Source: Haloferula sp. BvORR071
GTDB taxonomy: Bacteria; Verrucomicrobiota; Verrucomicrobiia; Verrucomicrobiales; Akkermansiaceae
Reading direction: 5' to 3'
NCBI RefSeq assembly: GCF_000739615.1
Contig: NZ_BATP01000035.1
Span: forward strand, 1 to 64,000
Length of the DNA stretch: 64,000 nucleotides
The notes beneath the pieces are model-generated. The model was not told where the DNA came from, searched no databases, and was given only the letters and a program-made list of their open reading frames with translations. The translations under genes were made by a program, and so were the position numbers. Below, piece by piece: positions 1 to 64,000 of this stretch (the stretch's first letter is position 1; the number at the start of each line of letters is the position of its first letter).

Positions 1-56
1 GGGTGGTCGCCCCGTTAGCCTGATGGGAGTGATGTCGATGGGTGCCGAGTGCCACC

Positions 57-1070
57 TCACTCCCCTCCAAACCACCACTCGGTGTGATGCCGATAAGTCT
101 CACCCGGCCGCAAGACGCAAGCCACGGGAAACTCCGGGTGATTCGGCGCATCTGGCAAGCCCCCGGCTTCGATCGCCACCCCGGCGTAGCGTCGCCATGA
201 CGGAGCCTCGCTCCCACCCGCCGGATCATCGAGATAGCCCCCGGTGTAGAGATGCACCGCAGGCTGGTCGGTTTGCATCTCCATCCAGCGGCCGCTTTCT
301 GAATCCTCCAGCCGGGCGGCAAGGCGCAGGCCCGACCGGTCGATCAGGAAAGGGTGGTTGAAACCCCGCCGGTCCCTGATCTGCGGATCTGCGGATGCCA
401 ATCGATCTTCTAACAAAGCGGTCCGGCGAAAGTCGAAGGCGGTTCCATCCACTGAAGCGATCTCCCCGGTTACCAGATGATCATCGTCAATCGGCAGGAA
501 ACGGCCAGCGGGGATGGTCAGCAAATGGCCGCCAATGTTGCTCCCATCCTTCCCGCTGAGATTCCAGTACACATGGTTGGTGAGACTGATGATGGTCGCT
601 GCCTTGCTTGTCGCCGTGTAGTCTACGGACAATACCCCATCTGAACTCAGCCGGTAGCTCGCGGTGACCTGCAGCTCGCCTGGATAGCCGCCATCCCCGT
701 CAGGGCTGAGAAGATGGAAGCTCACGCCGCGTGTCTCGCCGCACTCCTCATGGATTTCGCCCACGGCCCATTCGCGTGCATGGTATGGCGCCTCGCCTCC
801 GTGCAGTGAATTCGGGCCGTTGTTGCAAGCGAGCTGATAAACACGTCCATCAAGTCTGAAGCGGCCCTCGCTTATCCGGTTCGCATAGCGTCCACACGTG
901 GCACCGAAGCAGAAGCGATTCCGCTGGAAGTCCTCGATCCGCTCATCGCCGAGCGTGATCCGTGTCCATCTCCCGTCGACCCCCCGTTGCTCAACGAAGA
1001 AAATCGAAGCGCCCCACGTGCTGAGGGCGACGCGGAGCCCAGGCGAACGAAGCAGTACCGGATCCATCAT
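57..1070 (-). CDS. galM: Galactose mutarotase (aldose 1-epimerase)
   Basis: Interconverts the alpha and beta anomers of galactose or glucose in the cytoplasm, feeding the Leloir pathway. The 337-residue protein has the usual family length. It shows the NRI-G-F-L-G substrate-entry motif near residue 64, the LHGG histidine at residue 90, the catalytic-type histidine in LTNHVYWNLSG (about 166), and the C-terminal glutamate in the IEAGGLPDAPNHPEFP block (about 301). It is the last gene of the minus-strand operon, starting 7 bp after the alpha-galactosidase stop, so it would process galactose released by that enzyme. Start could be either of two adjacent ATGs. Family assignment is secure; exact sugar preference is inferred from context. 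Confidence 0.95.
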   Translation of the reverse strand: MMDPVLLRSPGLRVALSTWGASIFFVEQRGVDGRWTRITLGDERIEDFQRNRFCFGATCGRYANRISEGRFRLDGRVYQLACNNGPNSLHGGEAPYHAREWAVGEIHEECGETRGVSFHLLSPDGDGGYPGELQVTASYRLSSDGVLSVDYTATSKAATIISLTNHVYWNLSGKDGSNIGGHLLTIPAGRFLPIDDDHLVTGEIASVDGTAFDFRRTALLEDRLASADPQIRDRRGFNHPFLIDRSGLRLAARLEDSESGRWMEMQTDQPAVHLYTGGYLDDPAGGSEAPSWRRYAGVAIEAGGLPDAPNHPEFPVACVLRPGETYRHHTEWWFGGE

Positions 1071-1077
1071 GCCTGTC

Positions 1078-3330
1078 TCACTTTACCTGCCACTGCACGG
1101 TGCGATTCTTCGGCGCGGTGAGCGTGACCAGGACCAAACCATCCTTTTCTACCAATCCGGCCTTAACGCCGGCGGCCTGATCCTCTGCGCCGAGGCTCAC
1201 ACCGCTCAGCTTCTTGCCGTGGGGAGCGATTCGGATTTCGTAGGGATCGTTCGCCACCACTTTCGAAGTGCCGGTGAGCGCTTCGTTCTCCCAATTCGCC
1301 TTCAGGAGATCCACCGCGCCTTGGGTGATGTGACGCGAGGTGGAGAGCACGGCGGGTTCGGCCGATTCCGGAGTCACCGCCAGAACCAGACAACTGCGGC
1401 CGGGCAGGCTGCGGGAGATCTTGCCGGAGAAGCGATCGTGCGTCTTCGACCAGAACTCGAACAGGTGATACCCCTTGGCCGGATCGAGCCCCAGCGACTC
1501 CGCAGTGACTTCGATAGTGAGCGGCGCATCACTCCAGTTGAACAAGCCCACCGTGTGGCGTGTCGTTCCACCGACTTGGTAGTGCAGGTCCCAGATCCGC
1601 GCCGGATCATTCTGGAAGTAATCCACCGGTCGCACCGAGGTGAGCTGGTGTGCGGGCATCGTACGCCGCAGGACTTCCATCCGCTCCGCCGGGTAGTTTG
1701 GAGCCCAGTCGGTCATGTTGTTCAGCATGCCGGCCAGCGTGATGAAGGATGCGAAGCACCGCACTTCGTTCAGCGGAAAGCGCGGCCCTTGCGCGTAGAT
1801 CGAGTCGGGATCGATCCACCACGTGCGGCCATTTTGGAACCATAGTGCCGTGGCAGAGCGCACGCCTTCCACGATTGAGGTGCTGCCCGCCCAAGTTTGG
1901 CACGAATCCGGACCTACCCGGATGGCGTCGAACTTTCCGAGGCACATCGCCAGGGAGCGCTCGTTCTGCGGTGCCGCGCAGGCGAGCAGAAAGGCATCGG
2001 GGCCCGCGCCTTCACGCGCGGCATCGAGTCCGTGACGGCCGACCTGCATGTTCGACATCGTCTTGTCGTGGAAGACGGCGTTGCCGAAGTCGTCCTGCAG
2101 GTAGTCGCGCGCCGTGTAGGTCTGCTTGGTCGCCATCGCCATGTGGATGCCGTCGAGCTTGAGGTAGGTGTAGCCCCAATCCTTGACAGTCCGGCGCATC
2201 ATCTCCTTCACATAGGCCGCGCCCTCGGGATGCGAGGAATCGATGGAGGTTCCGCTCCAGTTGGTGGTGAAGGGCGAGCCGTCCGGCTTGTGCACGATGA
2301 AGTCGTTGACCCTCTTCAGATCGGGATCGGTCTCGTTGGTGCCGAAGGGCAGTAGCCACAGCCCGGGCCTCAATCCGAGATTGCGGATCTTGTCGGCCGG
2401 TCCTTTCATCCCGTCCTTGTAGGGCCCCTTGGCCGCCACTTTGGAGAAGTCCTTCGCGGGTCCGTTGGACTTGATGCCGTTCTGCCAGAGGTCGTCGATC
2501 TGGATGAACTCATAGCCGTAGTCCTTGAAGTTCTTCGCGATGAATTCGGAAATCTCCACCACCGCATCCTGATTGAGCGCGCCGCCGTATTTCTCGCAGT
2601 ACCAGGTCATAAGCCCGACCGGGAGCTGCTTCATCTTCAGCTTGTTGATCCGCGCGAATTCGCTGGCGTAGTTCTCCAGGCCAAGACGGGCGTCGTCGAA
2701 GTAGCCGATCGCCCACCAGTCACCTCCGAATGGCGGGAGCGCCGGTGGCACGGCAGCACCATACTGGTTCTGGAGCGTGAGTTGGACCTTGTCGTTCTCG
2801 ACCCTGGAGAAAAGCACCGGGCTGGCGGCATCGATGATCACCGGTGCCGCCACGATCCCGTGGTTGGTCGCGGGATCGGCGATCGCCATGAAGAGGTGCT
2901 GTCCCTTGTTGGAAGCAGGATCGAAGTGACCCAGCGGGCTGGCACCCTTGAGCTGCGAAGCCGCAACCCCAGCATCCAGCGTGGCGGTGACCACATTCAT
3001 GCCCTTGCTCGGAGCGATGAGCTCACGTTTCCTTGCATCGCGGCGGATGTAGAGGAAGGGCGAATCCTTCAGCACGAGGATCCGGTCGCCGGAGGCCGCG
3101 TCTGCCAGCATTTTACCGGCACCCAAGGGCGATCCGGCAGGGATCTCCCCGGCGCTGAACTTCGCATTCTCGCCCAGCGCAAACGGCGCCGTAAAGAAGA
3201 CCTTCTCCCCGGCCTTTGCGCTCAGCGTGCCATTCTCGTCGAGCGTGGCAGTGAGAGAGCCATTGGAGATGGTCTGTGCCGCGGCAGCGGCGATGGTCAA
3301 CGCCCATGCGGCGATGGCTTTGAGTTTCAT
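1078..3330 (-). CDS. Secreted alpha-galactosidase-like glycoside hydrolase (clan GH-D)
   Basis: Predicted retaining alpha-galactosidase of the GH27/GH36 type, about 750 residues, exported. The frame opens at a TTG at 3354, but the ATG at 3330 starts a clear signal peptide (MKLKAIAAWALTIAAAAAQT), so I chose it. The N-terminal third is a beta-rich domain. The (beta/alpha)8 part carries the YGYEFIQIDDLW motif and the YLKLDG motif, whose Asp is the nucleophile position in this clan. A C-terminal beta domain includes GLFNWSD. It sits 20 bp after the DUF5107 gene and 7 bp before galM, supporting galactoside breakdown. Substrate specificity is inferred, not shown. Confidence 0.85.
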   Translation of the reverse strand: MKLKAIAAWALTIAAAAAQTISNGSLTATLDENGTLSAKAGEKVFFTAPFALGENAKFSAGEIPAGSPLGAGKMLADAASGDRILVLKDSPFLYIRRDARKRELIAPSKGMNVVTATLDAGVAASQLKGASPLGHFDPASNKGQHLFMAIADPATNHGIVAAPVIIDAASPVLFSRVENDKVQLTLQNQYGAAVPPALPPFGGDWWAIGYFDDARLGLENYASEFARINKLKMKQLPVGLMTWYCEKYGGALNQDAVVEISEFIAKNFKDYGYEFIQIDDLWQNGIKSNGPAKDFSKVAAKGPYKDGMKGPADKIRNLGLRPGLWLLPFGTNETDPDLKRVNDFIVHKPDGSPFTTNWSGTSIDSSHPEGAAYVKEMMRRTVKDWGYTYLKLDGIHMAMATKQTYTARDYLQDDFGNAVFHDKTMSNMQVGRHGLDAAREGAGPDAFLLACAAPQNERSLAMCLGKFDAIRVGPDSCQTWAGSTSIVEGVRSATALWFQNGRTWWIDPDSIYAQGPRFPLNEVRCFASFITLAGMLNNMTDWAPNYPAERMEVLRRTMPAHQLTSVRPVDYFQNDPARIWDLHYQVGGTTRHTVGLFNWSDAPLTIEVTAESLGLDPAKGYHLFEFWSKTHDRFSGKISRSLPGRSCLVLAVTPESAEPAVLSTSRHITQGAVDLLKANWENEALTGTSKVVANDPYEIRIAPHGKKLSGVSLGAEDQAAGVKAGLVEKDGLVLVTLTAPKNRTVQWQVK

Positions 3331-3350
3331 CGGAAAAAGGGAAGCTTGGA

Positions 3351-6300
3351 TCAAACTGCGGCTGGCTGCAGCGCAGACTCATTCGGCATCTGCTTGAGCC
3401 GGTGCGCGTGCGCATCGTCGTTGGCGAACTTGAAGACTTCAGCGAGGTGCCGCTCCGATTGCTCGCGCTGGCCCAGGCCCTGGGCTGCCAGTGCCAGCAG
3501 CAGCTGGGCTTCGGCATCCCGCCGGGCCTGTAGATCCTCATCGAAGACGAGCAGGTTCGGTAGACTGGTGGCAAAGTAGTCGATCTTCGCCGGTTGCCCG
3601 AGTTGCCGCTGTGCATGGTCCCGCAGCGAACGGAACAGCGTCACCGCATCGCCCTCACGGCCCAAGCAGCGGAGCGAAAGCCCGCGGTAGTAGCTCAGGG
3701 GGGAATGATCGGCCACGCTCATCTCGGCGAAGTCGCCTGTCTCCGTAGCTGAGGCTTCGAAGGCAGCTCGTGCCTCCTCGTTTCTTCCCAGTGCCTGCAA
3801 GCTACGACCAATCCAGTAGTTGACGTCGGCCTTTGCCTGAAGCGGATGGTACGCCTCACCCAACGACTCGGGAGTCTCCATTGCCAGTTCGAAATGCCTC
3901 TGCGCGCTCGCGGCGTCGCCGCTTTTCAGGGCCTGTTGGCCCAGCAGCAGGCGAGCGGTAGTATACTGTCGTAGCACCGCGCCTTCACCGCCTTCCCACG
4001 GATGAAAGCGACGCGATACTACGAGATCCAAACCCTCCTGCGGACGTCCGCTGAGGTTGAGCAAGGCGGCGAGTTCGACGGTTGCGTCGTCCCGTTGGAG
4101 GACGAGGTCTCGATTCGCTTCGAGGAATGCCAAGCGCTCGGCGAGCGGGCGGTTTCTCTTTTTGGAGAGTTGGTCGGACTCCGACACCAGCCGCGGGTCC
4201 GCGGGATCGAGCTCACGGGCCCGCTGGTAAAGCCGTGCGGCACGCTCGCCGTCGCGCGATCGGTTCCAGACCGCGATCGCGAGATTGCGGTAAACCGGGG
4301 GGATAGTCGTCCCTGCTGCGCTAGCCGTCTCCCAGCACGCGATTGCATCCGCGTGGCGGCGTCGGTCGTAGAGGAAGTTCCCCAGCGCATAGGCCGCGTT
4401 CGGATCATCACCCGGCTGTGCAAGGGCCCAGCGCAGCACCTCGCTCTCGTCGAGACGCGAGGGGAAGAAATAATCGGCCGCCTGCCCGCGCGCCTCGGTC
4501 AGCGCGGTTACGGCGGCCGGGTGCCGGCTTTCCGCCATCAGCCGGGCGAGCAGATAGTGGGTCATCGGCGTGCGCTCAAGCGGGTTCGGCACCGCGACGG
4601 GCGCGACCTCCTTGGCGTGGTGATCCTCCAATAGCGCGATGGCCTCGCTGTAGAAACCCGCCTCACAAAAGTCGAAGGCGAGATCGAGGATCGTCTGGGC
4701 ATCGTTGCGGGTGGCCTCGCTGATATCCTCTCCTGCGACCAGGCGTGCCCAGTGATCGAGCGGATCGATAGCCAGCAGATCAGCAAGCGACGATGCTGCT
4801 TCCGCGGTGCGGCCAAGCTCGGACAGGGCAAGGGCCTTCAAGATTACGGCTTTGTTGTTCGCGCGGTTCGTGTCGAGGCTCGCTTCGAGGTGTTCCGAGG
4901 CGCTCTTCCAATCACCCTTCCGGCAATCCAGCGTGGCCAGTTGGTAGTAGGCACTACTACGCCACTCGTAGTTCCAGGTCGCCTTGTAGAAGGCAGGATA
5001 AGCTTCGCCTTCTCTTCCCAGTCGCCGTAACGCGAGGCCCAAGTGATAGTGGGCTTCGCCGGTGACTGGATTCGGATGACGGTGGGTCAGTCGCGCGACG
5101 GAAGCTTGGAAATGGCCGCAGGCTTTCTCGAACTCGCCGCGCTCCAGCGCCCGTTTGCCCAGGGCCAGATGGCAACGGCTGTCACCGGGATCCCGCGCCA
5201 AGGCTTCGTTCCAGTAGTCCTCAGGATTGCGGGTCGGATGGCGATACTGGTCCAGATGCTCGCCGGTCAGGAAAAGTTCATCGGCACTGCGAATCTCACC
5301 CGGCTCGGGCGGCTCGGTGGCTTGGCTGCGGTCGCGGGTCAGTGAATCGCGGTCGATCGGACTATAGGCCAGGACCGTTTCCCCGCCATGTCTGCGGAGC
5401 ACCACGGTGAGCGATGTCGGGTTCTCGCCTTCGAAACGGAGATCCTGATTCTGCCAAGACTGTCCCGGTCGAAGCTCGATCGGGAACTCACCGAGCGTCT
5501 GGCCATTCCACTGGATCACCAGAACTCCGGAGAAGTGCTCCGAACTGCACAGCCCCAGCTCAATCCGCCGGTCTTCCCGAATCGTGCAGGCTAGGGCCGC
5601 CAGCTCATTCGCCTGCTGGACCGGCCCGATATTCTGGATCGGCCACCAGAACTGCGAGAAGGTCTTGGTCTCGTATGGCAGCAGATAGCTGAAATCCGGC
5701 TGATTGTCGGTGTAGGCGCCGGCCATCAGTTCGATGTAGGGACCGTTCTCATCTGTCAGCTCACGATCCCAAGCCCAGCCAAAGGGATCGTTGCCCCAAG
5801 TCCATTGCTTCTTCCCCGGTGCGATATGGCGCTCGGCTACATGGACGAAGCCGCCATTTTTCGCGAAGTCGTAGCCGCCGAAGAAGTCGAACTGCGTCTG
5901 GCAGACCATGTAGCTCGTCGGCACCGGGATGTTCTTATACCAGCCCAGGTCATTCGCGCCGGGACGGCTTTGATAGTCGATGCCGTAGTAAGGATTCTCC
6001 GCGATGGGAAAGGAGGAGATCGCTCGCACCGCATGATCCGCCACATAGTGGACATCAGGTGGGAAGAACGACTGGTAGCGTTCATGCACCATCGCCGCCA
6101 CATTCGCCCACCATAGGAAGGTGCGTGTCTGCGCGCAGCGGTTGTAGAGCCGCACACGTAGCTCGATCAGTGATGACCCGGGACGCAGCCGGACGCCGTG
6201 CATGCCCTTGAGCCGGTTCAGCGGATCGTGCTCGGACATCCACACCGTGCGTGCACCATCGGCCTCTTCCTCAATGTGCACATCCGCCGGCATGAAGGTT

Positions 6301-6677
6301 CCGGGGCGATGGTGCTGCGGCCAGTTGAACTCGACACCGCCGGAAATCCACGGCCCGGCGAGACCGACCAGTGCCGGCTTGATCACATCCTGGCGATAGA
6401 AGAAGTCGTAGTCGGCATTGCTCTTGTCCTGGCCGATGAAGATCCGGCCGCCGATCTCCGGCAGCATCACCAGTCGCACGAAATCATTCTCTAGGCGCAC
6501 GGACTGATAGCTGACCGGCACCGGCTCGTCGAAGACCTTGTCGATGAAAGGCACTGGATAGACCTTGCCATTGCTCCCCTGATAGACCCGCTTCTCGAAG
6601 AACACCGGATTCTTCTCGGGGGCACCTACCGGGTAAGTGGGAATGACTCGTGGCTCGAGCGTGGCGATGACGGGCAT
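3351..6677 (-). CDS. DUF5107 domain protein with C-terminal TPR array
   Basis: Large 1108-residue protein. Roughly residues 10-350 match the DUF5107 pattern (opening MPEIGGRIFIG, then GPWISGGVEFNWPQHH and WWANVA motifs), a beta-rich fold often found in carbohydrate-utilisation loci and reminiscent of mutarotase-like domains. Residues about 440-1090 are helical TPR-like repeats (for example CHLALGKRALERGEFEKA and AHYHLGLALRRLGREGEA). No signal peptide is visible, so it is probably cytoplasmic. It lies between the sugar transporter (24 bp gap) and the alpha-galactosidase (20 bp gap) on the same strand, which points to a role in galactoside use. The biochemical function of DUF5107 is not known to me. 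Confidence 0.85.
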   Translation of the reverse strand: MPVIATLEPRVIPTYPVGAPEKNPVFFEKRVYQGSNGKVYPVPFIDKVFDEPVPVSYQSVRLENDFVRLVMLPEIGGRIFIGQDKSNADYDFFYRQDVIKPALVGLAGPWISGGVEFNWPQHHRPGTFMPADVHIEEEADGARTVWMSEHDPLNRLKGMHGVRLRPGSSLIELRVRLYNRCAQTRTFLWWANVAAMVHERYQSFFPPDVHYVADHAVRAISSFPIAENPYYGIDYQSRPGANDLGWYKNIPVPTSYMVCQTQFDFFGGYDFAKNGGFVHVAERHIAPGKKQWTWGNDPFGWAWDRELTDENGPYIELMAGAYTDNQPDFSYLLPYETKTFSQFWWPIQNIGPVQQANELAALACTIREDRRIELGLCSSEHFSGVLVIQWNGQTLGEFPIELRPGQSWQNQDLRFEGENPTSLTVVLRRHGGETVLAYSPIDRDSLTRDRSQATEPPEPGEIRSADELFLTGEHLDQYRHPTRNPEDYWNEALARDPGDSRCHLALGKRALERGEFEKACGHFQASVARLTHRHPNPVTGEAHYHLGLALRRLGREGEAYPAFYKATWNYEWRSSAYYQLATLDCRKGDWKSASEHLEASLDTNRANNKAVILKALALSELGRTAEAASSLADLLAIDPLDHWARLVAGEDISEATRNDAQTILDLAFDFCEAGFYSEAIALLEDHHAKEVAPVAVPNPLERTPMTHYLLARLMAESRHPAAVTALTEARGQAADYFFPSRLDESEVLRWALAQPGDDPNAAYALGNFLYDRRRHADAIACWETASAAGTTIPPVYRNLAIAVWNRSRDGERAARLYQRARELDPADPRLVSESDQLSKKRNRPLAERLAFLEANRDLVLQRDDATVELAALLNLSGRPQEGLDLVVSRRFHPWEGGEGAVLRQYTTARLLLGQQALKSGDAASAQRHFELAMETPESLGEAYHPLQAKADVNYWIGRSLQALGRNEEARAAFEASATETGDFAEMSVADHSPLSYYRGLSLRCLGREGDAVTLFRSLRDHAQRQLGQPAKIDYFATSLPNLLVFDEDLQARRDAEAQLLLALAAQGLGQREQSERHLAEVFKFANDDAHAHRLKQMPNESALQPAAV

Positions 6678-6701
6678 GATGAGGATGCGGGAGGGTTTGG
6701 A

Positions 6702-8150
6702 TTAGTCCACGAGCTCGCGTTCGAGCTGCTCCAGGCTCTTGCCCTTCGTTTCCGGGAGTCGGAACAGCACCAGCAGGAAGCCCGCTGCACAAATCCCGGC
6801 GTAGAGCCAGAAGGTGCCGGCCGCGCCAAGCCGCGCATTCAGGATCGGGAAGGTGTAGGTCAGGATGAAGCAAGCCAGCCATAGGAAGGTGACCGATACC
6901 GACATGGCGGCGCCGCGGATGCGGTTCGGGAAGATCTCCGAGATGACCACCCAGGTCACCGGTGCGAGCGTGGCTGCGTAGCTGCCGATCGCCGCCAGCA
7001 CCAAGGCCAGCACCGGGAAGCCGAGGATGCCGCGGAAATAGCAGAAGCCGATCAGCCCGTAGATCACCAGCAGGCCGGCTGCCCCTACCAGCATCAGCGG
7101 CCGTCGCCCCAGCTTGTCCACCACGGCCATGGCTACTAGCGTGAACACAAAGTTCACCGAGCCGGTCCACGCGATGTTCTTCAGAGTGTCATCGATCGAA
7201 TAGCCGGCCGATTTGAAGATCTCACCCGCGTAGTTGAAGATCACATTGATCCCGCACCACTGCTGGAAGACCGCCAGACCGATGCCGAGCATCAGGATCC
7301 GCAACATCCGGCCCTCGAACAGCGAGCGCAGATTGGTTTTCGTTTCACCTTCGACTGCGAGAGTGGCTTCGATGGATTGCAGCAGGCCCTTGCCGTAGGC
7401 CTCACCGCCAATCCTCGCCAAGACGCGACCCGCCTTCTCCTGGTGCCCCTTCTTCACCAGCCAGCGCGGGCTCTCCGGCACGAAGAACATTCCGACCAGG
7501 AACAGCAGCGATGGAATCGCGGTGACGCCGAACATCCAGCGCCAGCCGGTCGATTCGTTCCATGCCAGCGCGGCCTCTTTCCCCATCACTCCTCCAAGGA
7601 ACCCGGGGAAGCTTGAGGCAATCCCCAGATTGACCACCTGGGCCAGCAGCACGCCGATGACGATGGTGAACTGATTCAGCGAAACCAGGCGGCCTCGCAG
7701 GGATGCGGGCGCGATCTCCGCGATGTACAGTGGCGACAAATTCGAGGCCAAGCCGATCGCAACTCCGCCGAGGATCCGCCACGCGACGAAGGCTTCGAAG
7801 CTGTTCACGATCCCCGTGCCCACGGAGGAGATGGCGAACAGCACCGCGGACAAGATCAGTATCGGCTTCCGTCCGAAGCGATCACTGGTTCCACCTGACA
7901 CTAGCGCTCCAATCAGACAGCCGATCAGCGCACAGCTCTGCGCCCAGCCCTTCGACTCCGGAGAGGCCAGATGGAAGAACTTCTCGTAGAAAGGCGCGGC
8001 GCCACCGATGACCACCCAGTCGTAGCCGAATAGTAGTCCGCCCAGCGCCGCGCTCAGCGCGATCAGCCACAGGAAGGGACCATAGCGGGCATTGGCATCG
8101 CCATCGGCGAGACTTTCGTTCGGTTCGGCGGAGGAGACGATCAAAGCCAT
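6702..8150 (-). CDS. Sugar porter family MFS transporter
   Basis: Inner-membrane proton-coupled or facilitative hexose transporter of 482 residues with about 12 hydrophobic segments. Diagnostic sugar-porter motifs are present: GYDWVVIGGA in helix 1, DRFGRKPIL after helix 2, PESPRWLV near the middle, DKLGRRPLM in the second half, and PETKGKSLE at the C-terminal end. It is the promoter-proximal gene of the four-gene minus-strand galactoside operon and diverges from the AraC regulator, which probably controls it. The exact sugar is unknown; galactose or a galactoside is likely from context. Confidence 0.92.
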   Translation of the reverse strand: MALIVSSAEPNESLADGDANARYGPFLWLIALSAALGGLLFGYDWVVIGGAAPFYEKFFHLASPESKGWAQSCALIGCLIGALVSGGTSDRFGRKPILILSAVLFAISSVGTGIVNSFEAFVAWRILGGVAIGLASNLSPLYIAEIAPASLRGRLVSLNQFTIVIGVLLAQVVNLGIASSFPGFLGGVMGKEAALAWNESTGWRWMFGVTAIPSLLFLVGMFFVPESPRWLVKKGHQEKAGRVLARIGGEAYGKGLLQSIEATLAVEGETKTNLRSLFEGRMLRILMLGIGLAVFQQWCGINVIFNYAGEIFKSAGYSIDDTLKNIAWTGSVNFVFTLVAMAVVDKLGRRPLMLVGAAGLLVIYGLIGFCYFRGILGFPVLALVLAAIGSYAATLAPVTWVVISEIFPNRIRGAAMSVSVTFLWLACFILTYTFPILNARLGAAGTFWLYAGICAAGFLLVLFRLPETKGKSLEQLERELVD

Positions 8151-8264
8151 CGGAAGAGACTTGGGTTTGCGGGGGGGGCTTGCCCCGATCTCCTCTTTAT
8201 AAGGAATTCACCGTCCCGGGAACAATGGATCATCGCGGGAAAAAGATGGAGGATTCTCGGATTT

Positions 8265-9200
8265 ATGCTGAGCTGGGTGAAAGCCGGATCGCGCACCATG
8301 CCAAGAAAGACTCCAGACGGCATTGCCGAAGGCTTCGAGCGCCAGCGCCTGCTCGTGGTGCCGGAGTTTCGCTCGCGGCAAGTCGCCACCCTGCCGATCC
8401 TCCGCGACTTGCGCATCACCGCCCTCGGCCAATTCTGGGAGGCCAAACGGCACTTCGTGACCCGTCCGAAGGGCGCGGCGGAACACATCTGGATCTATTG
8501 CCTCGCCGGTCGCGGCGGAGCGGAGCTCGGAGGCAAACAGCACGTCCTCGGCGCGGGCGACCTGATTGTCCTGCCCGCGCGGAAAGCCCACCGCTACTTT
8601 GCCGATCCGGAAATTCCTTGGACGATCTTCTGGTTTCATGTCACGGGTGAACGCGCCCTGGACCATGCCGCCGCGCTGGGCCTTGACCTCGCCCAGCCAG
8701 TCTTGCATGCGCCAGCCACCGACGAGCTTCAACGCGCCTTCGAAGACATCCATCGCCACGCCCTCGACGGCTTTACCGGTGCCGGCATGCTGGCAGTCGC
8801 CACCGGCTTCATCCGCATGGTCGGCATGTTCCGGCTGGGAGCCCGCTCAAGGAGCGAGCGCGTCCGCGGCAGCGAGGACCGCTTGGCCGAAGTCGTCGAC
8901 GCGATCCAACAACACCTGCTCCAGCCCTGGACTGTCAGCGCCATGGCCGCAAGCGCCGCCATGTCCGTGGCCCACTTCTCCGAGCTCTTCAAAGCTCGTG
9001 CCGGCATGTCCCCCATGGCCTATGTGATTCACCTCCGCATGCAGCGCGCCGCCGCCCTGCTGCAATGGGACGATGCCCCGGTCTCTGAGGTCGCCGCCCG
9101 GGTGGGCTACGATGATGCCTACTACTTCAGCCGCCTCTTCCGCTCCGTCTTCGGAGTTTCACCTCGCGCCTACCGAAAGCATCTCAATGCGGGGCGCTAA
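8265..9200 (+). CDS. AraC family transcriptional regulator
   Basis: Cytoplasmic one-component regulator, 311 residues. The N-terminal half contains a cupin-like sugar-sensing segment (HIWIYCLAGRGGAELGGKQHVLGAGDLIVLPARKAHRYF split over residues about 68-105). The C-terminal 100 residues hold two helix-turn-helix units (MAASAAMSVAHFSELFKARAG and VSEVAARVGYDDAYYFSRLF, ending FGVSPRAYRKH). The ATG at 8265 has a GGAGG twelve bases upstream; an ATG at 8298 is an alternative. It is divergent from the transporter operon with a roughly 115-bp gap, the usual layout for a regulator of its neighbours. Confidence 0.92.
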   Translation: MLSWVKAGSRTMPRKTPDGIAEGFERQRLLVVPEFRSRQVATLPILRDLRITALGQFWEAKRHFVTRPKGAAEHIWIYCLAGRGGAELGGKQHVLGAGDLIVLPARKAHRYFADPEIPWTIFWFHVTGERALDHAAALGLDLAQPVLHAPATDELQRAFEDIHRHALDGFTGAGMLAVATGFIRMVGMFRLGARSRSERVRGSEDRLAEVVDAIQQHLLQPWTVSAMAASAAMSVAHFSELFKARAGMSPMAYVIHLRMQRAAALLQWDDAPVSEVAARVGYDDAYYFSRLFRSVFGVSPRAYRKHLNAGR

Positions 9201-9267
9201 ACGACCTGCTCTGTTGCTGGTTGGCGGAAAGTATCGGGGCCTCGCTGGCTAACCGGGCGTGGTACAC

Positions 9268-11055
9268 CTACTCTCTCGAGATCAGAATCTCGCCGTAGGA
9301 ATCCGTGCCGCCGTCGGCCTTGATCTCCGCCTGCAGCGAGTACTTCGCCTTTGGGTCATGCTGCGGAAGCTTGAAGCGATAGAGATTGTGGACGTCCTCC
9401 ACTCCTGTGTGACCAGCTTGCTCATCGCGACCGACCACGGTTTCGCCTACCAGTAAGGTCACCTTGCGGAAATCCAGGCGGTGCGCGCCGCGGTTGTATT
9501 GGAACTCGATACACTGCTCGCCGGGACCGGTGATGCCCTTGCTCACATCCCAGCTCTTGACGACCCAATCCGCCTGCAAGTCCTTCGGCGTCCACTCGCC
9601 TGCCTTCACTGGCACGGCGATGGTGCTGCCGGCTTCCTTGAAGGCGACGGGCAGGGGCTCCATGGTCTTCCACAGTCCACGGGTGAAATCCGGAATGATC
9701 ACCGGCATGCTGCCCATGGACACCGATAGCGATGAAAGCTCGAGGATCGAACTCCAGGCCGCGGCATCATAGACCACGCTGTCCGGCGTGATGCCTTGGC
9801 GGATGCAATCGAGATGCCGCCAGTTCATCACGAAGTCCATGCCGCCATGCCCGCCACCCTTGGCGCGCTCCGCCAGCTTGCGCCAGAGCGGATGGGTGAA
9901 GAGCTTGCGCATCCGCGCCAGATCCTTGTCGTCGAGCCATTCGTGGGAACCACTGGCATCAAGCCGGTATTTTCGCGGTTCGTTCAGAGCTAGCCGCGCG
10001 GGATAGTCGAAGAAGGTGCCGCCGGTGCCGGAGAGCGCATTGATCCGGCTATACGGGCGCGGGCTGATCACATCGTGCTGGATCATGATCGTGCGTCCAC
10101 GCTCGGTCTTGACCATGGAGGTGTTCATGTCTCCGCAGACGTAGTCCTCCTTCTCGTGCTTGCCGCCGTTCGGGTGATGCTGGTCGCGCCAGGTGTGCAG
10201 GCCCAGTTCCGGCGAACTCATCGAAACGAGGAACTTGAACTGGTCGCCGCGGCCGATGCCCAGGTATTGCGCGACCGGCCCGAGCCCGTGAGTGGGATAG
10301 AGGTTCCCATTGTACTGCCAGTGGTAGTCGCGGCGCCAATCGCCCTCGGTGCCAAGCGCGAACAGCATGTCGCGCAGATCGTGGATGTAGGCGCACTCGG
10401 CGTGGGTGAGCTCGCCGAACACACCCTCGCGGACCATGTTGAGAACGAAGAGCTCGTTCTCGCCATAGCAACAGTTTTCCAGCATCACGCAGTGACGCTG
10501 GGTGCGCTCGCTGGTGTCCACCAGCTTCCAGCAATCGTCGACTGTCACCGCCGCAGAAACTTCGACGAAGGCGTGCTTGCCGTGCTGCATGGTGGCTACG
10601 GCCATGGGAACATGCCACGCCCAGGGAGTCGCAATGTAAACGACATCGATGTCCTCGCGGGCGACCAGTTTTTCCCAGATGTTCTCGGTGCCACTGTAAA
10701 CTTCGGGACGCTTGCCGCGGACACTCTCGCAGCGATCTGCGGCATTTTTCGCGCGGTCATCGCGAAGGTCGCACACGGCCACCACCTCGGCGAACTCGAT
10801 GTTGAGGCTATCGTTCACGTGAGTCATGCCGCGGCTCAGTCCGATGAAGCCGACACGGACTTTTTCGAGCGGCTTGGTCGTGAGGTCATGAACGGGCTTT
10901 TGCCCGGCCGGGCGAGGCCGCGCGTGAGTGATGTCCGGTCGGATCGCAGTCGCGGCAGCATCGGCGTGGGAGGCACCAGCGAAGAGCCCGGCAAGGGAGG
11001 TAGACAGGCCGCCAAGGGCGGTGGTTTTCAGCAGGTCGCGGCGTGACGGATTCAT
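9268..11055 (-). CDS. Tat-exported Gfo/Idh/MocA oxidoreductase, GH109-like
   Basis: A 595-residue protein opening with a twin-arginine signal (SRRDLLKTTALGG), then a Rossmann NAD-binding segment (VRVGFIGLSRGMTHVND, with an Asp ending the second strand in VVAVCDLRDDRAK). The block MLENCCYGENELFVLNMVREG followed by YIHDLR is typical of GH109 glycosidases, which use NAD-dependent oxidation to cleave alpha-N-acetylgalactosaminides. The C-terminal part is a beta-rich extension of about 120 residues, longer than standard GH109. It is convergent with the AraC gene and divergent from the DUF1080 gene. GH109 activity is inferred from motifs; a simple sugar dehydrogenase role is possible. Confidence 0.85.
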   Translation of the reverse strand: MNPSRRDLLKTTALGGLSTSLAGLFAGASHADAAATAIRPDITHARPRPAGQKPVHDLTTKPLEKVRVGFIGLSRGMTHVNDSLNIEFAEVVAVCDLRDDRAKNAADRCESVRGKRPEVYSGTENIWEKLVAREDIDVVYIATPWAWHVPMAVATMQHGKHAFVEVSAAVTVDDCWKLVDTSERTQRHCVMLENCCYGENELFVLNMVREGVFGELTHAECAYIHDLRDMLFALGTEGDWRRDYHWQYNGNLYPTHGLGPVAQYLGIGRGDQFKFLVSMSSPELGLHTWRDQHHPNGGKHEKEDYVCGDMNTSMVKTERGRTIMIQHDVISPRPYSRINALSGTGGTFFDYPARLALNEPRKYRLDASGSHEWLDDKDLARMRKLFTHPLWRKLAERAKGGGHGGMDFVMNWRHLDCIRQGITPDSVVYDAAAWSSILELSSLSVSMGSMPVIIPDFTRGLWKTMEPLPVAFKEAGSTIAVPVKAGEWTPKDLQADWVVKSWDVSKGITGPGEQCIEFQYNRGAHRLDFRKVTLLVGETVVGRDEQAGHTGVEDVHNLYRFKLPQHDPKAKYSLQAEIKADGGTDSYGEILISRE

Positions 11056-11372
11056 GGGCTGTCTCTAACGAAGCGAAGCGCGCACTTTTTGCATGGAGAG
11101 CCGGCGGGAATGGCTCATGGCGGGTTCTTGTGTGGTGATGTGAGGCCGGGATCTGTCACCAAAGCTTCCAATCCGGTCGGCCGCGATCTCGGGATCGGCT
11201 AGGTCATGGGTAGTTCCCAAGCTCTTGGCTTTCCCGTCGGTGGCATCTGTCCGGCGATGAAGCTCACTTTCATTGCGGGATTCATTTCTCCGCACATCGC
11301 CGCTTCGGGTCATGGGTAATGCGGGAGATCTCGACATCCTCCGCCTTCCCCAGTAATCCCGATCCGATTCCC
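11056..11372. other. Divergent intergenic region
   Basis: This 317-bp gap separates the GH109-like gene (minus) and the DUF1080 gene (plus), so it must hold both promoters. A GTCATGGGTA sequence occurs twice (about 11204 and 11308). No convincing gene or strong hairpin is visible; a 90-codon minus-strand frame here lacks recognisable protein features. Confidence 0.4.
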
Positions 11373-11969
11373 ATGAAACGTCTGCTCTCCTCCATCCTGC
11401 CCTTGGCCTTGCTTCTCAACGCCGCCGCCGAGCCCTTGTTCAAGTCCGATCTCAGCGACGCCACGGTCAAGGGACCGAAGGAATGCTGGACCTTCGCCGA
11501 CGGTATCATCACCGGCAAGAACGACGCCAAGAAGTCCGGCTCGAACCTGTGGACGACCCGCCAGTTCAAGGACTTCACCCTGCAGGGTGAGTTCAAGTTT
11601 CCGGCCCATGTCGATAAGGACCGGATCGATTCCGGCGTCTTCGTTCGCACCGAGGGCGACCAGATCCAGATCGGTGTTTCCGGTTCACTCAAGCGGGACC
11701 TGACTTGCTCGCCTTACATCTCGAAGACCGGGAAGTATCCCGTCGAAGCGAATGTGAAGGACATCCTCAAGCCGGGCGAGTGGAATGCTTTCACCATCAC
11801 CGCGCAGGGTGCCCATTACCTGGTCACCCTGAATGGCAAACAGGTGCTGGACTACACCTCTGAAACCGCAGTGGCAGAAGGCCCGATCGGCCTGCAGGTG
11901 CATCCGGGAGTCGAGATGATCATCGAGTTCCGCAATCTGGAGGTGAAGCCTCTGCCGGAGGCCAAGTGA
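11373..11969 (+). CDS. DUF1080 (3-keto-disaccharide hydrolase family) secreted protein
   Basis: A 198-residue secreted protein: the chosen ATG at 11373 begins a lipidless signal peptide (MKRLLSSILPLALLLNAAAEP). The remainder fits the concanavalin-like DUF1080 fold: GDQIQIG, the GKYPVEANVKDILKPGEWNAFTI block, LNGKQVLDY and a terminal GPIGLQVHPG segment. This family was named after members that hydrolyse 3-keto glycosides; many paralogues in Planctomycetes and Verrucomicrobia have unknown substrates. Its position between a GH109-like oxidoreductase and a sulfatase suggests joint degradation of a host or algal glycan. Confidence 0.88.
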   Translation: MKRLLSSILPLALLLNAAAEPLFKSDLSDATVKGPKECWTFADGIITGKNDAKKSGSNLWTTRQFKDFTLQGEFKFPAHVDKDRIDSGVFVRTEGDQIQIGVSGSLKRDLTCSPYISKTGKYPVEANVKDILKPGEWNAFTITAQGAHYLVTLNGKQVLDYTSETAVAEGPIGLQVHPGVEMIIEFRNLEVKPLPEAK

Positions 11970-12081
11970 GGTCCACGCATTGTCGCGGAAGCTCATCCAA
12001 GGATTGATGAAGTTTTCCGGGGCGGCAGGGAACACCAGGCCGCCTTGGTGAAATTACAGTCGCGTCAATCTATCGAATCGC

Positions 12082-13461
12082 ATGACCCGACCAAGTTCAC
12101 TCCGTCTCTTCGCGACTGCTGTCCTCACGGTGCTCGTGAGCTCCCTTGCCAGCGCCGAAGAGACCCCGCCGGCAGACCCGAAGCGCCCGAATATCGTCTT
12201 CTTTCTCATAGACGATCTCGGCTATGCCGACTGCGGTTTCAATGGCGGCAAGCAGATCAAGACGCCGAATATCGACAAGCTCGCGCGCGAGGGCAGCATT
12301 CTGGATTCGCTCTACGTGCAGCCGGTCTGCTCGCCGACCCGGGCCGCGCTGATGACCGGACGCTATCCGACCCACACCGGCGTTTACACGATCGTGCGCC
12401 CGCATGCCAAGTGGGGCCTCCCGCTTGCCGAGCGCACACTGGCAAATGCGCTGCATGATGCGGGCTACGAAACGGCGATCACCGGCAAGTGGCACCTCGG
12501 CGAGTTTGAGCCAGCCTATCTGCCGACCGCCCGCGGCTTCGACCATCAATACGGGCACTACTTCGGCGCGATCGACTACTTCACCCACATGCGCGACGGC
12601 TCGCACGATTGGTATCGCGATGGCAAGGAGCTGAAGGAAGAAGGCTATAGCACGCATCTCGTCGCCCGCGAGGCCTGCCGGCTCATCGAAGGCAAGGACA
12701 AGGCCAAGCCGCTTTTCCTCTACGTGCCTTTCAATGGTGTCCACGCCCCCATGCAAGTGCCCCAGGATTACTTGAAGCCTTATCCGTATCTCAAAGGGCC
12801 GCGCCAAAAGCTTGCGGGCATGCTCTCTGCGGTGGACGAGGCGGTCGGGAAAGTCGTCGCCTCGCTCGAAAAGGCCGGCTTGCGCGGTGACACGCTCATC
12901 GTCTTCTCCTCGGACAACGGCGGCCCGGCTCCCGGCGACAACTCCCCGCTGCGTGCCCGCAAGGGCACCATCTATGAGGGCGGCGTGCGTGCCTGCGGCT
13001 TTCTCAATTGGCCCGATCACGTCCCTGCTGGCGCGCATGTGAAGGCACCGATGCACGCGGTCGATTGGTATCCCACGTTCCTGAAACTTGCCGGCGGCTC
13101 ACTCGAGCAAAAGCTGCCGCTCGATGGCTGCGATGTCTGGCCGATGCTCACCCAAGGTGCTACCTCACCTCACGAGGCGATCCTCTTGGCGGGCTCGCCC
13201 GGGCGCGTCGCCCTGCGGATGGGTGATTGGAAGTTGCTCACGAATGCGAGCGAGGTGGACAGCGAGGAGTCATCCGATGATGGCGAGAAGCCGGCGGCGA
13301 AAGAGAGCTTCGAACTCTACGACCTCGCCAATGATATCGGAGAAAAGACCAACCTTGCCGACAAGGAGTCTGAGCGCGTGGCGCAGATGCGCACGAAGCT
13401 GGCCGAGATGCTCAAGAACGCCGTGCCGCCCGGTGCACCGAAACAAGGACCCCGGAAGTGA
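12082..13461 (+). CDS. Secreted arylsulfatase (type I, FGly-dependent)
   Basis: Hydrolyses sulfate esters, probably on a polysaccharide, outside the cytoplasm. The 459-residue protein has a signal peptide (LRLFATAVLTVLVSSLASA). The alkaline-phosphatase-like fold begins with PNIVFFLIDDLGYADCG, giving the metal-binding Asp pair near residues 44-45. The formylglycine consensus CSPTR places the modified Cys at about residue 83, followed by ALMTGRYP. ITGKWHLGEF and SSDNGGPAPGDNSPLRARKGTIYEGG match the later active-site blocks. An anaerobic or FGE-type maturation enzyme must exist elsewhere; none is in this window. Confidence 0.93.
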   Translation: MTRPSSLRLFATAVLTVLVSSLASAEETPPADPKRPNIVFFLIDDLGYADCGFNGGKQIKTPNIDKLAREGSILDSLYVQPVCSPTRAALMTGRYPTHTGVYTIVRPHAKWGLPLAERTLANALHDAGYETAITGKWHLGEFEPAYLPTARGFDHQYGHYFGAIDYFTHMRDGSHDWYRDGKELKEEGYSTHLVAREACRLIEGKDKAKPLFLYVPFNGVHAPMQVPQDYLKPYPYLKGPRQKLAGMLSAVDEAVGKVVASLEKAGLRGDTLIVFSSDNGGPAPGDNSPLRARKGTIYEGGVRACGFLNWPDHVPAGAHVKAPMHAVDWYPTFLKLAGGSLEQKLPLDGCDVWPMLTQGATSPHEAILLAGSPGRVALRMGDWKLLTNASEVDSEESSDDGEKPAAKESFELYDLANDIGEKTNLADKESERVAQMRTKLAEMLKNAVPPGAPKQGPRK

Positions 13462-13545
13462 CACCTGCCCTTTCCAGATAAGTCAGACCTGTCGGCGTAA
13501 GTAGAAGTCTCGTCGGCGGGTCGACTCCTCACTTCTCCCAAGCCT

Positions 13546-13741
13546 TCACCAGTCGATCTCGAACTTCTGGGGATAAACCTTCGAGTCGGCCTTGTCACCC
13601 CACTTGCCGCCGAGCGCGAGGTTGAGGATCAGGTAAAACGCATCCGCCTCGCGGAAGGGATTGTCCGTCCCGCTTCCGGCGACATCGCTGCTCCAGCCCA
13701 TTGCCGTGCGCCCGGGAAAGCCGACCGAAGAGAGAGTTTCT
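13546..13741 (-). pseudogene. C-terminal stub of a GH16-family glycanase
   Basis: Reading the minus strand from about 13741 to the stop at 13546 gives FPGRTAMGWSSDVAGSG, then NPFREADAFYLILNLALGG, then KVYPQKFEIDW and a stop. The FYLILNLALGG-W-G and PQKFEIDW blocks are the C-terminal signature of GH16 laminarinase-type enzymes. Everything N-terminal is missing: immediately upstream lies the unrelated glycosyltransferase gene. The frame also appears to shift near 13720. I interpret it as a gene decapitated by insertion of, or recombination with, the 13.8-17.5 kb glycan segment. Not too short to recognise, but not functional. Confidence 0.7.
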
Positions 13742-13774
13742 GGGCCTGCTTGAACAAGTGGTCGGAATCGTCAG

Positions 13775-15352
13775 TTACGTGACCAAGGGCGCGAGCGACT
13801 GCGTGACCAACTGCCGTAGCTCGGGAAGTCCGCGATAACTCCCCTTGATGGCAACTTCGAGTTCAGATACTGCGCTAGCAAGATCACTGGCAACGCGCAC
13901 CGCAGAGACCCCGGACAACCACCAGGATGGTGATGTGGCTGAGTCCGGGTGATCTGTGATCATCACGCAGGGCGTTCTCGCAAGAACTGCGAAAGCAACA
14001 TAGTCCAGCGAGTCGGTGACCACCGCCTGGAGTGCAGCAAATTCGGCAACCTTCTTGCGCAATATCCAAGGTCGCAGGCCCGATTTAACATCAGAGGACC
14101 ATTCGATCTTGGCTGTCAGCGCTTGGAGAGACAGGCCAAGTTCAGAGATGCCATGAAGCAATTCCTCCAAGTCCTTTGGGGTGGATCCATCTATAGCCAC
14201 AGCCACCCCGTCCCGATCATAGGAGGGAGGAGAAAAATTCTGTTCTAGAAACAACGCGACATCCGGTATGGATGCTTGACCCTCTTCTCGAGGGAGGGTC
14301 GCCCGGGGAATCACCATTCGGGGTATCTCCTTCTCGCAAGCTGACAGCAGCGCTGAGTCTTCACCAAGCACCACGACCATATCGCGTGCGGACAACCCGA
14401 GCTCCACAAGGCAATCTTCCTCTCCCTTGTCCAGGGTGAGAATTTCAGCGCTGGGAAATGATTGCCCGAGCCACGCCACCAGCCCTGCCGTTCTGAGATG
14501 AGCGGTCAAGTTCCTCTCTTGAGGAGGGGGACAAGAGCCCAGGACAATTCGTTGGGGTTCGCGATGCATCTCTTGGATTATTGCGTTGATGAGAGTGCAG
14601 AAATGCCGGCGTGCGATCTTGTGGTTTTTCTCGCCTGCTTGCGCATGGGGTTCTGGCAGGTCCAGCTGATTCATCCGGCCATCAGGAAGCGGCGGCACGA
14701 CAATCGCTCGACGCCCCGTGAAAGCCTCGATGCTCTTGGCTAAAAGGATGTCGTCTTCTCTTACTCCCCCATTGAATCCCAAGTCCCACGCTTTCCAGAG
14801 AAAGCGCTGGATCGAGGCCAAGTCACGCGTCTGGACCCAATAGCCACGGACCAGGAAGTCTGCTAGAGTCGGTTTCTCGGGATACTGGATCTTCGCGAAG
14901 CCAGCCTTCCGGACGGCCCGGCCCATCTGGCCAAGTACTCCGTAGGACAGCCCGGTGTAGCGTAGGAAGCCTTCTATCATCCTCCTCCCTGGAACCATGT
15001 CGTCGTCGTGGAACCAAGTGTAAGGCAGGCGGAAAGCATTGGCCGCGACGTATCGGTTGAGACCGCCGATATTATCCGTGAGGTCGATGACGGCATCGAC
15101 CGTGTCCCTGACCGCTTGAGTCAGGCGTTCGGGGCCTTTGGCGACTTCGCAGATGGTGATGCGGCAAGGCTCGGATTGCGCCCTGAATCCCTTGATGATC
15201 GCCGGCAGGTTACCAGGGCGCCGGTAGTTCACGATGACCACCTCCACCTTGATTTCAGAGGAGTAAGGATTCTCGACATTCAAGCGTCGAGGCGAAGCAC
15301 TCGCCGGGGATTTGGCCTCATCTTCACTCGGCGAGGCCGCTGGATTGCTCAT
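13775..15352 (-). CDS. Two-domain glycosyltransferase (GT2-like plus pyruvyltransferase-like)
   Basis: The frame is open to 15691, but the upstream part overlaps the divergent gene. I chose the ATG at 15352 (MSNPAASPSEDE), preceded by GAAGAGA; length 525 residues. Residues about 30-230 look like a GT-A sugar transferase: VEVVIVNYRRPGNL, then a WFHDDDMVPGR block that supplies the metal-binding acidic motif. The C-terminal half (from IVLGSCPPPQ) resembles the polysaccharide pyruvyl transferase fold, ending in VTDSLDYVAFAVLARTPCVMIT, where family members have an S-LH-A-LG-P pattern. That resemblance is weak and no pyruvate site can be proven. Probably acts on surface polysaccharide. Confidence 0.6.
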   Translation of the reverse strand: MSNPAASPSEDEAKSPASASPRRLNVENPYSSEIKVEVVIVNYRRPGNLPAIIKGFRAQSEPCRITICEVAKGPERLTQAVRDTVDAVIDLTDNIGGLNRYVAANAFRLPYTWFHDDDMVPGRRMIEGFLRYTGLSYGVLGQMGRAVRKAGFAKIQYPEKPTLADFLVRGYWVQTRDLASIQRFLWKAWDLGFNGGVREDDILLAKSIEAFTGRRAIVVPPLPDGRMNQLDLPEPHAQAGEKNHKIARRHFCTLINAIIQEMHREPQRIVLGSCPPPQERNLTAHLRTAGLVAWLGQSFPSAEILTLDKGEEDCLVELGLSARDMVVVLGEDSALLSACEKEIPRMVIPRATLPREEGQASIPDVALFLEQNFSPPSYDRDGVAVAIDGSTPKDLEELLHGISELGLSLQALTAKIEWSSDVKSGLRPWILRKKVAEFAALQAVVTDSLDYVAFAVLARTPCVMITDHPDSATSPSWWLSGVSAVRVASDLASAVSELEVAIKGSYRGLPELRQLVTQSLAPLVT

Positions 15353-15512
15353 GCTGGCGTCTCTTCGTTGATATCCGGAAGTTTGTCGAGAGCTGACCTC
15401 CGGAGTATCTTCCTCCGGGAGGGTCTCGTGACCGAACGAACTTGACACGAATTCCATGCTCCCCAAATTCCGTTCAACTCGTTGGGAGAGTTGTTGTGAT
15501 TTCCATTGTCTT

Positions 15513-16751
15513 ATGAAGGTGCTTGCTTCGATCACTCCGGTTTTTAGTGAGTTATGCGAAAAATGGTTGGTCGAGCCCATGCGGCGCATGGATCCCTCAA
15601 CCGAAGTTGTCGTCGTCGTGGATGATTCGAAGGAAGCGGAGGGAAATGGGAACTTCAGGACACCCGGATTTGACTCCCACATCGCCAACAAAATGGCCGT
15701 TATTTCGGACTGGGCGGTACGGGAGAGCGAACCCTTCTTGGTGACGGATGTTGATATTGTTTATTTCCAGCCCCTGCAGCCGCTGCTGCTGGAATGTTTG
15801 GGCGATTGCGACATCGCCCTCGCAGCGGGCCGCCTGAAGGACCCCCAAGAATACAACATCGGGCAAATGGTCATCAGGCCCAGTGCCCGCACCTATCAGT
15901 TTTTCCAAGAGGTCGAGGCAGCGCTTAGAAAGCCCGGATCGCGCGATCGCTTCCGGCAGGATGAGCCTGCCAACCAGAGGATTCTCAATGAAATGCTCAA
16001 AGCCAGCGGCCTCAAGCATCGCTTTCTTCCTCCTTCCTTTGCGAACACTCCGATGTTCAACCAAATGGGATATCGGCAGCGCAGGTCGCTGGCCTCTTAC
16101 CATGCCACCTTGAACGCTCCGCCGGTACGGGGGCGGAGCTGTCTGGAAACCAAGTTCGATCTCTTGGACAAGGTGGCCACCTTGGTCAATGCTTGGGATT
16201 GCACGGCTTCGTCCCGCAGTTTTCTCGACCTTGCTCCATTGATGGAAGCGCCGCAAGCAGCCAAGACTCTGATCGTGGGTGCTGGCGATGGCCGCGTGGC
16301 GGAGGGAATATTGAGGGATCTCTCTACGTCTCCAGAGGCGGAAATTCATGCGATCGGGAACTACGGATCCGACGATGTTAATTCGATACACCATCCCGCC
16401 GCGAGAGACCGCTTCCTCGCCTTGGTCGAGGAGAAGGGCTGGAACAGCCGCGCCCACTTCTATGAGGGCGAGTTTTGCGAGGCCTTGGCTTGGATGATCC
16501 AAGCAGATGGCTTCTGGGAATCCTTCGATCTGGTCTACCTGGAGGCTTGGAACGACTGCGCGGAGCTTTTGACTTCCGCCTGCCAGTCATGGAGTCTGCT
16601 GCGGCCCGGTGGCCTCTTGGTTTGGGTTGCCAACGAAGCCTCTGCCCGAGTCTTGGACTCATTCATGAATTCTTTCTCGGATCGTGCGCAAGTGGTGGAT
16701 GAAGGAGGCCACTTCGTCCTCCGGAAGGGCCTGCGACCGGTTGCCGATTGA
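15513..16751 (+). CDS. Fusion: nucleotide-diphospho-sugar transferase plus SAM methyltransferase-like domain
   Basis: Starting at the ATG at 15513 (MKVLASITPVF) gives 412 residues. Residues 1 to about 230 resemble a GT-A nucleotide-sugar transferase with FLVTDVDIVYFQPL as the DxD site. From about 255 the protein resembles a class I SAM-dependent methyltransferase: TLIVGAGDGRVAEGIL as the glycine-rich loop, FDLVYLEAWND as the acidic strand, and SLLRPGGLLVWVAN as the post-IV strand. It is divergent from the glycosyltransferase gene, sharing a 160-bp promoter region. A single protein that transfers and then methylates a sugar is a plausible inference; both domain calls are by motif only. Confidence 0.6.
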   Translation: MKVLASITPVFSELCEKWLVEPMRRMDPSTEVVVVVDDSKEAEGNGNFRTPGFDSHIANKMAVISDWAVRESEPFLVTDVDIVYFQPLQPLLLECLGDCDIALAAGRLKDPQEYNIGQMVIRPSARTYQFFQEVEAALRKPGSRDRFRQDEPANQRILNEMLKASGLKHRFLPPSFANTPMFNQMGYRQRRSLASYHATLNAPPVRGRSCLETKFDLLDKVATLVNAWDCTASSRSFLDLAPLMEAPQAAKTLIVGAGDGRVAEGILRDLSTSPEAEIHAIGNYGSDDVNSIHHPAARDRFLALVEEKGWNSRAHFYEGEFCEALAWMIQADGFWESFDLVYLEAWNDCAELLTSACQSWSLLRPGGLLVWVANEASARVLDSFMNSFSDRAQVVDEGGHFVLRKGLRPVAD

Positions 16752-16846
16752 GCGGTTGAAACGCCTTCTCCGGAAAAGCCACGGTGCTTGGCGGCGCTGG
16801 CGGCATGGGCCAGTTGTCAGTACGCTCCGAAAATTCCGGCTCGTTT

Positions 16847-17485
16847 CTAGTGGGTCGCCGTCCCTAGCGAGTCCATGAGTTCAAAGTCCGCTTCGTAAAA
16901 CTGCAGGATTCCTTTGAGGAGGGCCCGGTCCAAGTAGGCGTGCTTCCGGGAAGAGCTTCTGTTTTCCTCCAGCGCCCGGATGCTCCGCCCCACCGCAAGC
17001 GAGATTTTCTCAAAGAGCAGCGGATCGTCGAGCCGGAAGAGCAGACGGGGGAGGAGCCTATCCCCATCAAAGATGAAGTCTCTCTGGGGGGCTCCGTGAA
17101 TGTAGATATGCGAATGCGGCGTGTTGACCTTGAATTCCCCGTTCATGAGCCGCTCCAGATATTCGTGCTCATTTGCCGAGGCTTCTGCATCCCGGCCATA
17201 TTGCTTCCGGTGTTCACGAAAGGCGGAAACAAACCGGCTCACCGGATCCCTCACCACCGCGATCGAGGTGGCATGATCAGAAGCAAGCAGGTTCCACGCG
17301 CGCGGGAAATGGTCGCGGAGAGAGGAGGGCAGGGGATGCGCGAGATCCACCCCCTCCTTCAATCCCCAGCCCTCCACCGGCTGAGGGCTGTCGCTGAAGG
17401 CCTGCTTGAGTGCTTCCCGGATTGAGGACCCGCCGCTTTTGGGAATATGGAGAAACATGATTTGCTTCTCAAGATATGCGATCAT
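16847..17485 (-). CDS. Sulfotransferase-family protein
   Basis: A 212-residue soluble protein with the two PAPS-binding signatures of the carbohydrate sulfotransferase type: the 5' phosphosulfate loop in MFLHIPKSGGSSI (residues about 10-22) and the 3' phosphate-binding AVVRDPVSRFVSAFREH (about 77-93). It would transfer sulfate from PAPS to a glycan. It sits next to glycosyltransferase-type genes, fitting decoration of a surface polysaccharide. It is somewhat shorter than typical family members, and an internal ATG nine codons downstream is a possible start. Substrate unknown. Confidence 0.8.
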   Translation of the reverse strand: MIAYLEKQIMFLHIPKSGGSSIREALKQAFSDSPQPVEGWGLKEGVDLAHPLPSSLRDHFPRAWNLLASDHATSIAVVRDPVSRFVSAFREHRKQYGRDAEASANEHEYLERLMNGEFKVNTPHSHIYIHGAPQRDFIFDGDRLLPRLLFRLDDPLLFEKISLAVGRSIRALEENRSSSRKHAYLDRALLKGILQFYEADFELMDSLGTATH

Positions 17486-18222
17486 CGGGTTTTGCCGGGG
17501 CTTGAACTGGTGTGATGCGTGGGTGCCTCTTCATCTCGGAACGCAGTCGCAAGACTGCGGCCAAGGGCTCTTCGTGCTCGGATTGGAGACAAATCCAAAT
17601 AGACCGTCAATCTCCGGCTGTGGATGCCGCCTCGCGGGTTTCCTTCGTCTGCCTGCGGACCGCTCTTGGAAAACTCCGCGCAGCCTAAAGTCATCTCCTC
17701 TCGAGGAATTCATCGGTGGGACCGGCTACCGTCACTAGATTCAGAGTGATGGCCGGAAAGCCCCTTCTGATAAGGCCATTTCCGAGGCATATAACTCTGA
17801 ATGAGTTGACCGCCTCGGGCCGAATCTCTCTCAGCTTCCCATCGCTGAATTCCCTGCCTCCCTCACGCGACGGCGTAGTGCGTAAGCGGTGAGGCGGCGG
17901 ACGGTGAGGGCGGCGCCTTTTCGAGACTCTCGGGTGATGGCATGTTGCCGTGGGAGCATGACCGAACCAGAGCAAGCAGCGGCGATTTTAGAACGGCCAA
18001 AGCATTGAGGACTGGAACAACCTGTGGTTCAGGTTTGTCGTTTTCCGTGGGGAGGATGTTGGAGTCTGCTGCGGCATAGCTTCAGCGCCTACGTGGTGGC
18101 ACTACTGCGGCTCGACGCCCGTCAACGACACCGCTGACCACGCGCTTGCGCAGCGCATCACAGATGGTGCATCACCTTGCCGATTTGGTTAGGCCCAATC
18201 CTCTGCAACTATTGAGGATTTT
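17486..18222. other. Gene-poor spacer left of the integrated element
   Basis: This 737-bp stretch has only short frames without protein-like features. Next to attL, 18197-18203 and 18214-18220 form a 7-bp inverted repeat (AATCCTC and its complement) that lies just 3' of the displaced tRNA end, so it may be the original tRNA-Cys transcription stop, now separated from its gene; no clear T-run follows. The part around 18050-18180 reads in one frame like a degraded coding remnant, but I cannot name it. Confidence 0.4.
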
Positions 18223-18271
18223 TGGAGGCGGAGGAGGGAATCGAACCCTCGAATAGCGGTTTTGCAAACCG
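18223..18271 (-). repeat. attL: displaced 3' end of tRNA-Cys
   Basis: Identical over 49 bp to the 3' portion of the intact tRNA-Cys at 52961-53009, from the anticodon loop through the T arm, acceptor strand and encoded CCA. Homology stops abruptly at both sides, as expected for the crossover segment of a tyrosine integrase. It has no 5' tRNA half, so it cannot produce a tRNA. Confidence 0.93.
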
Positions 18272-18303
18272 CAATGAGCAACGTGAAATGTGGGTTTGTG
18301 GGC

Positions 18304-18324
18304 GCACCATCCACTTACCATCCA
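18304..18324 (+). repeat. Left candidate integrase arm-type site
   Basis: A 21-bp sequence containing two copies of ACCATCC spaced by 4 bp. An identical 21-mer sits near the right end at 52844-52864 in the same orientation. After excision and circularisation the two would flank attP, as integrase arm sites do. The role is inferred from position only. Confidence 0.55.
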
Positions 18325-18352
18325 AAACGCGCCTTGACGCACCGAGGCGAAA

Positions 18353-19630
18353 ATGGGCGAAATGCCGGCCATGAGGAAGCCCAAGGCCCGGTCATGGACC
18401 GATCCCAAAACCGGCAGAGAGTACCTCCGCGTGAGGTCCAGCGATGCCAACGGGAAGGTGATCGCACGGCTTTTCACCGATCCGGAGGATGCCGACCGCT
18501 ACATCGCCACCCTCACCAAGGAAAGGCATCGGCATGGAAGAGCGGCAGCCGTCAATTCGGACGAGATCGACGCGCTCCGGGTATGGCGGGAATACGTCGC
18601 CGCGGAGAACACCGCCGGTCGTGACGCCCCGGCGCTGCGCGATGTTATTCGCCAGGCAATCGAACGGCAGAAGGCCGGCGTAACGAGCCCCCGGATGAGC
18701 GACCTTCGCGATCGCTTTCTCGAAGCGCGGGAACGGGAAGAGCTTTCCTCGCGCCACTTGGTGGGCCTGAAGCACCGGCTCAAGCGATTCGTCTCGTATT
18801 TCGCACCGGCCGATCTTGCGGGAGCCGTCACCACGGAGGAGGTCGAGTCGGCACTCAGTTCGATGCGGGCCGGCGGCTTGTCAGCGCAGACCGTGAAAGG
18901 AATCCGCACCGCAGCCCACGGTCTGTTCCAGTGGGGGATCGATCGCGGCCTCGTTGTCGCCAATCCGGTAACCAAGGCGAAGGCACCCAAAGTCACCCAA
19001 GGCGAAGTTGGCACCATTACCCCCTCACAGCTCCTAGGATTGCTTAGGACGGCCTTGCTGATCTGCCCACGCTCTGTGCCCGCCTTGGCGACCTGGGCCC
19101 TCTGCGGGGCTCGTAGAGCCGAAATTTGCCGGCTGTCTTTCCAAGATCTTGATCGGAAGAGGATGGAGCTTCGAATTTCGGCCAAAGTGGCCAAGAGCGG
19201 GGTGGCGAGATTTGTTCCCATCCCACCTGCCCTCATTGCTTGGTTGGAGGCTGCCGAGGCAGAAGGAGTGGCCCCCGTCGGGAAGCTTGTCCCGGGCGGC
19301 TCAGAAGGCCGTTCGGAGGGCCAGATGATCCGCTGGCTGAAAGAGGTGCGCGAAGAAGCGGGAATCATTGATTGGCCGGCGAATGCGCTGCGGCACTCGT
19401 TCGCTTCGCACGCCTGTGCGCTGCACGATGATTTCGCGAAGGTTGCCGCTTGGCTGGGGCATGCGCGTGATCCGCGCCTACTGGTGGCGAGATATCGGCA
19501 CGCCGTGCCAAAAGATGCCGGTGCGAAATGGTTCGAGGTGACGCCCGGCCTGCGAGGAAAGCGGAAGGGCGCACCGAAAGCATTGGTCGTGGATGGCAAG
19601 CCTAAGAGGGAGGGTCGAGCCGCAGTATGA
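18353..19630 (+). CDS. int: Tyrosine recombinase (integrase)
   Basis: Catalyses site-specific integration and excision at tRNA-Cys. The 425-residue protein has an N-terminal arm-binding-like region, a SAM-like core-binding domain (about 110-200, LSSRHLVGLKHRLKRFVSYF) and a C-terminal catalytic domain. Catalytic residues are visible: Arg in ALCGARRAEICRL, Lys in AKVAKSGVARFVPI, His-x-x-Arg in NALRHSFASH, His in AAWLGHARD and the Tyr nucleophile in LVARYRHAV. It is oriented away from attL, into the element. An internal ATG three codons on (MRKPK-type start) is possible. Its stop overlaps the next gene by 4 bp. Confidence 0.95.
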   Translation: MGEMPAMRKPKARSWTDPKTGREYLRVRSSDANGKVIARLFTDPEDADRYIATLTKERHRHGRAAAVNSDEIDALRVWREYVAAENTAGRDAPALRDVIRQAIERQKAGVTSPRMSDLRDRFLEAREREELSSRHLVGLKHRLKRFVSYFAPADLAGAVTTEEVESALSSMRAGGLSAQTVKGIRTAAHGLFQWGIDRGLVVANPVTKAKAPKVTQGEVGTITPSQLLGLLRTALLICPRSVPALATWALCGARRAEICRLSFQDLDRKRMELRISAKVAKSGVARFVPIPPALIAWLEAAEAEGVAPVGKLVPGGSEGRSEGQMIRWLKEVREEAGIIDWPANALRHSFASHACALHDDFAKVAAWLGHARDPRLLVARYRHAVPKDAGAKWFEVTPGLRGKRKGAPKALVVDGKPKREGRAAV

Positions 19631-20463
19631 ACTTTGATCACCCCCTAGCGGCCCAGATTGAGGCCTGGGCATCGGACGGCCAACCATTGGTGCCGTTCCG
19701 GACGAGCGAGGCTGAGTTTATTGCCGCATGGAAGGAATCGGATCTATGTTGGCTTTCAAAGCATCCAACGGCGGGCCACTATTTTGTCTTGAACCACCGT
19801 CGCTCAAGGTTGGTCGCCATGGCCTTGGCGCGCGAACTTTTCCCACCTGACCTTCATGAAATGTGCTACCGCGCCGCGGCCGGAAGCTCTCTAGCAGACG
19901 CAATGTGCGGGGCCTGTGAGGCCGCCTTCAACATGAGCCCGTTGATGTTTGCGCGGTTATCAGTTGCGATGAGGTTTGAGGGATTCATCGAGGCACTTCA
20001 CGACTGGGCGCAACTTATGCCATTCGGTCGAGTTTTCGAAGCCACTTCAGCGCTTAGAGATGTAGTCAGGGAGATGGAGCCGCGCGGAGTTCCTCAAGCG
20101 GGATTTTGGCTGCATGCAAGCCAAGAAGGTTTTGGCGACGTTTCCAAGTACATGCAGCAGCTGGAGAACGAGCGGCGGCTGTTTGCCCAAGCATTGAGTA
20201 AGCGGGAATCGCGTGGCACAAAAAGGCCTGCCGCTCAGTTTAAGGGGGACATTGGTTTGGGGTGGGTCCCGATGTCATTTTGGACTCATACGGCAGCTGA
20301 AATCCTAGAATTCCTTGATCCGCGGGCGACGCGCGCTGTCGAGAAAGCGCAAAGGATTCGGAACGATATATCGCTCCTGAAGCTCTCGGCTTCTCACCGA
20401 CCAAACTTATACCCTCTGCTAGTGTCCGAAGCAGAAAAATTCGTGGGGAGGGGGCGTTGTTGA
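19627..20463 (+). CDS. Hypothetical protein co-transcribed with the integrase
   Basis: A 278-residue soluble protein whose ATG overlaps the integrase stop (ATGA), so the two are translationally coupled. No domain is recognised. It is rich in aromatic and alanine-helical segments (for example FLDPRATRAVEKAQRIRNDISLL) with no signal peptide, membrane segment or metal motif. Codon use seems less GC-biased at third positions than the flanking chromosome genes, in line with transferred DNA. A role in element maintenance or control is possible from location, but nothing in the sequence proves it. Confidence 0.75.
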   Translation: MNFDHPLAAQIEAWASDGQPLVPFRTSEAEFIAAWKESDLCWLSKHPTAGHYFVLNHRRSRLVAMALARELFPPDLHEMCYRAAAGSSLADAMCGACEAAFNMSPLMFARLSVAMRFEGFIEALHDWAQLMPFGRVFEATSALRDVVREMEPRGVPQAGFWLHASQEGFGDVSKYMQQLENERRLFAQALSKRESRGTKRPAAQFKGDIGLGWVPMSFWTHTAAEILEFLDPRATRAVEKAQRIRNDISLLKLSASHRPNLYPLLVSEAEKFVGRGRC

Positions 20464-20490
20464 GTGGTTGAAATTCAGTGAGATCAGTAA

Positions 20491-20505
20491 TGTCCCTAGG
20501 GGACA
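20491..20505. promoter_or_regulatory. Palindrome upstream of the excisionase-like gene
   Basis: TGTCCCTAGGGGACA is an inverted repeat (TGTCCC/GGGACA around TAG) about 57 bp before the excisionase-like start. It may be an operator for that small DNA-binding protein or the element's control region. Evidence is symmetry and position only. Confidence 0.4.
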
Positions 20506-20561
20506 GTAGTGTGATCGCTTCGACTCGCACCATTTCGCGATCCAGCGCTTTGTCGCGTCGT

Positions 20562-20768
20562 ATGACGCTTCCAACTATTCCTGAGACGGGCCGGATCGAG
20601 GTCGCGCTTTTGACGCGGACCGATCTGGCGAAAGCTCTTAATTGCTCACTTCGGAAGATTGACGGGTTACAGGCTGCCGGGATGCCCTGCATTCTCATAG
20701 GCCGCTCCCGGCGCTTTTTATTGGACGAGGTCATTTCCTGGTTGCGCCGGAAGGGGGGTGCCAGGTGA
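20562..20768 (+). CDS. Excisionase-like helix-turn-helix protein
   Basis: Small DNA-binding protein. The frame is open from 20478, but the ATG at 20562 (MTLPTIPETGR) gives a compact 68-residue product. The segment LLTRTDLAKALNCSLRKIDGL, followed by GMPCILIGRSRRFLLDEVISWLRR, is the MerR/excisionase (HTH_17) winged-helix pattern. Such proteins direct excision or regulate the integrase in genomic islands. It precedes the replication genes by about 130 bp. Confidence 0.75.
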   Translation: MTLPTIPETGRIEVALLTRTDLAKALNCSLRKIDGLQAAGMPCILIGRSRRFLLDEVISWLRRKGGAR

Positions 20769-20895
20769 GCAAGCCGCTGAATCTCGGAAGAAAATTTGCC
20801 CCAAAAGGACGTCAAATCCTAGGCACCTCATCTCCCCGGGAATTAAATCGGGGGACCCGTTTTGAACTTCAATCGTCCGGAGGCTGTCCCCTTCG

Positions 20896-21660
20896 ATGAA
20901 GTACCCTGCTGTCATCAGCGCAACATTGGATGATGCCGGGCTCAGCGCCGCGGAGTTCCGCGTGATGTGCGCCGTCTCCCGTCGTGCCGGCGATGAGGCG
21001 AATGGCCGTGGTTGCGATGCTTCACTGGCTGCGTTGTCTCGAACTTGTCGTCTGGATGAAAAGACCGTGCGGCGTGCCCTCAAGATCTTGGCAAAAGGGG
21101 GCTGGGTGGAGGTCCAAGAAAGGCCGGGTAGAACTGCCTCTTACCGCCCCCGCTTTCCACACCCCTACCAAATGGCCCCAGGGGTAGATGATCGTGAAGG
21201 CCTCCCCAACGGCACCCCTGGTGCCAAACGGCACCCCTCCCCAAAGACTCCAGGGGCGGGCTCCCAAACGGCACCAGGGGACCCCTCCCCAATGGCACCA
21301 GACGAAGGGAAACCAGAAGGGAAACCACCAAGGGAAAAGCGGCCCGCTCCTGCGGAGCGTCTTCTTGTCGAGTTTCCCTTGGAACTTTCAGGCACAGCCT
21401 TCGCTTCCGCTTGGAAGGACTGGGAAATCCACAAACGGGAGATCCGGTCCAAGCTCACACCTAAATCCGCCAAGCTTCAGCTTTCTCGGCTCGCCGCGTG
21501 GGGTGAGAGCCGAGCGGTTGCGGCCATCCAACACTCCATCGCGCAGGGATGGAAAGGCGTCTACGAGGCCAAGGAAGCGGCCCTGCCTGCGCCCGCCGCC
21601 ACTACCGCGGGAACGGGTGGTTGGAAGACACCGGACCCGAAATTTTTTGGCACGCAATGA
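20896..21660 (+). CDS. Winged-helix replication initiation-like protein
   Basis: A 254-residue protein. Residues about 14-85 form a helix-turn-helix (LSAAEFRVMCAVSRRA, then SLAALSRTCRLDEKTVRRALKILAKGGWV) like that of phage O or RepA-type initiators. The middle (about 90-150) is Pro/Gly/Lys-rich low complexity and its DNA contains iteron-like repeats. The C-terminal part (LTPKSAKLQLSRLAAWGESRAVAAIQHSIAQGWKGVY, in pieces) is the helical segment common in phage replication proteins. Its stop overlaps the start of the DnaB-like helicase, matching a lambda O/P-like arrangement. It probably binds the element's own origin. Confident as a replication-type DNA-binding protein, less so for the origin. 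Confidence 0.75.
   Translation: MKYPAVISATLDDAGLSAAEFRVMCAVSRRAGDEANGRGCDASLAALSRTCRLDEKTVRRALKILAKGGWVEVQERPGRTASYRPRFPHPYQMAPGVDDREGLPNGTPGAKRHPSPKTPGAGSQTAPGDPSPMAPDEGKPEGKPPREKRPAPAERLLVEFPLELSGTAFASAWKDWEIHKREIRSKLTPKSAKLQLSRLAAWGESRAVAAIQHSIAQGWKGVYEAKEAALPAPAATTAGTGGWKTPDPKFFGTQ
21168..21300 (+). repeat. Iteron-like repeat cluster inside the initiator gene (candidate origin)
   Basis: Six related units begin at about 21168, 21206, 21224, 21241, 21264 and 21289. They share a CCAAA-GGCACC core often followed or preceded by CCCCT or AGGGG; for example CCAAACGGCACCCCT and CCAAACGGCACCAGGGG. Spacing ranges from 17 to 38 bp. They encode the low-complexity linker of the initiator, as the lambda origin lies within gene O. 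The alternative is simple codon slippage in a Pro/Gly-rich linker. Confidence 0.5.
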
Positions 21661-22973
21661 GTCCAACCCTCTTAATCCCTCACGCTCCAATGATTGAAAA
21701 GGCTGTGCTTTCTGTCCTCCTGCGGGAGTGGGAACGCATAGACGGAGCGCCCGACCTGAAAGTGGATCACTTCCACTTGCCTGGGCACCGGCTGCTCTTT
21801 GGCTTCCTGCAGGAGCAGGCGAGGAAGGGAATCGTGCAAGACCTGACCTCGCTGGTGGAGATTCTGCACTCTGCTGGACAACTTGAGGCGATCGGCGGGC
21901 CCGCGGCTGTAATGGAGATCTACACATACGCTCCGACCGGCGCGTACTTCGGAGGGCACCTCGCGATTCTGCGGGACAAACTCGCGCGCCGCCAAGCGCT
22001 CGCAGTGGCAGGGGAGATCGAGCGACTGGTAGTCGAGGCGGAGACCGCGCAAGAGATCATTGAGGCGACCTCCGCGCCGATCACCGAGATTCACGACACG
22101 CTTGCGGCCAGTCGCCCGGCTCCTACCACGAGGAGCGTGCTTGAGGCATGCATCAATCGCTTCGAATCGCTGGTGAAGGGCGATGCCTCACCTATGGGGA
22201 TCAAGACCAGCCTGCCAATTTTCAACAACATGTTCGGCGGACTGCACGGCAAGCAGGCAATCGTCATTTCAGCTTACCCCTCCGACGGCAAAACCACGCT
22301 TGCGGGACAGCTTGCCATGGATGCAGCGCTGGAAGAGGCTGGCACGCTCATTTGCTCGTTGGAAATGCCGGCAGAAGCAATGATGAACCGGCTCCTTGCC
22401 TATGTGGCGCGGCTTCCCGGAGACGCGATTACAGACCCTCTTCGTTACGCCAGGGAACACTTCAGCGCGTGCCACCCTACCAAAGAGACCTTGGGACGCA
22501 TCGGGCAGGCGGCAAAGAGAATCGCAGGTCTTCCTTTCGCGGTCGAGGACATGACTGGCGCGAATGTCTACCAGCTCGCCGCGACAATTCGTCGCCACCA
22601 CCGGCGGTTCCCCTTGCGGGTGGTGGCGGTGGACTTTGCCCAGCGGATCCGGCCAGTGCCGGAGCTTCGGAGGGAAAGCCGTGAGCAGCAGCTCGCCCAC
22701 GCGTCCAACCACCTCGCGGACCTCTGCAAAGAGCTTGGCTTCACGCTGCTCCTGCCATCGCAGCTCAACAAGGAAGGCGCGGCCAAGCATGCCGAGGCGA
22801 TCAACGAGGACGCGGACCTGCATCTTCGGATCAAAACAGAGGTCAAAGACGGCGGTGTCCAGCGGGAGCACGTCGGGCTTGCTGTGATCAAGGATCGTCA
22901 CCACGGTCACAACGGCACGATTTTGCCGGTCGTGTTTGATGCCCCGATGCTTCGATTTGTCCCCAAACCCTAA
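21657..22973 (+). CDS. DnaB-like replicative helicase
   Basis: A 438-residue RecA-fold helicase. The ATG at 21657 overlaps the upstream stop (ATGA); an earlier in-frame start at 21549 would overlap the initiator heavily. The N-terminal DnaB domain (IEKAVLSVLLREWERIDGAPDL, FHLPGHRLLFGFL) is followed by a RecA core: Walker A in AYPSDGKTTLAGQ, LICSLEMPAEAMMNRLLAY, Walker B-like VVAVDFAQRI, and the LLLPSQLN sensor strand. It lacks the long linker of chromosomal DnaB. Paired with the initiator it would let the element replicate after excision. Confidence 0.9.
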   Translation: MSPTLLIPHAPMIEKAVLSVLLREWERIDGAPDLKVDHFHLPGHRLLFGFLQEQARKGIVQDLTSLVEILHSAGQLEAIGGPAAVMEIYTYAPTGAYFGGHLAILRDKLARRQALAVAGEIERLVVEAETAQEIIEATSAPITEIHDTLAASRPAPTTRSVLEACINRFESLVKGDASPMGIKTSLPIFNNMFGGLHGKQAIVISAYPSDGKTTLAGQLAMDAALEEAGTLICSLEMPAEAMMNRLLAYVARLPGDAITDPLRYAREHFSACHPTKETLGRIGQAAKRIAGLPFAVEDMTGANVYQLAATIRRHHRRFPLRVVAVDFAQRIRPVPELRRESREQQLAHASNHLADLCKELGFTLLLPSQLNKEGAAKHAEAINEDADLHLRIKTEVKDGGVQREHVGLAVIKDRHHGHNGTILPVVFDAPMLRFVPKP

Positions 22974-23059
22974 CGAGGCAACTTCATTGGCTTACCTCTA
23001 CCTTCGAATGGATCTCACGTTGAAGTGGATGGGGAGCGATCTACTTCTCGCAGGTTTGC

Positions 23060-24103
23060 TCACATCCCAATAGGCGGAGGAACCGGGGTGGATCTCGCGA
23101 CCAAGGGGCGAACCGCGGGGGCCTTGGCCACAAGCCGGAGGTAGATTGTGAATGCATCACGTTCGTCGATCTTCATATCCTCCGCAGCCTCGAATCGCTG
23201 GGAGCTATGACCGGTAAGGCCTGTTCCTCCAGCCTCATCATTCAGGGGAGCAGCGTATAAGGCGTCCATTTCGGGGACGAAGGTGACGGAGACGAGTCCG
23301 ATCGCCTCGTTCTTCACGATGCCAGCCTGGCCTGCTTCCACGGTGCCCGCCTTGAAGAAGGTGAACCGGCCGGTGTCATGCGAGGGCCGTTCCAGGACGA
23401 TGTGAGACCGCTGATCGATGCGGAAGGTGCCGACAGGATTGCCCTCGATTTCAATTCTCGCGTTGCACCGCCGTGAACTTTTGTTTTCGAGGCGAATGGA
23501 ATAGGGCGTCCCGTGTTCCATTCGGACGTAGCCTCCCTCGACCTCCTTGCCTTCAGGAATAGCTACGGCGTAATCCTTGTGTCTCATGATTTTGTCTGGT
23601 TTAGGGTCTGGGGTGGCGGGTTCTGGCTTTGATTCCTTGAGAAGCTTGGAGGGCAGGAAAAGGGCTATCAGGTACGGGAATCCGGTCAGTCCGGCGGCCC
23701 CCATCAGGCATGCGGCCCAAGCGGGAAAGTTTGCATCCTTGAGCCTCCGCCCGAGGGATCGGAGAATCCACCAGGCATTGTAGATCCACGCGATAAGCCC
23801 CGCTAACGCAAAGACGGCCCCGCCTGCTTGCATCGCGACCGTTGCCACCACCCCGAGAAGGAAGGCTCCCGCGCACTTGCTTAGTAGATCAAGGCGGCCA
23901 ATGGGATGCCCATTTCTCCAACCGAGAAAAACGACGGTGGCTGGAATGGCACACGCAACGACAACAGCGGCAAGATCCTGTAGCATGACTCGGGGCAATT
24001 CGAGGCCGATTGCCCGTTCCAGGTGGCCCGGGAGTTCAGAAGTCATGACAGCATGACCGCACGGGCCTTTTAGAGCCCCGAATACACGAGGCTCCTTGGA
24101 CAT
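23060..24103 (-). CDS. Hypothetical inner-membrane protein with C-terminal beta domain
   Basis: The frame opens at 24193; I chose the ATG at 24103, which has GGGAGG nine bases upstream, giving 347 residues. Hydrophobic segments lie near LAAVVVACAIPATVVFLGW, FLLGVVATVAMQAGGAVFALAGLIAWIYNAW and AWAACLMGAAGLTGFPYLIALFL (each listed in part), so there are 4-5 membrane passes. The C-terminal half is soluble: YSIRLENKSSRRCNARIEIEG, then VGTFRI and VLERPSHDTGRFTF, a beta-sandwich-like block I have seen in uncharacterised phage and island proteins. A LexA-like palindrome lies about 100 bp upstream. Function unknown. Confidence 0.7.
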   Translation of the reverse strand: MSKEPRVFGALKGPCGHAVMTSELPGHLERAIGLELPRVMLQDLAAVVVACAIPATVVFLGWRNGHPIGRLDLLSKCAGAFLLGVVATVAMQAGGAVFALAGLIAWIYNAWWILRSLGRRLKDANFPAWAACLMGAAGLTGFPYLIALFLPSKLLKESKPEPATPDPKPDKIMRHKDYAVAIPEGKEVEGGYVRMEHGTPYSIRLENKSSRRCNARIEIEGNPVGTFRIDQRSHIVLERPSHDTGRFTFFKAGTVEAGQAGIVKNEAIGLVSVTFVPEMDALYAAPLNDEAGGTGLTGHSSQRFEAAEDMKIDERDAFTIYLRLVAKAPAVRPLVARSTPVPPPIGM

Positions 24104-24205
24104 GCGCCGGTGCCTCCCGGACCATTTGTCCGGTTGGCTGTCATGGGTTCTGACGCCCAGCCCACGCTGTTGCGGGCGCACCGTTTCAACCACATTGGCA
24201 CGAGA

Positions 24206-24219
24206 GGTTCAAGTGAACT
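24206..24219. promoter_or_regulatory. LexA-like box 1
   Basis: GGTTCAAGTGAACT has the GTTC-N4-GAAC core with the same central AAGT as the perfect box at 32278. The outer bases deviate from TGTTC-N4-GAACA at both ends. It lies between a minus-strand membrane protein and a plus-strand hypothetical gene, a divergent promoter position. Confidence 0.5.
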
Positions 24220-24474
24220 CTGCTAGGCTTTGCCCTCCGCCAATCTTTTGCATTCCGGATCAATGTTGGCTTGGCGTAGCCGGTGTGCGTGGGATCTTCT
24301 GCTGGACGAAGAGGTTCGCGAGGCGGGTCTCGGCCCTCGCCATCTCCTGACGGGTTTGCTTGGCTTCCGTTCGTGATTCCAGAGTCCCACACGCTTTCTT
24401 TTCTTTTTGGCTTCCGTGAATTAAGTGCCAAGGGGTCAGACGGAGAGGGACCTATCAGATATTATGTCGTAACG

Positions 24475-24786
24475 ATGGAGAAGTCTGCAGTTGAGGCAGA
24501 TATGGCAGCACCTGGAAGCCTCCTGCGGCTTCACTTCTGGTATTGCCCTGCCGATGCAAGCGACGCGGACCGGCAAGCTGAGATGCTCGCAGCGTGCCTC
24601 ATCCGGCTGCTCATGCTCTATCGATTTCCTCTCATGAATCGCATGGCGGACGAAACTCTCCCGGCCTGCAAAACGCTGCATTTGAAACCTGGATGCTTTC
24701 GGGGAAGCATTCCAATTTGGGAGTTTCCTCACGCATCCATTTGGGTGATCAATTACACCGGGCAATTGCAAGTAAATGACTTTTGA
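24475..24786 (+). CDS. Hypothetical protein
   Basis: A 103-residue frame from the ATG at 24475 (MEKSAVEADMAAPGSLL). It contains a helical stretch (ADRQAEMLAACLIRLLMLYRF) and an aromatic C-terminus ending WVINYTGQLQVNDF. No domain is recognised and no good ribosome-binding site is visible. The preceding 371 bp (24104-24474) hold only the LexA-like box and no convincing gene. It ends 34 bp before the dnaE2 fragment. Confidence 0.45.
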   Translation: MEKSAVEADMAAPGSLLRLHFWYCPADASDADRQAEMLAACLIRLLMLYRFPLMNRMADETLPACKTLHLKPGCFRGSIPIWEFPHASIWVINYTGQLQVNDF

Positions 24787-24820
24787 AAATCGGCTCCTCG
24801 CAAGAAGGCGCTATGCGAGG

Positions 24821-25250
24821 TCAATGGAAGTCGTGGATTCCCGTTGCGTGGGCGGCTTCCGGGTTTGACAATGGCTCGATCGCGGTGAGGCAGAGGGTGG
24901 TTTGGTCGCCTTCCCCGATCTGAATTCTCCCGGAGGCAAGGAGAAAGGACTCCGCTGCAATGAGGAGGCGATAGGCGGTCTCGTCTTCGAGGCTAATGAA
25001 GCAGTGACCCTTTGCTGTCCCATGGCGCTGGCGGCAGATTACCATGCCTGCGATCTGGATGGGAAAGTCGTGCGGGAGATTGACGAGATCGATCGCGCGG
25101 GGAAGGCGCGGCTCGGGGTAGCGTTCGCGCCAGATGCGCATGGGGTGCGGGCCGGCGGATGCGCTCTGGGTAGCGTAGTTGGCGCGGAGGGAGCTCGGGG
25201 AGGAGGTCTGCCGAGGCGCCCGATGGGAGCAGATCGGTGACGGGTACCGG
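24821..25250 (-). pseudogene. Partial, decayed duplicate of the dnaE2 3' end
   Basis: The minus strand encodes the last ~140 codons of an error-prone DNA polymerase, clearly related to the intact dnaE2 at 29110: MRIWRERYPEPRLPRAIDLVN, IQIAGMVICRQRHGTAKGHC and FLLASGRIQIGEGDQTT are shared with few changes. The block corresponding to GIANLFVPKKTFNAH is deleted, and the upstream part (TDLLPSGASADLLPEL) is in another frame, so this is not a functional gene. It has no 5' part. The two copies share orientation and lie 4.3 kb apart. It may be the trace of an older dnaE2 copy or of a recombination event. Confidence 0.85.
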
Positions 25251-25410
25251 AACTTTCCTTAGAGCGTTGACCCGCTTTCTACCGCTGTCTGAGGTCCTCA
25301 TCAAGGACGAGGGATCGTTCCTTGTGGTAGACCCTTGACCTTCGCGGTTTTGAGGAACGGTGCTCGGCTCATTGCGAATGAGGCTCCCGGCTACATCATG
25401 CCAGGTCATG

Positions 25411-25617
25411 TCTCCCCGCTTCAAAGCTCCTAGCACCGTCCGTATTACCTCCGGAACGAACGAGGGTGCGGTAGGGGCGATAGACGGCGTGGTAATGAGT
25501 GGCGGCGTCTGGCTCTACCTTGTGAAGCTCGGCGGGGCCACCTTGTGGGTGGAGGAGGATCGCTTGGAGCACGTGACCGGCGTGTATGGGCCGCGGAAAA
25601 TCGATTTACATCGCTAG
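25411..25617 (+). CDS. Small KOW-like beta-barrel protein
   Basis: A 68-residue protein from the ATG at 25411 (MSPRFKAPS). The central pattern VRITSGTNEGAVGAIDGVV, then WLYLVKL and LWVEEDRLEHV looks like a KOW/SH3-type small barrel. The protein encoded at 27529-27930 repeats the same spacing (VSIVDGSLLGEHGVVID, YLVLVAGNEIWMPASW), so the two appear to be distant paralogues. Function unknown; such folds bind nucleic acid or other proteins. Confidence 0.5.
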   Translation, partial: SPRFKAPSTVRITSGTNEGAVGAIDGVVMSGGVWLYLVKLGGATLWVEEDRLEHVTGVYGPRKIDLHR

Positions 25618-25646
25618 TGCTGTTGCATGCCCCCACGGTGGAGGGG

Positions 25647-25934
25647 ATGAAGCACTTTTTTGCGGCCCTCAATGACCTCCTCGACACAATCACTCCGATC
25701 GATCAGGTCGAAAACCTGAAGACTTTCGCCGCAATCGACTCGATCACGAGAACGATCGAGCAAAGCGTGGACATCGCCGCCCACTCGGTCGAGAAGCTAC
25801 GGAAATTCCGCTGGGAAGCGCTCTACGCGATTGTTCCGGGCGAGAGCACCAAGCACCTGCCACAGTCCCATTACATCGCCGAGGCGCGGTTTGCCCTCCG
25901 GCAGGCAGCGGAAGAAATGGAGAAGGACAACTAG
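25647..25934 (+). CDS. Hypothetical small helical protein
   Basis: A 95-residue product from the ATG at 25647 (MKHFFAALNDLLDTITPID), with GGAGG just upstream. It is wholly helical in appearance, acidic and soluble, with a heptad-like stretch (ITRTIEQSVDIAAHSVEKLRKF). It starts 29 bp after the KOW-like gene on the same strand, so the two may be co-expressed. No family recognised. Confidence 0.55.
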   Translation: MKHFFAALNDLLDTITPIDQVENLKTFAAIDSITRTIEQSVDIAAHSVEKLRKFRWEALYAIVPGESTKHLPQSHYIAEARFALRQAAEEMEKDN

Positions 25935-26003
25935 GCCCGTCGGCCGACCAGCGCCCATGGATTCCGTAGAGGGCGGGGGGGCCGGAGCGCGTTCACAGGC
26001 CTA

Positions 26004-26019
26004 ACGAAAAATTTTTCGT
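26004..26019. promoter_or_regulatory. Perfect palindrome upstream of hsp20
   Basis: ACGAAAAATTTTTCGT is a 16-nt perfect palindrome about 150 bp before the hsp20 gene, followed by a TTGACG and an A/T-rich hexamer in promoter-like spacing. It could be an operator or the end of the preceding transcript. Confidence 0.35.
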
Positions 26020-26168
26020 GGCCTTCTTGACGTCTGCGAAATTTGGATATTTTTTCCGCTCGTGGGCCCTTCCTGGAGGGCTTCGCAGGATGAACCGGCT
26101 CGCACGCGAACCGGCGGGGCGAGCGGGCCGGAGGATAGATCTACCCGCCTCATCCATACTGAAGAAAC

Positions 26169-26621
26169 ATGAATGCGATCATTCGTTGGAACCCGATCCG
26201 GGATCTGGCCGATGTGCATGGGAGTCTCTCCAGCATTCTCGGTCGTTCCACCCGGAACCATGTGAGCAGCCAAGGCGAAATCAGTCCCGCGCCCGACTGG
26301 GTGCCGGTGGTCGACATCGCCGAAAACGAGAGCGGCTACCTGCTGAAAATCGAGATCCCCGGAGTGCGGGAGGATGACGTCTCGGTGAAGATCGACGACC
26401 GGCTCCTCACCGTCACCGGAGAGCGCAAGCCTGAGGCTGGAGAGGGTGTTCGCCATCTGCTGATGGAGCGCGCCTCCGGAACCTTTGCGCGGGCTTTTAA
26501 GCTCGCTGACAGCGTCGATCCGGAAAGCGTCGAGGCACGTTTCCGAAACGGCGTGTTGGAGATCCACGTGGCGAAGCTCGAGGCCACCAAGCCCCGCGTG
26601 ATCCAGATCAAGTCGGAATAA
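26169..26621 (+). CDS. hsp20: Hsp20/alpha-crystallin small heat-shock protein
   Basis: A 150-residue ATP-independent chaperone that holds unfolding proteins in the cytoplasm. Typical N-terminal start (MNAIIRWNPIRDL) is followed by the alpha-crystallin domain from about residue 45: VPVVDIAENESGYLLKIEIPG, VKIDDRLLTVTGERK, the FARAFKLADSVDPESVEA block and the conserved NGVLEIHVAK motif. Length matches the bacterial class. It stands alone between small hypothetical genes of the element; such a chaperone on a mobile element might aid stress survival. Confidence 0.93.
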   Translation: MNAIIRWNPIRDLADVHGSLSSILGRSTRNHVSSQGEISPAPDWVPVVDIAENESGYLLKIEIPGVREDDVSVKIDDRLLTVTGERKPEAGEGVRHLLMERASGTFARAFKLADSVDPESVEARFRNGVLEIHVAKLEATKPRVIQIKSE

Positions 26622-26730
26622 CTTCCAAGGCAAAGGGGAGGGGTCTTTCGCTATGGCTGGGGTAAGACTCCTCCCCACTTCTCCCGTTATTATGGAACCT
26701 GACAACGTACTTCGTCAGAGGGCGATCGAT

Positions 26731-27012
26731 ATGACGATTTCCCAGTTCGATTTTGGCAAAGTCCAAAAGGCCGCCGCTACCTTCTCGATGAGGTGGGATC
26801 AGCGTCCCGGCGTCCGCGAACCTCTGTCCGTCGAACAGATAAAGGACATCGCTAGGGAACTTCTGGAAAAGGCGTGGGACGACGACCTCGCCCCGAATTG
26901 CGAGTATTGCCACGGCGGCCTTAGGGCCACCCGCACGGACGGTGTCCTAGCACTGCAGTTCGTCTTGGAGGAATCCTTCTTCGTCGCGGCAATCGATGCA
27001 GAGGCTGCCTGA
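26731..27012 (+). CDS. Hypothetical protein
   Basis: A 93-residue protein counted from the ATG at 26731 (MTISQFDFGKVQKAAATF); an ATG at 26692 is also possible. Mid-protein EPLSVEQIKDIARELLEKAWDDD is helical, followed by the CEYCHGG dicysteine and a beta-like end. A single CxxC could bind metal, but no partner ligands are evident. It is 110 bp after hsp20 on the same strand. No family recognised. Confidence 0.55.
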   Translation: MTISQFDFGKVQKAAATFSMRWDQRPGVREPLSVEQIKDIARELLEKAWDDDLAPNCEYCHGGLRATRTDGVLALQFVLEESFFVAAIDAEAA

Positions 27013-27050
27013 CAAAGGTGGCTGTTCCTTTAACAAACCGAAATTCGACT

Positions 27051-27344
27051 ATGGCTAACCAAAAACATGCACCGCTATCCGCCCTCAAGGAAGCGATCCG
27101 TGGTTTTCGCGTGATCCGCTTTACCTGCGATGGGGAAAAGTATGTCGTGGAGCCCAGCGAACTGGGCCGCTCTGAACGTGGATCCATGCAGCTTTCCGGC
27201 TGGGTTCGAGAAGGCCCCCATGCCTCCGGACTGTGGATGGATTTCCACTATTGGAAGATCCGCGAGCTGGAGATTCAGGACGAAAGCTTCAGTCCTCCGC
27301 CGCAAGCCGCGCCCGTGCCCTTCTTAGTGGCACGAGGACGTTAG
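27051..27344 (+). CDS. Stand-alone WYL-like domain protein
   Basis: A 97-residue protein from the ATG at 27051 (MANQKHAPLSALKEAIRGF). The order ALKEAIRGFRVIRFTCDG, YVVEPSELGR, MQLSGWVREG and KIRELEIQDESF matches the WYL fold, where a small beta domain begins with an A-I-R helix, carries V-E-P, and ends R-I-x-x-L-x-x-x-D-E. In WYL regulators this domain senses ligands, often nucleotides, and is attached to an HTH; here it stands alone. Ligand-binding Arg positions are only partly conserved. Family call is tentative. Confidence 0.45.
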   Translation: MANQKHAPLSALKEAIRGFRVIRFTCDGEKYVVEPSELGRSERGSMQLSGWVREGPHASGLWMDFHYWKIRELEIQDESFSPPPQAAPVPFLVARGR

Positions 27345-27528
27345 CCATGCGAGGCCGCCTTCACTGGCGGCCTTTTCCATGTGCTACCGATACCCCTTTT
27401 TCCCGGTGTAGGAGTTCCGGTTGCCTTGCGACGTGAAGTTGTTCCGGGTCGAGTTGTCGGCTTGGGTCCTGTAGTAGCCGCCTACGCTTGCGCCGTCCGG
27501 CGGTCGTCACATCCTTTTGACCCTCCCG

Positions 27529-27930
27529 CTACTCTCCGTCCGCGGGTCGGAGGTTCTCGAAAGTCGCGGGACTCAACGGGGGCTTTGCCTCCGACTCACA
27601 CGTCTCGACCTCGGCGCTTGAGTGGTCGACCGATCGATCGCCGATCTCCGATGGGGGACCGTCCGGGCTCCGACCATTCTCAGCGGCTTTGATCCACGAC
27701 GCCGGCATCCAAATCTCGTTCCCAGCTACGAGGACTAAATACACGTGATCGCCGTTCAAAAGGGCATCGTCGATCACCACGCCGTGTTCCCCTAGTAATG
27801 AGCCGTCTACGATACTGACGCTGCCGTGCAGCTTGGGGGAGGTTTCTTTCAACTGCGCAGTATTATCACCCTTTTCCTTACAACCAAGATGTTCCGCATC
27901 GCCGGAGCGGAACGGAGAGGCAGGCCTCAA
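27529..27930 (-). CDS. KOW-like domain protein with acidic tail
   Basis: A 133-residue protein. Its middle (VSIVDGSLLGEHGVVIDDAL, then HVYLVLVAGNEIWMPASWI) has the same KOW-like spacing as the protein at 25411-25617, with which it shares G, D, Y-L-V and W positions. The C-terminal 60 residues are low-complexity, acidic and proline-rich, likely disordered. It lies on the opposite strand to its paralogue. Unknown function. Confidence 0.45.
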   Translation of the reverse strand: MRPASPFRSGDAEHLGCKEKGDNTAQLKETSPKLHGSVSIVDGSLLGEHGVVIDDALLNGDHVYLVLVAGNEIWMPASWIKAAENGRSPDGPPSEIGDRSVDHSSAEVETCESEAKPPLSPATFENLRPADGE

Positions 27931-28028
27931 GCTCTCGTCCCGTCGGCTATCAAGTTTTATTGATATTCGGGCGGCGTTTTGGTTTATTGGGGATGCTCTG
28001 TTCTCACCCTACTCCACTCCATGTCCTA

Positions 28029-28238
28029 ATGGACGACCCATTCCAGCTCGCGGCTGATTTGTTGAATCTAAAACCCGGCGCCCCTTTGTCGCCTTCATTG
28101 ACCTTTCGAGAGTTCGAGCGGGAACTCAGCGAATGGCGTGCTGGTGTCTTCCGTGCTCTCGCGCTCAGGGAGAAGTCCAACAGCATCTCCGTCCGCCAAC
28201 CTTTCCCTTTGATGTCTCAAGAGGTTTCGGCTCCGTAA
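28029..28238 (+). CDS. Possible small hypothetical protein
   Basis: A 69-residue frame beginning MDDPFQLAADLLNLKPGAP, with a helical core (FREFERELSEWRAGVFRALALREK). No ribosome-binding site is evident and no family recognised. Protein-like composition is the only support. Confidence 0.3.
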   Translation: MDDPFQLAADLLNLKPGAPLSPSLTFREFERELSEWRAGVFRALALREKSNSISVRQPFPLMSQEVSAP

Positions 28239-28635
28239 CTTGGTGGACCGGGGGGATCCGAGGTCGGGGGACTTTACAGGTCCGGGATCGCGTTCGACGC
28301 TTCCCAGCCGAGCGTACTTTTTGCGGTGCCCGAGCTTTTCATTCCTCCCCCCGCTTTGACAGGATGCCTGCGTGAAGCTCGCCCTTCACCATCAGCTTTT
28401 GGTCGGCCATCTTGGAGATGACCTTCATTTGATGGGCTTAGGGCGGTCGCCCGGGAAGCCACTGTATCTCGGTTCCGCCGCAATGGTGCCCACAGTGCAT
28501 TGCCCACGGTTGCTTGACTATTTGCAGTCATCGAAATGCTTGACCCGTGAAAATCCCCTAGGGGCGGGCTAATTGCGCGAAGCGGAATTTTGGCTCAACA
28601 GCTGCAAAGGATCACGCGCTCCTGCCAGTCGCCGC
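28239..28635. other. Intergenic stretch without a supported gene
   Basis: Two overlapping short frames on opposite strands (28274-28531 minus, 28372-28572 plus) occur here, but neither resembles a protein family. A CCCCTAGGGG palindrome lies near 28555. Confidence 0.35.
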
Positions 28636-28986
28636 TTACTTCCTCCCCTGGAGATGCGGCGGGCCTGATGCTTCTCCCCCCAGAACATCAGGCCCGCCGC
28701 CAACCCCTGCGCGACGAATTGGATTTCTAGGATGCCCAAGGCATGGGGTGCGGCCGGTCGGGCTTACCGGTCGCGCTCTTGTTTTTATGATGAGACCTAC
28801 TGCCGCCCTCCATCCCCGCCCTGGAAGTCCCCCACCGCTTCCTTTGGCCCCCTCAATCGCCGCGATCACTGCGGCTAGGTCGAAGCGGATTAGGCGACGA
28901 ATTCGGATCACCGGAATGCCGCCAGACTTTGCCCAGTCGCTTACGGTGTGAACGCTTAAAGACCATTCCCCCCCGCCCAGCGCCAA
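28636..28986 (-). CDS. AlpA/excisionase-like HTH fragment
   Basis: Read from a TTG at 28986, the first 50 residues (LSVHTVSDWAKSGGIPVIRIRRLIRFDLAAV, in a continuous helix-turn-helix layout) match the DNA-binding pattern of AlpA/excisionase proteins, but the normal N-terminal strand and the start of helix 1 are missing. The remaining 60 residues are low complexity and run through a perfect 15-bp hairpin, so they are probably not authentic protein. It may be a decayed second excisionase gene. Confidence 0.4.
   Translation of the reverse strand: MALGGGEWSLSVHTVSDWAKSGGIPVIRIRRLIRFDLAAVIAAIEGAKGSGGGLPGRGWRAAVGLIIKTRARPVSPTGRTPCLGHPRNPIRRAGVGGGPDVLGGEASGPPHLQGRK
28657..28700. terminator. Perfect 15-bp stem-loop
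   Basis: GCGGCGGGCCTGATG at 28657 pairs perfectly with its complement at 28686-28700 across a 14-nt loop. No T-run follows on either strand, so it may act as a factor-dependent stop or as RNA structure. It lies between the HTH fragment and the low-gene stretch before it. Confidence 0.4.
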
Positions 28987-29109
28987 GCGGATCCGGACCT
29001 GAGGCCATGCCTGACCCTACCCAGCGGCGTCATCGTTAGCCGAAGGGCGAGATTTTCCAAGACCGGGAAGGTCCCAAACGATCAAGCGATGCCCGGCAGG
29101 CACCTAAGT

Positions 29110-32100
29110 TCAATGGAAGTCGTGGCTTCCTGTGGCATGCGAGGTCTCTCGGTGGGGCAATGGCTCGATGGAGGTCACATAAACGGTGGCTTGGTCGCCT
29201 TCGCCGATCTGGATCCGGCCGGAGGCGAGGAGGAAGGATTCGGCCGTGATGACGAGGCGGTGGGCGTTGAAGGTCTTCTTCGGAACGAAGAGATTGGCGA
29301 TGCCGGTTTCGTCCTCCAAGCTGATGAAGCAGTGGCCCTTGGCGGTGCCTGGGCGCTGGCGGCAAATGACCATGCCGGCGATCTGGATGGGAAAGCCGTG
29401 CGGAAGATTGACGAGATCGATCGCGCGGGGAAGGCGCGGCTCGGGGTGGCGTTCGCGCCAGATGCGCATGGGGTGCGGGCCGGCGGACGCGCCTTGGGTG
29501 GCGTAGTCGGCGGCGAGACGCTCAGGGAGAAGCATGGCGGGCAGGACGTCCGCTGAGGAGGTCGAAGGGAGGAGATCCCGGTAGAGCGGTAGCTCGACTT
29601 GCCACATGCCGTCGCGACGGTGAGTGACGGAGGGGAGATCATTGAGGGCCCCGGCTTTGGCGAGGAGGCGCCGTTCCTTCTGGTTCGGCTGACAGCGCTC
29701 CAGGAAGTCTGGCAAGGAGGCGAAGGGGCGGTGGGCGCGCTCGGCGGCGATGCGGGAGGCCGTATAGCGGGTGAGACCTTTGATCCGGAGCAGGCCGAGG
29801 CGGATCTCGCGATCGGTGACTACGGCGGTCGACTCGTCGCTGTGAGCGACGGAGACCGGGAGGAAGCGGAGGCCGCGGCGCTTGCCGTCCTGGATGAGGG
29901 AATTGACCGAGTAGAAGCCCATCGGCTGGTTGTTGAGGAGCCCGGTGTAGAACTCGGCGGCGTGGTGCACTTTGAGCCAACAGGAGGCGTAGGCGATCAG
30001 TGCAAAGGAAATGGCGTGACTCTCCGGGAAGCCGTAGAGGGCGAAGGCGCCGATGCTTTGGATGATCTTTTCCTGAGCCGTCTGATCGACACCACGTGCG
30101 GCCATGCCGGAGCGCAGCTTGTCGACCACACGGCCCATCTTCTCCTGCGAACGTTTCGAGCCCATCGCGCGGCGGAGCTCGTCCGCCTCGGCACCGGAGA
30201 AGCCGGCCACCTCCATCGAAATGCGGAGGATTTGTTCCTGGAAGAGTATCACGCCGAGGGTGCGCTCGAGGATCGGCTTGCAGAGCGGGTGGATGTGATC
30301 GACCGGCTCGTGGCCTTGCCGGCGATTCAGATAGGGGTGGCGCATCTCGCCGACGATGGGACCGGGCCGGATGATGGCGACCTCCACGGCGACATCGTAG
30401 AAGCAGCGCGGCTTGAGGATCGGGAGGGTGGCCATCTGCGCCCGGCTCTCGACCTGGAAGGTGCCGACGGTATCGGCGCGGCACATGAGGTCGTAGACGG
30501 CGGTGTCGTCGTGCGGGATCTTGGCGAGGTCGATTGCCTTGCCACGGCGGCTGCAGATGGCGATGGCATCCTCCATCGCGGCGAGCATGCCGAGGCCAAG
30601 CAAATCGATCTTCACGATTCCGAGGTCCTCGCAATCGTCCTTGTCCCATTGGACGACATTCCGGCCTGGCATCGTGGCGCGCTCCAAGGGGACGACGAGA
30701 TCGAGGCCACGGTCACAAACGATCATCCCCCCGGAGTGCTGGCCGAGGTGACGGGGCATGCCGAGGACCGCCTGGTAAAGGTGAACGAGCGGCTTGAGAC
30801 GCGGGTGCGAAGGCGGGATGAGTCTCTCGATGCTTTCGGCGAAGGAGACCTCGCCCTTTTCCTTGCGAATCTCAGCTTCCCCTTCGCCACGGAATTCGCC
30901 CCCCGACTGGCTAAAGCGGTCCGCGATGGACGGAGGGAAGCCGAGGACCTTGCTCATCTCGCGGAAGGCAGACTTGGGACGATAGGTGATGACGTTGGCG
31001 GTCATCGCGGCGCCGCGTTCGCCATACTTGCGGAAGACGTGCTGGATGACCTCCTCGCGGTGGTCCCCGGAGGGGAAGTCGATATCGATGTCCGGCCAAC
31101 TATTGCGGTTCTCGCTGAGAAAGCGTTCGAAGAGCAGGCCACTGGCAACGGGATCGAAAGCGGTGATGCCCAGGCAGAAGCAGACGGCGCTATTTGCGGC
31201 TGAACCGCGCCCTTGGCAGAGGATGCCACGGCCGCGGGCGAACTCGATGATCTCGCGGACGATCAGGAAGTAGCCGGCGAAGCCAAGGCGACCGATTAGG
31301 GCGAGTTCGTGTTCGAGCTGGCTTTTGACCTTGGATGGGACCAGCCGCGGGGCGTAGCGGCGGGTGGCACCTTCAAAAGTGAAGCGGCGGAGCTGGTTCT
31401 GCTGCTCCGCGAGGGAGAGAGGATTGCCGCGGGGATCTGGAAAGTCGGGGAAGCGGTAGCCGAGGTTTTCCAAGCCGAAGCCGATCCGATCAAGCAAGCG
31501 GCGGCCGTTGTCGATAGCGACGGGGAGGTCGCGGAAAAGATCCACCATTGCGGCCGGCGGCTTGAGGTGCCGCTCGCCGTTGGGTTCGAGCAGCAGGCCG
31601 GCGGCATCGAGGGAGGTGTGGTGGCGGAGGCAGGTGAAGGCATCGGCAAGGAGCCGGTCACGTGGCGTCGCGTGGTGCGGGGCATTGCTAGCGAGGAGTG
31701 GAAGGCGAAGGTGGGTGGCAAGGTCGATGAGGCCACGATTGAGCTTGGCGTCGTCCCGGAGCCCGTGCCGGTGGATCTCCACATAGACGTTGCTGGGGCC
31801 GTAGGTGGCCACCAGCGCCTCCGCGGCGGCGAGGGCCTGTGGCCGGTCGTCCCGGATCAGGTGACGCAGCAGGGGGCCTTCCCGATCGCCAGTCAGGGCG
31901 ATCAGGTCTCCAGTACGGACGAGATCACCGGCGGTCCCGTGGAGGTGAAAGTCCGTCAGGTGGCGGCTGAGGATTTGGTAGCCACGGCAGGTGGCGCAGA
32001 GGACCGGGAGGTGGGAGCCGTCGGGCAGTGTGAGCGTGGTGCCGACCAAGGCGCGTATGCCGCACTCACGGGCGGCGGCGTGGGCCCTGGCCGAGCCGTA

Positions 32101-32247
32101 AAAGCCGCCGTGATCGGTAATGGCGATCGCCGGGTAGCCCAGACTGGCGGCGCGATGGATCATCGTCTCCGGCTGGCTGGATCCGCGCAGGAAGGAGAAG
32201 GCGGAAACAGCGTGAAATTCTGAAAATTCAGGGCGGCTCGGGTGCAC
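29110..32247 (-). CDS. dnaE2: Error-prone DNA polymerase III alpha subunit DnaE2
   Basis: Damage-tolerant C-family replicative polymerase of 1045 residues, normal for DnaE2. The PHP domain opens at FHAVSAFSFLRGSSQPE and has the AITDHGGF motif. The catalytic palm holds the Asp triad region in WPDIDIDFPSGDHREEV, with QGRGSAANSAVCFCLGIT before it. The C-terminal OB-like region (IQIAGMVICRQRPGTAKGHCFISLEDE) is present. GTG start at 32247 with a CAGGG upstream; a perfect LexA-like box lies 31 bp upstream. DnaE2 usually works with ImuA and ImuB; neither is in this window, so they must be elsewhere if needed. Confidence 0.95.
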   Translation of the reverse strand: MHPSRPEFSEFHAVSAFSFLRGSSQPETMIHRAASLGYPAIAITDHGGFYGSARAHAAARECGIRALVGTTLTLPDGSHLPVLCATCRGYQILSRHLTDFHLHGTAGDLVRTGDLIALTGDREGPLLRHLIRDDRPQALAAAEALVATYGPSNVYVEIHRHGLRDDAKLNRGLIDLATHLRLPLLASNAPHHATPRDRLLADAFTCLRHHTSLDAAGLLLEPNGERHLKPPAAMVDLFRDLPVAIDNGRRLLDRIGFGLENLGYRFPDFPDPRGNPLSLAEQQNQLRRFTFEGATRRYAPRLVPSKVKSQLEHELALIGRLGFAGYFLIVREIIEFARGRGILCQGRGSAANSAVCFCLGITAFDPVASGLLFERFLSENRNSWPDIDIDFPSGDHREEVIQHVFRKYGERGAAMTANVITYRPKSAFREMSKVLGFPPSIADRFSQSGGEFRGEGEAEIRKEKGEVSFAESIERLIPPSHPRLKPLVHLYQAVLGMPRHLGQHSGGMIVCDRGLDLVVPLERATMPGRNVVQWDKDDCEDLGIVKIDLLGLGMLAAMEDAIAICSRRGKAIDLAKIPHDDTAVYDLMCRADTVGTFQVESRAQMATLPILKPRCFYDVAVEVAIIRPGPIVGEMRHPYLNRRQGHEPVDHIHPLCKPILERTLGVILFQEQILRISMEVAGFSGAEADELRRAMGSKRSQEKMGRVVDKLRSGMAARGVDQTAQEKIIQSIGAFALYGFPESHAISFALIAYASCWLKVHHAAEFYTGLLNNQPMGFYSVNSLIQDGKRRGLRFLPVSVAHSDESTAVVTDREIRLGLLRIKGLTRYTASRIAAERAHRPFASLPDFLERCQPNQKERRLLAKAGALNDLPSVTHRRDGMWQVELPLYRDLLPSTSSADVLPAMLLPERLAADYATQGASAGPHPMRIWRERHPEPRLPRAIDLVNLPHGFPIQIAGMVICRQRPGTAKGHCFISLEDETGIANLFVPKKTFNAHRLVITAESFLLASGRIQIGEGDQATVYVTSIEPLPHRETSHATGSHDFH

Positions 32248-32277
32248 GGCGGATCACCCTGCCTCAGAATTTTAAAA

Positions 32278-32291
32278 TGTTCAAGTGAACA
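32278..32291. promoter_or_regulatory. LexA-like box 2 (perfect match)
   Basis: TGTTCAAGTGAACA matches TGTTC-N4-GAACA, the LexA motif I recall being reported for Verrucomicrobia. It lies between dnaE2 (31 bp from its GTG) and the plus-strand TPR-like gene (64 bp from its ATG), so one operator could control both directions under DNA damage. Confidence 0.75.
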
Positions 32292-32355
32292 CTATCGATG
32301 GACCCGGAATCATATTGGGATTGTTCAGCCTCAAGGGCAGAGAGAGGGTCGCGGC

Positions 32356-32724
32356 ATGTCGTGGGAAGAGGATCTGAAACGGGTAGAAGGATTTGCGGAT
32401 CTCGGGATGTGGCAAGAGGCTTGGGAGGTGCTGGAGAATCTCTCGGAGGAGGACAGCAACCGGCGCGAGTTCATGAGGGCCGGAATCAAAGTCGCGGCCA
32501 TGGCGGGGCATGGCGAGGTCGCGCATGCGATCGCACAGGACCTCAGGAACGGCGATGACCCGGACCGATACCAAGCGGCGTGCTGGTACCAGGCCCTCGC
32601 CGCTGAACAGGTAAAGCACGGGCAGATCGAAGTGGCGAAGCAGTTGCTGCAGGAGGCTCTTTTGATCCGTCCGGAGCAAAGGGAGATGTTCCCGGAGGAG
32701 CCGATGTTGAACGGCCTGTACTAA
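32356..32724 (+). CDS. TPR-like small protein A (SWEEDL family)
   Basis: A 122-residue soluble helical protein; the ATG at 32356 (MSWEEDLKRVEGFADLG) has GAGAGAGG upstream. Two helix-hairpin repeats are visible, and it ends with a short P-x-x-x-x-L/N-G-L-Y tail. Two other genes on the element (35804-36697 with two copies, and 38684-39040) encode the same architecture: a W or F-containing start, an A-x-x-V-L-x-x-L hairpin, a W-F/Y-x-x-L-A helix, a second hairpin, and an L-A-G-L-F-type end. Preceded by a perfect LexA-like box. Function unknown; TPR-like proteins are usually adaptors. Confidence 0.75.
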   Translation: MSWEEDLKRVEGFADLGMWQEAWEVLENLSEEDSNRREFMRAGIKVAAMAGHGEVAHAIAQDLRNGDDPDRYQAACWYQALAAEQVKHGQIEVAKQLLQEALLIRPEQREMFPEEPMLNGLY

Positions 32725-32786
32725 GCCGGGAGTCTTCGATCGAGGACGCACTTTGCATCCTCTCCAGAGCTGCCAAGCTCCGACCC

Positions 32787-33341
32787 ATGACCCCACCCGT
32801 GCTCTACCTCTTCGCCGGCAGCAACGGCGCGGGGAAAACCACCTTCGCGCGGTCCTATCTCACGCCGCTTCCCGGGCCGCCGCGCTTCCTGAATGCGGAT
32901 GAGATGGCAAGGGGCCTTTCCCCTTTCGATCCGACTTCCGTGGCGCGGAAGGCGGGCAAGCTCTTGCTGGCTGAGATCGCTGAATGCATCGCCGCCCGGC
33001 GTTCCTTCGGCCTGGAGAGCACGCTGAGCGGCCGCTTGCAGCTCGGGGTGATCGAACGCGCCAAGGCCTGCGGCTATCAGGTGGAGATCCACTATCTCTG
33101 GATCCCCGCCCCGGAACTCGGGATACGCCGGATCGCCCAGCGAGTGCTGAAGGGCGGTCACCACGTGCCGGATGCCGATGTGATCCGGCGCTACCAGCGC
33201 AGCCAGGACAACTTCGTGAAGCTCTACGCGCCGCTCGCCGATGCCTGGGTGCTGTGGGACAACACCCTCAGCCCGCCGACATTGCTATTGGAGTCGCCCG
33301 GCGCTAGCTTGAACCTGCTCAAGGCCCGCTTGATCCCATGA
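32787..33341 (+). CDS. Zeta-toxin-like P-loop kinase
   Basis: A 184-residue P-loop protein of the zeta toxin / COG4185 group. Walker A is GSNGAGKTTFA near residue 11. The LNADEMARGLSP block and the FGLESTLSGR segment match the substrate-binding Asp and Glu regions of zeta-type kinases, which phosphorylate UDP-activated sugars. A later RYQRSQDNF with basic residues supplies candidate catalytic arginines. It lies 62 bp after TPR-like protein A, and its stop overlaps the start of the next small gene. Toxicity is not demonstrated; chromosomal members of this group may be ordinary kinases. Confidence 0.75.
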   Translation: MTPPVLYLFAGSNGAGKTTFARSYLTPLPGPPRFLNADEMARGLSPFDPTSVARKAGKLLLAEIAECIAARRSFGLESTLSGRLQLGVIERAKACGYQVEIHYLWIPAPELGIRRIAQRVLKGGHHVPDADVIRRYQRSQDNFVKLYAPLADAWVLWDNTLSPPTLLLESPGASLNLLKARLIP

Positions 33342-33520
33342 AATCGGTCGATCCACGCCCGTCTCCCTCACAGGAGACATTGCTCCTGGCCGTCACCCCG
33401 GGCCAGCGTGGCTTGCTCGCGGCGCTGGCGATGGCCAAGGCGCTGGAGGAGGAGCAGAAGCGCTGGGGGTTGCCGTTGCTTACTTGGAAGGACGGCAAGG
33501 TTGTAGAGGTGGAGCCGTGA
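33338..33520 (+). CDS. Small protein coupled to the zeta-like gene (candidate antitoxin)
   Basis: A 60-residue protein whose ATG overlaps the stop of the zeta-like gene (ATGA), so it is translationally coupled. The helical middle (RGLLAALAMAKALEEEQKR) is followed by a short beta-like end. No family recognised. Translational coupling next to a toxin-like kinase suggests an antitoxin role, but classic epsilon/zeta pairs place the antitoxin upstream. Confidence 0.6.
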   Translation: MKSVDPRPSPSQETLLLAVTPGQRGLLAALAMAKALEEEQKRWGLPLLTWKDGKVVEVEP

Positions 33521-33546
33521 GATGTCGGCTTCGTTACCTGCCTAGC

Positions 33547-34284
33547 ATGATTGCAAACCCAATACCAACGGCGCTTTCCTCGATGCGGAGGCATGGCGTC
33601 CAGTGCCTGCTGATGGGTGGGCAGGCCTGCGTGTTCTACGGAGGGGCGCAGTTTAGCCGGGACATCGACCTAGCCATCCTTGCCAACGATGAAAACGTCG
33701 GGCGGCTCAAGGCTGCCTTGAATGAACTCCATGCCGAGGTGGTCGACGTCCCGGATTTCGAAGTTGCTCATCTTCATCGTGGGCATGCGATTCATTTCCG
33801 CTGCCAGCACCCCGATGCTATGGGGCTGCGGGTTGACGTCATTTCGTCCATGCGCGGTGTAGGACCATTCCCGGATCTCTGGGAGAGACGTACGACTATC
33901 GAGGCTCCGGACGGCACCACCTTCAACTTGCTCAGCGTTCCGGATCTCGTCCAATCCACGAAGACCCAGAGGGACAAGGACTGGCCGATCATCCGCCGCT
34001 TGGTGGAAGCCCATTATTTCGAGAATTCAGCCGAACCGGCCGAGCAGCAGGTCCGATTCTGGCTACAGCAACTGCGGACTTCAGCGCTTCTGATTGAGTG
34101 TGCCATAAGATGGGAAGAGGTATGCCGCCAAGAAGTCGCCACGCGACCGTTGCTCATGCACGCATCGGCCCAAGACGATGCTGCTCTCGGTTCTGCCTTC
34201 CTCGCTGAAGAGCAGGAAGAACGCGTTCGCGACAAGGAGTATTGGCTGCCGCTTCGACAAGAATTGGAGGCGCTGCGAAGGTAG
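33547..34284 (+). CDS. Nucleotidyltransferase (AbiEii/DUF6036-like)
   Basis: A 245-residue protein from the ATG at 33547 (MIANPIPTALSSMRRHGV). It has the nucleotidyltransferase start LLMGGQACVFYGGAQFSRDIDLAI: the double glycine and the D-x-D pair in RDIDLA are the metal site. A downstream FNLLSVPDLVQSTKTQRDKDWP motif is typical of the DUF6036/AbiEii group, found in toxin-antitoxin or abortive infection contexts. The C-terminal third is helical. It begins 26 bp after the small zeta partner, so all four genes may form one transcript behind the LexA-like box. Confidence 0.75.
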   Translation: MIANPIPTALSSMRRHGVQCLLMGGQACVFYGGAQFSRDIDLAILANDENVGRLKAALNELHAEVVDVPDFEVAHLHRGHAIHFRCQHPDAMGLRVDVISSMRGVGPFPDLWERRTTIEAPDGTTFNLLSVPDLVQSTKTQRDKDWPIIRRLVEAHYFENSAEPAEQQVRFWLQQLRTSALLIECAIRWEEVCRQEVATRPLLMHASAQDDAALGSAFLAEEQEERVRDKEYWLPLRQELEALRR

Positions 34285-34357
34285 CGCTAGATCTCTGTCT
34301 CCCCTGGGCCTTTTGGAAAAAGCCGCTGCGGGCTGGCTGGCCAATTCGTCGCTACCC

Positions 34358-35026
34358 TCACCAGAATTCGCCTTGCCCTGGCGGTGATGGCTTGGGCTTC
34401 TTCGGATTCTTCACTGCCGCGGGTTTGGCTGCCCGCTTCTGCCCCTTCAGGAAGTTTGGCGTCTCACGCCATTCGAGTGGGACGGTGGTCGGAGTGAAGC
34501 TCTTCAATTCTCCGGCGAGATACGGCTCCATCTCGTCGTCTCGAAGCACCCTAAGCAGGCGATCGTGAACCGGGGCAATTTCCGGCGTGGGATCAGTCGT
34601 AATCACCGAGAAGCACTCGCCGCGCTTTTCTTCCTCCCTCCACAAGCCGGCGACCCAGATGACTTGTCCTCCTGGTCGGGAGAATCGGTAGGGCGTCTTC
34701 GACTTATCGGGATTTTCGTGCCACTCGAAAAAGGCGGTCATCGGGACCACGCAGCGACGTTCACGGAAGCTTTCTCGCCACAGGGCAATACCCAGCTGAT
34801 CCTCGCGCGTGTTCCCTGTCTTCGTCGGCTTAGTCTGCTTCCACGGGATGTGCTGAAATGCCCAGGACATCAGCCGCAACTTGCCGTTTGGCATCATCAC
34901 CGGGGCCAGGTCGGTATAGCGAATGATCTGGTAGGCGTGATTTTCCGACATCATCGCCTCGTAGGCGTCGGCGACGAGGAAGTCCACGTCGTAGTTGGCG
35001 CCATCAATCTCGTAGGCCGTGCACAT
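34358..35026 (-). CDS. SRAP domain protein (YedK/HMCES-like abasic site shield)
   Basis: A 222-residue SOS response-associated peptidase-family protein. It binds abasic sites in single-stranded DNA and crosslinks through the N-terminal Cys exposed after Met removal; here the start is Met-Cys (MCTAYE). Later motifs are present: FRERRCVVPMTAFFEWHE with the catalytic Glu, and IAPVHDRLLRVL with the active-site His. The last 40 residues are lysine- and proline-rich (KGQKRAAKPAAVKNPKKPKP), a tail not found in the core family. It is the second gene after the hypothetical at 35034 (7 bp gap). Confidence 0.9.
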   Translation of the reverse strand: MCTAYEIDGANYDVDFLVADAYEAMMSENHAYQIIRYTDLAPVMMPNGKLRLMSWAFQHIPWKQTKPTKTGNTREDQLGIALWRESFRERRCVVPMTAFFEWHENPDKSKTPYRFSRPGGQVIWVAGLWREEEKRGECFSVITTDPTPEIAPVHDRLLRVLRDDEMEPYLAGELKSFTPTTVPLEWRETPNFLKGQKRAAKPAAVKNPKKPKPSPPGQGEFW

Positions 35027-35033
35027 GCCCGTT

Positions 35034-35795
35034 TCAGGTCAATTCGCGTGCAAGTGTCAGGTAGGCCTCCATGCGGGCGGCTGCTTGCTCCACCTTCGTT
35101 TGCAAGGTCCCCAGCTCGTTGGCCCGGAACCATTCGAGCGACTCTTTCGCCTCTTCCACACTGTCGTCGACCATCCAGCCCATCTGCTCCGCGACCAGCT
35201 CGGGGCTACTGCCGCGGCGGAAGTGCCAGGCAATGCCCTGCGCGTGCTCATTGGGCCATAGGTCGGCGAGATACTCTTCCCAGATCACCTGCTCAGCCAA
35301 GGACTTGGCGAAATCCACCTTGGCGGGAATCGATGCCGACTCCACCGCGGGGGACAAGTTCCAGAGCTTCGCCGATTCGTAGATCAGTTCGCGATCGGAA
35401 GCACCGTTTCCCTGGCTTTCCGCGGGCTCAAACTGAACGTCAACTTGCAAGCCAGCTCCGGAGGCGATCGACGGGAATTTCAGGTCCGCCGCGCCCTCGA
35501 CCTTGTCGACCGTTCGCTCCTCGCCAGGGGCAATCTGAAAAGTCAGCTCCCAGAGCCGGGACCCCAACTTCGCTATCGCCCTGACGCTGCAGAGACAGGG
35601 GACCGGGAGCGTGTTGTGAACCCTCACGGCGAAAGTCTCCCCGGGGCGGATTCCGATGGAATCCTCGGTGATCTCCACTCCTCCGACGATTTGAAGGGCG
35701 TCCGGGTGCTGCATGGTCCGAATCGACACCCGATCGGACGCTCCGTCCAGAACGGCGACATCGGGGACGGGGGGAATAATTCTCGGGCTTGACAT
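35034..35795 (-). CDS. Hypothetical protein upstream of the SRAP gene
   Basis: A 253-residue protein, start taken at the ATG at 35795 (MSSPRIIPPVPDV), which lies 22 bp from the LexA-like box 3; an ATG further upstream would run into that box. The N-terminal half is beta-rich (VEITEDSIGIRPGETFAVRVHN), the C-terminal half helical (MVDDSVEEAKESLEWFRANELGTL, partly shown). No family recognised. Operon arrangement with SRAP and the shared operator suggest a DNA-damage response role. Confidence 0.6.
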   Translation of the reverse strand: MSSPRIIPPVPDVAVLDGASDRVSIRTMQHPDALQIVGGVEITEDSIGIRPGETFAVRVHNTLPVPCLCSVRAIAKLGSRLWELTFQIAPGEERTVDKVEGAADLKFPSIASGAGLQVDVQFEPAESQGNGASDRELIYESAKLWNLSPAVESASIPAKVDFAKSLAEQVIWEEYLADLWPNEHAQGIAWHFRRGSSPELVAEQMGWMVDDSVEEAKESLEWFRANELGTLQTKVEQAAARMEAYLTLARELT

Positions 35796-35803
35796 GGAAG
35801 GCG

Positions 35804-36697
35804 ATGTTCTTGATTGGTGTTCACGTGAACCCATTTGAGCCCGAAGGCAAGCCATCAGTAAAAACTTCGTGGGAGGACGATCTTCGCTTGGGCGAAGCGT
35901 TCCTCGACGTGGAGGACGGAGAGCAAGCCTATCGAGTCGCGGAGCGACTGAGTCGCTCGGGGGTACTGAACAGCCCGCGGATGATGGTTTTTATGCTACG
36001 AGCTGCCACCATGGCGAACGCGCTCACGCATGCGGATGCATTGGCGAAGCGCCTCCGGCTGATGCCGGACCCCGATGCCAGGACCGCCGCTGCGGCATGG
36101 TTTCAGGTTCTCGCCGGCACGGCCTTTGCCGCCGGCAAAATCAAGGAGGCTATTGCCTACCTGGAAGAATCCCTCGCGATCGCTCCCGCCCAGCGCGATG
36201 CCCTTCTCTCCGATCCGAAGCTTGCCGGTCTTTTGCCAGAGTTCGAGGAGCACGAACGGACCAAGGATCCATCCGTCATCCCGCCACCGCCGCCGAAACC
36301 TGATGCGGGTCCGATGCCGGCGCTCGCAAAGAAGGCCTTGAAGCGCGCCAAGGAGCTTTTGGCGAAGCAGGACTTCGATGAGGCCCTGGAGGTGCTTGGT
36401 CGGCTGCGGGCAAATGATTTTCACCGCACCGAGGTGATGGTGCTTTTCTTCGAGACCGCCCACCGGGGCGGGTATACCGACATGCTGATGGGGCTAGCCC
36501 AATTGATGCAGCGGGGGGATCGGGAGGAACGGCAGCTTGCCCTCGGCTTCTATGGTGAGACCGCTCTTGCCGCACTTCGTGTGGGGCAGCCCGAGATGGC
36601 GCGCAGGCTTCTTAAGGAGGCGATGGAGGGAATGGGTGATCAGCGTGCGACATTTGCCGCAAGACCCGAGCTGGCGGAGCTGATGAAGTCCATCTAG
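35804..36697 (+). CDS. TPR-like protein B, two SWEEDL-family copies
   Basis: A 297-residue protein with two tandem copies of the ~120-residue TPR-like unit. Copy 1 (SWEDDLRLGEAFLDVEDGEQA to DPKLAGLLPEF) resembles TPR-like protein A; copy 2 begins LAKKALKRAKELLAKQDFDEA and ends RPELAELMKSI. A linker of Pro-rich sequence (PPPPPKPDAGP) joins them. The ATG at 35804 has GGAAGG nearby, but a GTG at 35825 overlapping the LexA-like box is an alternative. Helical and soluble. Role unknown. Confidence 0.7.
   Translation: MFLIGVHVNPFEPEGKPSVKTSWEDDLRLGEAFLDVEDGEQAYRVAERLSRSGVLNSPRMMVFMLRAATMANALTHADALAKRLRLMPDPDARTAAAAWFQVLAGTAFAAGKIKEAIAYLEESLAIAPAQRDALLSDPKLAGLLPEFEEHERTKDPSVIPPPPPKPDAGPMPALAKKALKRAKELLAKQDFDEALEVLGRLRANDFHRTEVMVLFFETAHRGGYTDMLMGLAQLMQRGDREERQLALGFYGETALAALRVGQPEMARRLLKEAMEGMGDQRATFAARPELAELMKSI
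35818..35831. promoter_or_regulatory. LexA-like box 3
   Basis: TGTTCACGTGAACC fits TGTTC-N4-GAACA at 9 of the 10 conserved positions (last A is C). It lies between the divergent hypothetical/SRAP operon and TPR-like protein B, though the best-supported start of protein B falls just upstream of the box, leaving its effect on that gene uncertain. Confidence 0.55.
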
Positions 36698-37060
36698 GGC
36701 GCGTTGGCGTGTGGAGCATTGGTGCTCGCCTGTGAGAACTTTCTTCTCGTCGAGGGTTCGTGTCTCCTCCGCTCCGCGAGAAGGACTCCGGATGCCCGCA
36801 GCGCTGGATTGGACGAAACCCGCCGCTCGCCCTTGGGCAAGCGGCGGGCTGTGATTGTGCTGCAGGAGCACTGTGATGGTACCGGAATCAAACGTCCTGC
36901 GGCATGACGCGATCATGGAGGGTAGGTCGGAATGCAAAAATCCACCCCTCCCGTGCAAGAACGGCCGCGAGATTCTTAATTAATCCGAAAATCCCAACCG
37001 CCAGTCCCCGCCGAATCGCTAAAGCGCATCCCCGGCACGCCGCCCGCATGGTATCCACCC
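36698..37060. other. Intergenic region with a GC-rich hairpin
   Basis: No supported gene in these 363 bp. An inverted repeat at 36819-36848 (CCCGCCGCTCGCCC pairing with GGGCAAGCGGCGGG, one mismatch, TT loop) may end transcription from either side. The rest shows no recognisable feature. Confidence 0.4.
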
Positions 37061-37972
37061 ATGGCAGCACGTTCCATCTGGAAAGGCGCGATCGCCTTCG
37101 GCCTCGTCAATATCCCCGTAGGCCTCACTAGCGCGGAGGAATCACCCGAGGGCGTAAGCCTCAACCTCGTCGACAGTAAGAACAACGCCCGCATCCGGTA
37201 CAAAAAGGTCAACTCCGAGACAGACGAGGAAGTTCCCGCGGAGCGTATCGTAAAGGGCTACGAGGTCGAGGAAGGCCACTTCATCCTCTTCGATGACCAA
37301 GAGCTCGAAAGCATCACTCCCCAGCTCACCAAGACCATCGAGATTGAGCAATTCGTGAAGCTCGCCGACGTCGAGCCCCTCCTCTTCGAAAAACCCTACT
37401 ACCTCGAGCCCGAGAAGCGCGGCAAGAAGGCCTACGCCCTCCTACGCGAAACCCTCCGCCAGACCGGCATGGCTGGCATCGCCCGCGTCGTTGTCCGCAC
37501 CAAGGAATACCTCACCGCCATGTTCGTCCGGGGCGACGCAGTCATCCTCGAAATGCTCCGCTTCCCCCAGGAGATTCGCTCCGCCGACAAGCTCGACCTC
37601 CCTGCCTCCTCCGACCCCGACTACAAGCCCAATCCCCGGGAGCTCGACCTCGCCAAGCATCTTGTCGCCCAGATGACCGAGAAGTGGAACCCCGCCGAGC
37701 ACCACGATGAATACCAGAAGGCCCTCCAGACTTACGTCGATCAGAAGATCGCCAGCGGTGCGACCTCCATCGTCAAGGGCGGCCACCGCGAGCGCGACAC
37801 CGCCCCAGCTACCAACATGATCGACCTTGCCGCCTACCTCGAGCAAAGCATCAAGACCGGCACCGGAGCCAAGGCCAAAGCTGCCGCCACCAAGGCCACC
37901 TCAAAGCCCACCGCCAAAAAGCCCGCCGCCGCCAAGAAAGCCGCGAAGAAGGCCGCCAAAAGATCCGCCTGA
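37061..37972 (+). CDS. ku: Ku protein (bacterial NHEJ)
   Basis: DNA-end-binding protein of non-homologous end joining; 303 residues, typical for bacterial Ku. It starts MAARSIWKGAIAFGLVNIPV and continues with the Ku core beta-barrel (RIRYKKVNSETDEEVPAERIVKGYEVEEG, in pieces), FEKPYYLEPEKRG and the terminal DPDYKPNPRELDLAKHL. The C-terminus is a Lys/Ala-rich tail (KKAAKKAAKRSA), the DNA-binding extension seen in many Ku proteins. Partner LigD is not in the window, so joining must rely on a ligase elsewhere. Confidence 0.95.
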   Translation: MAARSIWKGAIAFGLVNIPVGLTSAEESPEGVSLNLVDSKNNARIRYKKVNSETDEEVPAERIVKGYEVEEGHFILFDDQELESITPQLTKTIEIEQFVKLADVEPLLFEKPYYLEPEKRGKKAYALLRETLRQTGMAGIARVVVRTKEYLTAMFVRGDAVILEMLRFPQEIRSADKLDLPASSDPDYKPNPRELDLAKHLVAQMTEKWNPAEHHDEYQKALQTYVDQKIASGATSIVKGGHRERDTAPATNMIDLAAYLEQSIKTGTGAKAKAAATKATSKPTAKKPAAAKKAAKKAAKRSA

Positions 37973-37979
37973 GCCCGCC

Positions 37980-38189
37980 ATGCACAACCACGACTACCAT
38001 CGCGCGGAAGAGGAAGATCTTCACCACTTCATCCAGTGCCGCAGCTGCGGCCAATGGATCGACTCCCGCGACCTCGCCGAAGTTCTCTACCACGAGGCCG
38101 CCGATCATGAGGCCCACAAGCCGCCTGAAAGTATCGCCGCTGAGCCTCCTTGGAGTAGCAGATTGCAGCTACTCGAAGATCCCGAATAA
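37980..38189 (+). CDS. Small zinc-finger-like protein next to Ku
   Basis: A 69-residue protein starting at an ATG 7 bp after the ku stop. The sequence CRSCGQWIDSRDLAEVLYHE then AADH gives a C-x2-C-x14-H-x4-H arrangement, consistent with a single zinc-binding finger. The N-terminus is His/Glu-rich and the rest unstructured. Gene spacing implies co-transcription with ku, so it may be an accessory factor. No named family. Confidence 0.6.
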   Translation: MHNHDYHRAEEEDLHHFIQCRSCGQWIDSRDLAEVLYHEAADHEAHKPPESIAAEPPWSSRLQLLEDPE

Positions 38190-38276
38190 CGCGCATAAAC
38201 CGCTGCTCGCTTCCTAACATTGTCCCGGTGTCATGAGCGACACTCCGCCCTGATCCCTCCCAACTCCGGCGGCCCA

Positions 38277-38308
38277 GGGTGCCCTCACTTTCACCGGGGA
38301 GGGCACCC
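38277..38308. terminator. GC-rich hairpin after the ku operon
   Basis: GGGTGCCCTC and its complement form a 10-bp stem with a 12-nt loop. No T-run follows, so termination is only suggested. Confidence 0.35.
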
Positions 38309-38352
38309 ACCTTCGCTCCACCCGGCACGCCATCTGCGAAAGAGGAAAGGGT

Positions 38353-38649
38353 ATGAACCCTACCACCTTTCTTGAAACCCGGCCGCGGCACCTCCTTTCG
38401 GATTTCGCTCCTGATGTCCGGCGGGAAGGTGAGCGGCATTCGGCAGAACGCTCGAACGCCAAACGCCTAGTTACCCTCCCTGTGGGTACTGCCAGCTACC
38501 TGCAGGGTTCGTGGTCCCGCGTCTCAAGGGCCGCACTTGCCGGATTCCGCCGCTCAGCCGTGGGAGTGGTGGCACGTAGGCCGGCGTTAGCACTAGGGCT
38601 GACCTTTGTTTGCGGTGCCGTGCTCGGCCGCTTGATCTTCCGGCGGTGA
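38353..38649 (+). CDS. Small membrane-anchored hypothetical protein
   Basis: A 98-residue basic protein. It ends in a hydrophobic helix (PALALGLTFVCGAVLGRLIF) followed by Arg-Arg, consistent with a C-terminal inner-membrane anchor, as in DUF883/YqjD-type proteins, to which no specific motif ties it. It lies 35 bp before TPR-like protein C on the same strand. Confidence 0.5.
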   Translation: MNPTTFLETRPRHLLSDFAPDVRREGERHSAERSNAKRLVTLPVGTASYLQGSWSRVSRAALAGFRRSAVGVVARRPALALGLTFVCGAVLGRLIFRR

Positions 38650-38683
38650 GCCGGTTAGTAAAACACGTGAGCACCTCTTCTGA

Positions 38684-39040
38684 ATGAGCTTTGACGAAGC
38701 CGAGCATCACGCCGATCGCCGACGCTTCCGCCAAGCATGGGCGGTGATCGATGAGCTTCCGCCCGACGCCCGCATGACTCCACGGGCGCTCCGGGTCAGC
38801 CTTCGTTGCTGCGCCGGACTCGCCCGCTGGGACCTAGGCCAGGAGATCGCCGCCTTGCTCGCCACCGGTGAGATGCCTGACCGCGAGTGTGCCGCGGGTT
38901 TCTACCATCTGCTGGCCGTGGCCCACCTGCAGGACGGCGACAAGCGCGAAGCCATCCTTGCCGCAAGCAGGGCGGTCGACGCTTGGAAACCCGCCCGCGT
39001 CGAGCTGTTCGAAGACAACCGGTTGGCTGGCTTGTTCTAG
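38684..39040 (+). CDS. TPR-like protein C (SWEEDL family)
   Basis: A 118-residue protein beginning MSFDEAEHHADRRRFRQAW and ending ELFEDNRLAGLF. It aligns end to end with TPR-like protein A and both halves of protein B: the first hairpin (FRQAWAVIDELPPDA), the middle helix pair with FYHLLAVAHLQDGDKREA and the LAGLF end. Unlike A and B it has no LexA-like box in front. Function unknown. Confidence 0.65.
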   Translation: MSFDEAEHHADRRRFRQAWAVIDELPPDARMTPRALRVSLRCCAGLARWDLGQEIAALLATGEMPDRECAAGFYHLLAVAHLQDGDKREAILAASRAVDAWKPARVELFEDNRLAGLF

Positions 39041-39538
39041 TCGCACCCACTCGAGTATCAGGGAGGGATGGGGGAGGTGGCTGCAGCAGTCTCTATTCGT
39101 CCCCGCCCTTCTTGGCCCTATCCGTTCAGGCAGCCGGGGAACAATGCATCGTCCGAGGTTTAACGCCGTACCAATCCATCCCGACAACCCGCCGCGTCCG
39201 TCCTACTTCTCCCACCTCTGCTCCTCCCGCAGCTTCCTCCCATCCCCCGCGATAACTCCTCCGTCGGCCGCTTCGACGCATCCACCGAATCACTCATTTT
39301 CCCGTCGTTTAGGTGTTCCTGTGATTGCCTCCAGCCCTGCTTGCGATCCGCGAAAGGTAGCGTCCCGTTGCCTGTGCTTAAGCTTAAACCCCAATATCAG
39401 GAGCTTCAGGCGGGCGTGACGCTGCTGGGGGCGAATTCGGTCGTAAGCTGATACTGAAGGAAGAAAGCATCCTCCAATAGTTTGCTTGAGAAGACGGAAG
39501 GTCTCCAACCCTCTCTGAATGGTTGCCCAAATCCCCGG
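39041..39538. other. Spacer after the BREX operon
   Basis: Nearly 500 bp between the convergent TPR-like gene C and brxL. Only short frames without protein character are present (for example 39290-39508, minus). It probably carries the 3' ends of both transcripts, but I see no clear intrinsic terminator. Confidence 0.35.
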
Positions 39539-41590
39539 CTATTGTGCTAAGGCCTTGAGCAAGGCATCCCGCGCGTCAAAGTAGTAAAGGATTGTGATTC
39601 TCGCCGCCATCTCATCGGGCAAATCGTTCAACTGACGGCGGCTGCTGATCGGCATCAGGATGCTGCTCGCTCCTTTCTCCACAGCGATCTCGACGGCGGA
39701 AACAGGATTAAAGATCGTCTCGATCGAACCTCCTAGGTTCAGGCTTCCGGTTATCATCAGGCCGCCCTTGAGGCTTTTCTGAACAAGTGACGAGCACAGG
39801 GCCAGCAGCACGCCGACCCCGACGCCGGCACCGCTCTTGGCACTGTCGAAGGCGCGGAGCTGCACGGAAAATTCGTGCTGGCGGGGATCACGATCACCAA
39901 CCAGTTCCTTGGCGCGGACGTAGAGGTTTTGCTCGGCGCAGCGGACACTTTCCTTGAACGCCGGCGGGGCGGGTTGATTAAGGATCTTCACGCCGCTGCC
40001 GGGGCCTTCGGTGATATCCACGCGATAGAGGCCAGGGTTCTCGTCTCCGCCACCTGGCGACATCACCCAAACCTGGCCGGGGGGAAGGGGATCGCTGCCG
40101 ATGCTGTCTTCGCTATAAAGCTCGGGCGTAGACACGAACTTTTCCACGCCTTCGTCACCGAGGGTGTAGCTGAATTGAGTATTACGAAACTCCGCGGAGC
40201 CGATTCGCTTCTGCTGCTCCTTGACCCGTCGCCGGCACTCCAAGCTGATGCGCAGCGCCCATTCTAAGACCTCGTCGGAAACAGGGACCTCGGGGTTTGG
40301 TGAGACCAATTTGATGAGGCCGCTCACAGTCTTCATCACGCCCGTCGTATCGCGGCCGCTCAGCGCCCCCCCGAGATGCGCCCGGCCTTGCATCACGCTT
40401 TGGCGGCTTTGGCGTCTCAGTTGGTTCCAGCATTCCGAGAGGTAGTCGCTGACAAGGCCGAAGTGATCGGTGAGGACTTCCCGGCTCACCTTGGGCACAT
40501 CCCAGCCCGGCAGGTAGGCGTGGATGCGATCCATGAACGCGGTGTCGTCCCGCATCTCCGCCGGCAGCGGACCGAAGAGGTGCCCGATCCGCTGCTGGTG
40601 CTGCACGTCCACGTCGAAGTTGCCGACCATGACCATGCCGCCATCGGCCCGGATGCTCTCCTTGCCGCGGCTGAACTCGCCGGACTCCATGTAGCCCTTC
40701 ATGATGTTCACGCCGTCCTTTTGGTCGAAGGACACTCCGGAAATCTCGTCGAAGCACACCACGTCATACTGGCAAACCAATCCTCGTTGCCCGCTGCTGT
40801 TGTTCACGAACATGCGCGCGACCGATGACTTGCCGCCCGAAACGAGGTGCGCGTATGGGGAGATCTGTTGGAAGAGGTGGCTCTTGCCGGTGCCCCGCGG
40901 CCCTAGCTCCACCACGTTGTAGTTTCGCTCCACAAACGGCACCATGCGCAGGAGGATCATGTCCCTGCCGCGTGGAGTGAGCTTCTCCGGCTCCATGCCG
41001 ATGCTCCGGATCAGGAAATCCTTCCACTCTTCCGTGGAGAACGCTTCCCGGCCAGCGTAGAGCGTCGGCAGCACCTCGCGCTTGGAGAGCTGGATCTCAC
41101 GCATGTTCTCGATCCCGAACGGGCGGCCGTTTTTCTCCTGTGCGATGGTCGGATCATAGGCGAGTTCCACCTCGGCGTAGAATCCGCCGGTGAGCATCCG
41201 CTCGTTGGCATGGACCATTTCCTCGCTGATCCTCACATCCTTCAGCTGCACGCTCGGCAGGGTGGCCAGGAACGAATCAGTGTTGGAATCCAACCGGGCG
41301 GTGATGATGTCGATCAACTTCACGTGGCCCTTCTCCTTGGCGCGGGCCTTGAACAATTCATGCTCACCGGCGCGGATGGTCTTCTCGCCCAGTTGCCGCT
41401 CCACGATCTTCAGCCCCTCCGCGATTTCCTCCTCATCCACGGACGAGCAGTAGCGCCCAAGCAGGAACTCGGCGACGTAGGTTGGGACGGGGTACTGGCC
41501 TTTGAATTTCCGCACCAAGTCCTTCCGGACCACGTAGCCTTCAAAAGCTCTGGTTGCGATTTGATCGATGGGATCCAGTGGCTCGCTCAT
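39539..41590 (-). CDS. brxL: BREX protein BrxL (Lon-like AAA+ protease family)
   Basis: Last gene of the BREX operon; 683 residues, usual BrxL length. BrxL forms DNA-binding AAA+ rings in BREX defence. Near residues 230-245 is the Walker A loop GPRGTGKSHLFQ, followed by VCFDEISGVSF (Walker B) and the sensor region. The C-terminal 140 residues resemble a Lon-type protease domain: SAKSGAGVGVGVLLALC then GGLMITGSLNLGGSIETI. The N-terminal region matches BrxL (FKGQYPVPTYVAEFLLGRYC). The ATG follows pglZ by 3 bp, so translation is coupled. Required for defence but not always for methylation in known systems. Confidence 0.95.
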   Translation of the reverse strand: MSEPLDPIDQIATRAFEGYVVRKDLVRKFKGQYPVPTYVAEFLLGRYCSSVDEEEIAEGLKIVERQLGEKTIRAGEHELFKARAKEKGHVKLIDIITARLDSNTDSFLATLPSVQLKDVRISEEMVHANERMLTGGFYAEVELAYDPTIAQEKNGRPFGIENMREIQLSKREVLPTLYAGREAFSTEEWKDFLIRSIGMEPEKLTPRGRDMILLRMVPFVERNYNVVELGPRGTGKSHLFQQISPYAHLVSGGKSSVARMFVNNSSGQRGLVCQYDVVCFDEISGVSFDQKDGVNIMKGYMESGEFSRGKESIRADGGMVMVGNFDVDVQHQQRIGHLFGPLPAEMRDDTAFMDRIHAYLPGWDVPKVSREVLTDHFGLVSDYLSECWNQLRRQSRQSVMQGRAHLGGALSGRDTTGVMKTVSGLIKLVSPNPEVPVSDEVLEWALRISLECRRRVKEQQKRIGSAEFRNTQFSYTLGDEGVEKFVSTPELYSEDSIGSDPLPPGQVWVMSPGGGDENPGLYRVDITEGPGSGVKILNQPAPPAFKESVRCAEQNLYVRAKELVGDRDPRQHEFSVQLRAFDSAKSGAGVGVGVLLALCSSLVQKSLKGGLMITGSLNLGGSIETIFNPVSAVEIAVEKGASSILMPISSRRQLNDLPDEMAARITILYYFDARDALLKALAQ

Positions 41591-41593
41591 AAA

Positions 41594-43918
41594 TTATTCT
41601 CCAAGGGTGGTTTGCAACGAATCAATCACCGTTCCCGCGGGGTCCAACAAGACGATCTCCGCCTGCTTGCCCATGCTGCCGTCGTCATCAAGAAAGACGG
41701 TCACCTTGTCCCCGGCGGTGATCTTCACGGCCTGCTTGTTGGCGAGCAGGGAGGTTTCGCTGTCGGCCTGATGGTTCCGAACATCAACCGAGAAACCGTC
41801 GGCATCGCCGCTCACGGAAACCCGGCACTTGGCACCGGTCCACTTGCCTTCGACCAATCGGACCAAACCGCCTGAAGGCCCGCCCCGTGAAATGTGCAGA
41901 ACGGGCGTGACCATCTCCTGGAGGGAAATGCCGCCGTGGGTGTATTCCATGGACGCACGGAAGCACCCCACACCTGGCGGGCTCGCGATGACGACTTCTT
42001 CGTTCCAGTGCCACTTCAGCGTCGGTACGTCGGTCTGCGATTCCGCCTTCATCGCGGCGCAGCGTCCCCAGCGGTGATCCGCGAGGCCGGCCTTTAGCTC
42101 TACCTTGGGCAGGCCTCCCGGCAGCAGGAGCCATCCGTGATCCGTGACCACGAACATCTCCTTCCAACCCGCTGTTAGCAGTGCGGAAATTCGGCTGGCG
42201 AGATCGCGCACTTCCGTCTCCACGCTGCGGGCGAGCTTCCAGCCCTCGTTGTGGCCGCGTTTATCCAAAGCTCCTGCTTCTGTCCACGCCGATCCCGAAG
42301 GATCTCCGGTTTGGTCGGATCTGAGAAATTGCCAGCCACTTTCCTTCAATGCGGCGATGAAGCGATCCTGCGTCAGGGTCTGGCCGGTGTTGATGAGTCG
42401 CGTGGTGAATGCGTCGCCCGCCTCACCACCCTGCACCTTTCGCGCAATCGGCGATGCTGCCGCTTTTGCGGTAGCGGTCACGGATGGAACCGTGGACCAC
42501 TCCCAGTCTTGCGTGGACTCTATGCCGGCCCCTGCCAGTTGCTCCGCCAGTTGCCGAGCGACATCCATGCGTAGTCCGTCGGCAAACAGCACCAAGCGTC
42601 CCGGCGCTGGTTCTAACGGTTTCGCACGCTTTGCGACGGCGAGGCCGCGGGCCCGGATTAGCTGCTGGAGTTGGCGGGCGGTGGCTTCCAGCCAAGGGAG
42701 ATAAACCGACCGCAAAGTCCCCAGAAGCGCGCCGTGCTGCTCTTGTGTCCCACAGGCACCCATGGCGGCGAGTGCCGCGGCGTCCACCTGCCAGCCTGAA
42801 CTGGCGTAGTTCTCGGCGTAGGCCTCCGGTGTAGGCGCACCTGGGACGGTTTGGCACGCATGAGCCACGTGCGCGAGCGGTTCAAGCGCGGTCGCCAGCG
42901 GACTCAAGCCGAGCTGCTGCCACGGGTAGCGGCGGCGCGGCGCATGTTGTTTTTCGAGTTCGGCGATTCCCGTGATCGCTTCGTGCTGCGGCCGGTCCGC
43001 CAGCTTGGTGAGCGCCTGCTGCAGTGCCCGCTCTTCTCGCTCGTTGATGTCAGGCCAGACTTCCGCGGTGTCGAAGATCGATGCCTCCTTGGGGGCGGCC
43101 CGTTTCAGCCAGTGCACGATTCCCTTATAGCTCACGGGCGTTTCGGCGAAGCGCTGCCATACTTTGCCCCATGAGTTGTCGCGCCCGGACAGGAGCTGTG
43201 CTGCCTTGAGCGGCCCTTCCTTCACCGGGTCGAAGCGGAAATCGGTTTTGCACTGCTCGCAGAAGGCCTTCCATTCTGCGTCCGAGTGGCACTTCAAAAA
43301 TGCGTCCGGGTCACTCAACCAGCGAAGCAGTAGGCCAGTGGCGTCAGGTGCCACCATGCCGTTGAAAAAATCCCCGTCCAGCCGCCGGCCGAGCAGTTCG
43401 AAAACCGGGGTGCCCAGCAGAATGGGCAGGGCACCGGTAAGCGCGTCAAGCGTCGCCTGGTCTTTGGCGACATCAAGATTCAGTCCACCATGCTTGGAAA
43501 CGAGGAAACCGTATGGCGTCCATTCCTTGCCATTCGTGTGCAGCCACACCACTCCGCGATGCTGGAGTTCAACCAGCACAGCGAGTTCTTGCGGGCAATG
43601 CTCTGCCGCGCGCAGTTTCTCACGGCTAATGCCGGGCAGGTAAAAAATCGGGGTCGTACCGGAGGGTGGCGCGCCGTCCACGCATCGCGCTTCGATGCAT
43701 CGCAGCCATAGCGCTGGTCCGCTGCGCTTTTCGGCAGCGTATTCTCCCAGCACGAACAACTCGGGTGCCAGCTCCTGCAACAGTGGCACCACGCCCTCCC
43801 ACAATCGTTCAGGATCCGCCCAGAGCACGGCACATGGGGCGACTTGATCGCCCGGCGCATAGGCCTGGGCAGCGATTCTCAGCGTAGATACCAGTTTGTC
43901 CGAAAGACTCTCACTCAT
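41594..43918 (-). CDS. pglZ: BREX alkaline phosphatase-like protein PglZ
   Basis: 774-residue PglZ of the BREX-1 type (resembling type B). The PglZ phosphatase-like core is in the C-terminal half: RLVLFADGLRMDVARQLAEQL gives the metal-binding Asp and VTDHGWLLLPGG a second Asp-His pair, as in alkaline phosphatases. The N-terminal half, before about 350, is variable as usual. It works with PglX to allow host methylation and phage exclusion. Located between pglX (73 bp gap) and brxL (3 bp gap). Confidence 0.93.
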   Translation of the reverse strand: MSESLSDKLVSTLRIAAQAYAPGDQVAPCAVLWADPERLWEGVVPLLQELAPELFVLGEYAAEKRSGPALWLRCIEARCVDGAPPSGTTPIFYLPGISREKLRAAEHCPQELAVLVELQHRGVVWLHTNGKEWTPYGFLVSKHGGLNLDVAKDQATLDALTGALPILLGTPVFELLGRRLDGDFFNGMVAPDATGLLLRWLSDPDAFLKCHSDAEWKAFCEQCKTDFRFDPVKEGPLKAAQLLSGRDNSWGKVWQRFAETPVSYKGIVHWLKRAAPKEASIFDTAEVWPDINEREERALQQALTKLADRPQHEAITGIAELEKQHAPRRRYPWQQLGLSPLATALEPLAHVAHACQTVPGAPTPEAYAENYASSGWQVDAAALAAMGACGTQEQHGALLGTLRSVYLPWLEATARQLQQLIRARGLAVAKRAKPLEPAPGRLVLFADGLRMDVARQLAEQLAGAGIESTQDWEWSTVPSVTATAKAAASPIARKVQGGEAGDAFTTRLINTGQTLTQDRFIAALKESGWQFLRSDQTGDPSGSAWTEAGALDKRGHNEGWKLARSVETEVRDLASRISALLTAGWKEMFVVTDHGWLLLPGGLPKVELKAGLADHRWGRCAAMKAESQTDVPTLKWHWNEEVVIASPPGVGCFRASMEYTHGGISLQEMVTPVLHISRGGPSGGLVRLVEGKWTGAKCRVSVSGDADGFSVDVRNHQADSETSLLANKQAVKITAGDKVTVFLDDDGSMGKQAEIVLLDPAGTVIDSLQTTLGE

Positions 43919-43991
43919 CCTCGATCATCTCCTTCTTGGATATTTGCAGCCGTTGCCGCGCGTGCGTCGCGACCTGATGCAGTTTTTCTAT

Positions 43992-46900
43992 TCATGGGTC
44001 CGCCTTCTCTTTCTGTGACCTCTTCAGATTCACGTCATTGACTCGATCCGCCACGAAGGAGTTGCCTTTCCAGAACCAGGGGAACTCGGCTTTCTCTCGG
44101 TGAGGTTCTTTGCCACGATCCTTATCCCACTTAATGTTGGGCTTGGCGCGGAGGAGGCCGGCTCCGCTTTTGCCGCCGGGGATATCGGTGGCCATGAAGG
44201 GGCGGATGTTGATGCGAACGCCGTCGTTAAGGTCGGGGTGCCAGCCGATGGATTGCTTCGAGAGCGGCTTCCAGCGGACGAAGAGGTCGTAGGGTGGCTC
44301 GCCTTCGAGGATGAGCTTGAGGCGGACTTGCAGGAGCTTGGCGGCTTGAAGCCGGGAGTCGCTGCCGGACTCGCCGGCATCCACCGCGGCTTGCTGGCGG
44401 CGGATCCAATCGCCGAGGTAAGCGTATGTTAGGTTTTCCAGTTTGGCGTGGGTGAGCTTGTGGTAGTTCAACAGCGCGCTGAAGCCGCTCTTGTGCCCGT
44501 CCCAGACGTGCCAGATGAAGGGGCGATTGTGGAAGAGTGCGCAATGCTGCTCGAAGAACTCGTCGCGCAGCCAGTCTTCGAGAGATTCGGATTTGCTGCC
44601 CTTGGGACCGGAGCTGGCGAGAAGGGCAGGCAGGTCGAGCTTGCCGAGGGTCTGGACGAGCAGTGCGCGCAGGCGTTCGGCAGCAGGCGCTTCGCCCTTG
44701 GTGGCGGAGAGGCAGACGATGCCATCGTCATCCGCCACTGCTTCCAAACCATCCGGGCCGAGCGCCGGGCAATCGGGAAAACTTGAACCGGTCTGGCGCG
44801 GCCACTGGTACCCAAGCAAGCGCGCCACGGACACGTGCAACGGCTGGTCAGCCCCGGCCGGGTGGCCGTTGAACAGCCATTGCGTCGGGTCGCTGGAAAA
44901 GGGGTTCGGCAATCCGTGCGGATACTTATCCGCCGCCGCCTTCTGCCAGTGCGCGGCGTCGAATGGAACTTTCACAAATGTTCCGGCCGTAACCGCCATT
45001 TTTGGCTCTAAAAGTCGGAGGGTTGTCTTGAAATCTGGCGAAGTGCAAAACGTCCAAAGTGCCGATAGGTTGCTTGCGTCGTTCGGAATTAGAACCGCGA
45101 GGTTGTCGTCGAAGAGTTCTCCTTCGTAGCGCGTGCAGTGAAGATGATTCATCTTGGCGATGGCTACTCCCTTTTGACCTAACACCCGTTGGCCACGTTC
45201 TGCGAATCCAATCTCGGTTCGTGGATCAAAGCCATCTAACCGCCAAAGCACTACCTGCTCTCGTCCGCCCCATGGCTGTTTCTCATCAGGACTGTTTAGC
45301 CAATATCGGCAACCTTCAACAATCCTATCAAATTCCCAGAAGTTCCGAAGGTAGTGAGGGCCATCGCCAGTCACGCTTCCTTTCCCAAATACTGCTGCTT
45401 TTCCCAATAGGTCATGCGACCCAAGCTCGCTAATAATCACTCGATTATCAGGGTTGTGTAGTTGACTACGCTGGCTTAGCACGGAAACAGAGGCGCTACG
45501 TAGCAAAGAAGCTTTTTGCGAGGGGTCCCGAGGCGCGGAAACATCAATGCCGCCGATTGACGAATCTGCCAAACTTGTCTCGGAATTAAGCACAATTAAA
45601 AGAGTGTTTGCGCCCCACCAATTCATATCCTGGAACGCCGCAGGGCCGAGCTGGGCGACGATCTTAAAACAACGATCATTGAGTAAGCTTGTTCGAAGCT
45701 TCCGAAACGAGCCGAGCGATATCCAATTCTGCGGCGTTACTAAGGCGGTAGTGCCATGCGATCCTTGAGTTCCACAGAACTCCAGGCAACGCTCTACGAA
45801 GGCTGTAGCGAGGTCCGCTTTGGACTGCGGGTAAACGCGTTCGCAGTAATCTTGGAGAACTTCATCCTGTTTTCCCCGTCCGAGGTAAGGCACGTTGGTG
45901 GCGACGAGCGTAAACTGGCTGGCGAGAATTTCCGCTGCCTTGGCCAAGCCGCGCGCGGTCACGGCCATTTCGTGCTCTGTGCCGTCCTTGGCCTCCTGCT
46001 CCAGCGCCTTTTCCAGCAGCGGCAGTAGTTCATGGAACGCGGCCACCAGCAAATCGCCCTCGCCGGCGCTCGGGTTGATGAGACTGCCCAACACCGCCGC
46101 CTTTTGGAACAGTCGATAAAGCCGCTCCATGCCGCGCTGGAGCTTGGGGTTGTCGCCGGCAATCGCCAGCCAGTCGGCTTCTCGGGTGTTCGGCGCGAGG
46201 CCGGAGCAAGCCAGGTTCATCGCCGGCAGTTTGCAGTGGCCCACGCGCCTCCATGCGACCAGCGCCAGGTTGAACGCGACAATCTGCGTGCAGCGCGGGT
46301 CAATCTCCAAGCCGAACAGGTTTTCGCGGATGACCGCCGCCACCGCCGCCGCCTCGTCCATTTTTTCCTCGGCTAGGCGCAAGGCTACCAGCCGTTCGAA
46401 CATCGCTACCACGAAATGCCCGCTGCCCATGCACGGGTCGAGCGCCCTGAGGGCGGCCGCGGATTTGGGCCAACCGTCGAACGAGCCAGCGGCGGGAGTC
46501 CACTTGCCGTCCGTGCCTTGGATGAAGCGCAGATATTTCCACGGGCAGCCCGGCAGAGTAACAGACTGGCGAAGTTCGTCCTCCGAGCTGAGATCCGAGA
46601 GTTGAGGACTGAGAGCCAATTGTTTTTCCGCCCACCACGCACCGAGCGTGTTGTCCAAGAGGAAGTCCACCATGTAATCCTCGGTGAAGAGCTGGGTGAC
46701 CGGTGAGATCTCATCGGCACCGATCTTGTTGCCGGACTTATTGACCTCTTCCTTCTTGTCCGCCTGCCAGAATTGATAGCACCAGCCCAGGCTGTCACCG
46801 GCGGTGAAGACTTCCACTGGCAGCCCGGTGACAAGGGCGATGAGCGGCTTGCGATCCTCCACGGGAAGCTCCACCGCTCCCGCCGGATCATCGGCACGGA

Positions 46901-47336
46901 AGATTTCCGGCAGCTCGACTGCGGCGAAGCGGGCGGCGACGGCCCAAGCGTCCTTCAGGCCCACGGACGGCGCGAGTTCCTCACAATCGTCCAGCGAGAC
47001 GGCCACACCGTGGTCCGGAGAGATGAGGAGGTCGTTTTCCAGCAGGTAGCGGGCGAAGAGGATGCGGTGCCATTGGTCGTAAGCGAGTTTCTCGACGAGG
47101 TGGGTGATCTCGTATGAGCCGCGTTTCACGTGGCTCTCACCATCGCCGAGCTGCTTGGCCTGGGCGCGGAGCTTGCGGCGGAGCGCGCGCTGGACCTCGT
47201 CCATGTGGGGGTAGGGGTCCGGCTCATGCACGGCGAGGGCTTCGAGGGACTTCTGCGCCCCTCCGGTGGCGATCTTGTGGGCCTGCTTAACTGCCGATTC
47301 CAACAGCTTGCGGTGGGGAGTGGTGAGAGCGGACAT
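43992..47336 (-). CDS. pglX: BREX adenine-specific DNA methyltransferase PglX
   Basis: 1114-residue methyltransferase, slightly shorter than the ~1200 typical of BREX-1 PglX. SAM-binding motif I is LDPCMGSGHF near residue 300, and the catalytic motif IV is NVPY at about 481, where classic N6-adenine enzymes have NPPY. Methylation of a non-palindromic site marks host DNA, sparing it from the defence. The C-terminal half contains the target-recognition part (for example WGREQVVLWRLDGFDPRTE). A 54-bp gap separates it from brxC. Confidence 0.95.
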   Translation of the reverse strand: MSALTTPHRKLLESAVKQAHKIATGGAQKSLEALAVHEPDPYPHMDEVQRALRRKLRAQAKQLGDGESHVKRGSYEITHLVEKLAYDQWHRILFARYLLENDLLISPDHGVAVSLDDCEELAPSVGLKDAWAVAARFAAVELPEIFRADDPAGAVELPVEDRKPLIALVTGLPVEVFTAGDSLGWCYQFWQADKKEEVNKSGNKIGADEISPVTQLFTEDYMVDFLLDNTLGAWWAEKQLALSPQLSDLSSEDELRQSVTLPGCPWKYLRFIQGTDGKWTPAAGSFDGWPKSAAALRALDPCMGSGHFVVAMFERLVALRLAEEKMDEAAAVAAVIRENLFGLEIDPRCTQIVAFNLALVAWRRVGHCKLPAMNLACSGLAPNTREADWLAIAGDNPKLQRGMERLYRLFQKAAVLGSLINPSAGEGDLLVAAFHELLPLLEKALEQEAKDGTEHEMAVTARGLAKAAEILASQFTLVATNVPYLGRGKQDEVLQDYCERVYPQSKADLATAFVERCLEFCGTQGSHGTTALVTPQNWISLGSFRKLRTSLLNDRCFKIVAQLGPAAFQDMNWWGANTLLIVLNSETSLADSSIGGIDVSAPRDPSQKASLLRSASVSVLSQRSQLHNPDNRVIISELGSHDLLGKAAVFGKGSVTGDGPHYLRNFWEFDRIVEGCRYWLNSPDEKQPWGGREQVVLWRLDGFDPRTEIGFAERGQRVLGQKGVAIAKMNHLHCTRYEGELFDDNLAVLIPNDASNLSALWTFCTSPDFKTTLRLLEPKMAVTAGTFVKVPFDAAHWQKAAADKYPHGLPNPFSSDPTQWLFNGHPAGADQPLHVSVARLLGYQWPRQTGSSFPDCPALGPDGLEAVADDDGIVCLSATKGEAPAAERLRALLVQTLGKLDLPALLASSGPKGSKSESLEDWLRDEFFEQHCALFHNRPFIWHVWDGHKSGFSALLNYHKLTHAKLENLTYAYLGDWIRRQQAAVDAGESGSDSRLQAAKLLQVRLKLILEGEPPYDLFVRWKPLSKQSIGWHPDLNDGVRINIRPFMATDIPGGKSGAGLLRAKPNIKWDKDRGKEPHREKAEFPWFWKGNSFVADRVNDVNLKRSQKEKADP

Positions 47337-47390
47337 GGGGAGGAAGGCGATTGTAGACTAGGATCGATTGATGAACGGGGCTCGCGGCGC

Positions 47391-50300
47391 TCAAAGGGTG
47401 ATGGGGCCGGCCTTGAGTTGATTCTCCGCCAGCACTCGGGCGTCGGCGAACCATTGGTCGAGCTGGGCAGTCGTATGGATGGTTCTGCTAGGGAGAACCA
47501 CACGGACGGCCTCTGGCTCCAACGAAGCACGGGCTTCCTCCAAGGCGCGGGAGAAACGCTGCGGCACGGCGTCCAGCAGGTTGTGGCGGTCGACCAGGGT
47601 GCGCGTATGGAGGGCAGCGAGGATTTCCTCGTCTGAGCCGATGGCGACCTTCGCGGGGGGCGTGAGTTGGCAGGATGCGGTGAGCGTGGCGCGTTGTTCG
47701 TCGGTCAGGCGGCTCCACAGATCCGAGGTGGCGAGTTTATCCTGTCCTGCGGCAAACGCCGCGGTGAGGTCGTCCTGTAGTTTCCCGAGGGCACTGCGCA
47801 AGGCGGTGGAGAGCTGCTTGATCAGCTCCGGCAAGGGATCGGGGTCCGCCAGCAGGTTTCGGTCCCGGATGATGGCGGCGATGGATGTGGCGCAGGCCTC
47901 TCCCTCCGGCAGGCTGCTCGCGAAGCCTTGGAACTCCGCCAACCTTTGCCACTCAGGCCAGCGCTGAGCGATGGCATCGGCGCTCTTTTTCCAAGCCGCG
48001 AGTTGGGCGGCGAGAGCGTCCTTTTGCTCGTGAAGCTTGAGGAGTTGCGCGTTGCCGCTGAGCAACTGGATATCGCGGACATGCTTTGTGTCTGGTGCCT
48101 CAGGACGTGGAGCCTCGCCACCGGCAGACTCCGCCATGGCGAGCAGCTTCTGGAGAAACTGGGCGGCGGCCTCGGGCTCCTTGCCATTCTGGGTGGTGAC
48201 GGAGAGCTTTTGAAACAGCGCCTTAAGGTCGAGGCGCTGCTGCACATTGAGCGGCGGCACGTCCACGTAGTAGGTGGCGATCCCCACTTGGCTCTGCACC
48301 AGCGATTGTGCATGGACGGGATTGCCGTTCAAGGTTGCGCGGAGATTGCCTGCGACTAGCATGAGATAGAGCGCGCCGTCGATGGCATCCTGTGCCCAGC
48401 CGTAGGGTGCGGACTTGAAGAACTCGCGGAGGTCCTTGCCCTTCTTCCCGGCACCGATGAAGTCGAGAACACGGCGGCACACGGGATGCTTGGTGACATC
48501 GCCCTGATATCCTACCTGGGCAAGCGCGCCGACATCGCCGCCACGGGCCTTGCTGACCACGAGGCCCCAGTTGCCGTGATCTGCTTCGGAGAATTGCGGG
48601 AAGAGCCGCTCCACGGCGTTGTCCCCCGAGTCCTGCACCTTGTCCGCCAACTCGATGCCATTGGCCTCCTGACCGCCGCCGAGGAAAACCTTGGATCCGC
48701 CTATGATAAGGCCCAGCAGATCTTGGATGCGGTGAGTCGCGACCTCCAGATGAGTCTCAACCGCTTTGCGCGCCTCGATGGCCTCCGGGGTAGTTGCAGT
48801 TCCGTGGGCATCCAAGGTTTCCTGCGCGGCAATCTGAGAAGCGATGGCTTGGCGCAATTCCTCATGATGCAGGCGCGGCAGGTAGCCGAAGAGGACAGGG
48901 CTCTCGACGCCAGCGGCGCGGGCATCGTTCAAGACAGATTTTTCGTCGTCGCTCCAACCATCGCGTAGCCATAGAGAGACTTCATCACTTGTGGACGCCG
49001 GGCGGCTGGAAGACAGCTCGAACGCCAACTTGCGTGCCTGGTTGGAGGTGCCCTGTTTCAGAGTCACCGGCTTGAGGGCCTGCTTGGCGCCCGTGCGGAG
49101 AAGTTCGGCCCGCTTGGAGTTGATGCGCTCCTCGTCATTGAGGGCGGAGGAACGTCGGCGGTTGAAGTCTTGCGTCCAGCGCGAGCCCTCCTTGGTCTGG
49201 AGGCGAAATTCCTTTTCGACGGGCATGAGCTGTCCGGTTTTGACGAGTTCCTCCAGTATCACCGGCACCTTCTGCTCCAGCTTCGGGCGATCGCTCTTAA
49301 GATCGCTCACCAAAAGGTCCAACAGCGTCTCGGCGTTGGCGCGGACGCCATCGTCGGCACCGGGGGTGCGCGGCAGTTTGCCGATCAGGAAAATCAAGGC
49401 GCAGATGCTGGAGCGGAGGTCGCCGTCCGGAGTGCCGTCGCGCTGCTTGCGGATGATTTCGTCGTACTCTCGCTCCAGTTCACCGGAGTTGAGAAGGTCT
49501 GTGGAGATCTGGTCGTAGATGAAATCGGCCGGCACTACGGAGCCAACGGCCGCGGCGGCTGTTTGTCGGGTCGCCTCGAAGACGACCTGCATCTGGGAGC
49601 GCAACTGGGCCTTGGTGCCGGAGTGGTCGGTATTGCGCAGAACTTTCTCCCAGAACCGCCGGCGGGTGGGGAGCAGCGGGTAGTCGGCGACGAAGTATTT
49701 TTCATCGTCATGATTTGCCGCGAGCCGAGTATCCTGAAGATGGCGGGCGAGTTCGCCTTGGTTGGCCTCCATGCATTTTGTGATCGCCGCTTCCTGCTCC
49801 GGCTTCTTGCGGAGAACCGTCTTGCGGATCACGCTCTCGACGTCTGTATCGGAGAGCTGGACGCGCACGAAGAAGCGAGCCTGAAGGCGCTGCAAGCTGG
49901 GAGTGGTATTAAGCGCTGACTGCCCTGTGCCGACAATTAGCAGCCGACTGCCGAGGTCCGTGCTGCAATGCTCGGCGATTTCCTGCACGTCATTTGCCCG
50001 CGGGATTTTTTCACCGATGAACTGCTGAACTTCGTCTACTACCAGCAGGGTGCAGGGGAGCTTGTTGCCATCACCATACACCTGCTTAAGGAGCTCTAGC
50101 GTCTGCTTGATCGTGGGAGACGTGATCTCAGGAAAACCGGTGCGGATTACCTCTTGGACGTTGGGCAGGGACCCGTATTTGGGATCGGCAGCGAGTAGTG
50201 CCTCTGCTAGGGGCACCGAGTAGTTCATACTCTCCACCTCCTCCATGAGGCTGCAATCGCTCGCTTTCAATGCCGCTGTGATGGCTGCTTCCAAGCCCGA

Positions 50301-50828
50301 GGAACGGAGCCAGAGGATGAACTTCGCGTGGGCGAGATCTTCCGGGAGACCGGCGGAGCGCAAGACGAGTTGGACGAAAGCTAAGCGGACATTGTCCATC
50401 GAGCCCGCGCCGAGCGTTCCCGCCGCCGCGCGTAGTCCGCCAAGCGGCTTGCTTCGACTGCTCAGTTCTTTCAGTAGATCGGAAATCTCTGATGGCAGCT
50501 TCACCAAGGAGCGAGCGGTGGCACCGTCGGCGAAGTGATAATCCTCCCAAAGGTAGCGGAGTACTTTGACTAGGTGGGACTTGCCACTGCCGAAGAAGCC
50601 GCTGACCCAAACTGCCTTTTGTTCGGGCTGACCCAAGCCTGCGAGGTAGGCCCTGAGGATTCGTTCAAGGCCACGGGCATATTCGCCATCGCAGACGAAG
50701 GTTTCCAACTCGAAGCGGAGGGTCTGGATCTGGCGTTCGTCGTGACCAATCTCGGAAACTTTCGAGACGCCATTGTTGAGCAACTCCAGGGTGGTGGGAT
50801 CGCGGAAGTAGAGTTCGCGGTTGGTCAT
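47391..50828 (-). CDS. brxC: BREX ATPase BrxC
   Basis: Large 1145-residue ATPase essential for BREX. Walker A is VSGFFGSGKSHLVKVL near residues 75-90, and a Walker B-like strand appears in CTLLVVDEVQQFIGEK. The rest is mostly helical (coiled-coil-like stretch KLHEQKDALAAQLAAWKKSADA). Size and start (MTNRELYFRDPTTLELLNNGVSKV) match BREX-1 BrxC. Its ATG overlaps the brxB stop by 4 bp, indicating co-translation. Confidence 0.95.
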   Translation of the reverse strand: MTNRELYFRDPTTLELLNNGVSKVSEIGHDERQIQTLRFELETFVCDGEYARGLERILRAYLAGLGQPEQKAVWVSGFFGSGKSHLVKVLRYLWEDYHFADGATARSLVKLPSEISDLLKELSSRSKPLGGLRAAAGTLGAGSMDNVRLAFVQLVLRSAGLPEDLAHAKFILWLRSSGLEAAITAALKASDCSLMEEVESMNYSVPLAEALLAADPKYGSLPNVQEVIRTGFPEITSPTIKQTLELLKQVYGDGNKLPCTLLVVDEVQQFIGEKIPRANDVQEIAEHCSTDLGSRLLIVGTGQSALNTTPSLQRLQARFFVRVQLSDTDVESVIRKTVLRKKPEQEAAITKCMEANQGELARHLQDTRLAANHDDEKYFVADYPLLPTRRRFWEKVLRNTDHSGTKAQLRSQMQVVFEATRQTAAAAVGSVVPADFIYDQISTDLLNSGELEREYDEIIRKQRDGTPDGDLRSSICALIFLIGKLPRTPGADDGVRANAETLLDLLVSDLKSDRPKLEQKVPVILEELVKTGQLMPVEKEFRLQTKEGSRWTQDFNRRRSSALNDEERINSKRAELLRTGAKQALKPVTLKQGTSNQARKLAFELSSSRPASTSDEVSLWLRDGWSDDEKSVLNDARAAGVESPVLFGYLPRLHHEELRQAIASQIAAQETLDAHGTATTPEAIEARKAVETHLEVATHRIQDLLGLIIGGSKVFLGGGQEANGIELADKVQDSGDNAVERLFPQFSEADHGNWGLVVSKARGGDVGALAQVGYQGDVTKHPVCRRVLDFIGAGKKGKDLREFFKSAPYGWAQDAIDGALYLMLVAGNLRATLNGNPVHAQSLVQSQVGIATYYVDVPPLNVQQRLDLKALFQKLSVTTQNGKEPEAAAQFLQKLLAMAESAGGEAPRPEAPDTKHVRDIQLLSGNAQLLKLHEQKDALAAQLAAWKKSADAIAQRWPEWQRLAEFQGFASSLPEGEACATSIAAIIRDRNLLADPDPLPELIKQLSTALRSALGKLQDDLTAAFAAGQDKLATSDLWSRLTDEQRATLTASCQLTPPAKVAIGSDEEILAALHTRTLVDRHNLLDAVPQRFSRALEEARASLEPEAVRVVLPSRTIHTTAQLDQWFADARVLAENQLKAGPITL

Positions 50829-51376
50829 GAGGTGAGGAAGCTTTCGGTGGAAGTGATCGGCGTGGCCATGTAGTTGAAGCCGTCACGGGCATCCATGAAC
50901 CGATAAAGGGTGCCTTGGAACTCTCCGGGAAACATGACGAGCAAGCGCCCGCGCACGCTGTCTTCGACGCGGTCGATCAAGCTGGAGACGCGCATGAAGT
51001 CGAAGAGCGACGCGAGGCCGGTGATCACCACGACGCTGTTTGCATCGGAATGGGCGCAGGCGGCGTCCACCATGGTGGCGGCACGGACTTCCAGTTGGGT
51101 GCCGGCCTTGAGATGCTGAGGCTTCTTGAAAATCTCCTCCCGGTACTTGTGGGTGGACAGGAACTCGGGGAGGAGGGCCGTGAGATCTACGGGGATCCAG
51201 TCGTGACCTGCCCCGAGGGTCACTTCCTCAAACTGAGGCATGCGCGCGCGAACCCGACGTTCCTCCGAAGGGGGATAGACCGCAAACCAGACCCGCTGTT
51301 TTCCTGCCGCATTGGGGGACCACGGCAGGCGGACCTGCCGGGTGTAGTTCGCAAGAAGACGATCGATGGCGCTCAT
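50825..51376 (-). CDS. brxB: BREX protein BrxB (DUF1788)
   Basis: 183 residues, matching DUF1788/BrxB: RQVRLPWSPNAAGKQRVWFAVY, then ERRVRARMPQFEE, AGHDWIPVDLTALL and KYREEIFKKP. The later LASLFDFMRVSSLIDRVEDSVRGRLLVMFPGE (in pieces) completes the family pattern. An essential but biochemically obscure BREX component. Overlaps the brxA stop and brxC start by 4 bp each, so it is tightly coupled in the operon. Confidence 0.93.
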   Translation of the reverse strand: MSAIDRLLANYTRQVRLPWSPNAAGKQRVWFAVYPPSEERRVRARMPQFEEVTLGAGHDWIPVDLTALLPEFLSTHKYREEIFKKPQHLKAGTQLEVRAATMVDAACAHSDANSVVVITGLASLFDFMRVSSLIDRVEDSVRGRLLVMFPGEFQGTLYRFMDARDGFNYMATPITSTESFLTS

Positions 51377-52188
51377 GATTGTGGGATTTGGAACTCAGCG
51401 AACATCGGAAAGGTCAGCTCAACCACCTCACCGACCGCGCGCAGATTGATCAGCCCCGCTCGATGGGCCTCGAATCCGAGGGATTTGGCACCGTCGGGGT
51501 CCAGATCGAGCAGGCGGCACCAGGGACTGGAGAACACCGCGGCCCCGTGGTGCCCCGCGGCGCTGCCAAGAATCAGGGCCAGAGTGACAGCAACGATCGT
51601 CGGTTTGACGCGGCTGCGTACTTTTTTCGCGCGGCCGGCGAGATGCCCGGATTGGGTCCAGGAGGATGCGGCATTGCGGCCAATCTTGTCGGTGTTCAGA
51701 TCGGAGTATTGATTAGGAAAGGCATCAAGCGCTGCGAGCGACAGTGCCTTAGTCTCCACGCGATCCCCCTCGGGCACCTCCAAGACCGCAGGTGTAGTAG
51801 AACGGAGAAGATGATCTCGCGACCACGCGATCTGCATGGCGAGGAGCGGCAGGCTCGCCGCGTCCAAGGCATGAAGAGCACGTAGAAGCTTGAAGATCGG
51901 GACCTCTTCATCGAGCGCGTAGAGTTCCCGGAGGTGGCGCAACGACTTTTGCCGTGTGCTGTCGGTGGCCTTTCTCAGGGCGTTTCGCAGCAGGATCGCA
52001 TCGCGATACTCCCCGGCTGGCGAGCCTGCGGGAACCGCCGCCAGCACCGCCTCAAGTTCCGCCAGCATGATGGTGCGGCTGATGTGCGTGCCTCCGCCCG
52101 AGAATTTCAGCCCAAACTTCACCAAGCCGGCCAACGCAGCGGGTGAATCATGCGGGAATGTAGGATGGGAGGGATTCAAGGAATACAT
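51373..52188 (-). CDS. brxA: BREX protein BrxA (DUF1819)
   Basis: First gene of the BREX operon, 271 residues. Family features: SGGGTHISRTIMLAELEAVLA near the start, YALDEEVPIFKLLRALHALD and the signature GRNAASSWTQSGHLAGRAKKVR at about 190-211. BrxA homologues are small helical DNA-binding proteins. The usual N-terminus fits the ATG at 52188, although no strong ribosome-binding site is visible. The promoter must lie in the 52189-52960 spacer. Confidence 0.93.
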   Translation of the reverse strand: MYSLNPSHPTFPHDSPAALAGLVKFGLKFSGGGTHISRTIMLAELEAVLAAVPAGSPAGEYRDAILLRNALRKATDSTRQKSLRHLRELYALDEEVPIFKLLRALHALDAASLPLLAMQIAWSRDHLLRSTTPAVLEVPEGDRVETKALSLAALDAFPNQYSDLNTDKIGRNAASSWTQSGHLAGRAKKVRSRVKPTIVAVTLALILGSAAGHHGAAVFSSPWCRLLDLDPDGAKSLGFEAHRAGLINLRAVGEVVELTFPMFAEFQIPQS

Positions 52189-52960
52189 CGAGAAGCAGGG
52201 GCGGACAGCGGGGCCAAAGGCTTTGCGAAGGTGACGGATCTATCGACAGGGCAAAAAACTTATCTCCGCCATTCCAGTCGCTCGCCATCCGGCATGGAAG
52301 CCCGATCTTGCTGGGGGACACAGTCGGTCAGCCGGCCATGGGGGGCGGGGGCAACTCGTCGCCTCAGCGGGGCGGGCCCGGGATAGCTATCGGCATGCGG
52401 AACGAAATGCGGCGGCTTGGTCGCCGGGGAAGGGCGGCGGCTCCGGCCCGAAGTACCCGGACGACGAATGCTTTCCCCTAGGATGCGCCTCATGGGGCTC
52501 ACGGCGTCCCTACTGGAACTCACCAAGCGGGCGTCGGAAGGCAGGTCTGCGGGAAGATCGGGGCCAGCGAGCGGATCCTACCGTATTTCGATAGAGAGTG
52601 AACTCCCCACCTCCGCGCTCACCTTGGCAGCCTTCTTCGTGCGTTTTGCGCGACAAACTGCCGTTGGAAGGTCAAAATAACCCTAAATCATGGTTCTGGG
52701 GCTCGTAGCCGGCACACAGGCGCGCCCGCTCGCCCGCGCGCGCGCGAGGCGGAGCTGAAACACGGACCCCTCGGCGCTTCAGGTGTCCGCGTGTGTGTGC
52801 GCGCGAGGGGATCGGCGGCGGCATGGGGCGAGGGCGGCAAATGGCACCATCCACTTACCATCCAGAAACGGGTGCGTTTTTGAGCGCTTTTTTGCGCGAA
52901 TGCGATCCCTAGGAATGGGGGTCAACTTGCCGCAAGCCGATCACTTTAAAGGTGTTGTGA
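52189..52960. other. Spacer between BREX and attR with Z-DNA-prone tracts
   Basis: 772 bp with no firm gene (a plus-strand frame 52417-52680 has no family match). It presumably holds the brxA promoter. Alternating purine-pyrimidine tracts occur at 52735-52746 ((CG)6) and 52788-52805 (CGCGTGTGTGTGCGCGCG). The right 21-bp arm-type repeat is at 52844-52864. Confidence 0.5.
52844..52864 (+). repeat. Right candidate integrase arm-type site
   Basis: Identical to the 21-mer at 18304-18324, same orientation, 96 bp inside attR. It contains the same paired ACCATCC units. Together the two would bracket attP in the excised circle. Confidence 0.55.
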
Positions 52961-53009
52961 TGGAGGCGGAGGAGGGAATCGAACCCTCGAATAGCGGTTT
53001 TGCAAACCG
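52961..53009 (-). repeat. attR: 3' part of the intact tRNA-Cys
   Basis: The 49-bp sequence shared with attL, lying within tRNA-Cys. The element supplies this 3' end, keeping the tRNA whole after integration. Confidence 0.92.
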
Positions 53010-53035
53010 ATGCCTTACCACTTGGCTACTCCGCC
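52961..53035 (-). tRNA. tRNA-Cys (GCA)
   Basis: A 75-nt tRNA on the minus strand with all four arms: acceptor GGCGGAG pairing CTCCGCC, D arm GCC/GGC, anticodon loop TTGCAAA (anticodon GCA) and a T arm with GAGGG-TTCGATT-CCCTC. The discriminator base is T, typical for Cys, and CCA is encoded. The 27-43 pair is mismatched (T-C), otherwise standard. It is the integration site of the element. Confidence 0.95.
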
Positions 53036-53175
53036 GTTTGACGCTTGCTGGTCGCGCGGGGCCGATTCCCTACGTCCCGCGGAACGGGGTGTCAATGCCG
53101 GGATTTGGCTGACGGGCCTGATCCGGGCCTCAAAAGCCCCGGTTGGGGTTGAAATCACCCGGTCGCTTGCCCTGA

Positions 53176-54615
53176 ATGGCGGTCATGCCCGATCCGGTTC
53201 GAGAACTCTACTCCGAAAAGCGCTATCCGGCCCTGAGCCATCCGGTCACGGATATTGCGAAGCTCGCGGTGGCGGCCCGGGTCGGTGGCCTGCAACGCCT
53301 GCCGCAGCCCGGCGGCTGCCGGGTCTTGGAGTTTGGCTGCGCCTCCGGCCACAACCTTCTGCCCATGGCCTCGCGCTATCCGAACAGCGAGTTTTCCGGC
53401 CTCGATTATTCCGACACGGCGATCCGGAACGCCCGGAAGGCCTCTTGGGAGGCGAAATTGGAGAATGCGCTCTTCGAGGTGGCGGATTTGGAGCACTGGC
53501 GGCCCTCTCATCCCTGCGACTACCTGATTGTCCATGGCGTCTTCTCCTGGGTGCCAGATTCGGTGAAGGCGCGGGTGCTGGACCTCTGTGCGCAGGTGCT
53601 TTCGGAGTCTGGGATCGTTTGCCTGAGCTACAATACGCTGCCGGGCTGGTCGCTGAAGCAAGGGGTGGTGCCGCTGGTCCGCAGCTTGGCGGGGAACCCG
53701 GCTGCGGCTGGACTTGGCGGAAATATCGTGGCGGTCGCGGAATCCTTGGCCGCGATGGCCGGCTCAAGCACGGCGCATGCCGCGAATTTGCAGGCCGTTT
53801 GCCGTGAGATTGTGCGCAAGGGGCCGGAGGTGCTGCCCTTCGACGACTTCGCCCCGGTCTGCGATCCGATCTATTTTGCCCAGCTCGCGGGCTGGGCGGC
53901 GGAGCGCGGTCTCCGCTATTTGGGCGAGGCCGATCTGAGGGATAACCTTCCGGACGGCATCAATCCCGCGGCCTTGGAATCCCTTGCGCCCTTGGCGGCT
54001 GAGCCCCTGCTTTTGCAGCAGACCTTGGATCTGCTCTCCGGTCGCACCCATCGCAATAGCCTGTTTTGCCGGGAGGATGCCCCGGTGGAGGAGGGGACGA
54101 CGACCGCCGTGGTGATGCAGTTTGCGGCCGGTTTGGGCGATCAACCGCTCGGCCCGGGTGTCAATGAAAGCGGCTTGATCCGGATTTTCCGGGAGGTACT
54201 GGCCGAGGCGGCCGGGAGTTGCCTGCCGATCCAAGAACTGCTGGAGCGGACCGCGGCTTGTGCCCAAGGTAATTGGGAGCCGACCCGGCACTCTCAGGAA
54301 ATTGCGCACTGGATCTTCCACGCCTCTCGCCTCGGGGGGATCGAGTTGCGGACGGACGAAATACGGATCCTGCCCGAGGTTCCGGCGAAGCCCGAAGTCT
54401 CCCGCCTGAACCGCTATTTTGCCGCCAACAGCCTGCCGGTGGTGGATGCCCGGCACGTGACCTGCCGCTACCCGGACGGCCACGGCAGTCTGATGGCGCT
54501 CATGGATGGCAGCCGCGGCGTGGAGGAACTCGGTGCCGCCGCAGCCGGGGAATTTCCCAACTTGGATTTCGAGCGCTGGATGAAACATCTCACGGAGCGG
54601 GGGATTCTCTGTTAG
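53176..54615 (+). CDS. SAM-dependent methyltransferase with regulatory domain
   Basis: 479-residue protein. Residues about 40-180 form a class I methyltransferase: CRVLEFGCASGHNLLPMA is the glycine-rich SAM loop, SEFSGLDYSD the acidic strand, and YLIVHGVFSWVPD the post-motif. After this a helical region (about 210-300, GPEVLPFDDFAPVCDPIYF) matches the methyltransferase regulatory domain found in this family, then a C-terminal extension. The substrate is unknown. It is the first chromosomal gene right of attR, 21 bp before the regulator gene at 54682 region; ATG at 53176 or 53185. Confidence 0.85.
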   Translation: MAVMPDPVRELYSEKRYPALSHPVTDIAKLAVAARVGGLQRLPQPGGCRVLEFGCASGHNLLPMASRYPNSEFSGLDYSDTAIRNARKASWEAKLENALFEVADLEHWRPSHPCDYLIVHGVFSWVPDSVKARVLDLCAQVLSESGIVCLSYNTLPGWSLKQGVVPLVRSLAGNPAAAGLGGNIVAVAESLAAMAGSSTAHAANLQAVCREIVRKGPEVLPFDDFAPVCDPIYFAQLAGWAAERGLRYLGEADLRDNLPDGINPAALESLAPLAAEPLLLQQTLDLLSGRTHRNSLFCREDAPVEEGTTTAVVMQFAAGLGDQPLGPGVNESGLIRIFREVLAEAAGSCLPIQELLERTAACAQGNWEPTRHSQEIAHWIFHASRLGGIELRTDEIRILPEVPAKPEVSRLNRYFAANSLPVVDARHVTCRYPDGHGSLMALMDGSRGVEELGAAAAGEFPNLDFERWMKHLTERGILC

Positions 54616-54634
54616 CGGCTTGTGGCGGCTCCCT

Positions 54635-54652
54635 GTTCATTTGAGATTGAAC
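54635..54652. promoter_or_regulatory. 18-nt palindrome upstream of the regulator gene
   Basis: GTTCATTTGAGATTGAAC (half-sites GTTCA/TGAAC). The same sequence with only its central three bases changed occurs at 55759-55776 ahead of the sugar-nucleotide genes. It is a candidate operator for the HTH regulator or a pause/loading site for the NusG-like factor. Confidence 0.6.
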
Positions 54653-54681
54653 ACTTTGGCTTTGCGAGTTATCACGGCCAC

Positions 54682-55197
54682 GTGCCGCCATTGCGCGAAG
54701 AGGAGGAAGTCAGGAGTTTTCCGTCCCTCGGTCCGATCGAGACCCAGGTGATCCAATTCTTCGTCGACGGAGTGAAGGTCCTCGGTCTGCCGCGCTCAAT
54801 CGGGGAAATCTACGGGCTCCTGTTCATTTTCCCGGAGCCGCTCGCGCTGGACGATCTGGTCTCACTGCTCGGCATCAGCAAGGGCTCGGCGAGCCAAGGC
54901 CTGCGGGCGCTCAAGACCCTCGGCGCGGTGGGTGAGACCCAGGTAGAGAACTCGCGGCGGACCTACTACTCCGCCTCCACCGAGCTGAAACGGCTCGTCG
55001 GGGGCTTCATCCGCGAGCAGGTTCGGCCGCATCTCGAAAGCGGGAAATCCAAGGTTGGCAGCCTGCTTGAAGCGGCCGCCGCCGAGCCCGACCCTGCGCG
55101 CCGCGAATTTTACGAGACCCAGGTGCGGCAATTGGAACACTGGATTGGCCGTGGGCGCTTTGTGCTGCCGCTGCTGCAACGAGTCCTTGGCGAATGA
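54682..55197 (+). CDS. GbsR/MarR-like transcriptional regulator
   Basis: About 171 residues from the GTG at 54682; an upstream GTG at 54622 is in frame but runs through the palindrome. A winged helix is seen in SIGEIYGLLFIFPEPLALDDLVSLLGISKGSASQGLRALKTLGAV (in pieces), characteristic of GbsR-type regulators, with a TYYSAST wing strand. The C-terminal helix likely dimerises. Its stop overlaps the ATG of the NusG-like gene. This pair commonly precedes exopolysaccharide operons in Verrucomicrobia and relatives, by general recollection. Confidence 0.82.
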   Translation: MPPLREEEEVRSFPSLGPIETQVIQFFVDGVKVLGLPRSIGEIYGLLFIFPEPLALDDLVSLLGISKGSASQGLRALKTLGAVGETQVENSRRTYYSASTELKRLVGGFIREQVRPHLESGKSKVGSLLEAAAAEPDPARREFYETQVRQLEHWIGRGRFVLPLLQRVLGE

Positions 55198-55736
55198 AGA
55201 TGCCTTCCTCCAGCGAAATGGCCTGGTTCTGTCTGAAGACGCAGACCAAGCGCGAAGCCGTGGCCGCCGCTCACCTGCGCGAACTGGAGGAGGTAGAGGT
55301 ATTCTGCCCGATGCTGCGCTACCGCAAGGCGACCCGCCGGGGCAAAATCTGGTGGGTCGAGGCACTTTTCCCCGGCTACGTGCTCGCCCGCTTCAGCCTC
55401 GAGAAGGGCGAGCGGGCCGTGATGTACAGCCAAGGGGTGCGCGGGATCGTCCGCTTTGGGGACAAGGTTCCCTCGGTGCCGGATGATTTCGTCGAGGCGC
55501 TGCGCCAAGAGGTCGCCCGCCAAGGGGGGGAGGACGTCCTGACCGTCGGCCCCCGGATCGCAGAGGGCGAGGAGGTGGAACTGGCCCACGGACCGCTCGG
55601 CGGCGTGCGGGCAACGGTGGTGGAAGTGCTCTCGGCCCGCGAGCGGGTCAAGGTCCTGCTGGAATTCCTTGGCCGCGAGCAGGTCATCGAAGTCGACCTG
55701 TTTTCCCTGCTGCTACCCCGCAAACCATTTCCCTGA
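55194..55736 (+). CDS. NusG-family specialised antitermination factor (RfaH/LoaP-like)
   Basis: 180 residues. The NGN domain is seen in AWFCLKTQTKREAVAAAHLRE, then RGKIWWVEALFPGYVLARF; the C-terminal KOW domain in AEGEEVELAHGPLGGVRATVVEV. This length and context, a paralogue next to polysaccharide genes rather than secE/rplK, indicate an operon-specific NusG such as RfaH or LoaP. It would ride on RNA polymerase through the long sugar operon. Overlaps the upstream regulator by 4 bp. Confidence 0.88.
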   Translation: MKMPSSSEMAWFCLKTQTKREAVAAAHLRELEEVEVFCPMLRYRKATRRGKIWWVEALFPGYVLARFSLEKGERAVMYSQGVRGIVRFGDKVPSVPDDFVEALRQEVARQGGEDVLTVGPRIAEGEEVELAHGPLGGVRATVVEVLSARERVKVLLEFLGREQVIEVDLFSLLLPRKPFP

Positions 55737-55758
55737 CGTGATCGCGGAGCCCCCTCCA

Positions 55759-55776
55759 GTTCATTTCGGATTGAAC
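55759..55776. promoter_or_regulatory. 18-nt palindrome upstream of the sugar-nucleotide operon
   Basis: GTTCATTTCGGATTGAAC, identical to the site at 54635-54652 except for the central triplet. It lies 185 bp before the UXS-like gene, in the 224-bp gap after the NusG-like gene. Candidate operator or antitermination element. Confidence 0.6.
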
Positions 55777-55960
55777 AAACGGCCGATTTTTCGGTCCATC
55801 GCGCCGCCAAGGCGCTCCGATGAAGCCGCCTGAACCTACTCTCCTGCCAAGCCGCCCGATTGGTTTTGCCCGTTCCACGGGCAAATGACCAAGGGCGGCA
55901 GCTTGTCTGCACCACCCCATCGTCCCCCTCATACCCTCCCTCATCCCCCCAGAAAACGAC

Positions 55961-56926
55961 ATGAAGCTGATCCAGGATCTCAAAGGCAAAACCGCGGTTG
56001 TGACCGGCGGTGCCGGATTCGTACCCTCCCACTTGGTTGATCGTCTGCTGGCAGACGGCCTGCGGGTGGTCGCGCTCGATAATTTCGTCACCGGCCACGC
56101 CCGCAACATCGAACACCTTGGAGACAATCCGGCCTTCGATTTCATCGAGCACGACGTGTCGGAGCCCTTCGACGTGAAGGGACCGGTGGACTTCGTCTTC
56201 CACATGGCCTCTCCAGCCAGCCCCATCGACTACGTCCAGATCCCGGTCGAGACGCTCAAGGCCGGCTCCTACGCCTCCCACAATGCGCTCGATCTCGCGC
56301 TGAAGAAGAAGGCGACCTACCTGGTGGCCTCCACTTCCGAGGTCTACGGCGACCCTGAGATCCATCCACAGCGGGAGGAATACTGGGGCAATGTGAACTC
56401 GATCGGCGTGCGCTCCTGCTACGATGAGGCAAAGCGCTACGCGGAGGCCGCCACCATGGCCTACCACCGCGCCCACGGTCTCGATACGAAGATCGTCCGC
56501 ATCTTCAATACCTACGGCCCGCGCATGCGCCTCGACGATGGCCGGGTAGTGCCTGCCTTCATCGGCCAGGCCCTGCGCGGTGAGCCGATGACCATCTTCG
56601 GCGATGGCTCGCAGACGCGGTCCTTCTGCTACGTCTCGGACCTGGTGGATGGCATCTGGCGTCTTGCCCGCAGCAACTACAACCTGCCGGTCAATTGCGG
56701 TAACCCGAACGAGATGAGCATGCGTCAATTCGCCGAGGCGATTGCCAAGTTCTTCGGCACCGAGCTGCGGATCGATCCGAAGCCGCTGCCGCCGGACGAC
56801 CCGAAGGTTCGCAAGCCGGATATTTCGCGCGCGAAGGAAATCCTCGGCTGGGAGCCGGTGGTGTCGTTTGACACGGGGATCCGCGAGACGATCGAATACT
56901 TCCGTGATTTCGTGCCGGTTGCCTGA
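55961..56926 (+). CDS. UDP-glucuronate decarboxylase-type NAD epimerase
   Basis: 321 residues, short-chain dehydrogenase/epimerase (UXS/ArnA-C type), making UDP-xylose from UDP-glucuronate. NAD loop [16 protein letters not shown]; the usual third Gly is Pro here. Then [28 protein letters not shown]-like [16 protein letters not shown], the active-site Tyr-x-x-x-Lys in [10 protein letters not shown] and [22 protein letters not shown]. Order with the dehydrogenase that follows (29 bp) fits UDP-glucuronate consumption. Activity could also be UDP-glucose 4-epimerase, but the YDEAK and [11 protein letters not shown] segments favour UXS. Confidence 0.85.
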
Positions 56927-56955
56927 ACGGGGCGAGCCCGGCATCTTTGTTTTTC

Positions 56956-58272
56956 ATGAGTCTCCAGCAGAAGTTCGCGGACCGCAGTGCCGCAGTAGGC
57001 GTCGTCGGTCTTGGCTACGTGGGTTTGCCGCTCTTGCTCGCCTATGCCAAGGCGGGCTTCCGGGCGGTTGGCATCGATATTGATCCCGGCAAGCCCGCGG
57101 CGCTGTTAGAGGGGCGCAGCTACATCAAGCACATCCCGGGCGAGCAGGTCGCGGAGGCCTTGGCCTCCGGCCGGCTGGAGGCGACGACCGACTTCAGTGT
57201 GGTCTCGACTCTGGATGCAGTGATCCTCTGCGTGCCGACTCCTCTGGACGAGCACTTCGAGCCGGATCTCAGCTACGTGATCCACACGGTGGAGGCCGTG
57301 GTCCCGCACTTGAAGGCGGGCCAAGTCCTCAGCTTGGAGAGCACCACCTACCCCGGCACTACCGATGAAGAGGTGGTGACCCGCGTGGAGAAGGCAGGCT
57401 TCAAGGTGGGAGAGCAGGTTTACGTGGTCTATTCGCCGGAGCGCGAGGATCCTGGCAATCCAAAGTTCTCCGCGACGAATATCCCGAAGGTCGTCGGCGG
57501 TGTGACCCAAGGCTGCCTGGATGCTGGCGTGGCCTTGTATGAGGCGGCATTCGAGCAGATAGTGCCGGTGAGTTCTTGCAAGGTGGCCGAGCTGACGAAG
57601 CTGCTGGAGAACATCTATCGCGCGGTGAACATCGGCTTGGTCAACGAGTTGAAGATCGCCGCCGATCGCATGGGCATCGACATCTGGGAAGTAATCCGTG
57701 CGGCCTCGACCAAGCCCTTCGGCTTCACGGCTTTTTATCCGGGGCCTGGACTGGGCGGTCACTGCATTCCCATCGATCCCTTCTATTTGACCTGGAAGGC
57801 GCGCGAGTACGGCGTGCACACCCGCTTCATCGAGCTGGCCGGTGAGATCAACCGTGGGATGCCGGACTACGTCGTCCATCGTACGATGGAAGCGCTGAAC
57901 TCCCGCGGCAAGCCGGTGAAAGGCTCGAAGGTCTTGCTGCTGGGCCTGGCGTACAAAGCGAATGTCGACGACATGCGCGAGTCGCCGACCTTCGCTCTGC
58001 TCGATGGCTTCAAGCGTTTGGGTGCAGAAGTAGCCTACTACGATCCACATGTCCCGGTGGTGGGGCCGACCCGCGAGCACATGAACTGGGCCGGCGTCCA
58101 GTCCGTGGAGTGGAGCGAATCCGTGATCCGCGCGCAGGACTGCATCGTCATCTCCACCCATCACGCCGCCTTCGACCTTGGTCAGCTTGCGGCTTGGTCG
58201 GACTTGATCATCGATACCCGCAATGCGATGGCTTCGACGCCGACTGCCGAGGGGCAGGTGGTGAAGGCCTGA
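56956..58272 (+). CDS. UDP-sugar 6-dehydrogenase (WbpA/UDP-GlcNAc dehydrogenase-like)
   Basis: 438 residues from the ATG at 56956 (MSLQQKF). Two-step NAD-dependent oxidation of UDP-glucose or UDP-GlcNAc to the uronic acid. [17 protein letters not shown] is the NAD loop; the catalytic Cys is in [16 protein letters not shown]. The [12 protein letters not shown] and [20 protein letters not shown] blocks are conserved. The WbpA-type spacing suggests UDP-GlcNAc, but the preceding UXS-like gene would fit UDP-glucose. The AT-rich imperfect repeat at 58276-58320 follows its stop. Confidence 0.9.
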
Positions 58273-58275
58273 AGC

Positions 58276-58320
58276 AAAGAATCTGAAATCTGAAATTTGG
58301 AATCTCAGATTTGAGATTTC
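58276..58320. repeat. AT-rich inverted repeat between two sugar genes
   Basis: Repeats of AATCTGAAAT-type words and their complements (AATCTCAGATTTGAGATT) lie in the gap before the aminotransferase gene. Could fold as a stem-loop; function unknown. Confidence 0.4.
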
Positions 58321-58336
58321 CGCTCCGAACTTTCCC

Positions 58337-59464
58337 ATGCCTGTTCCGCTTCTCGACGTTAACGCCCAGAACCTGCCCCTCGAAGACGAACTCAAGTCGG
58401 TCTTCGAAAAGGTCCTTCGCTCCGGCCGCTTCATCCTCGGTGAGGAAGTGGAAGCTTTCGAGCGCGAGTGCGCCGCGGAGCTGGGCGTGAAGCATGCGAT
58501 CTCGATCTCTTCCGGCACGGATGCCCTGATCATTGCGCTGATGGCCTTCGGAATCGGCGCAGGGGATGAAGTGCTTTGCCCTTCCTTCACCTTCTTCGCC
58601 ACGGCGGGAAGTATCTCCCGCACGGGGGCCACGCCGGTCTTCTGCGACGTGAACCCGGTGGACTTCGGAATCGATCTCGCGGCGGCGAAGGCCAAGATCA
58701 CGCCGCGGACCAAGGCGATCATCCCGGTCCATCTCTATGGACAAGCCGTGGATCTCGATGGCGTGCAGGCCCTCGCCAAGGAGCACGGGCTGAAGGTGAT
58801 CGAGGATATCGCACAATCCTTCGGCGCGAGCTACAAGGGCGTGACCTGTGGCGCGATCGGTGAGGTCGGATGCTTCAGCTTCTTCCCGTCCAAGAACCTC
58901 GGTGGCTTCGGCGACGGTGGCTTGGTCACGACCAACGACGACTCGCTTGCCGAAACCTTGCTGCGCTTGCGCAACCACGGCATGCATCCGCGCTACTACC
59001 ACTCGCTGGTGGGGGGCAATTTCCGAATGGATGCCCTGCAGTGCGCGCTGTTGCGAGTGAAGCTCCGCCACATCAAGGAATACGCCGCGGGCCGCGCGCG
59101 GAATGCGGAGTACTATTCGCGCCGTATTTCGGAGCTCACCGGTTATTCCTTCATCCTGCCGGTGGCCGCGCCGGATCGCGGTCACGTCTGGAACCAGTTC
59201 ACCCTGCGCGTGCCGGGTGAGGGGCGCCGCGATGCCCTTCGCGCCCATCTCATGGAGAAGGGGGTCGGCTGCGAGATTTACTACCCCGTGCCGATGCATC
59301 GCCAGGAGTGCTTCGCGAATTTGCCGACGGCATCTTTGTCGGACTGCCCGATCTCCGATGAACTGTCTGCCGAGGTGATCAGCATTCCGGTCTATCCGGA
59401 AATGAGCATCGAGCAGCTTGATGAGGTGATCGCGGCGCTCGCTTCTTTCCCCCCATCGAACTGA
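58337..59464 (+). CDS. DegT/DnrJ/EryC1-family sugar aminotransferase
   Basis: 375-residue PLP-dependent aminotransferase that adds an amino group to a keto-sugar nucleotide. Motifs: [30 protein letters not shown] for PLP phosphate binding, [15 protein letters not shown] with the PLP-ring Asp, and the Schiff-base Lys in [25 protein letters not shown] and [14 protein letters not shown] complete the family. Downstream of a WbpA-like gene, it may act as a WbpE-type enzyme, but a 3-keto oxidase (WbpB) is not seen. Confidence 0.92.
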
Positions 59465-59466
59465 AC

Positions 59467-60405
59467 ATGCCCAAAATTTTCATTACCGGACACCGCGGGA
59501 TGGTCGGCTCCGCGCTGGTGCGCGAGGCGGAACGCCACGGGGGACATGAGGTTATCACCGCGGGCCGCGATCGTCTCGATCTGCTCAATCAGCAAGCCGT
59601 CTTTGATTTCCTCGCTGCGGAAAAGCCGGACATCGTTGTCATCGCGGCGGCGAAGGTCGGTGGCATCCATGCCAATGCGACCTATCCTGCGGACTTCATC
59701 TACGAGAACCTGGCGATTGCCTCGAACCTGGTGGAAGGCAGCCGGCGCGCCGAAGTGCCGCGCGTGCTCTTCCTCGGCTCCTCCTGCATCTATCCGAAGC
59801 TGGCACCCCAGCCGATGCCGGAAGACTGCCTGCTGACCAGCCCGCTGGAAGTGACCAATGAGGCCTACGCGATTGCGAAGATCGCCGGCCTCAAGCTCTG
59901 CCAGCACTACCGCGCTCAGCATGGTCTGCTCTACCACTCGGCGATGCCGACAAACCTCTACGGTCCGGGCGACAACTATCATCCGGAGAACTCGCATGTG
60001 ATCCCGGCGCTGATCCGCCGCTTCCACGAAGCGAAGGTCTCCGGCAAACCGAGCGTCACGATCTGGGGCACCGGCACCCCGCGCCGCGAATTCCTGCACG
60101 TGGACGACCTCGCCGCCGCATGCTTCCACTTGCTCGGTCTCGAGAATCCCCCGGACTGGGTCAACGTGGGTGTGGGTGAAGACGTGACGATCCTTGAGCT
60201 GGCCCAGCTGGTCGCGAAGACGGTCGGCTATGAAGGAGAGATTCTGACCGATCCAACCAAGCCCGATGGAACTCCCCGCAAGCTGATGGAAGTATCCCGC
60301 CTCAAGGGTACCGGCTGGGCCCCGCAAATCGGCTTCGAGGAAGGCCTCGCGGCAGCATACCAAGACTTTCTTTCCAAACTCGAGTCAGGCGAAGCCAGAC
60401 TCTAA
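59467..60405 (+). CDS. fcl: GDP-L-fucose synthase
   Basis: 312-residue NADPH-dependent epimerase/reductase making GDP-L-fucose from GDP-4-keto-6-deoxymannose. Motifs: [18 protein letters not shown] nucleotide-binding loop, [41 protein letters not shown] and the YAIAKIAG active-site Tyr/Lys. [22 protein letters not shown] is the classic Fcl signature. It precedes gmd by 12 bp, and the two act in sequence. Confidence 0.96.
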
Positions 60406-60417
60406 CATCCCCTCCCC

Positions 60418-61533
60418 ATGAAGCGCGCACTCATCACAGGCATTACCGGTCAAGACGGCTCCTACCTCGCCGAGTTCCTTCTGGAAAAAGGCTACGAAGT
60501 TCACGGCATCAAGCGCCGGGCTTCCTTGTTCAACACCCAGCGGGTGGACCACATCTACGAGGATCCACACGTGGAGAACTCCCGTTTCCGTCTGCACTAC
60601 GGCGATCTCACGGACACCTCGAACCTAACCCGTATTCTCAGCGAGGTGAAACCGGACGAGGTTTACAACCTCGGCGCGCAGTCGCATGTCGCGGTTTCCT
60701 TCGAAGCGCCGGAATACACCGCGGATGTGGATGCCATCGGCACGCTGCGCCTGCTGGAGGCGATCCGCTTCCTGGGATTGGAGAAGACGACCCGCTTCTA
60801 TCAGGCATCCACCTCCGAGCTTTATGGCTTGGTGCAGGAGATTCCGCAAACGGAGACGACGCCCTTCCATCCCCGCTCCCCCTATGCAGTGGCCAAGATG
60901 TATGCCTACTGGATCACGGTGAACTACCGCGAGGCTTACGGAATGTATGCCTGCAACGGTATCCTCTTCAACCACGAGTCCCCGCGCCGCGGCGAGACCT
61001 TCGTGACCCGCAAGATCACCCGCGGCATCGCGAACATCGCGCAGGGCTTGGAGAAGTGCCTCTTCCTCGGAAACATGGATGCGCTGCGCGACTGGGGCCA
61101 CGCCAAGGACTACGTCCGCATGCAGTGGATGATGCTCCAGCAGGAGCAGCCGGATGACTTCGTGATCGCCACCGGCAAGCAGATCTCTGTGCGCGAGTTC
61201 GTGCGCATGTCCGCCCGCGAGGCCGGCATCGAGCTGGAGTTCAGCGGCAGCGGTGTGGATGAGATCGCGAAGGTCGTTTCCGCGGATTCTTCGAAGGCTC
61301 CTGCGGTGAAGGCCGGCGACGTGATCGTGCGAGTTGATCCGCGTTACTTCCGCCCCGCTGAAGTGGAGACCCTCCTCGGCAATCCCGCCAAGGCGAAGGA
61401 GAAGCTCGGCTGGGTGCCAGAGATCACTGTCGAGGAGATGTGCGCCGAAATGGTTGCCTCCGACCTTGATACGGCCAGACAGCACTCGCTGTTGAAGGCT
61501 CACGGGCACCATGTCTCCGTGTCGAAGGAGTAA
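60418..61533 (+). CDS. gmd: GDP-mannose 4,6-dehydratase
   Basis: 371 residues, standard Gmd length. Converts GDP-D-mannose to GDP-4-keto-6-deoxy-D-mannose. Conserved [77 protein letters not shown] with the catalytic Tyr/Lys, and [20 protein letters not shown]. Partner of the upstream Fcl; together they supply GDP-L-fucose for the exopolysaccharide. Confidence 0.97.
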
Positions 61534-61570
61534 GACCGGAAGGCGGAAAGCGGTAGGCGAAGAGACTTCG

Positions 61571-61934
61571 ATGGGGCGCCCTCATTTTCGGTTTGAGGAC
61601 CTCGAGGTCTGGCACGATGCCTGCGAGCTGGCGCTGGTTTGTCACCGCGTTGCGGACGATCTTGCCGAGCGCAAGTGGTTCCGCTACGCGGAGCAACTTC
61701 GGGCAGCTGGGCTTTCTCCTTCGAACAATGTTGCCGAAGGGTCTGCGAGTCATCACGACAAGGAATTCATCAAATTCCTCAATATAGCTCGCCGGTCCAC
61801 CGCGGAATTGGCGTCAATGGCGCTCACCTTTGAGGATCGGTTTCCTAACAGATCCTTCGGTTTCTGAGATTCTCGAATTGGCTGACAAAGTCGGCCGCAA
61901 GCTTACCAGCTTAATTCGCCATCTCGGCTGTTAA
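61571..61934 (+). pseudogene. Four-helix bundle protein (23S rRNA IVP family), frameshifted
   Basis: Starts MGRPHFRFEDLEVWHDACELA, matching the four-helix bundle family often found in bacterial rRNA intervening sequences and surface-polysaccharide loci. The frame stops at 61867 (NRSFGF), but a neighbouring frame continues with SEILELADKVGRKLTSLIRHL to 61934, the usual C-terminal helix. A single-base indel near 61850 explains this; it could be real decay or a sequencing error. Two helices and the N-E-G-S turn (NNVAEGSA) are intact. Confidence 0.75.
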
Positions 61935-61967
61935 CGCTTACCGAATTCCGCTTACCGTTCCCCCTTT

Positions 61968-63050
61968 GTGAAGAAAGTCTTTGTTAGCGGCTGCTACGAC
62001 ATCCTGCATGCCGGGCATCTCCAGTTCTTTGAAGAGGCGCGTGCCCATGGCGACTACCTGATCGTCTCCTTCGCATCCGCGGAAGTCCTCTGGCATCACA
62101 AGCGTCGCAAGCCTTCGATCCCGGATGATCACAAGAAGGCGCTGCTCCAAGCGTTGAGGATGGTGGACGAAGTCATCATCACCCATGGTCACGACGAAGG
62201 ACTCGATTTCAAAGAGGACTTCCTGCGCATCCGGCCCGCGATGTTGCTGGTTACGGATGACGACAAGTATGGCCAGCTGAAGCGTGAACTTTGCGCCGAG
62301 GTGGGTGCGGAGTACCGGATCCTTGCCAAGACGCCGCCGAAGTTTGAGCCGGTTTCCACCAGCTCGATCGTGCGCTGGGTGCAGGCACCGACGGAGGCGC
62401 CACTACGGGTGGACTTCGCCGGCGGCTGGCTGGATGTGCCGCGCTTTGCGAAGGCAGGGGAGTTCGTGGTGAATTGCGCGATCTCGCCCTTGGTATCGCT
62501 GCGCGATTGGCCCTACGAAAAGCAGGCTGGTCTGGGCGGCAGCGGGGCGTGGGCTTTGCTCAATGGCAAGGATGGCATCGACTCGGAACTGGACCTTGGT
62601 GTTGGCTGGCAGGATCCCGCGGTGATCCGCGAGACCGGTGTATGCGTGTGGCGCTCCGGTGAACGGCCGCAGCTCGACTTCAAGCGCAACGGTGATTTCC
62701 TCAAAGGCCGGATGGCCGTTCTGTGGACCGCCGGTCAGCACGATACGCCTGGCGTGGTAGATCACCCGCGCGACTACGACCGGATCGCGGAATCCGGCCG
62801 GATCGCACGTGATGGAGTTCTCTCGGAAGATGTCTTCCTGCTGGCGAAGGGCATTGCCCTCTATCACGAGACCCAGCTTGCCGAGGGCATGGAGCCATTG
62901 CCGGAACTACCTGATGCCCTCGCCTGCAAGTACTGCGGTGGCGGCTACGGCGGCTACGCGCTCTATCTCTTCGCTGATGAGGCGGCTCGGGAAGGCGCAT
63001 TGCAAACGGTTCCCGAATTGCGCCCGGTGGAACCCTTCTGCCGGATCTAA
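61968..63050 (+). CDS. Fusion: cytidylyltransferase-like N-domain plus GHMP sugar kinase
   Basis: 360-residue protein from the GTG at 61968. Residues 1-130 form a nucleotidyltransferase of the TagD/RfaE-C type (VFVSGCYDILHAGHLQFFEEA with the HxGH site). From about 145 follows a compact GHMP kinase: LRVDFAGGWLDVPRFA, the loop GLGGSGAWALLNG, and KYCGGGYGGYALYLF as motif 3. It would phosphorylate a sugar and then activate it with a nucleotide, possibly a heptose- or fucose-like sugar. Substrate unknown; the kinase part is shorter than stand-alone family members. It lies 33 bp after the IVP-like gene. Confidence 0.8.
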   Translation: MKKVFVSGCYDILHAGHLQFFEEARAHGDYLIVSFASAEVLWHHKRRKPSIPDDHKKALLQALRMVDEVIITHGHDEGLDFKEDFLRIRPAMLLVTDDDKYGQLKRELCAEVGAEYRILAKTPPKFEPVSTSSIVRWVQAPTEAPLRVDFAGGWLDVPRFAKAGEFVVNCAISPLVSLRDWPYEKQAGLGGSGAWALLNGKDGIDSELDLGVGWQDPAVIRETGVCVWRSGERPQLDFKRNGDFLKGRMAVLWTAGQHDTPGVVDHPRDYDRIAESGRIARDGVLSEDVFLLAKGIALYHETQLAEGMEPLPELPDALACKYCGGGYGGYALYLFADEAAREGALQTVPELRPVEPFCRI

Positions 63051-63062
63051 CAGGTCCCTCCG

Positions 63063-63830
63063 ATGCGCACGCAATCTGTCATCGGCCTGCCGCTGGCCTG
63101 CACCGACTATGCCGGTGCGGTGCGGTGGATCCTGGACCGCGCCAGCGTCACGGCGCGGCCGCTGGCAGTGGAAGCCGCGAATACCCACGTGGCCGCGCTC
63201 GCCCGTTCCGATTCGTCCTTCGGCGACGCGATGCGGCGCTTCGATCTGATCGTGCCGGATGGCATGCCGCTGGTGTGGTCCTTGAACGCCGCCCTGCCGA
63301 CAGAGGAAAGGCTGAAGGACCGGGTCTATGGACCTACCCTGATGCTGGAGACGCTCAGGGCCAGCGCCGGGCGACCGGAGTTCCGCCACTTTCTCTTGGG
63401 TGGGAAGGAATCCACGCTTGCGAAATTGGAAGAGGGATTCGCCCGGGATTTCCCCGGCCTGGCGCTCGCCGGCACCCACTCGCCGCCCTTCGGCGAGTGG
63501 CCGGAAGATGAGTTCGAGCGGATCTGTGAGAAGATCTGCGAGTCCCGGGCCAACTTGATCTGGGTCGGCCTCGGCTGCCCGAAGCAGGAGCACTGGATCG
63601 CCCGTCACAAGGACCGCCTGCCGCCCGGGATCTATTTCGGGATTGGTGCCGCCTTTGCCTTCCATGCCGGCGAGGTCTCGCAAGCGCCGGCCGTGCTGCA
63701 GAAGCTAGGTCTCGAATGGGCCTACCGGATCGCCGCCGAGCCGCGGCGTCTTTTCCGGCGCTACTTCACCTACAACTCGCTCTTCCTATGGTACAGCTTG
63801 CGGGACCGGATGCGGGGGCAGGCCCCTTGA
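63063..63830 (+). CDS. WecG/TagA/CpsF-family glycosyltransferase
   Basis: 255-residue GT26 enzyme that adds an N-acetylaminosugar to a lipid-linked sugar at the cytoplasmic membrane. Motifs: AVEAANTHVAALA then FDLIVPDGMPLVWSLN, with the acidic residue in the PDG motif, and ANLIWVGLGCPKQEHWIARHK. GIYFGIGAAFAFHAGEV completes the family. It starts 12 bp after the fusion gene, closing the operon within this window. Confidence 0.93.
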   Translation: MRTQSVIGLPLACTDYAGAVRWILDRASVTARPLAVEAANTHVAALARSDSSFGDAMRRFDLIVPDGMPLVWSLNAALPTEERLKDRVYGPTLMLETLRASAGRPEFRHFLLGGKESTLAKLEEGFARDFPGLALAGTHSPPFGEWPEDEFERICEKICESRANLIWVGLGCPKQEHWIARHKDRLPPGIYFGIGAAFAFHAGEVSQAPAVLQKLGLEWAYRIAAEPRRLFRRYFTYNSLFLWYSLRDRMRGQAP

Positions 63831-63861
63831 CCTCGATCGCCTCTTGTGGGAAATTCCCATC

Positions 63862-64000
63862 GTGAACGAAGTGCGGAAATTGGACTCTAGGCGGCGTGCA
63901 GTCTTTCCTGACTGTTATGCTCCAGGTGACATTTTCATCGAGGAAGAGGTGACGGCTGAGCGTGTAGTTTTTCGTCTCCTCAAGACTTCCGAGGCTCCGC
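63862..64000 (+). CDS. AbrB-like antitoxin-type protein, truncated at window end
   Basis: Beginning with GTG at 63862, the readable 46 codons give VNEVRKLDSRRRAVFPDCYA then PGDIFIEEEVTAERVVFRLL, the swapped-hairpin AbrB/MazE-like pattern (K-L-D-x-x-R-R, then P-G-D). Likely an antitoxin-type DNA-binding protein, with a toxin gene probably to follow beyond the window. The C-terminus is not seen. Confidence 0.5.
   Translation, partial: MNEVRKLDSRRRAVFPDCYAPGDIFIEEEVTAERVVFRLLKTSEAP

Follow-up and report, generated by a model that had tools for sequence, protein, structure and literature searches.

Complete type 1 BREX operon with a type B PglZ on an element at tRNA-Cys in Haloferula sp. BvORR071

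The window, i.e., the whole stretch of 64,000 nucleotides of contig NZ_BATP01000035.1 that was analysed, contains what we consider, with a probability of roughly 85%, to be a complete and selectively maintained type 1 BREX operon belonging to the PglZ type B branch, located on a tyrosine-recombinase element in the 3' part of a tRNA-Cys gene. Its identification as BREX is based on near full-length family matches in the expected order, and on models of BrxA and PglX that match solved structures. Its assignment to an element is based on the att repeat, the tRNA, the integrase and a sibling element that a congener (G003) has in the same tRNA, its att alleles being those of that host, while selective maintenance is argued from rough dN/dS ratios of 0.02–0.24. 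On the other side are a PglX that scores below the NCBI cut-off and has NVPY rather than NPPY at motif IV, and a region upstream of brxA with no promoter-like or conserved sequence.

An intact six-gene operon of type 1

Open reading frame calling yielded six adjoining frames on the minus strand, from the start of brxA at 52188 down to the end of brxL at 39539 (Table 1), all of them open, full length and unbroken. An intact type 1 operon at these coordinates, with the gene order brxA-brxB-brxC-pglX-pglZ-brxL and with overlaps or short gaps between the genes, had been proposed from the DNA letters, and every part of this proved correct. The brxA/brxB and brxB/brxC junctions are 4-bp overlaps, and the brxC/pglX, pglX/pglZ and pglZ/brxL junctions are gaps of 54, 73 and 3 bp respectively. 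All six genes of the type 1 set are thus together in a single operon, and the best PADLOC models span nearly the entire length of all six proteins. Pfam confirmed BrxB and BrxL. With NCBIfam, BrxL passed TIGR02688 (432.5 against a cut-off of 329.3) and narrowly missed TIGR02653 (611 against 628), while BrxA and BrxB gave no match. PglX reached 308 bits with the NCBIfam BREX-1 PglX model, under its cut-off of 500. A frameshift as the cause of this low score was ruled out by the open frame and by a PADLOC match over the full length.

The AlphaFold model of BrxA (pLDDT 89) had a sole PDB match at E ≤ 0.001, i.e., BrxA 7zge, with a TM score of 0.62 on the target. The model of PglX was of moderate quality (pLDDT 75, pTM 0.45) and matched the E. 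coli and Salmonella BrxX/PglX structures best: its six top PDB matches were all BrxX/PglX chains (E about 1e-28 to 1e-29), but the global TM scores were low (0.37–0.42). The type 1 BREX systems of E. coli HS and Salmonella D23580 have the identical six genes in the identical order, according to the available parts of the two reports (PMC11842806, PMC11341690). By analogy with the type 1 systems that have been studied, PglX would methylate host DNA at N6 of adenine within an asymmetric recognition site, and the remaining five proteins would contribute to blocking phage DNA that lacks this mark.

Table 1. Positions in the window of the BREX genes and of the features that delimit and follow the ends of the element
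Feature	Coordinates	Strand	Description
Second att copy, left element end	18223..18271	+	Exact 49-bp repeat
Tyrosine integrase	18353..19630	+	425 aa; Pfam Phage_integrase 40.1 bits, cut-off 27.1
Small HTH protein	20478..20768	+	Weak PHROG HTH and terminase-small-like matches; possibly excisionase-like, from its position
O-like replication initiation protein	20896..21660	+	phrog_678 E 1.6e-18; Pfam HTH_36
DnaB-like helicase	21549..22973	+	Pfam DnaB_C E 3.6e-30; phrog_19 E 2.5e-55
brxL	39539..41590	-	683 aa; P-loop GPRGTGKS from residue 230; PADLOC 965 bits
pglZ	41594..43918	-	774 aa, type B; NCBIfam BREX_PglZ_1_B 863 bits, cut-off 400; PADLOC 895 bits
pglX	43992..47336	-	1114 aa; predicted N6-adenine methyltransferase; PADLOC 1433 bits
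brxC	47391..50828	-	1145 aa; P-loop GFFGSGKS from residue 77; PADLOC 1308 bits; NCBIfam 736 bits, cut-off 400
brxB	50825..51376	-	183 aa; PADLOC E 3.4e-57, 191 bits; Pfam BrxB above cut-off
brxA	51373..52188	-	271 aa; PADLOC BrxA E 6.6e-76, 253 bits; AlphaFold model resembles BrxA 7zge
tRNA-Cys(gca)	52961..53035	-	ARAGORN; 52961–53009 is the right-end att copy

The operon is the last cargo of an element at tRNA-Cys

ARAGORN found one tRNA in the window, a tRNA-Cys, and an Rfam scan gave nothing besides it. The 3' 49 bp of this gene are repeated exactly at the left att position (Table 1). Within the window, exact repeats of at least 25 bp were confined to two offsets, i.e., the att pair and a duplicated gene end, and in the whole genome the tRNA end matched at the two att positions only. 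The integrase gene starts 81 bp inside the left copy and its frame is open, so that an integrase adjoins one att copy while the other lies inside the tRNA gene. The exact repeat of the tRNA end and the integrase at its left copy place the element between 18223 and the tRNA, a length of about 34.8 kb. Integration would have taken place in the 3' part of tRNA-Cys, leaving the tRNA gene whole. The original prediction had placed BREX as cargo at the distal end of an integrated, possibly replicating island at tRNA-Cys. The operon is indeed the last cargo, 772 bp from the tRNA and at the opposite end to the integrase. Downstream of the integrase are, in order, a 278-aa protein without matches, the small HTH protein, the O-like initiator and the adjoining DnaB-like helicase, the last two of which fit the suggestion of replication.

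No relaxase, conjugation or capsid family, and no phage structural family, was found among 30 element ORFs scanned with Pfam, with some small ORFs outside the scan. The relaxase and conjugation genes of an integrative conjugative element were therefore not seen in this set. A phage-like integrase, initiator and DnaB are present, and among 10 ORFs scanned with PHROGs there was one weak terminase-small-like match (E 1.6e-5). The carrier might derive from a phage or resemble a satellite, with a helper phage rather than conjugation as its means of transfer; this is compatible with the operon being BREX. The consecutive order of integrase, small HTH protein, O-like initiator and DnaB resembles that of phage replication modules, and one IMG/VR contig encodes a DnaB 39% identical to that of the element, but viral contigs contained no relative of the integrase, of which two distant partial matches were found in plasmids. 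Similarly, the available text of PMC10121019 places E. coli BREX at two hotspots only, both among P4-like satellite sites in tRNA genes, but the element studied here yielded no structural family in the scans above and has Ku, an error-prone DnaE-type polymerase and Hsp20 aboard. On balance we regard a phage-derived carrier as possible but doubtful.

Whatever the carrier, BREX on islands and on integrative conjugative elements is already known, and the window is a further, mostly ordinary instance of that arrangement. BREX is also cargo of integrated elements at the E. coli tRNA hotspots (PMC10121019, available parts), and the SXT/R391 elements carry a six-gene BREX in the same way; however, the latter have PglZ of type A and are conjugative (PMC7251087, available parts), whereas no transfer genes were found in the element of the window.

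Several other genes of the element were noted. Between 29110 and 39040 it also encodes a DnaE2-type polymerase, an SRAP protein, Ku and TPR-like proteins. At a distance of 4.3 kb from the error-prone DnaE-type polymerase gene (29110–32247) there is a degraded, 75%-identical copy of its 3' end (24818–25205 compared with 29107–29532), apparently what is left of a duplicate gene. Two consecutive genes at 32787–34284 may have further defence or addiction functions: the first encodes a zeta-toxin-like protein (Pfam E 3.2e-10), and the product of the second matches AbiEii weakly (PADLOC E 0.0014). To the left of the element, at 13775–17485, GC content dips to 56–58% around a nucleotide-sugar-transferase-type gene, and this is possibly another foreign stretch.

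tRNA-Cys is shared by elements with different cargo

In G003, which belongs to the same genus, an 86%-identical stretch spans the att site and the integrase (the integrase match changes frame), and the other att copy is inside the orthologous tRNA-Cys, with the chromosome beyond it 78–83% identical to the window. The tRNA of G003 differs from that of the window at two of 49 bases, and both of its att copies carry the G003 bases. The att alleles thus match the tRNA of their own host, a pattern that site-specific recombination in each host would produce. No BREX match was found in the G003 element, which is 16.5 kb long. Detached exact tRNA-Cys ends were also found in G009 (52 bp; L079, 16722–16773) and G007 (32 bp; L088, 10477–10512), in each case beside another tyrosine-recombinase-like gene, and weaker detached matches in G007, G012 and G014. 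A Ku gene 62% identical to that of the window lies near the att copy of G009. Elements are therefore present at tRNA-Cys in 4 of the 18 genus genomes searched, that of the window included. Judging from those in G003, G009 and G007, tRNA-Cys is an insertion site common to several elements, with changing cargo, and a single tRNA is used by several integrases.

A search for the same cargo at tRNA-Cys in relatives had been suggested. No BREX was found there in a relative, and PglZ had no match in the other genomes with tRNA-Cys elements (G003, G007 and G009). The one congener with this operon, G006, has it on short contigs, and the 5.8 kb covered beside its tRNA-Cys contains sulfatase-like genes rather than BREX. 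Among the relatives compared, there was no empty tRNA-Cys site that ran into the left flank of the window, and the sequence on the element side of tRNA-Cys did not match that flank. A well-bounded BREX on a tRNA island, together with a BREX-less sibling in the same tRNA, makes it possible to study gain and loss of the cargo.

Distribution of the operon across lineages

PglZ was found in 2 of 57 relatives, i.e., the genome of the window and G006, and in 9 of the 387 genomes of a phylum sample, again including the window's own. A wider set of loci consisted of the best 80 of 468 relatives in a scan of named genomes, and came from many phyla; it partly overlaps with the phylum sample (judged by length and place, L126 is the same contig as L089, and L099 the same as L028). 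A BrxL tree with 69 rows was built in "quick" mode, without bootstraps, and one row, L166, read in the wrong frame (19 stops), forms a long branch near the root. On this tree the window groups with L099 and L100, both labelled Verrucomicrobiota, and a starred set of 21 rows that includes the window comprises 8 Pseudomonadota, 5 Verrucomicrobiota, 3 Acidobacteriota and others. Phylum labels changed 26 times over the tree, against a possible minimum of 14 and an average of 39.3 after shuffling, so that the labels cluster yet cross phyla. Because bins may carry incorrect taxon labels (L099, which matches genome G006, bears the title Akkermansia muciniphila, and L121 that of Klebsiella pneumoniae), this supports, without proving, transfer of the operon between phyla.

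The original prediction had also seen in the element a clear route for the spread of BREX. The BrxL tree makes movement of the operon between lineages likely; however, the 30 ORFs scanned matched no transfer or capsid family, no BREX was found at tRNA-Cys in a relative, and nothing tied such movement to this element, which may nevertheless excise and transfer. tRNAs were near the operon in 6 loci of the best 80 of 468, a count that gives no rate, the flanks being at most 10 kb and many contigs short. There was no PglZ in phage records. Six contigs listed in IMG/VR had a type B PglZ, four of them with a full brxL match adjoining it, the others with matches of 351 aa (L219) and a 78-aa piece (L214).

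Purifying selection and a replaced target-recognition block

Two sister operons were compared with that of the window, one from G006 (its contig is also CAMCYK010000304.1) and one from a Prosthecobacter bin (L100). BrxL is about 96% identical in both, and BrxC is 94% identical in G006 and 84% in L100. dN/dS per gene was 0.03–0.24 against G006 and 0.02–0.24 against L100, lowest for BrxL and highest for PglX, ratios that are rough because dS was high (0.5–2.3), with brxC and pglX of G006 also cut by contig ends. By this measure the operon is under purifying selection in its lineage. These low ratios, like the six open full-length frames, argue against the operon being intact but inactive here, an unexpressed passenger, as might be supposed from the 772 bp upstream of brxA, where there was no promoter-like match (to a sigma-70-type consensus, which may not suit the host), and neither a regulator nor conserved sequence was found. 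We consider such a passenger improbable and prefer a maintained operon.

The high ratio for PglX is due to a single divergent block at about residues 551–800. In 50-residue bins, identity within this block was 18–42% with G006 and 24–34% with L100, against 55–100% (G006, residues 1–100 uncovered) and 62–96% (L100) outside it, ranges that exclude the short final bins (46% of 13 residues, 75% of 12 residues). Thus, the target block has been replaced between the window and its two sisters. Since the target-recognition domain of Salmonella PglX, given as residues 662–849 of 1225 in the available part of PMC11341690, occupies a like relative position, the three operons likely read different sites.

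An altered motif IV in PglX of the type B branch

The window PglX could be aligned only in parts, and with low identity, with those of E. coli and Salmonella, whose operons also differ from that of the window in that its PglZ is type B. Motif I (DP..GSGH) of the methyltransferase is present. Motif IV is NVPY (residues 481–484, in the context T-N-V-P-Y) instead of the NPPY seen in alignments of the two solved sequences, Salmonella and E. coli PglX/BrxX. In the best 80 of 468 loci, motif IV was covered in 47 and was NVPY in 40, NVPF in five and NPPY in two (L161 and L177), i.e., NVP[YF] in 45 of 47, while motif I was kept in all 45 loci in which it was covered. In the phylum sample, the NCBI BREX-1 PglX model matched in 21 of 387 genomes, 13 over the cut-off and 8, with the window's among them, below it. 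All eight of the latter had NVPY. Over the cut-off, 12 of 13 had NPPY or NPPF, partly picked by eye among several pattern matches; the other, G366, had no NPP[YF] in the pieces covered. On these motifs and scores, BREX-1 PglX splits into two branches in the genomes sampled, with NVP[YF] in the type B branch, to which the operon of the window belongs. In the literature collection searched, we found no paper on an NVPY methyltransferase motif or on PglZ type B.

In M.TaqI, the first proline of this motif acts mainly through its backbone. NVPY is most simply read as a substitution that the enzyme tolerates while remaining active. The consistency of NVP[YF] (45 of 47 informative loci in the best 80 of 468), with NPP[YF] in the other branch, could also mean that type B BREX leaves no lasting N6-adenine mark, the altered motif making PglX a binding or conditional enzyme, with self told from non-self in some other way. 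However, the window PglX keeps the asparagine and tyrosine of motif IV which, in the available part of PMC11842806, respectively contact and stack on the flipped target adenine in E. coli BrxX. The branch likewise keeps Asn and Tyr/Phe, as well as motif I in every covered locus of that set, and the divergence of the target-recognition block between sister operons points to marking at specific sites. A system without a lasting mark therefore seems to us quite unlikely, and an active PglX remains the preferred reading. A broader proposal, which we put forward only as a long shot, is that the type B branch uses an altered-motif PglX (N-V-P-Y/F) overlooked by NCBI naming and, if the reaction is altered, a variant self/non-self scheme that has moved between phyla, its recognition blocks being exchangeable. 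If true, the motif change could mean a slower reaction, one dependent on partner proteins, or one that leaves no lasting mark. Because the two solved PglX sequences aligned have NPPY, type B deserves a direct test, and the NVP[YF] branch may be of more use than the operon itself. In seven plasmid records with a full-length type B PglX, none was named PglX (the gene table was incomplete): two were called hypothetical protein, two N-6 DNA methylase and one type II restriction subunit, and two had no listed gene.

Type B BREX plasmids such as pHALHY02 of Haliscomenobacter share the gene order of the window for PglZ type B, BrxC, BrxL and a PglX relative, but at 34–48% identity and with McrBC-like genes between pglX and pglZ. 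In the window this slot is 73 bp, whereas in G006 it holds an SbcD-like gene (49.6 bits, below the cut-off) and others, including genes read by eye as SbcC-like and DUF1016-type. Extra genes at this position are described as common in the available part of PMC11341690. On two type B BREX plasmids (L220 and L221), the slot between the pglX relative and pglZ holds McrBC-like genes, or HNH, DarT-like and HsdR-like genes.
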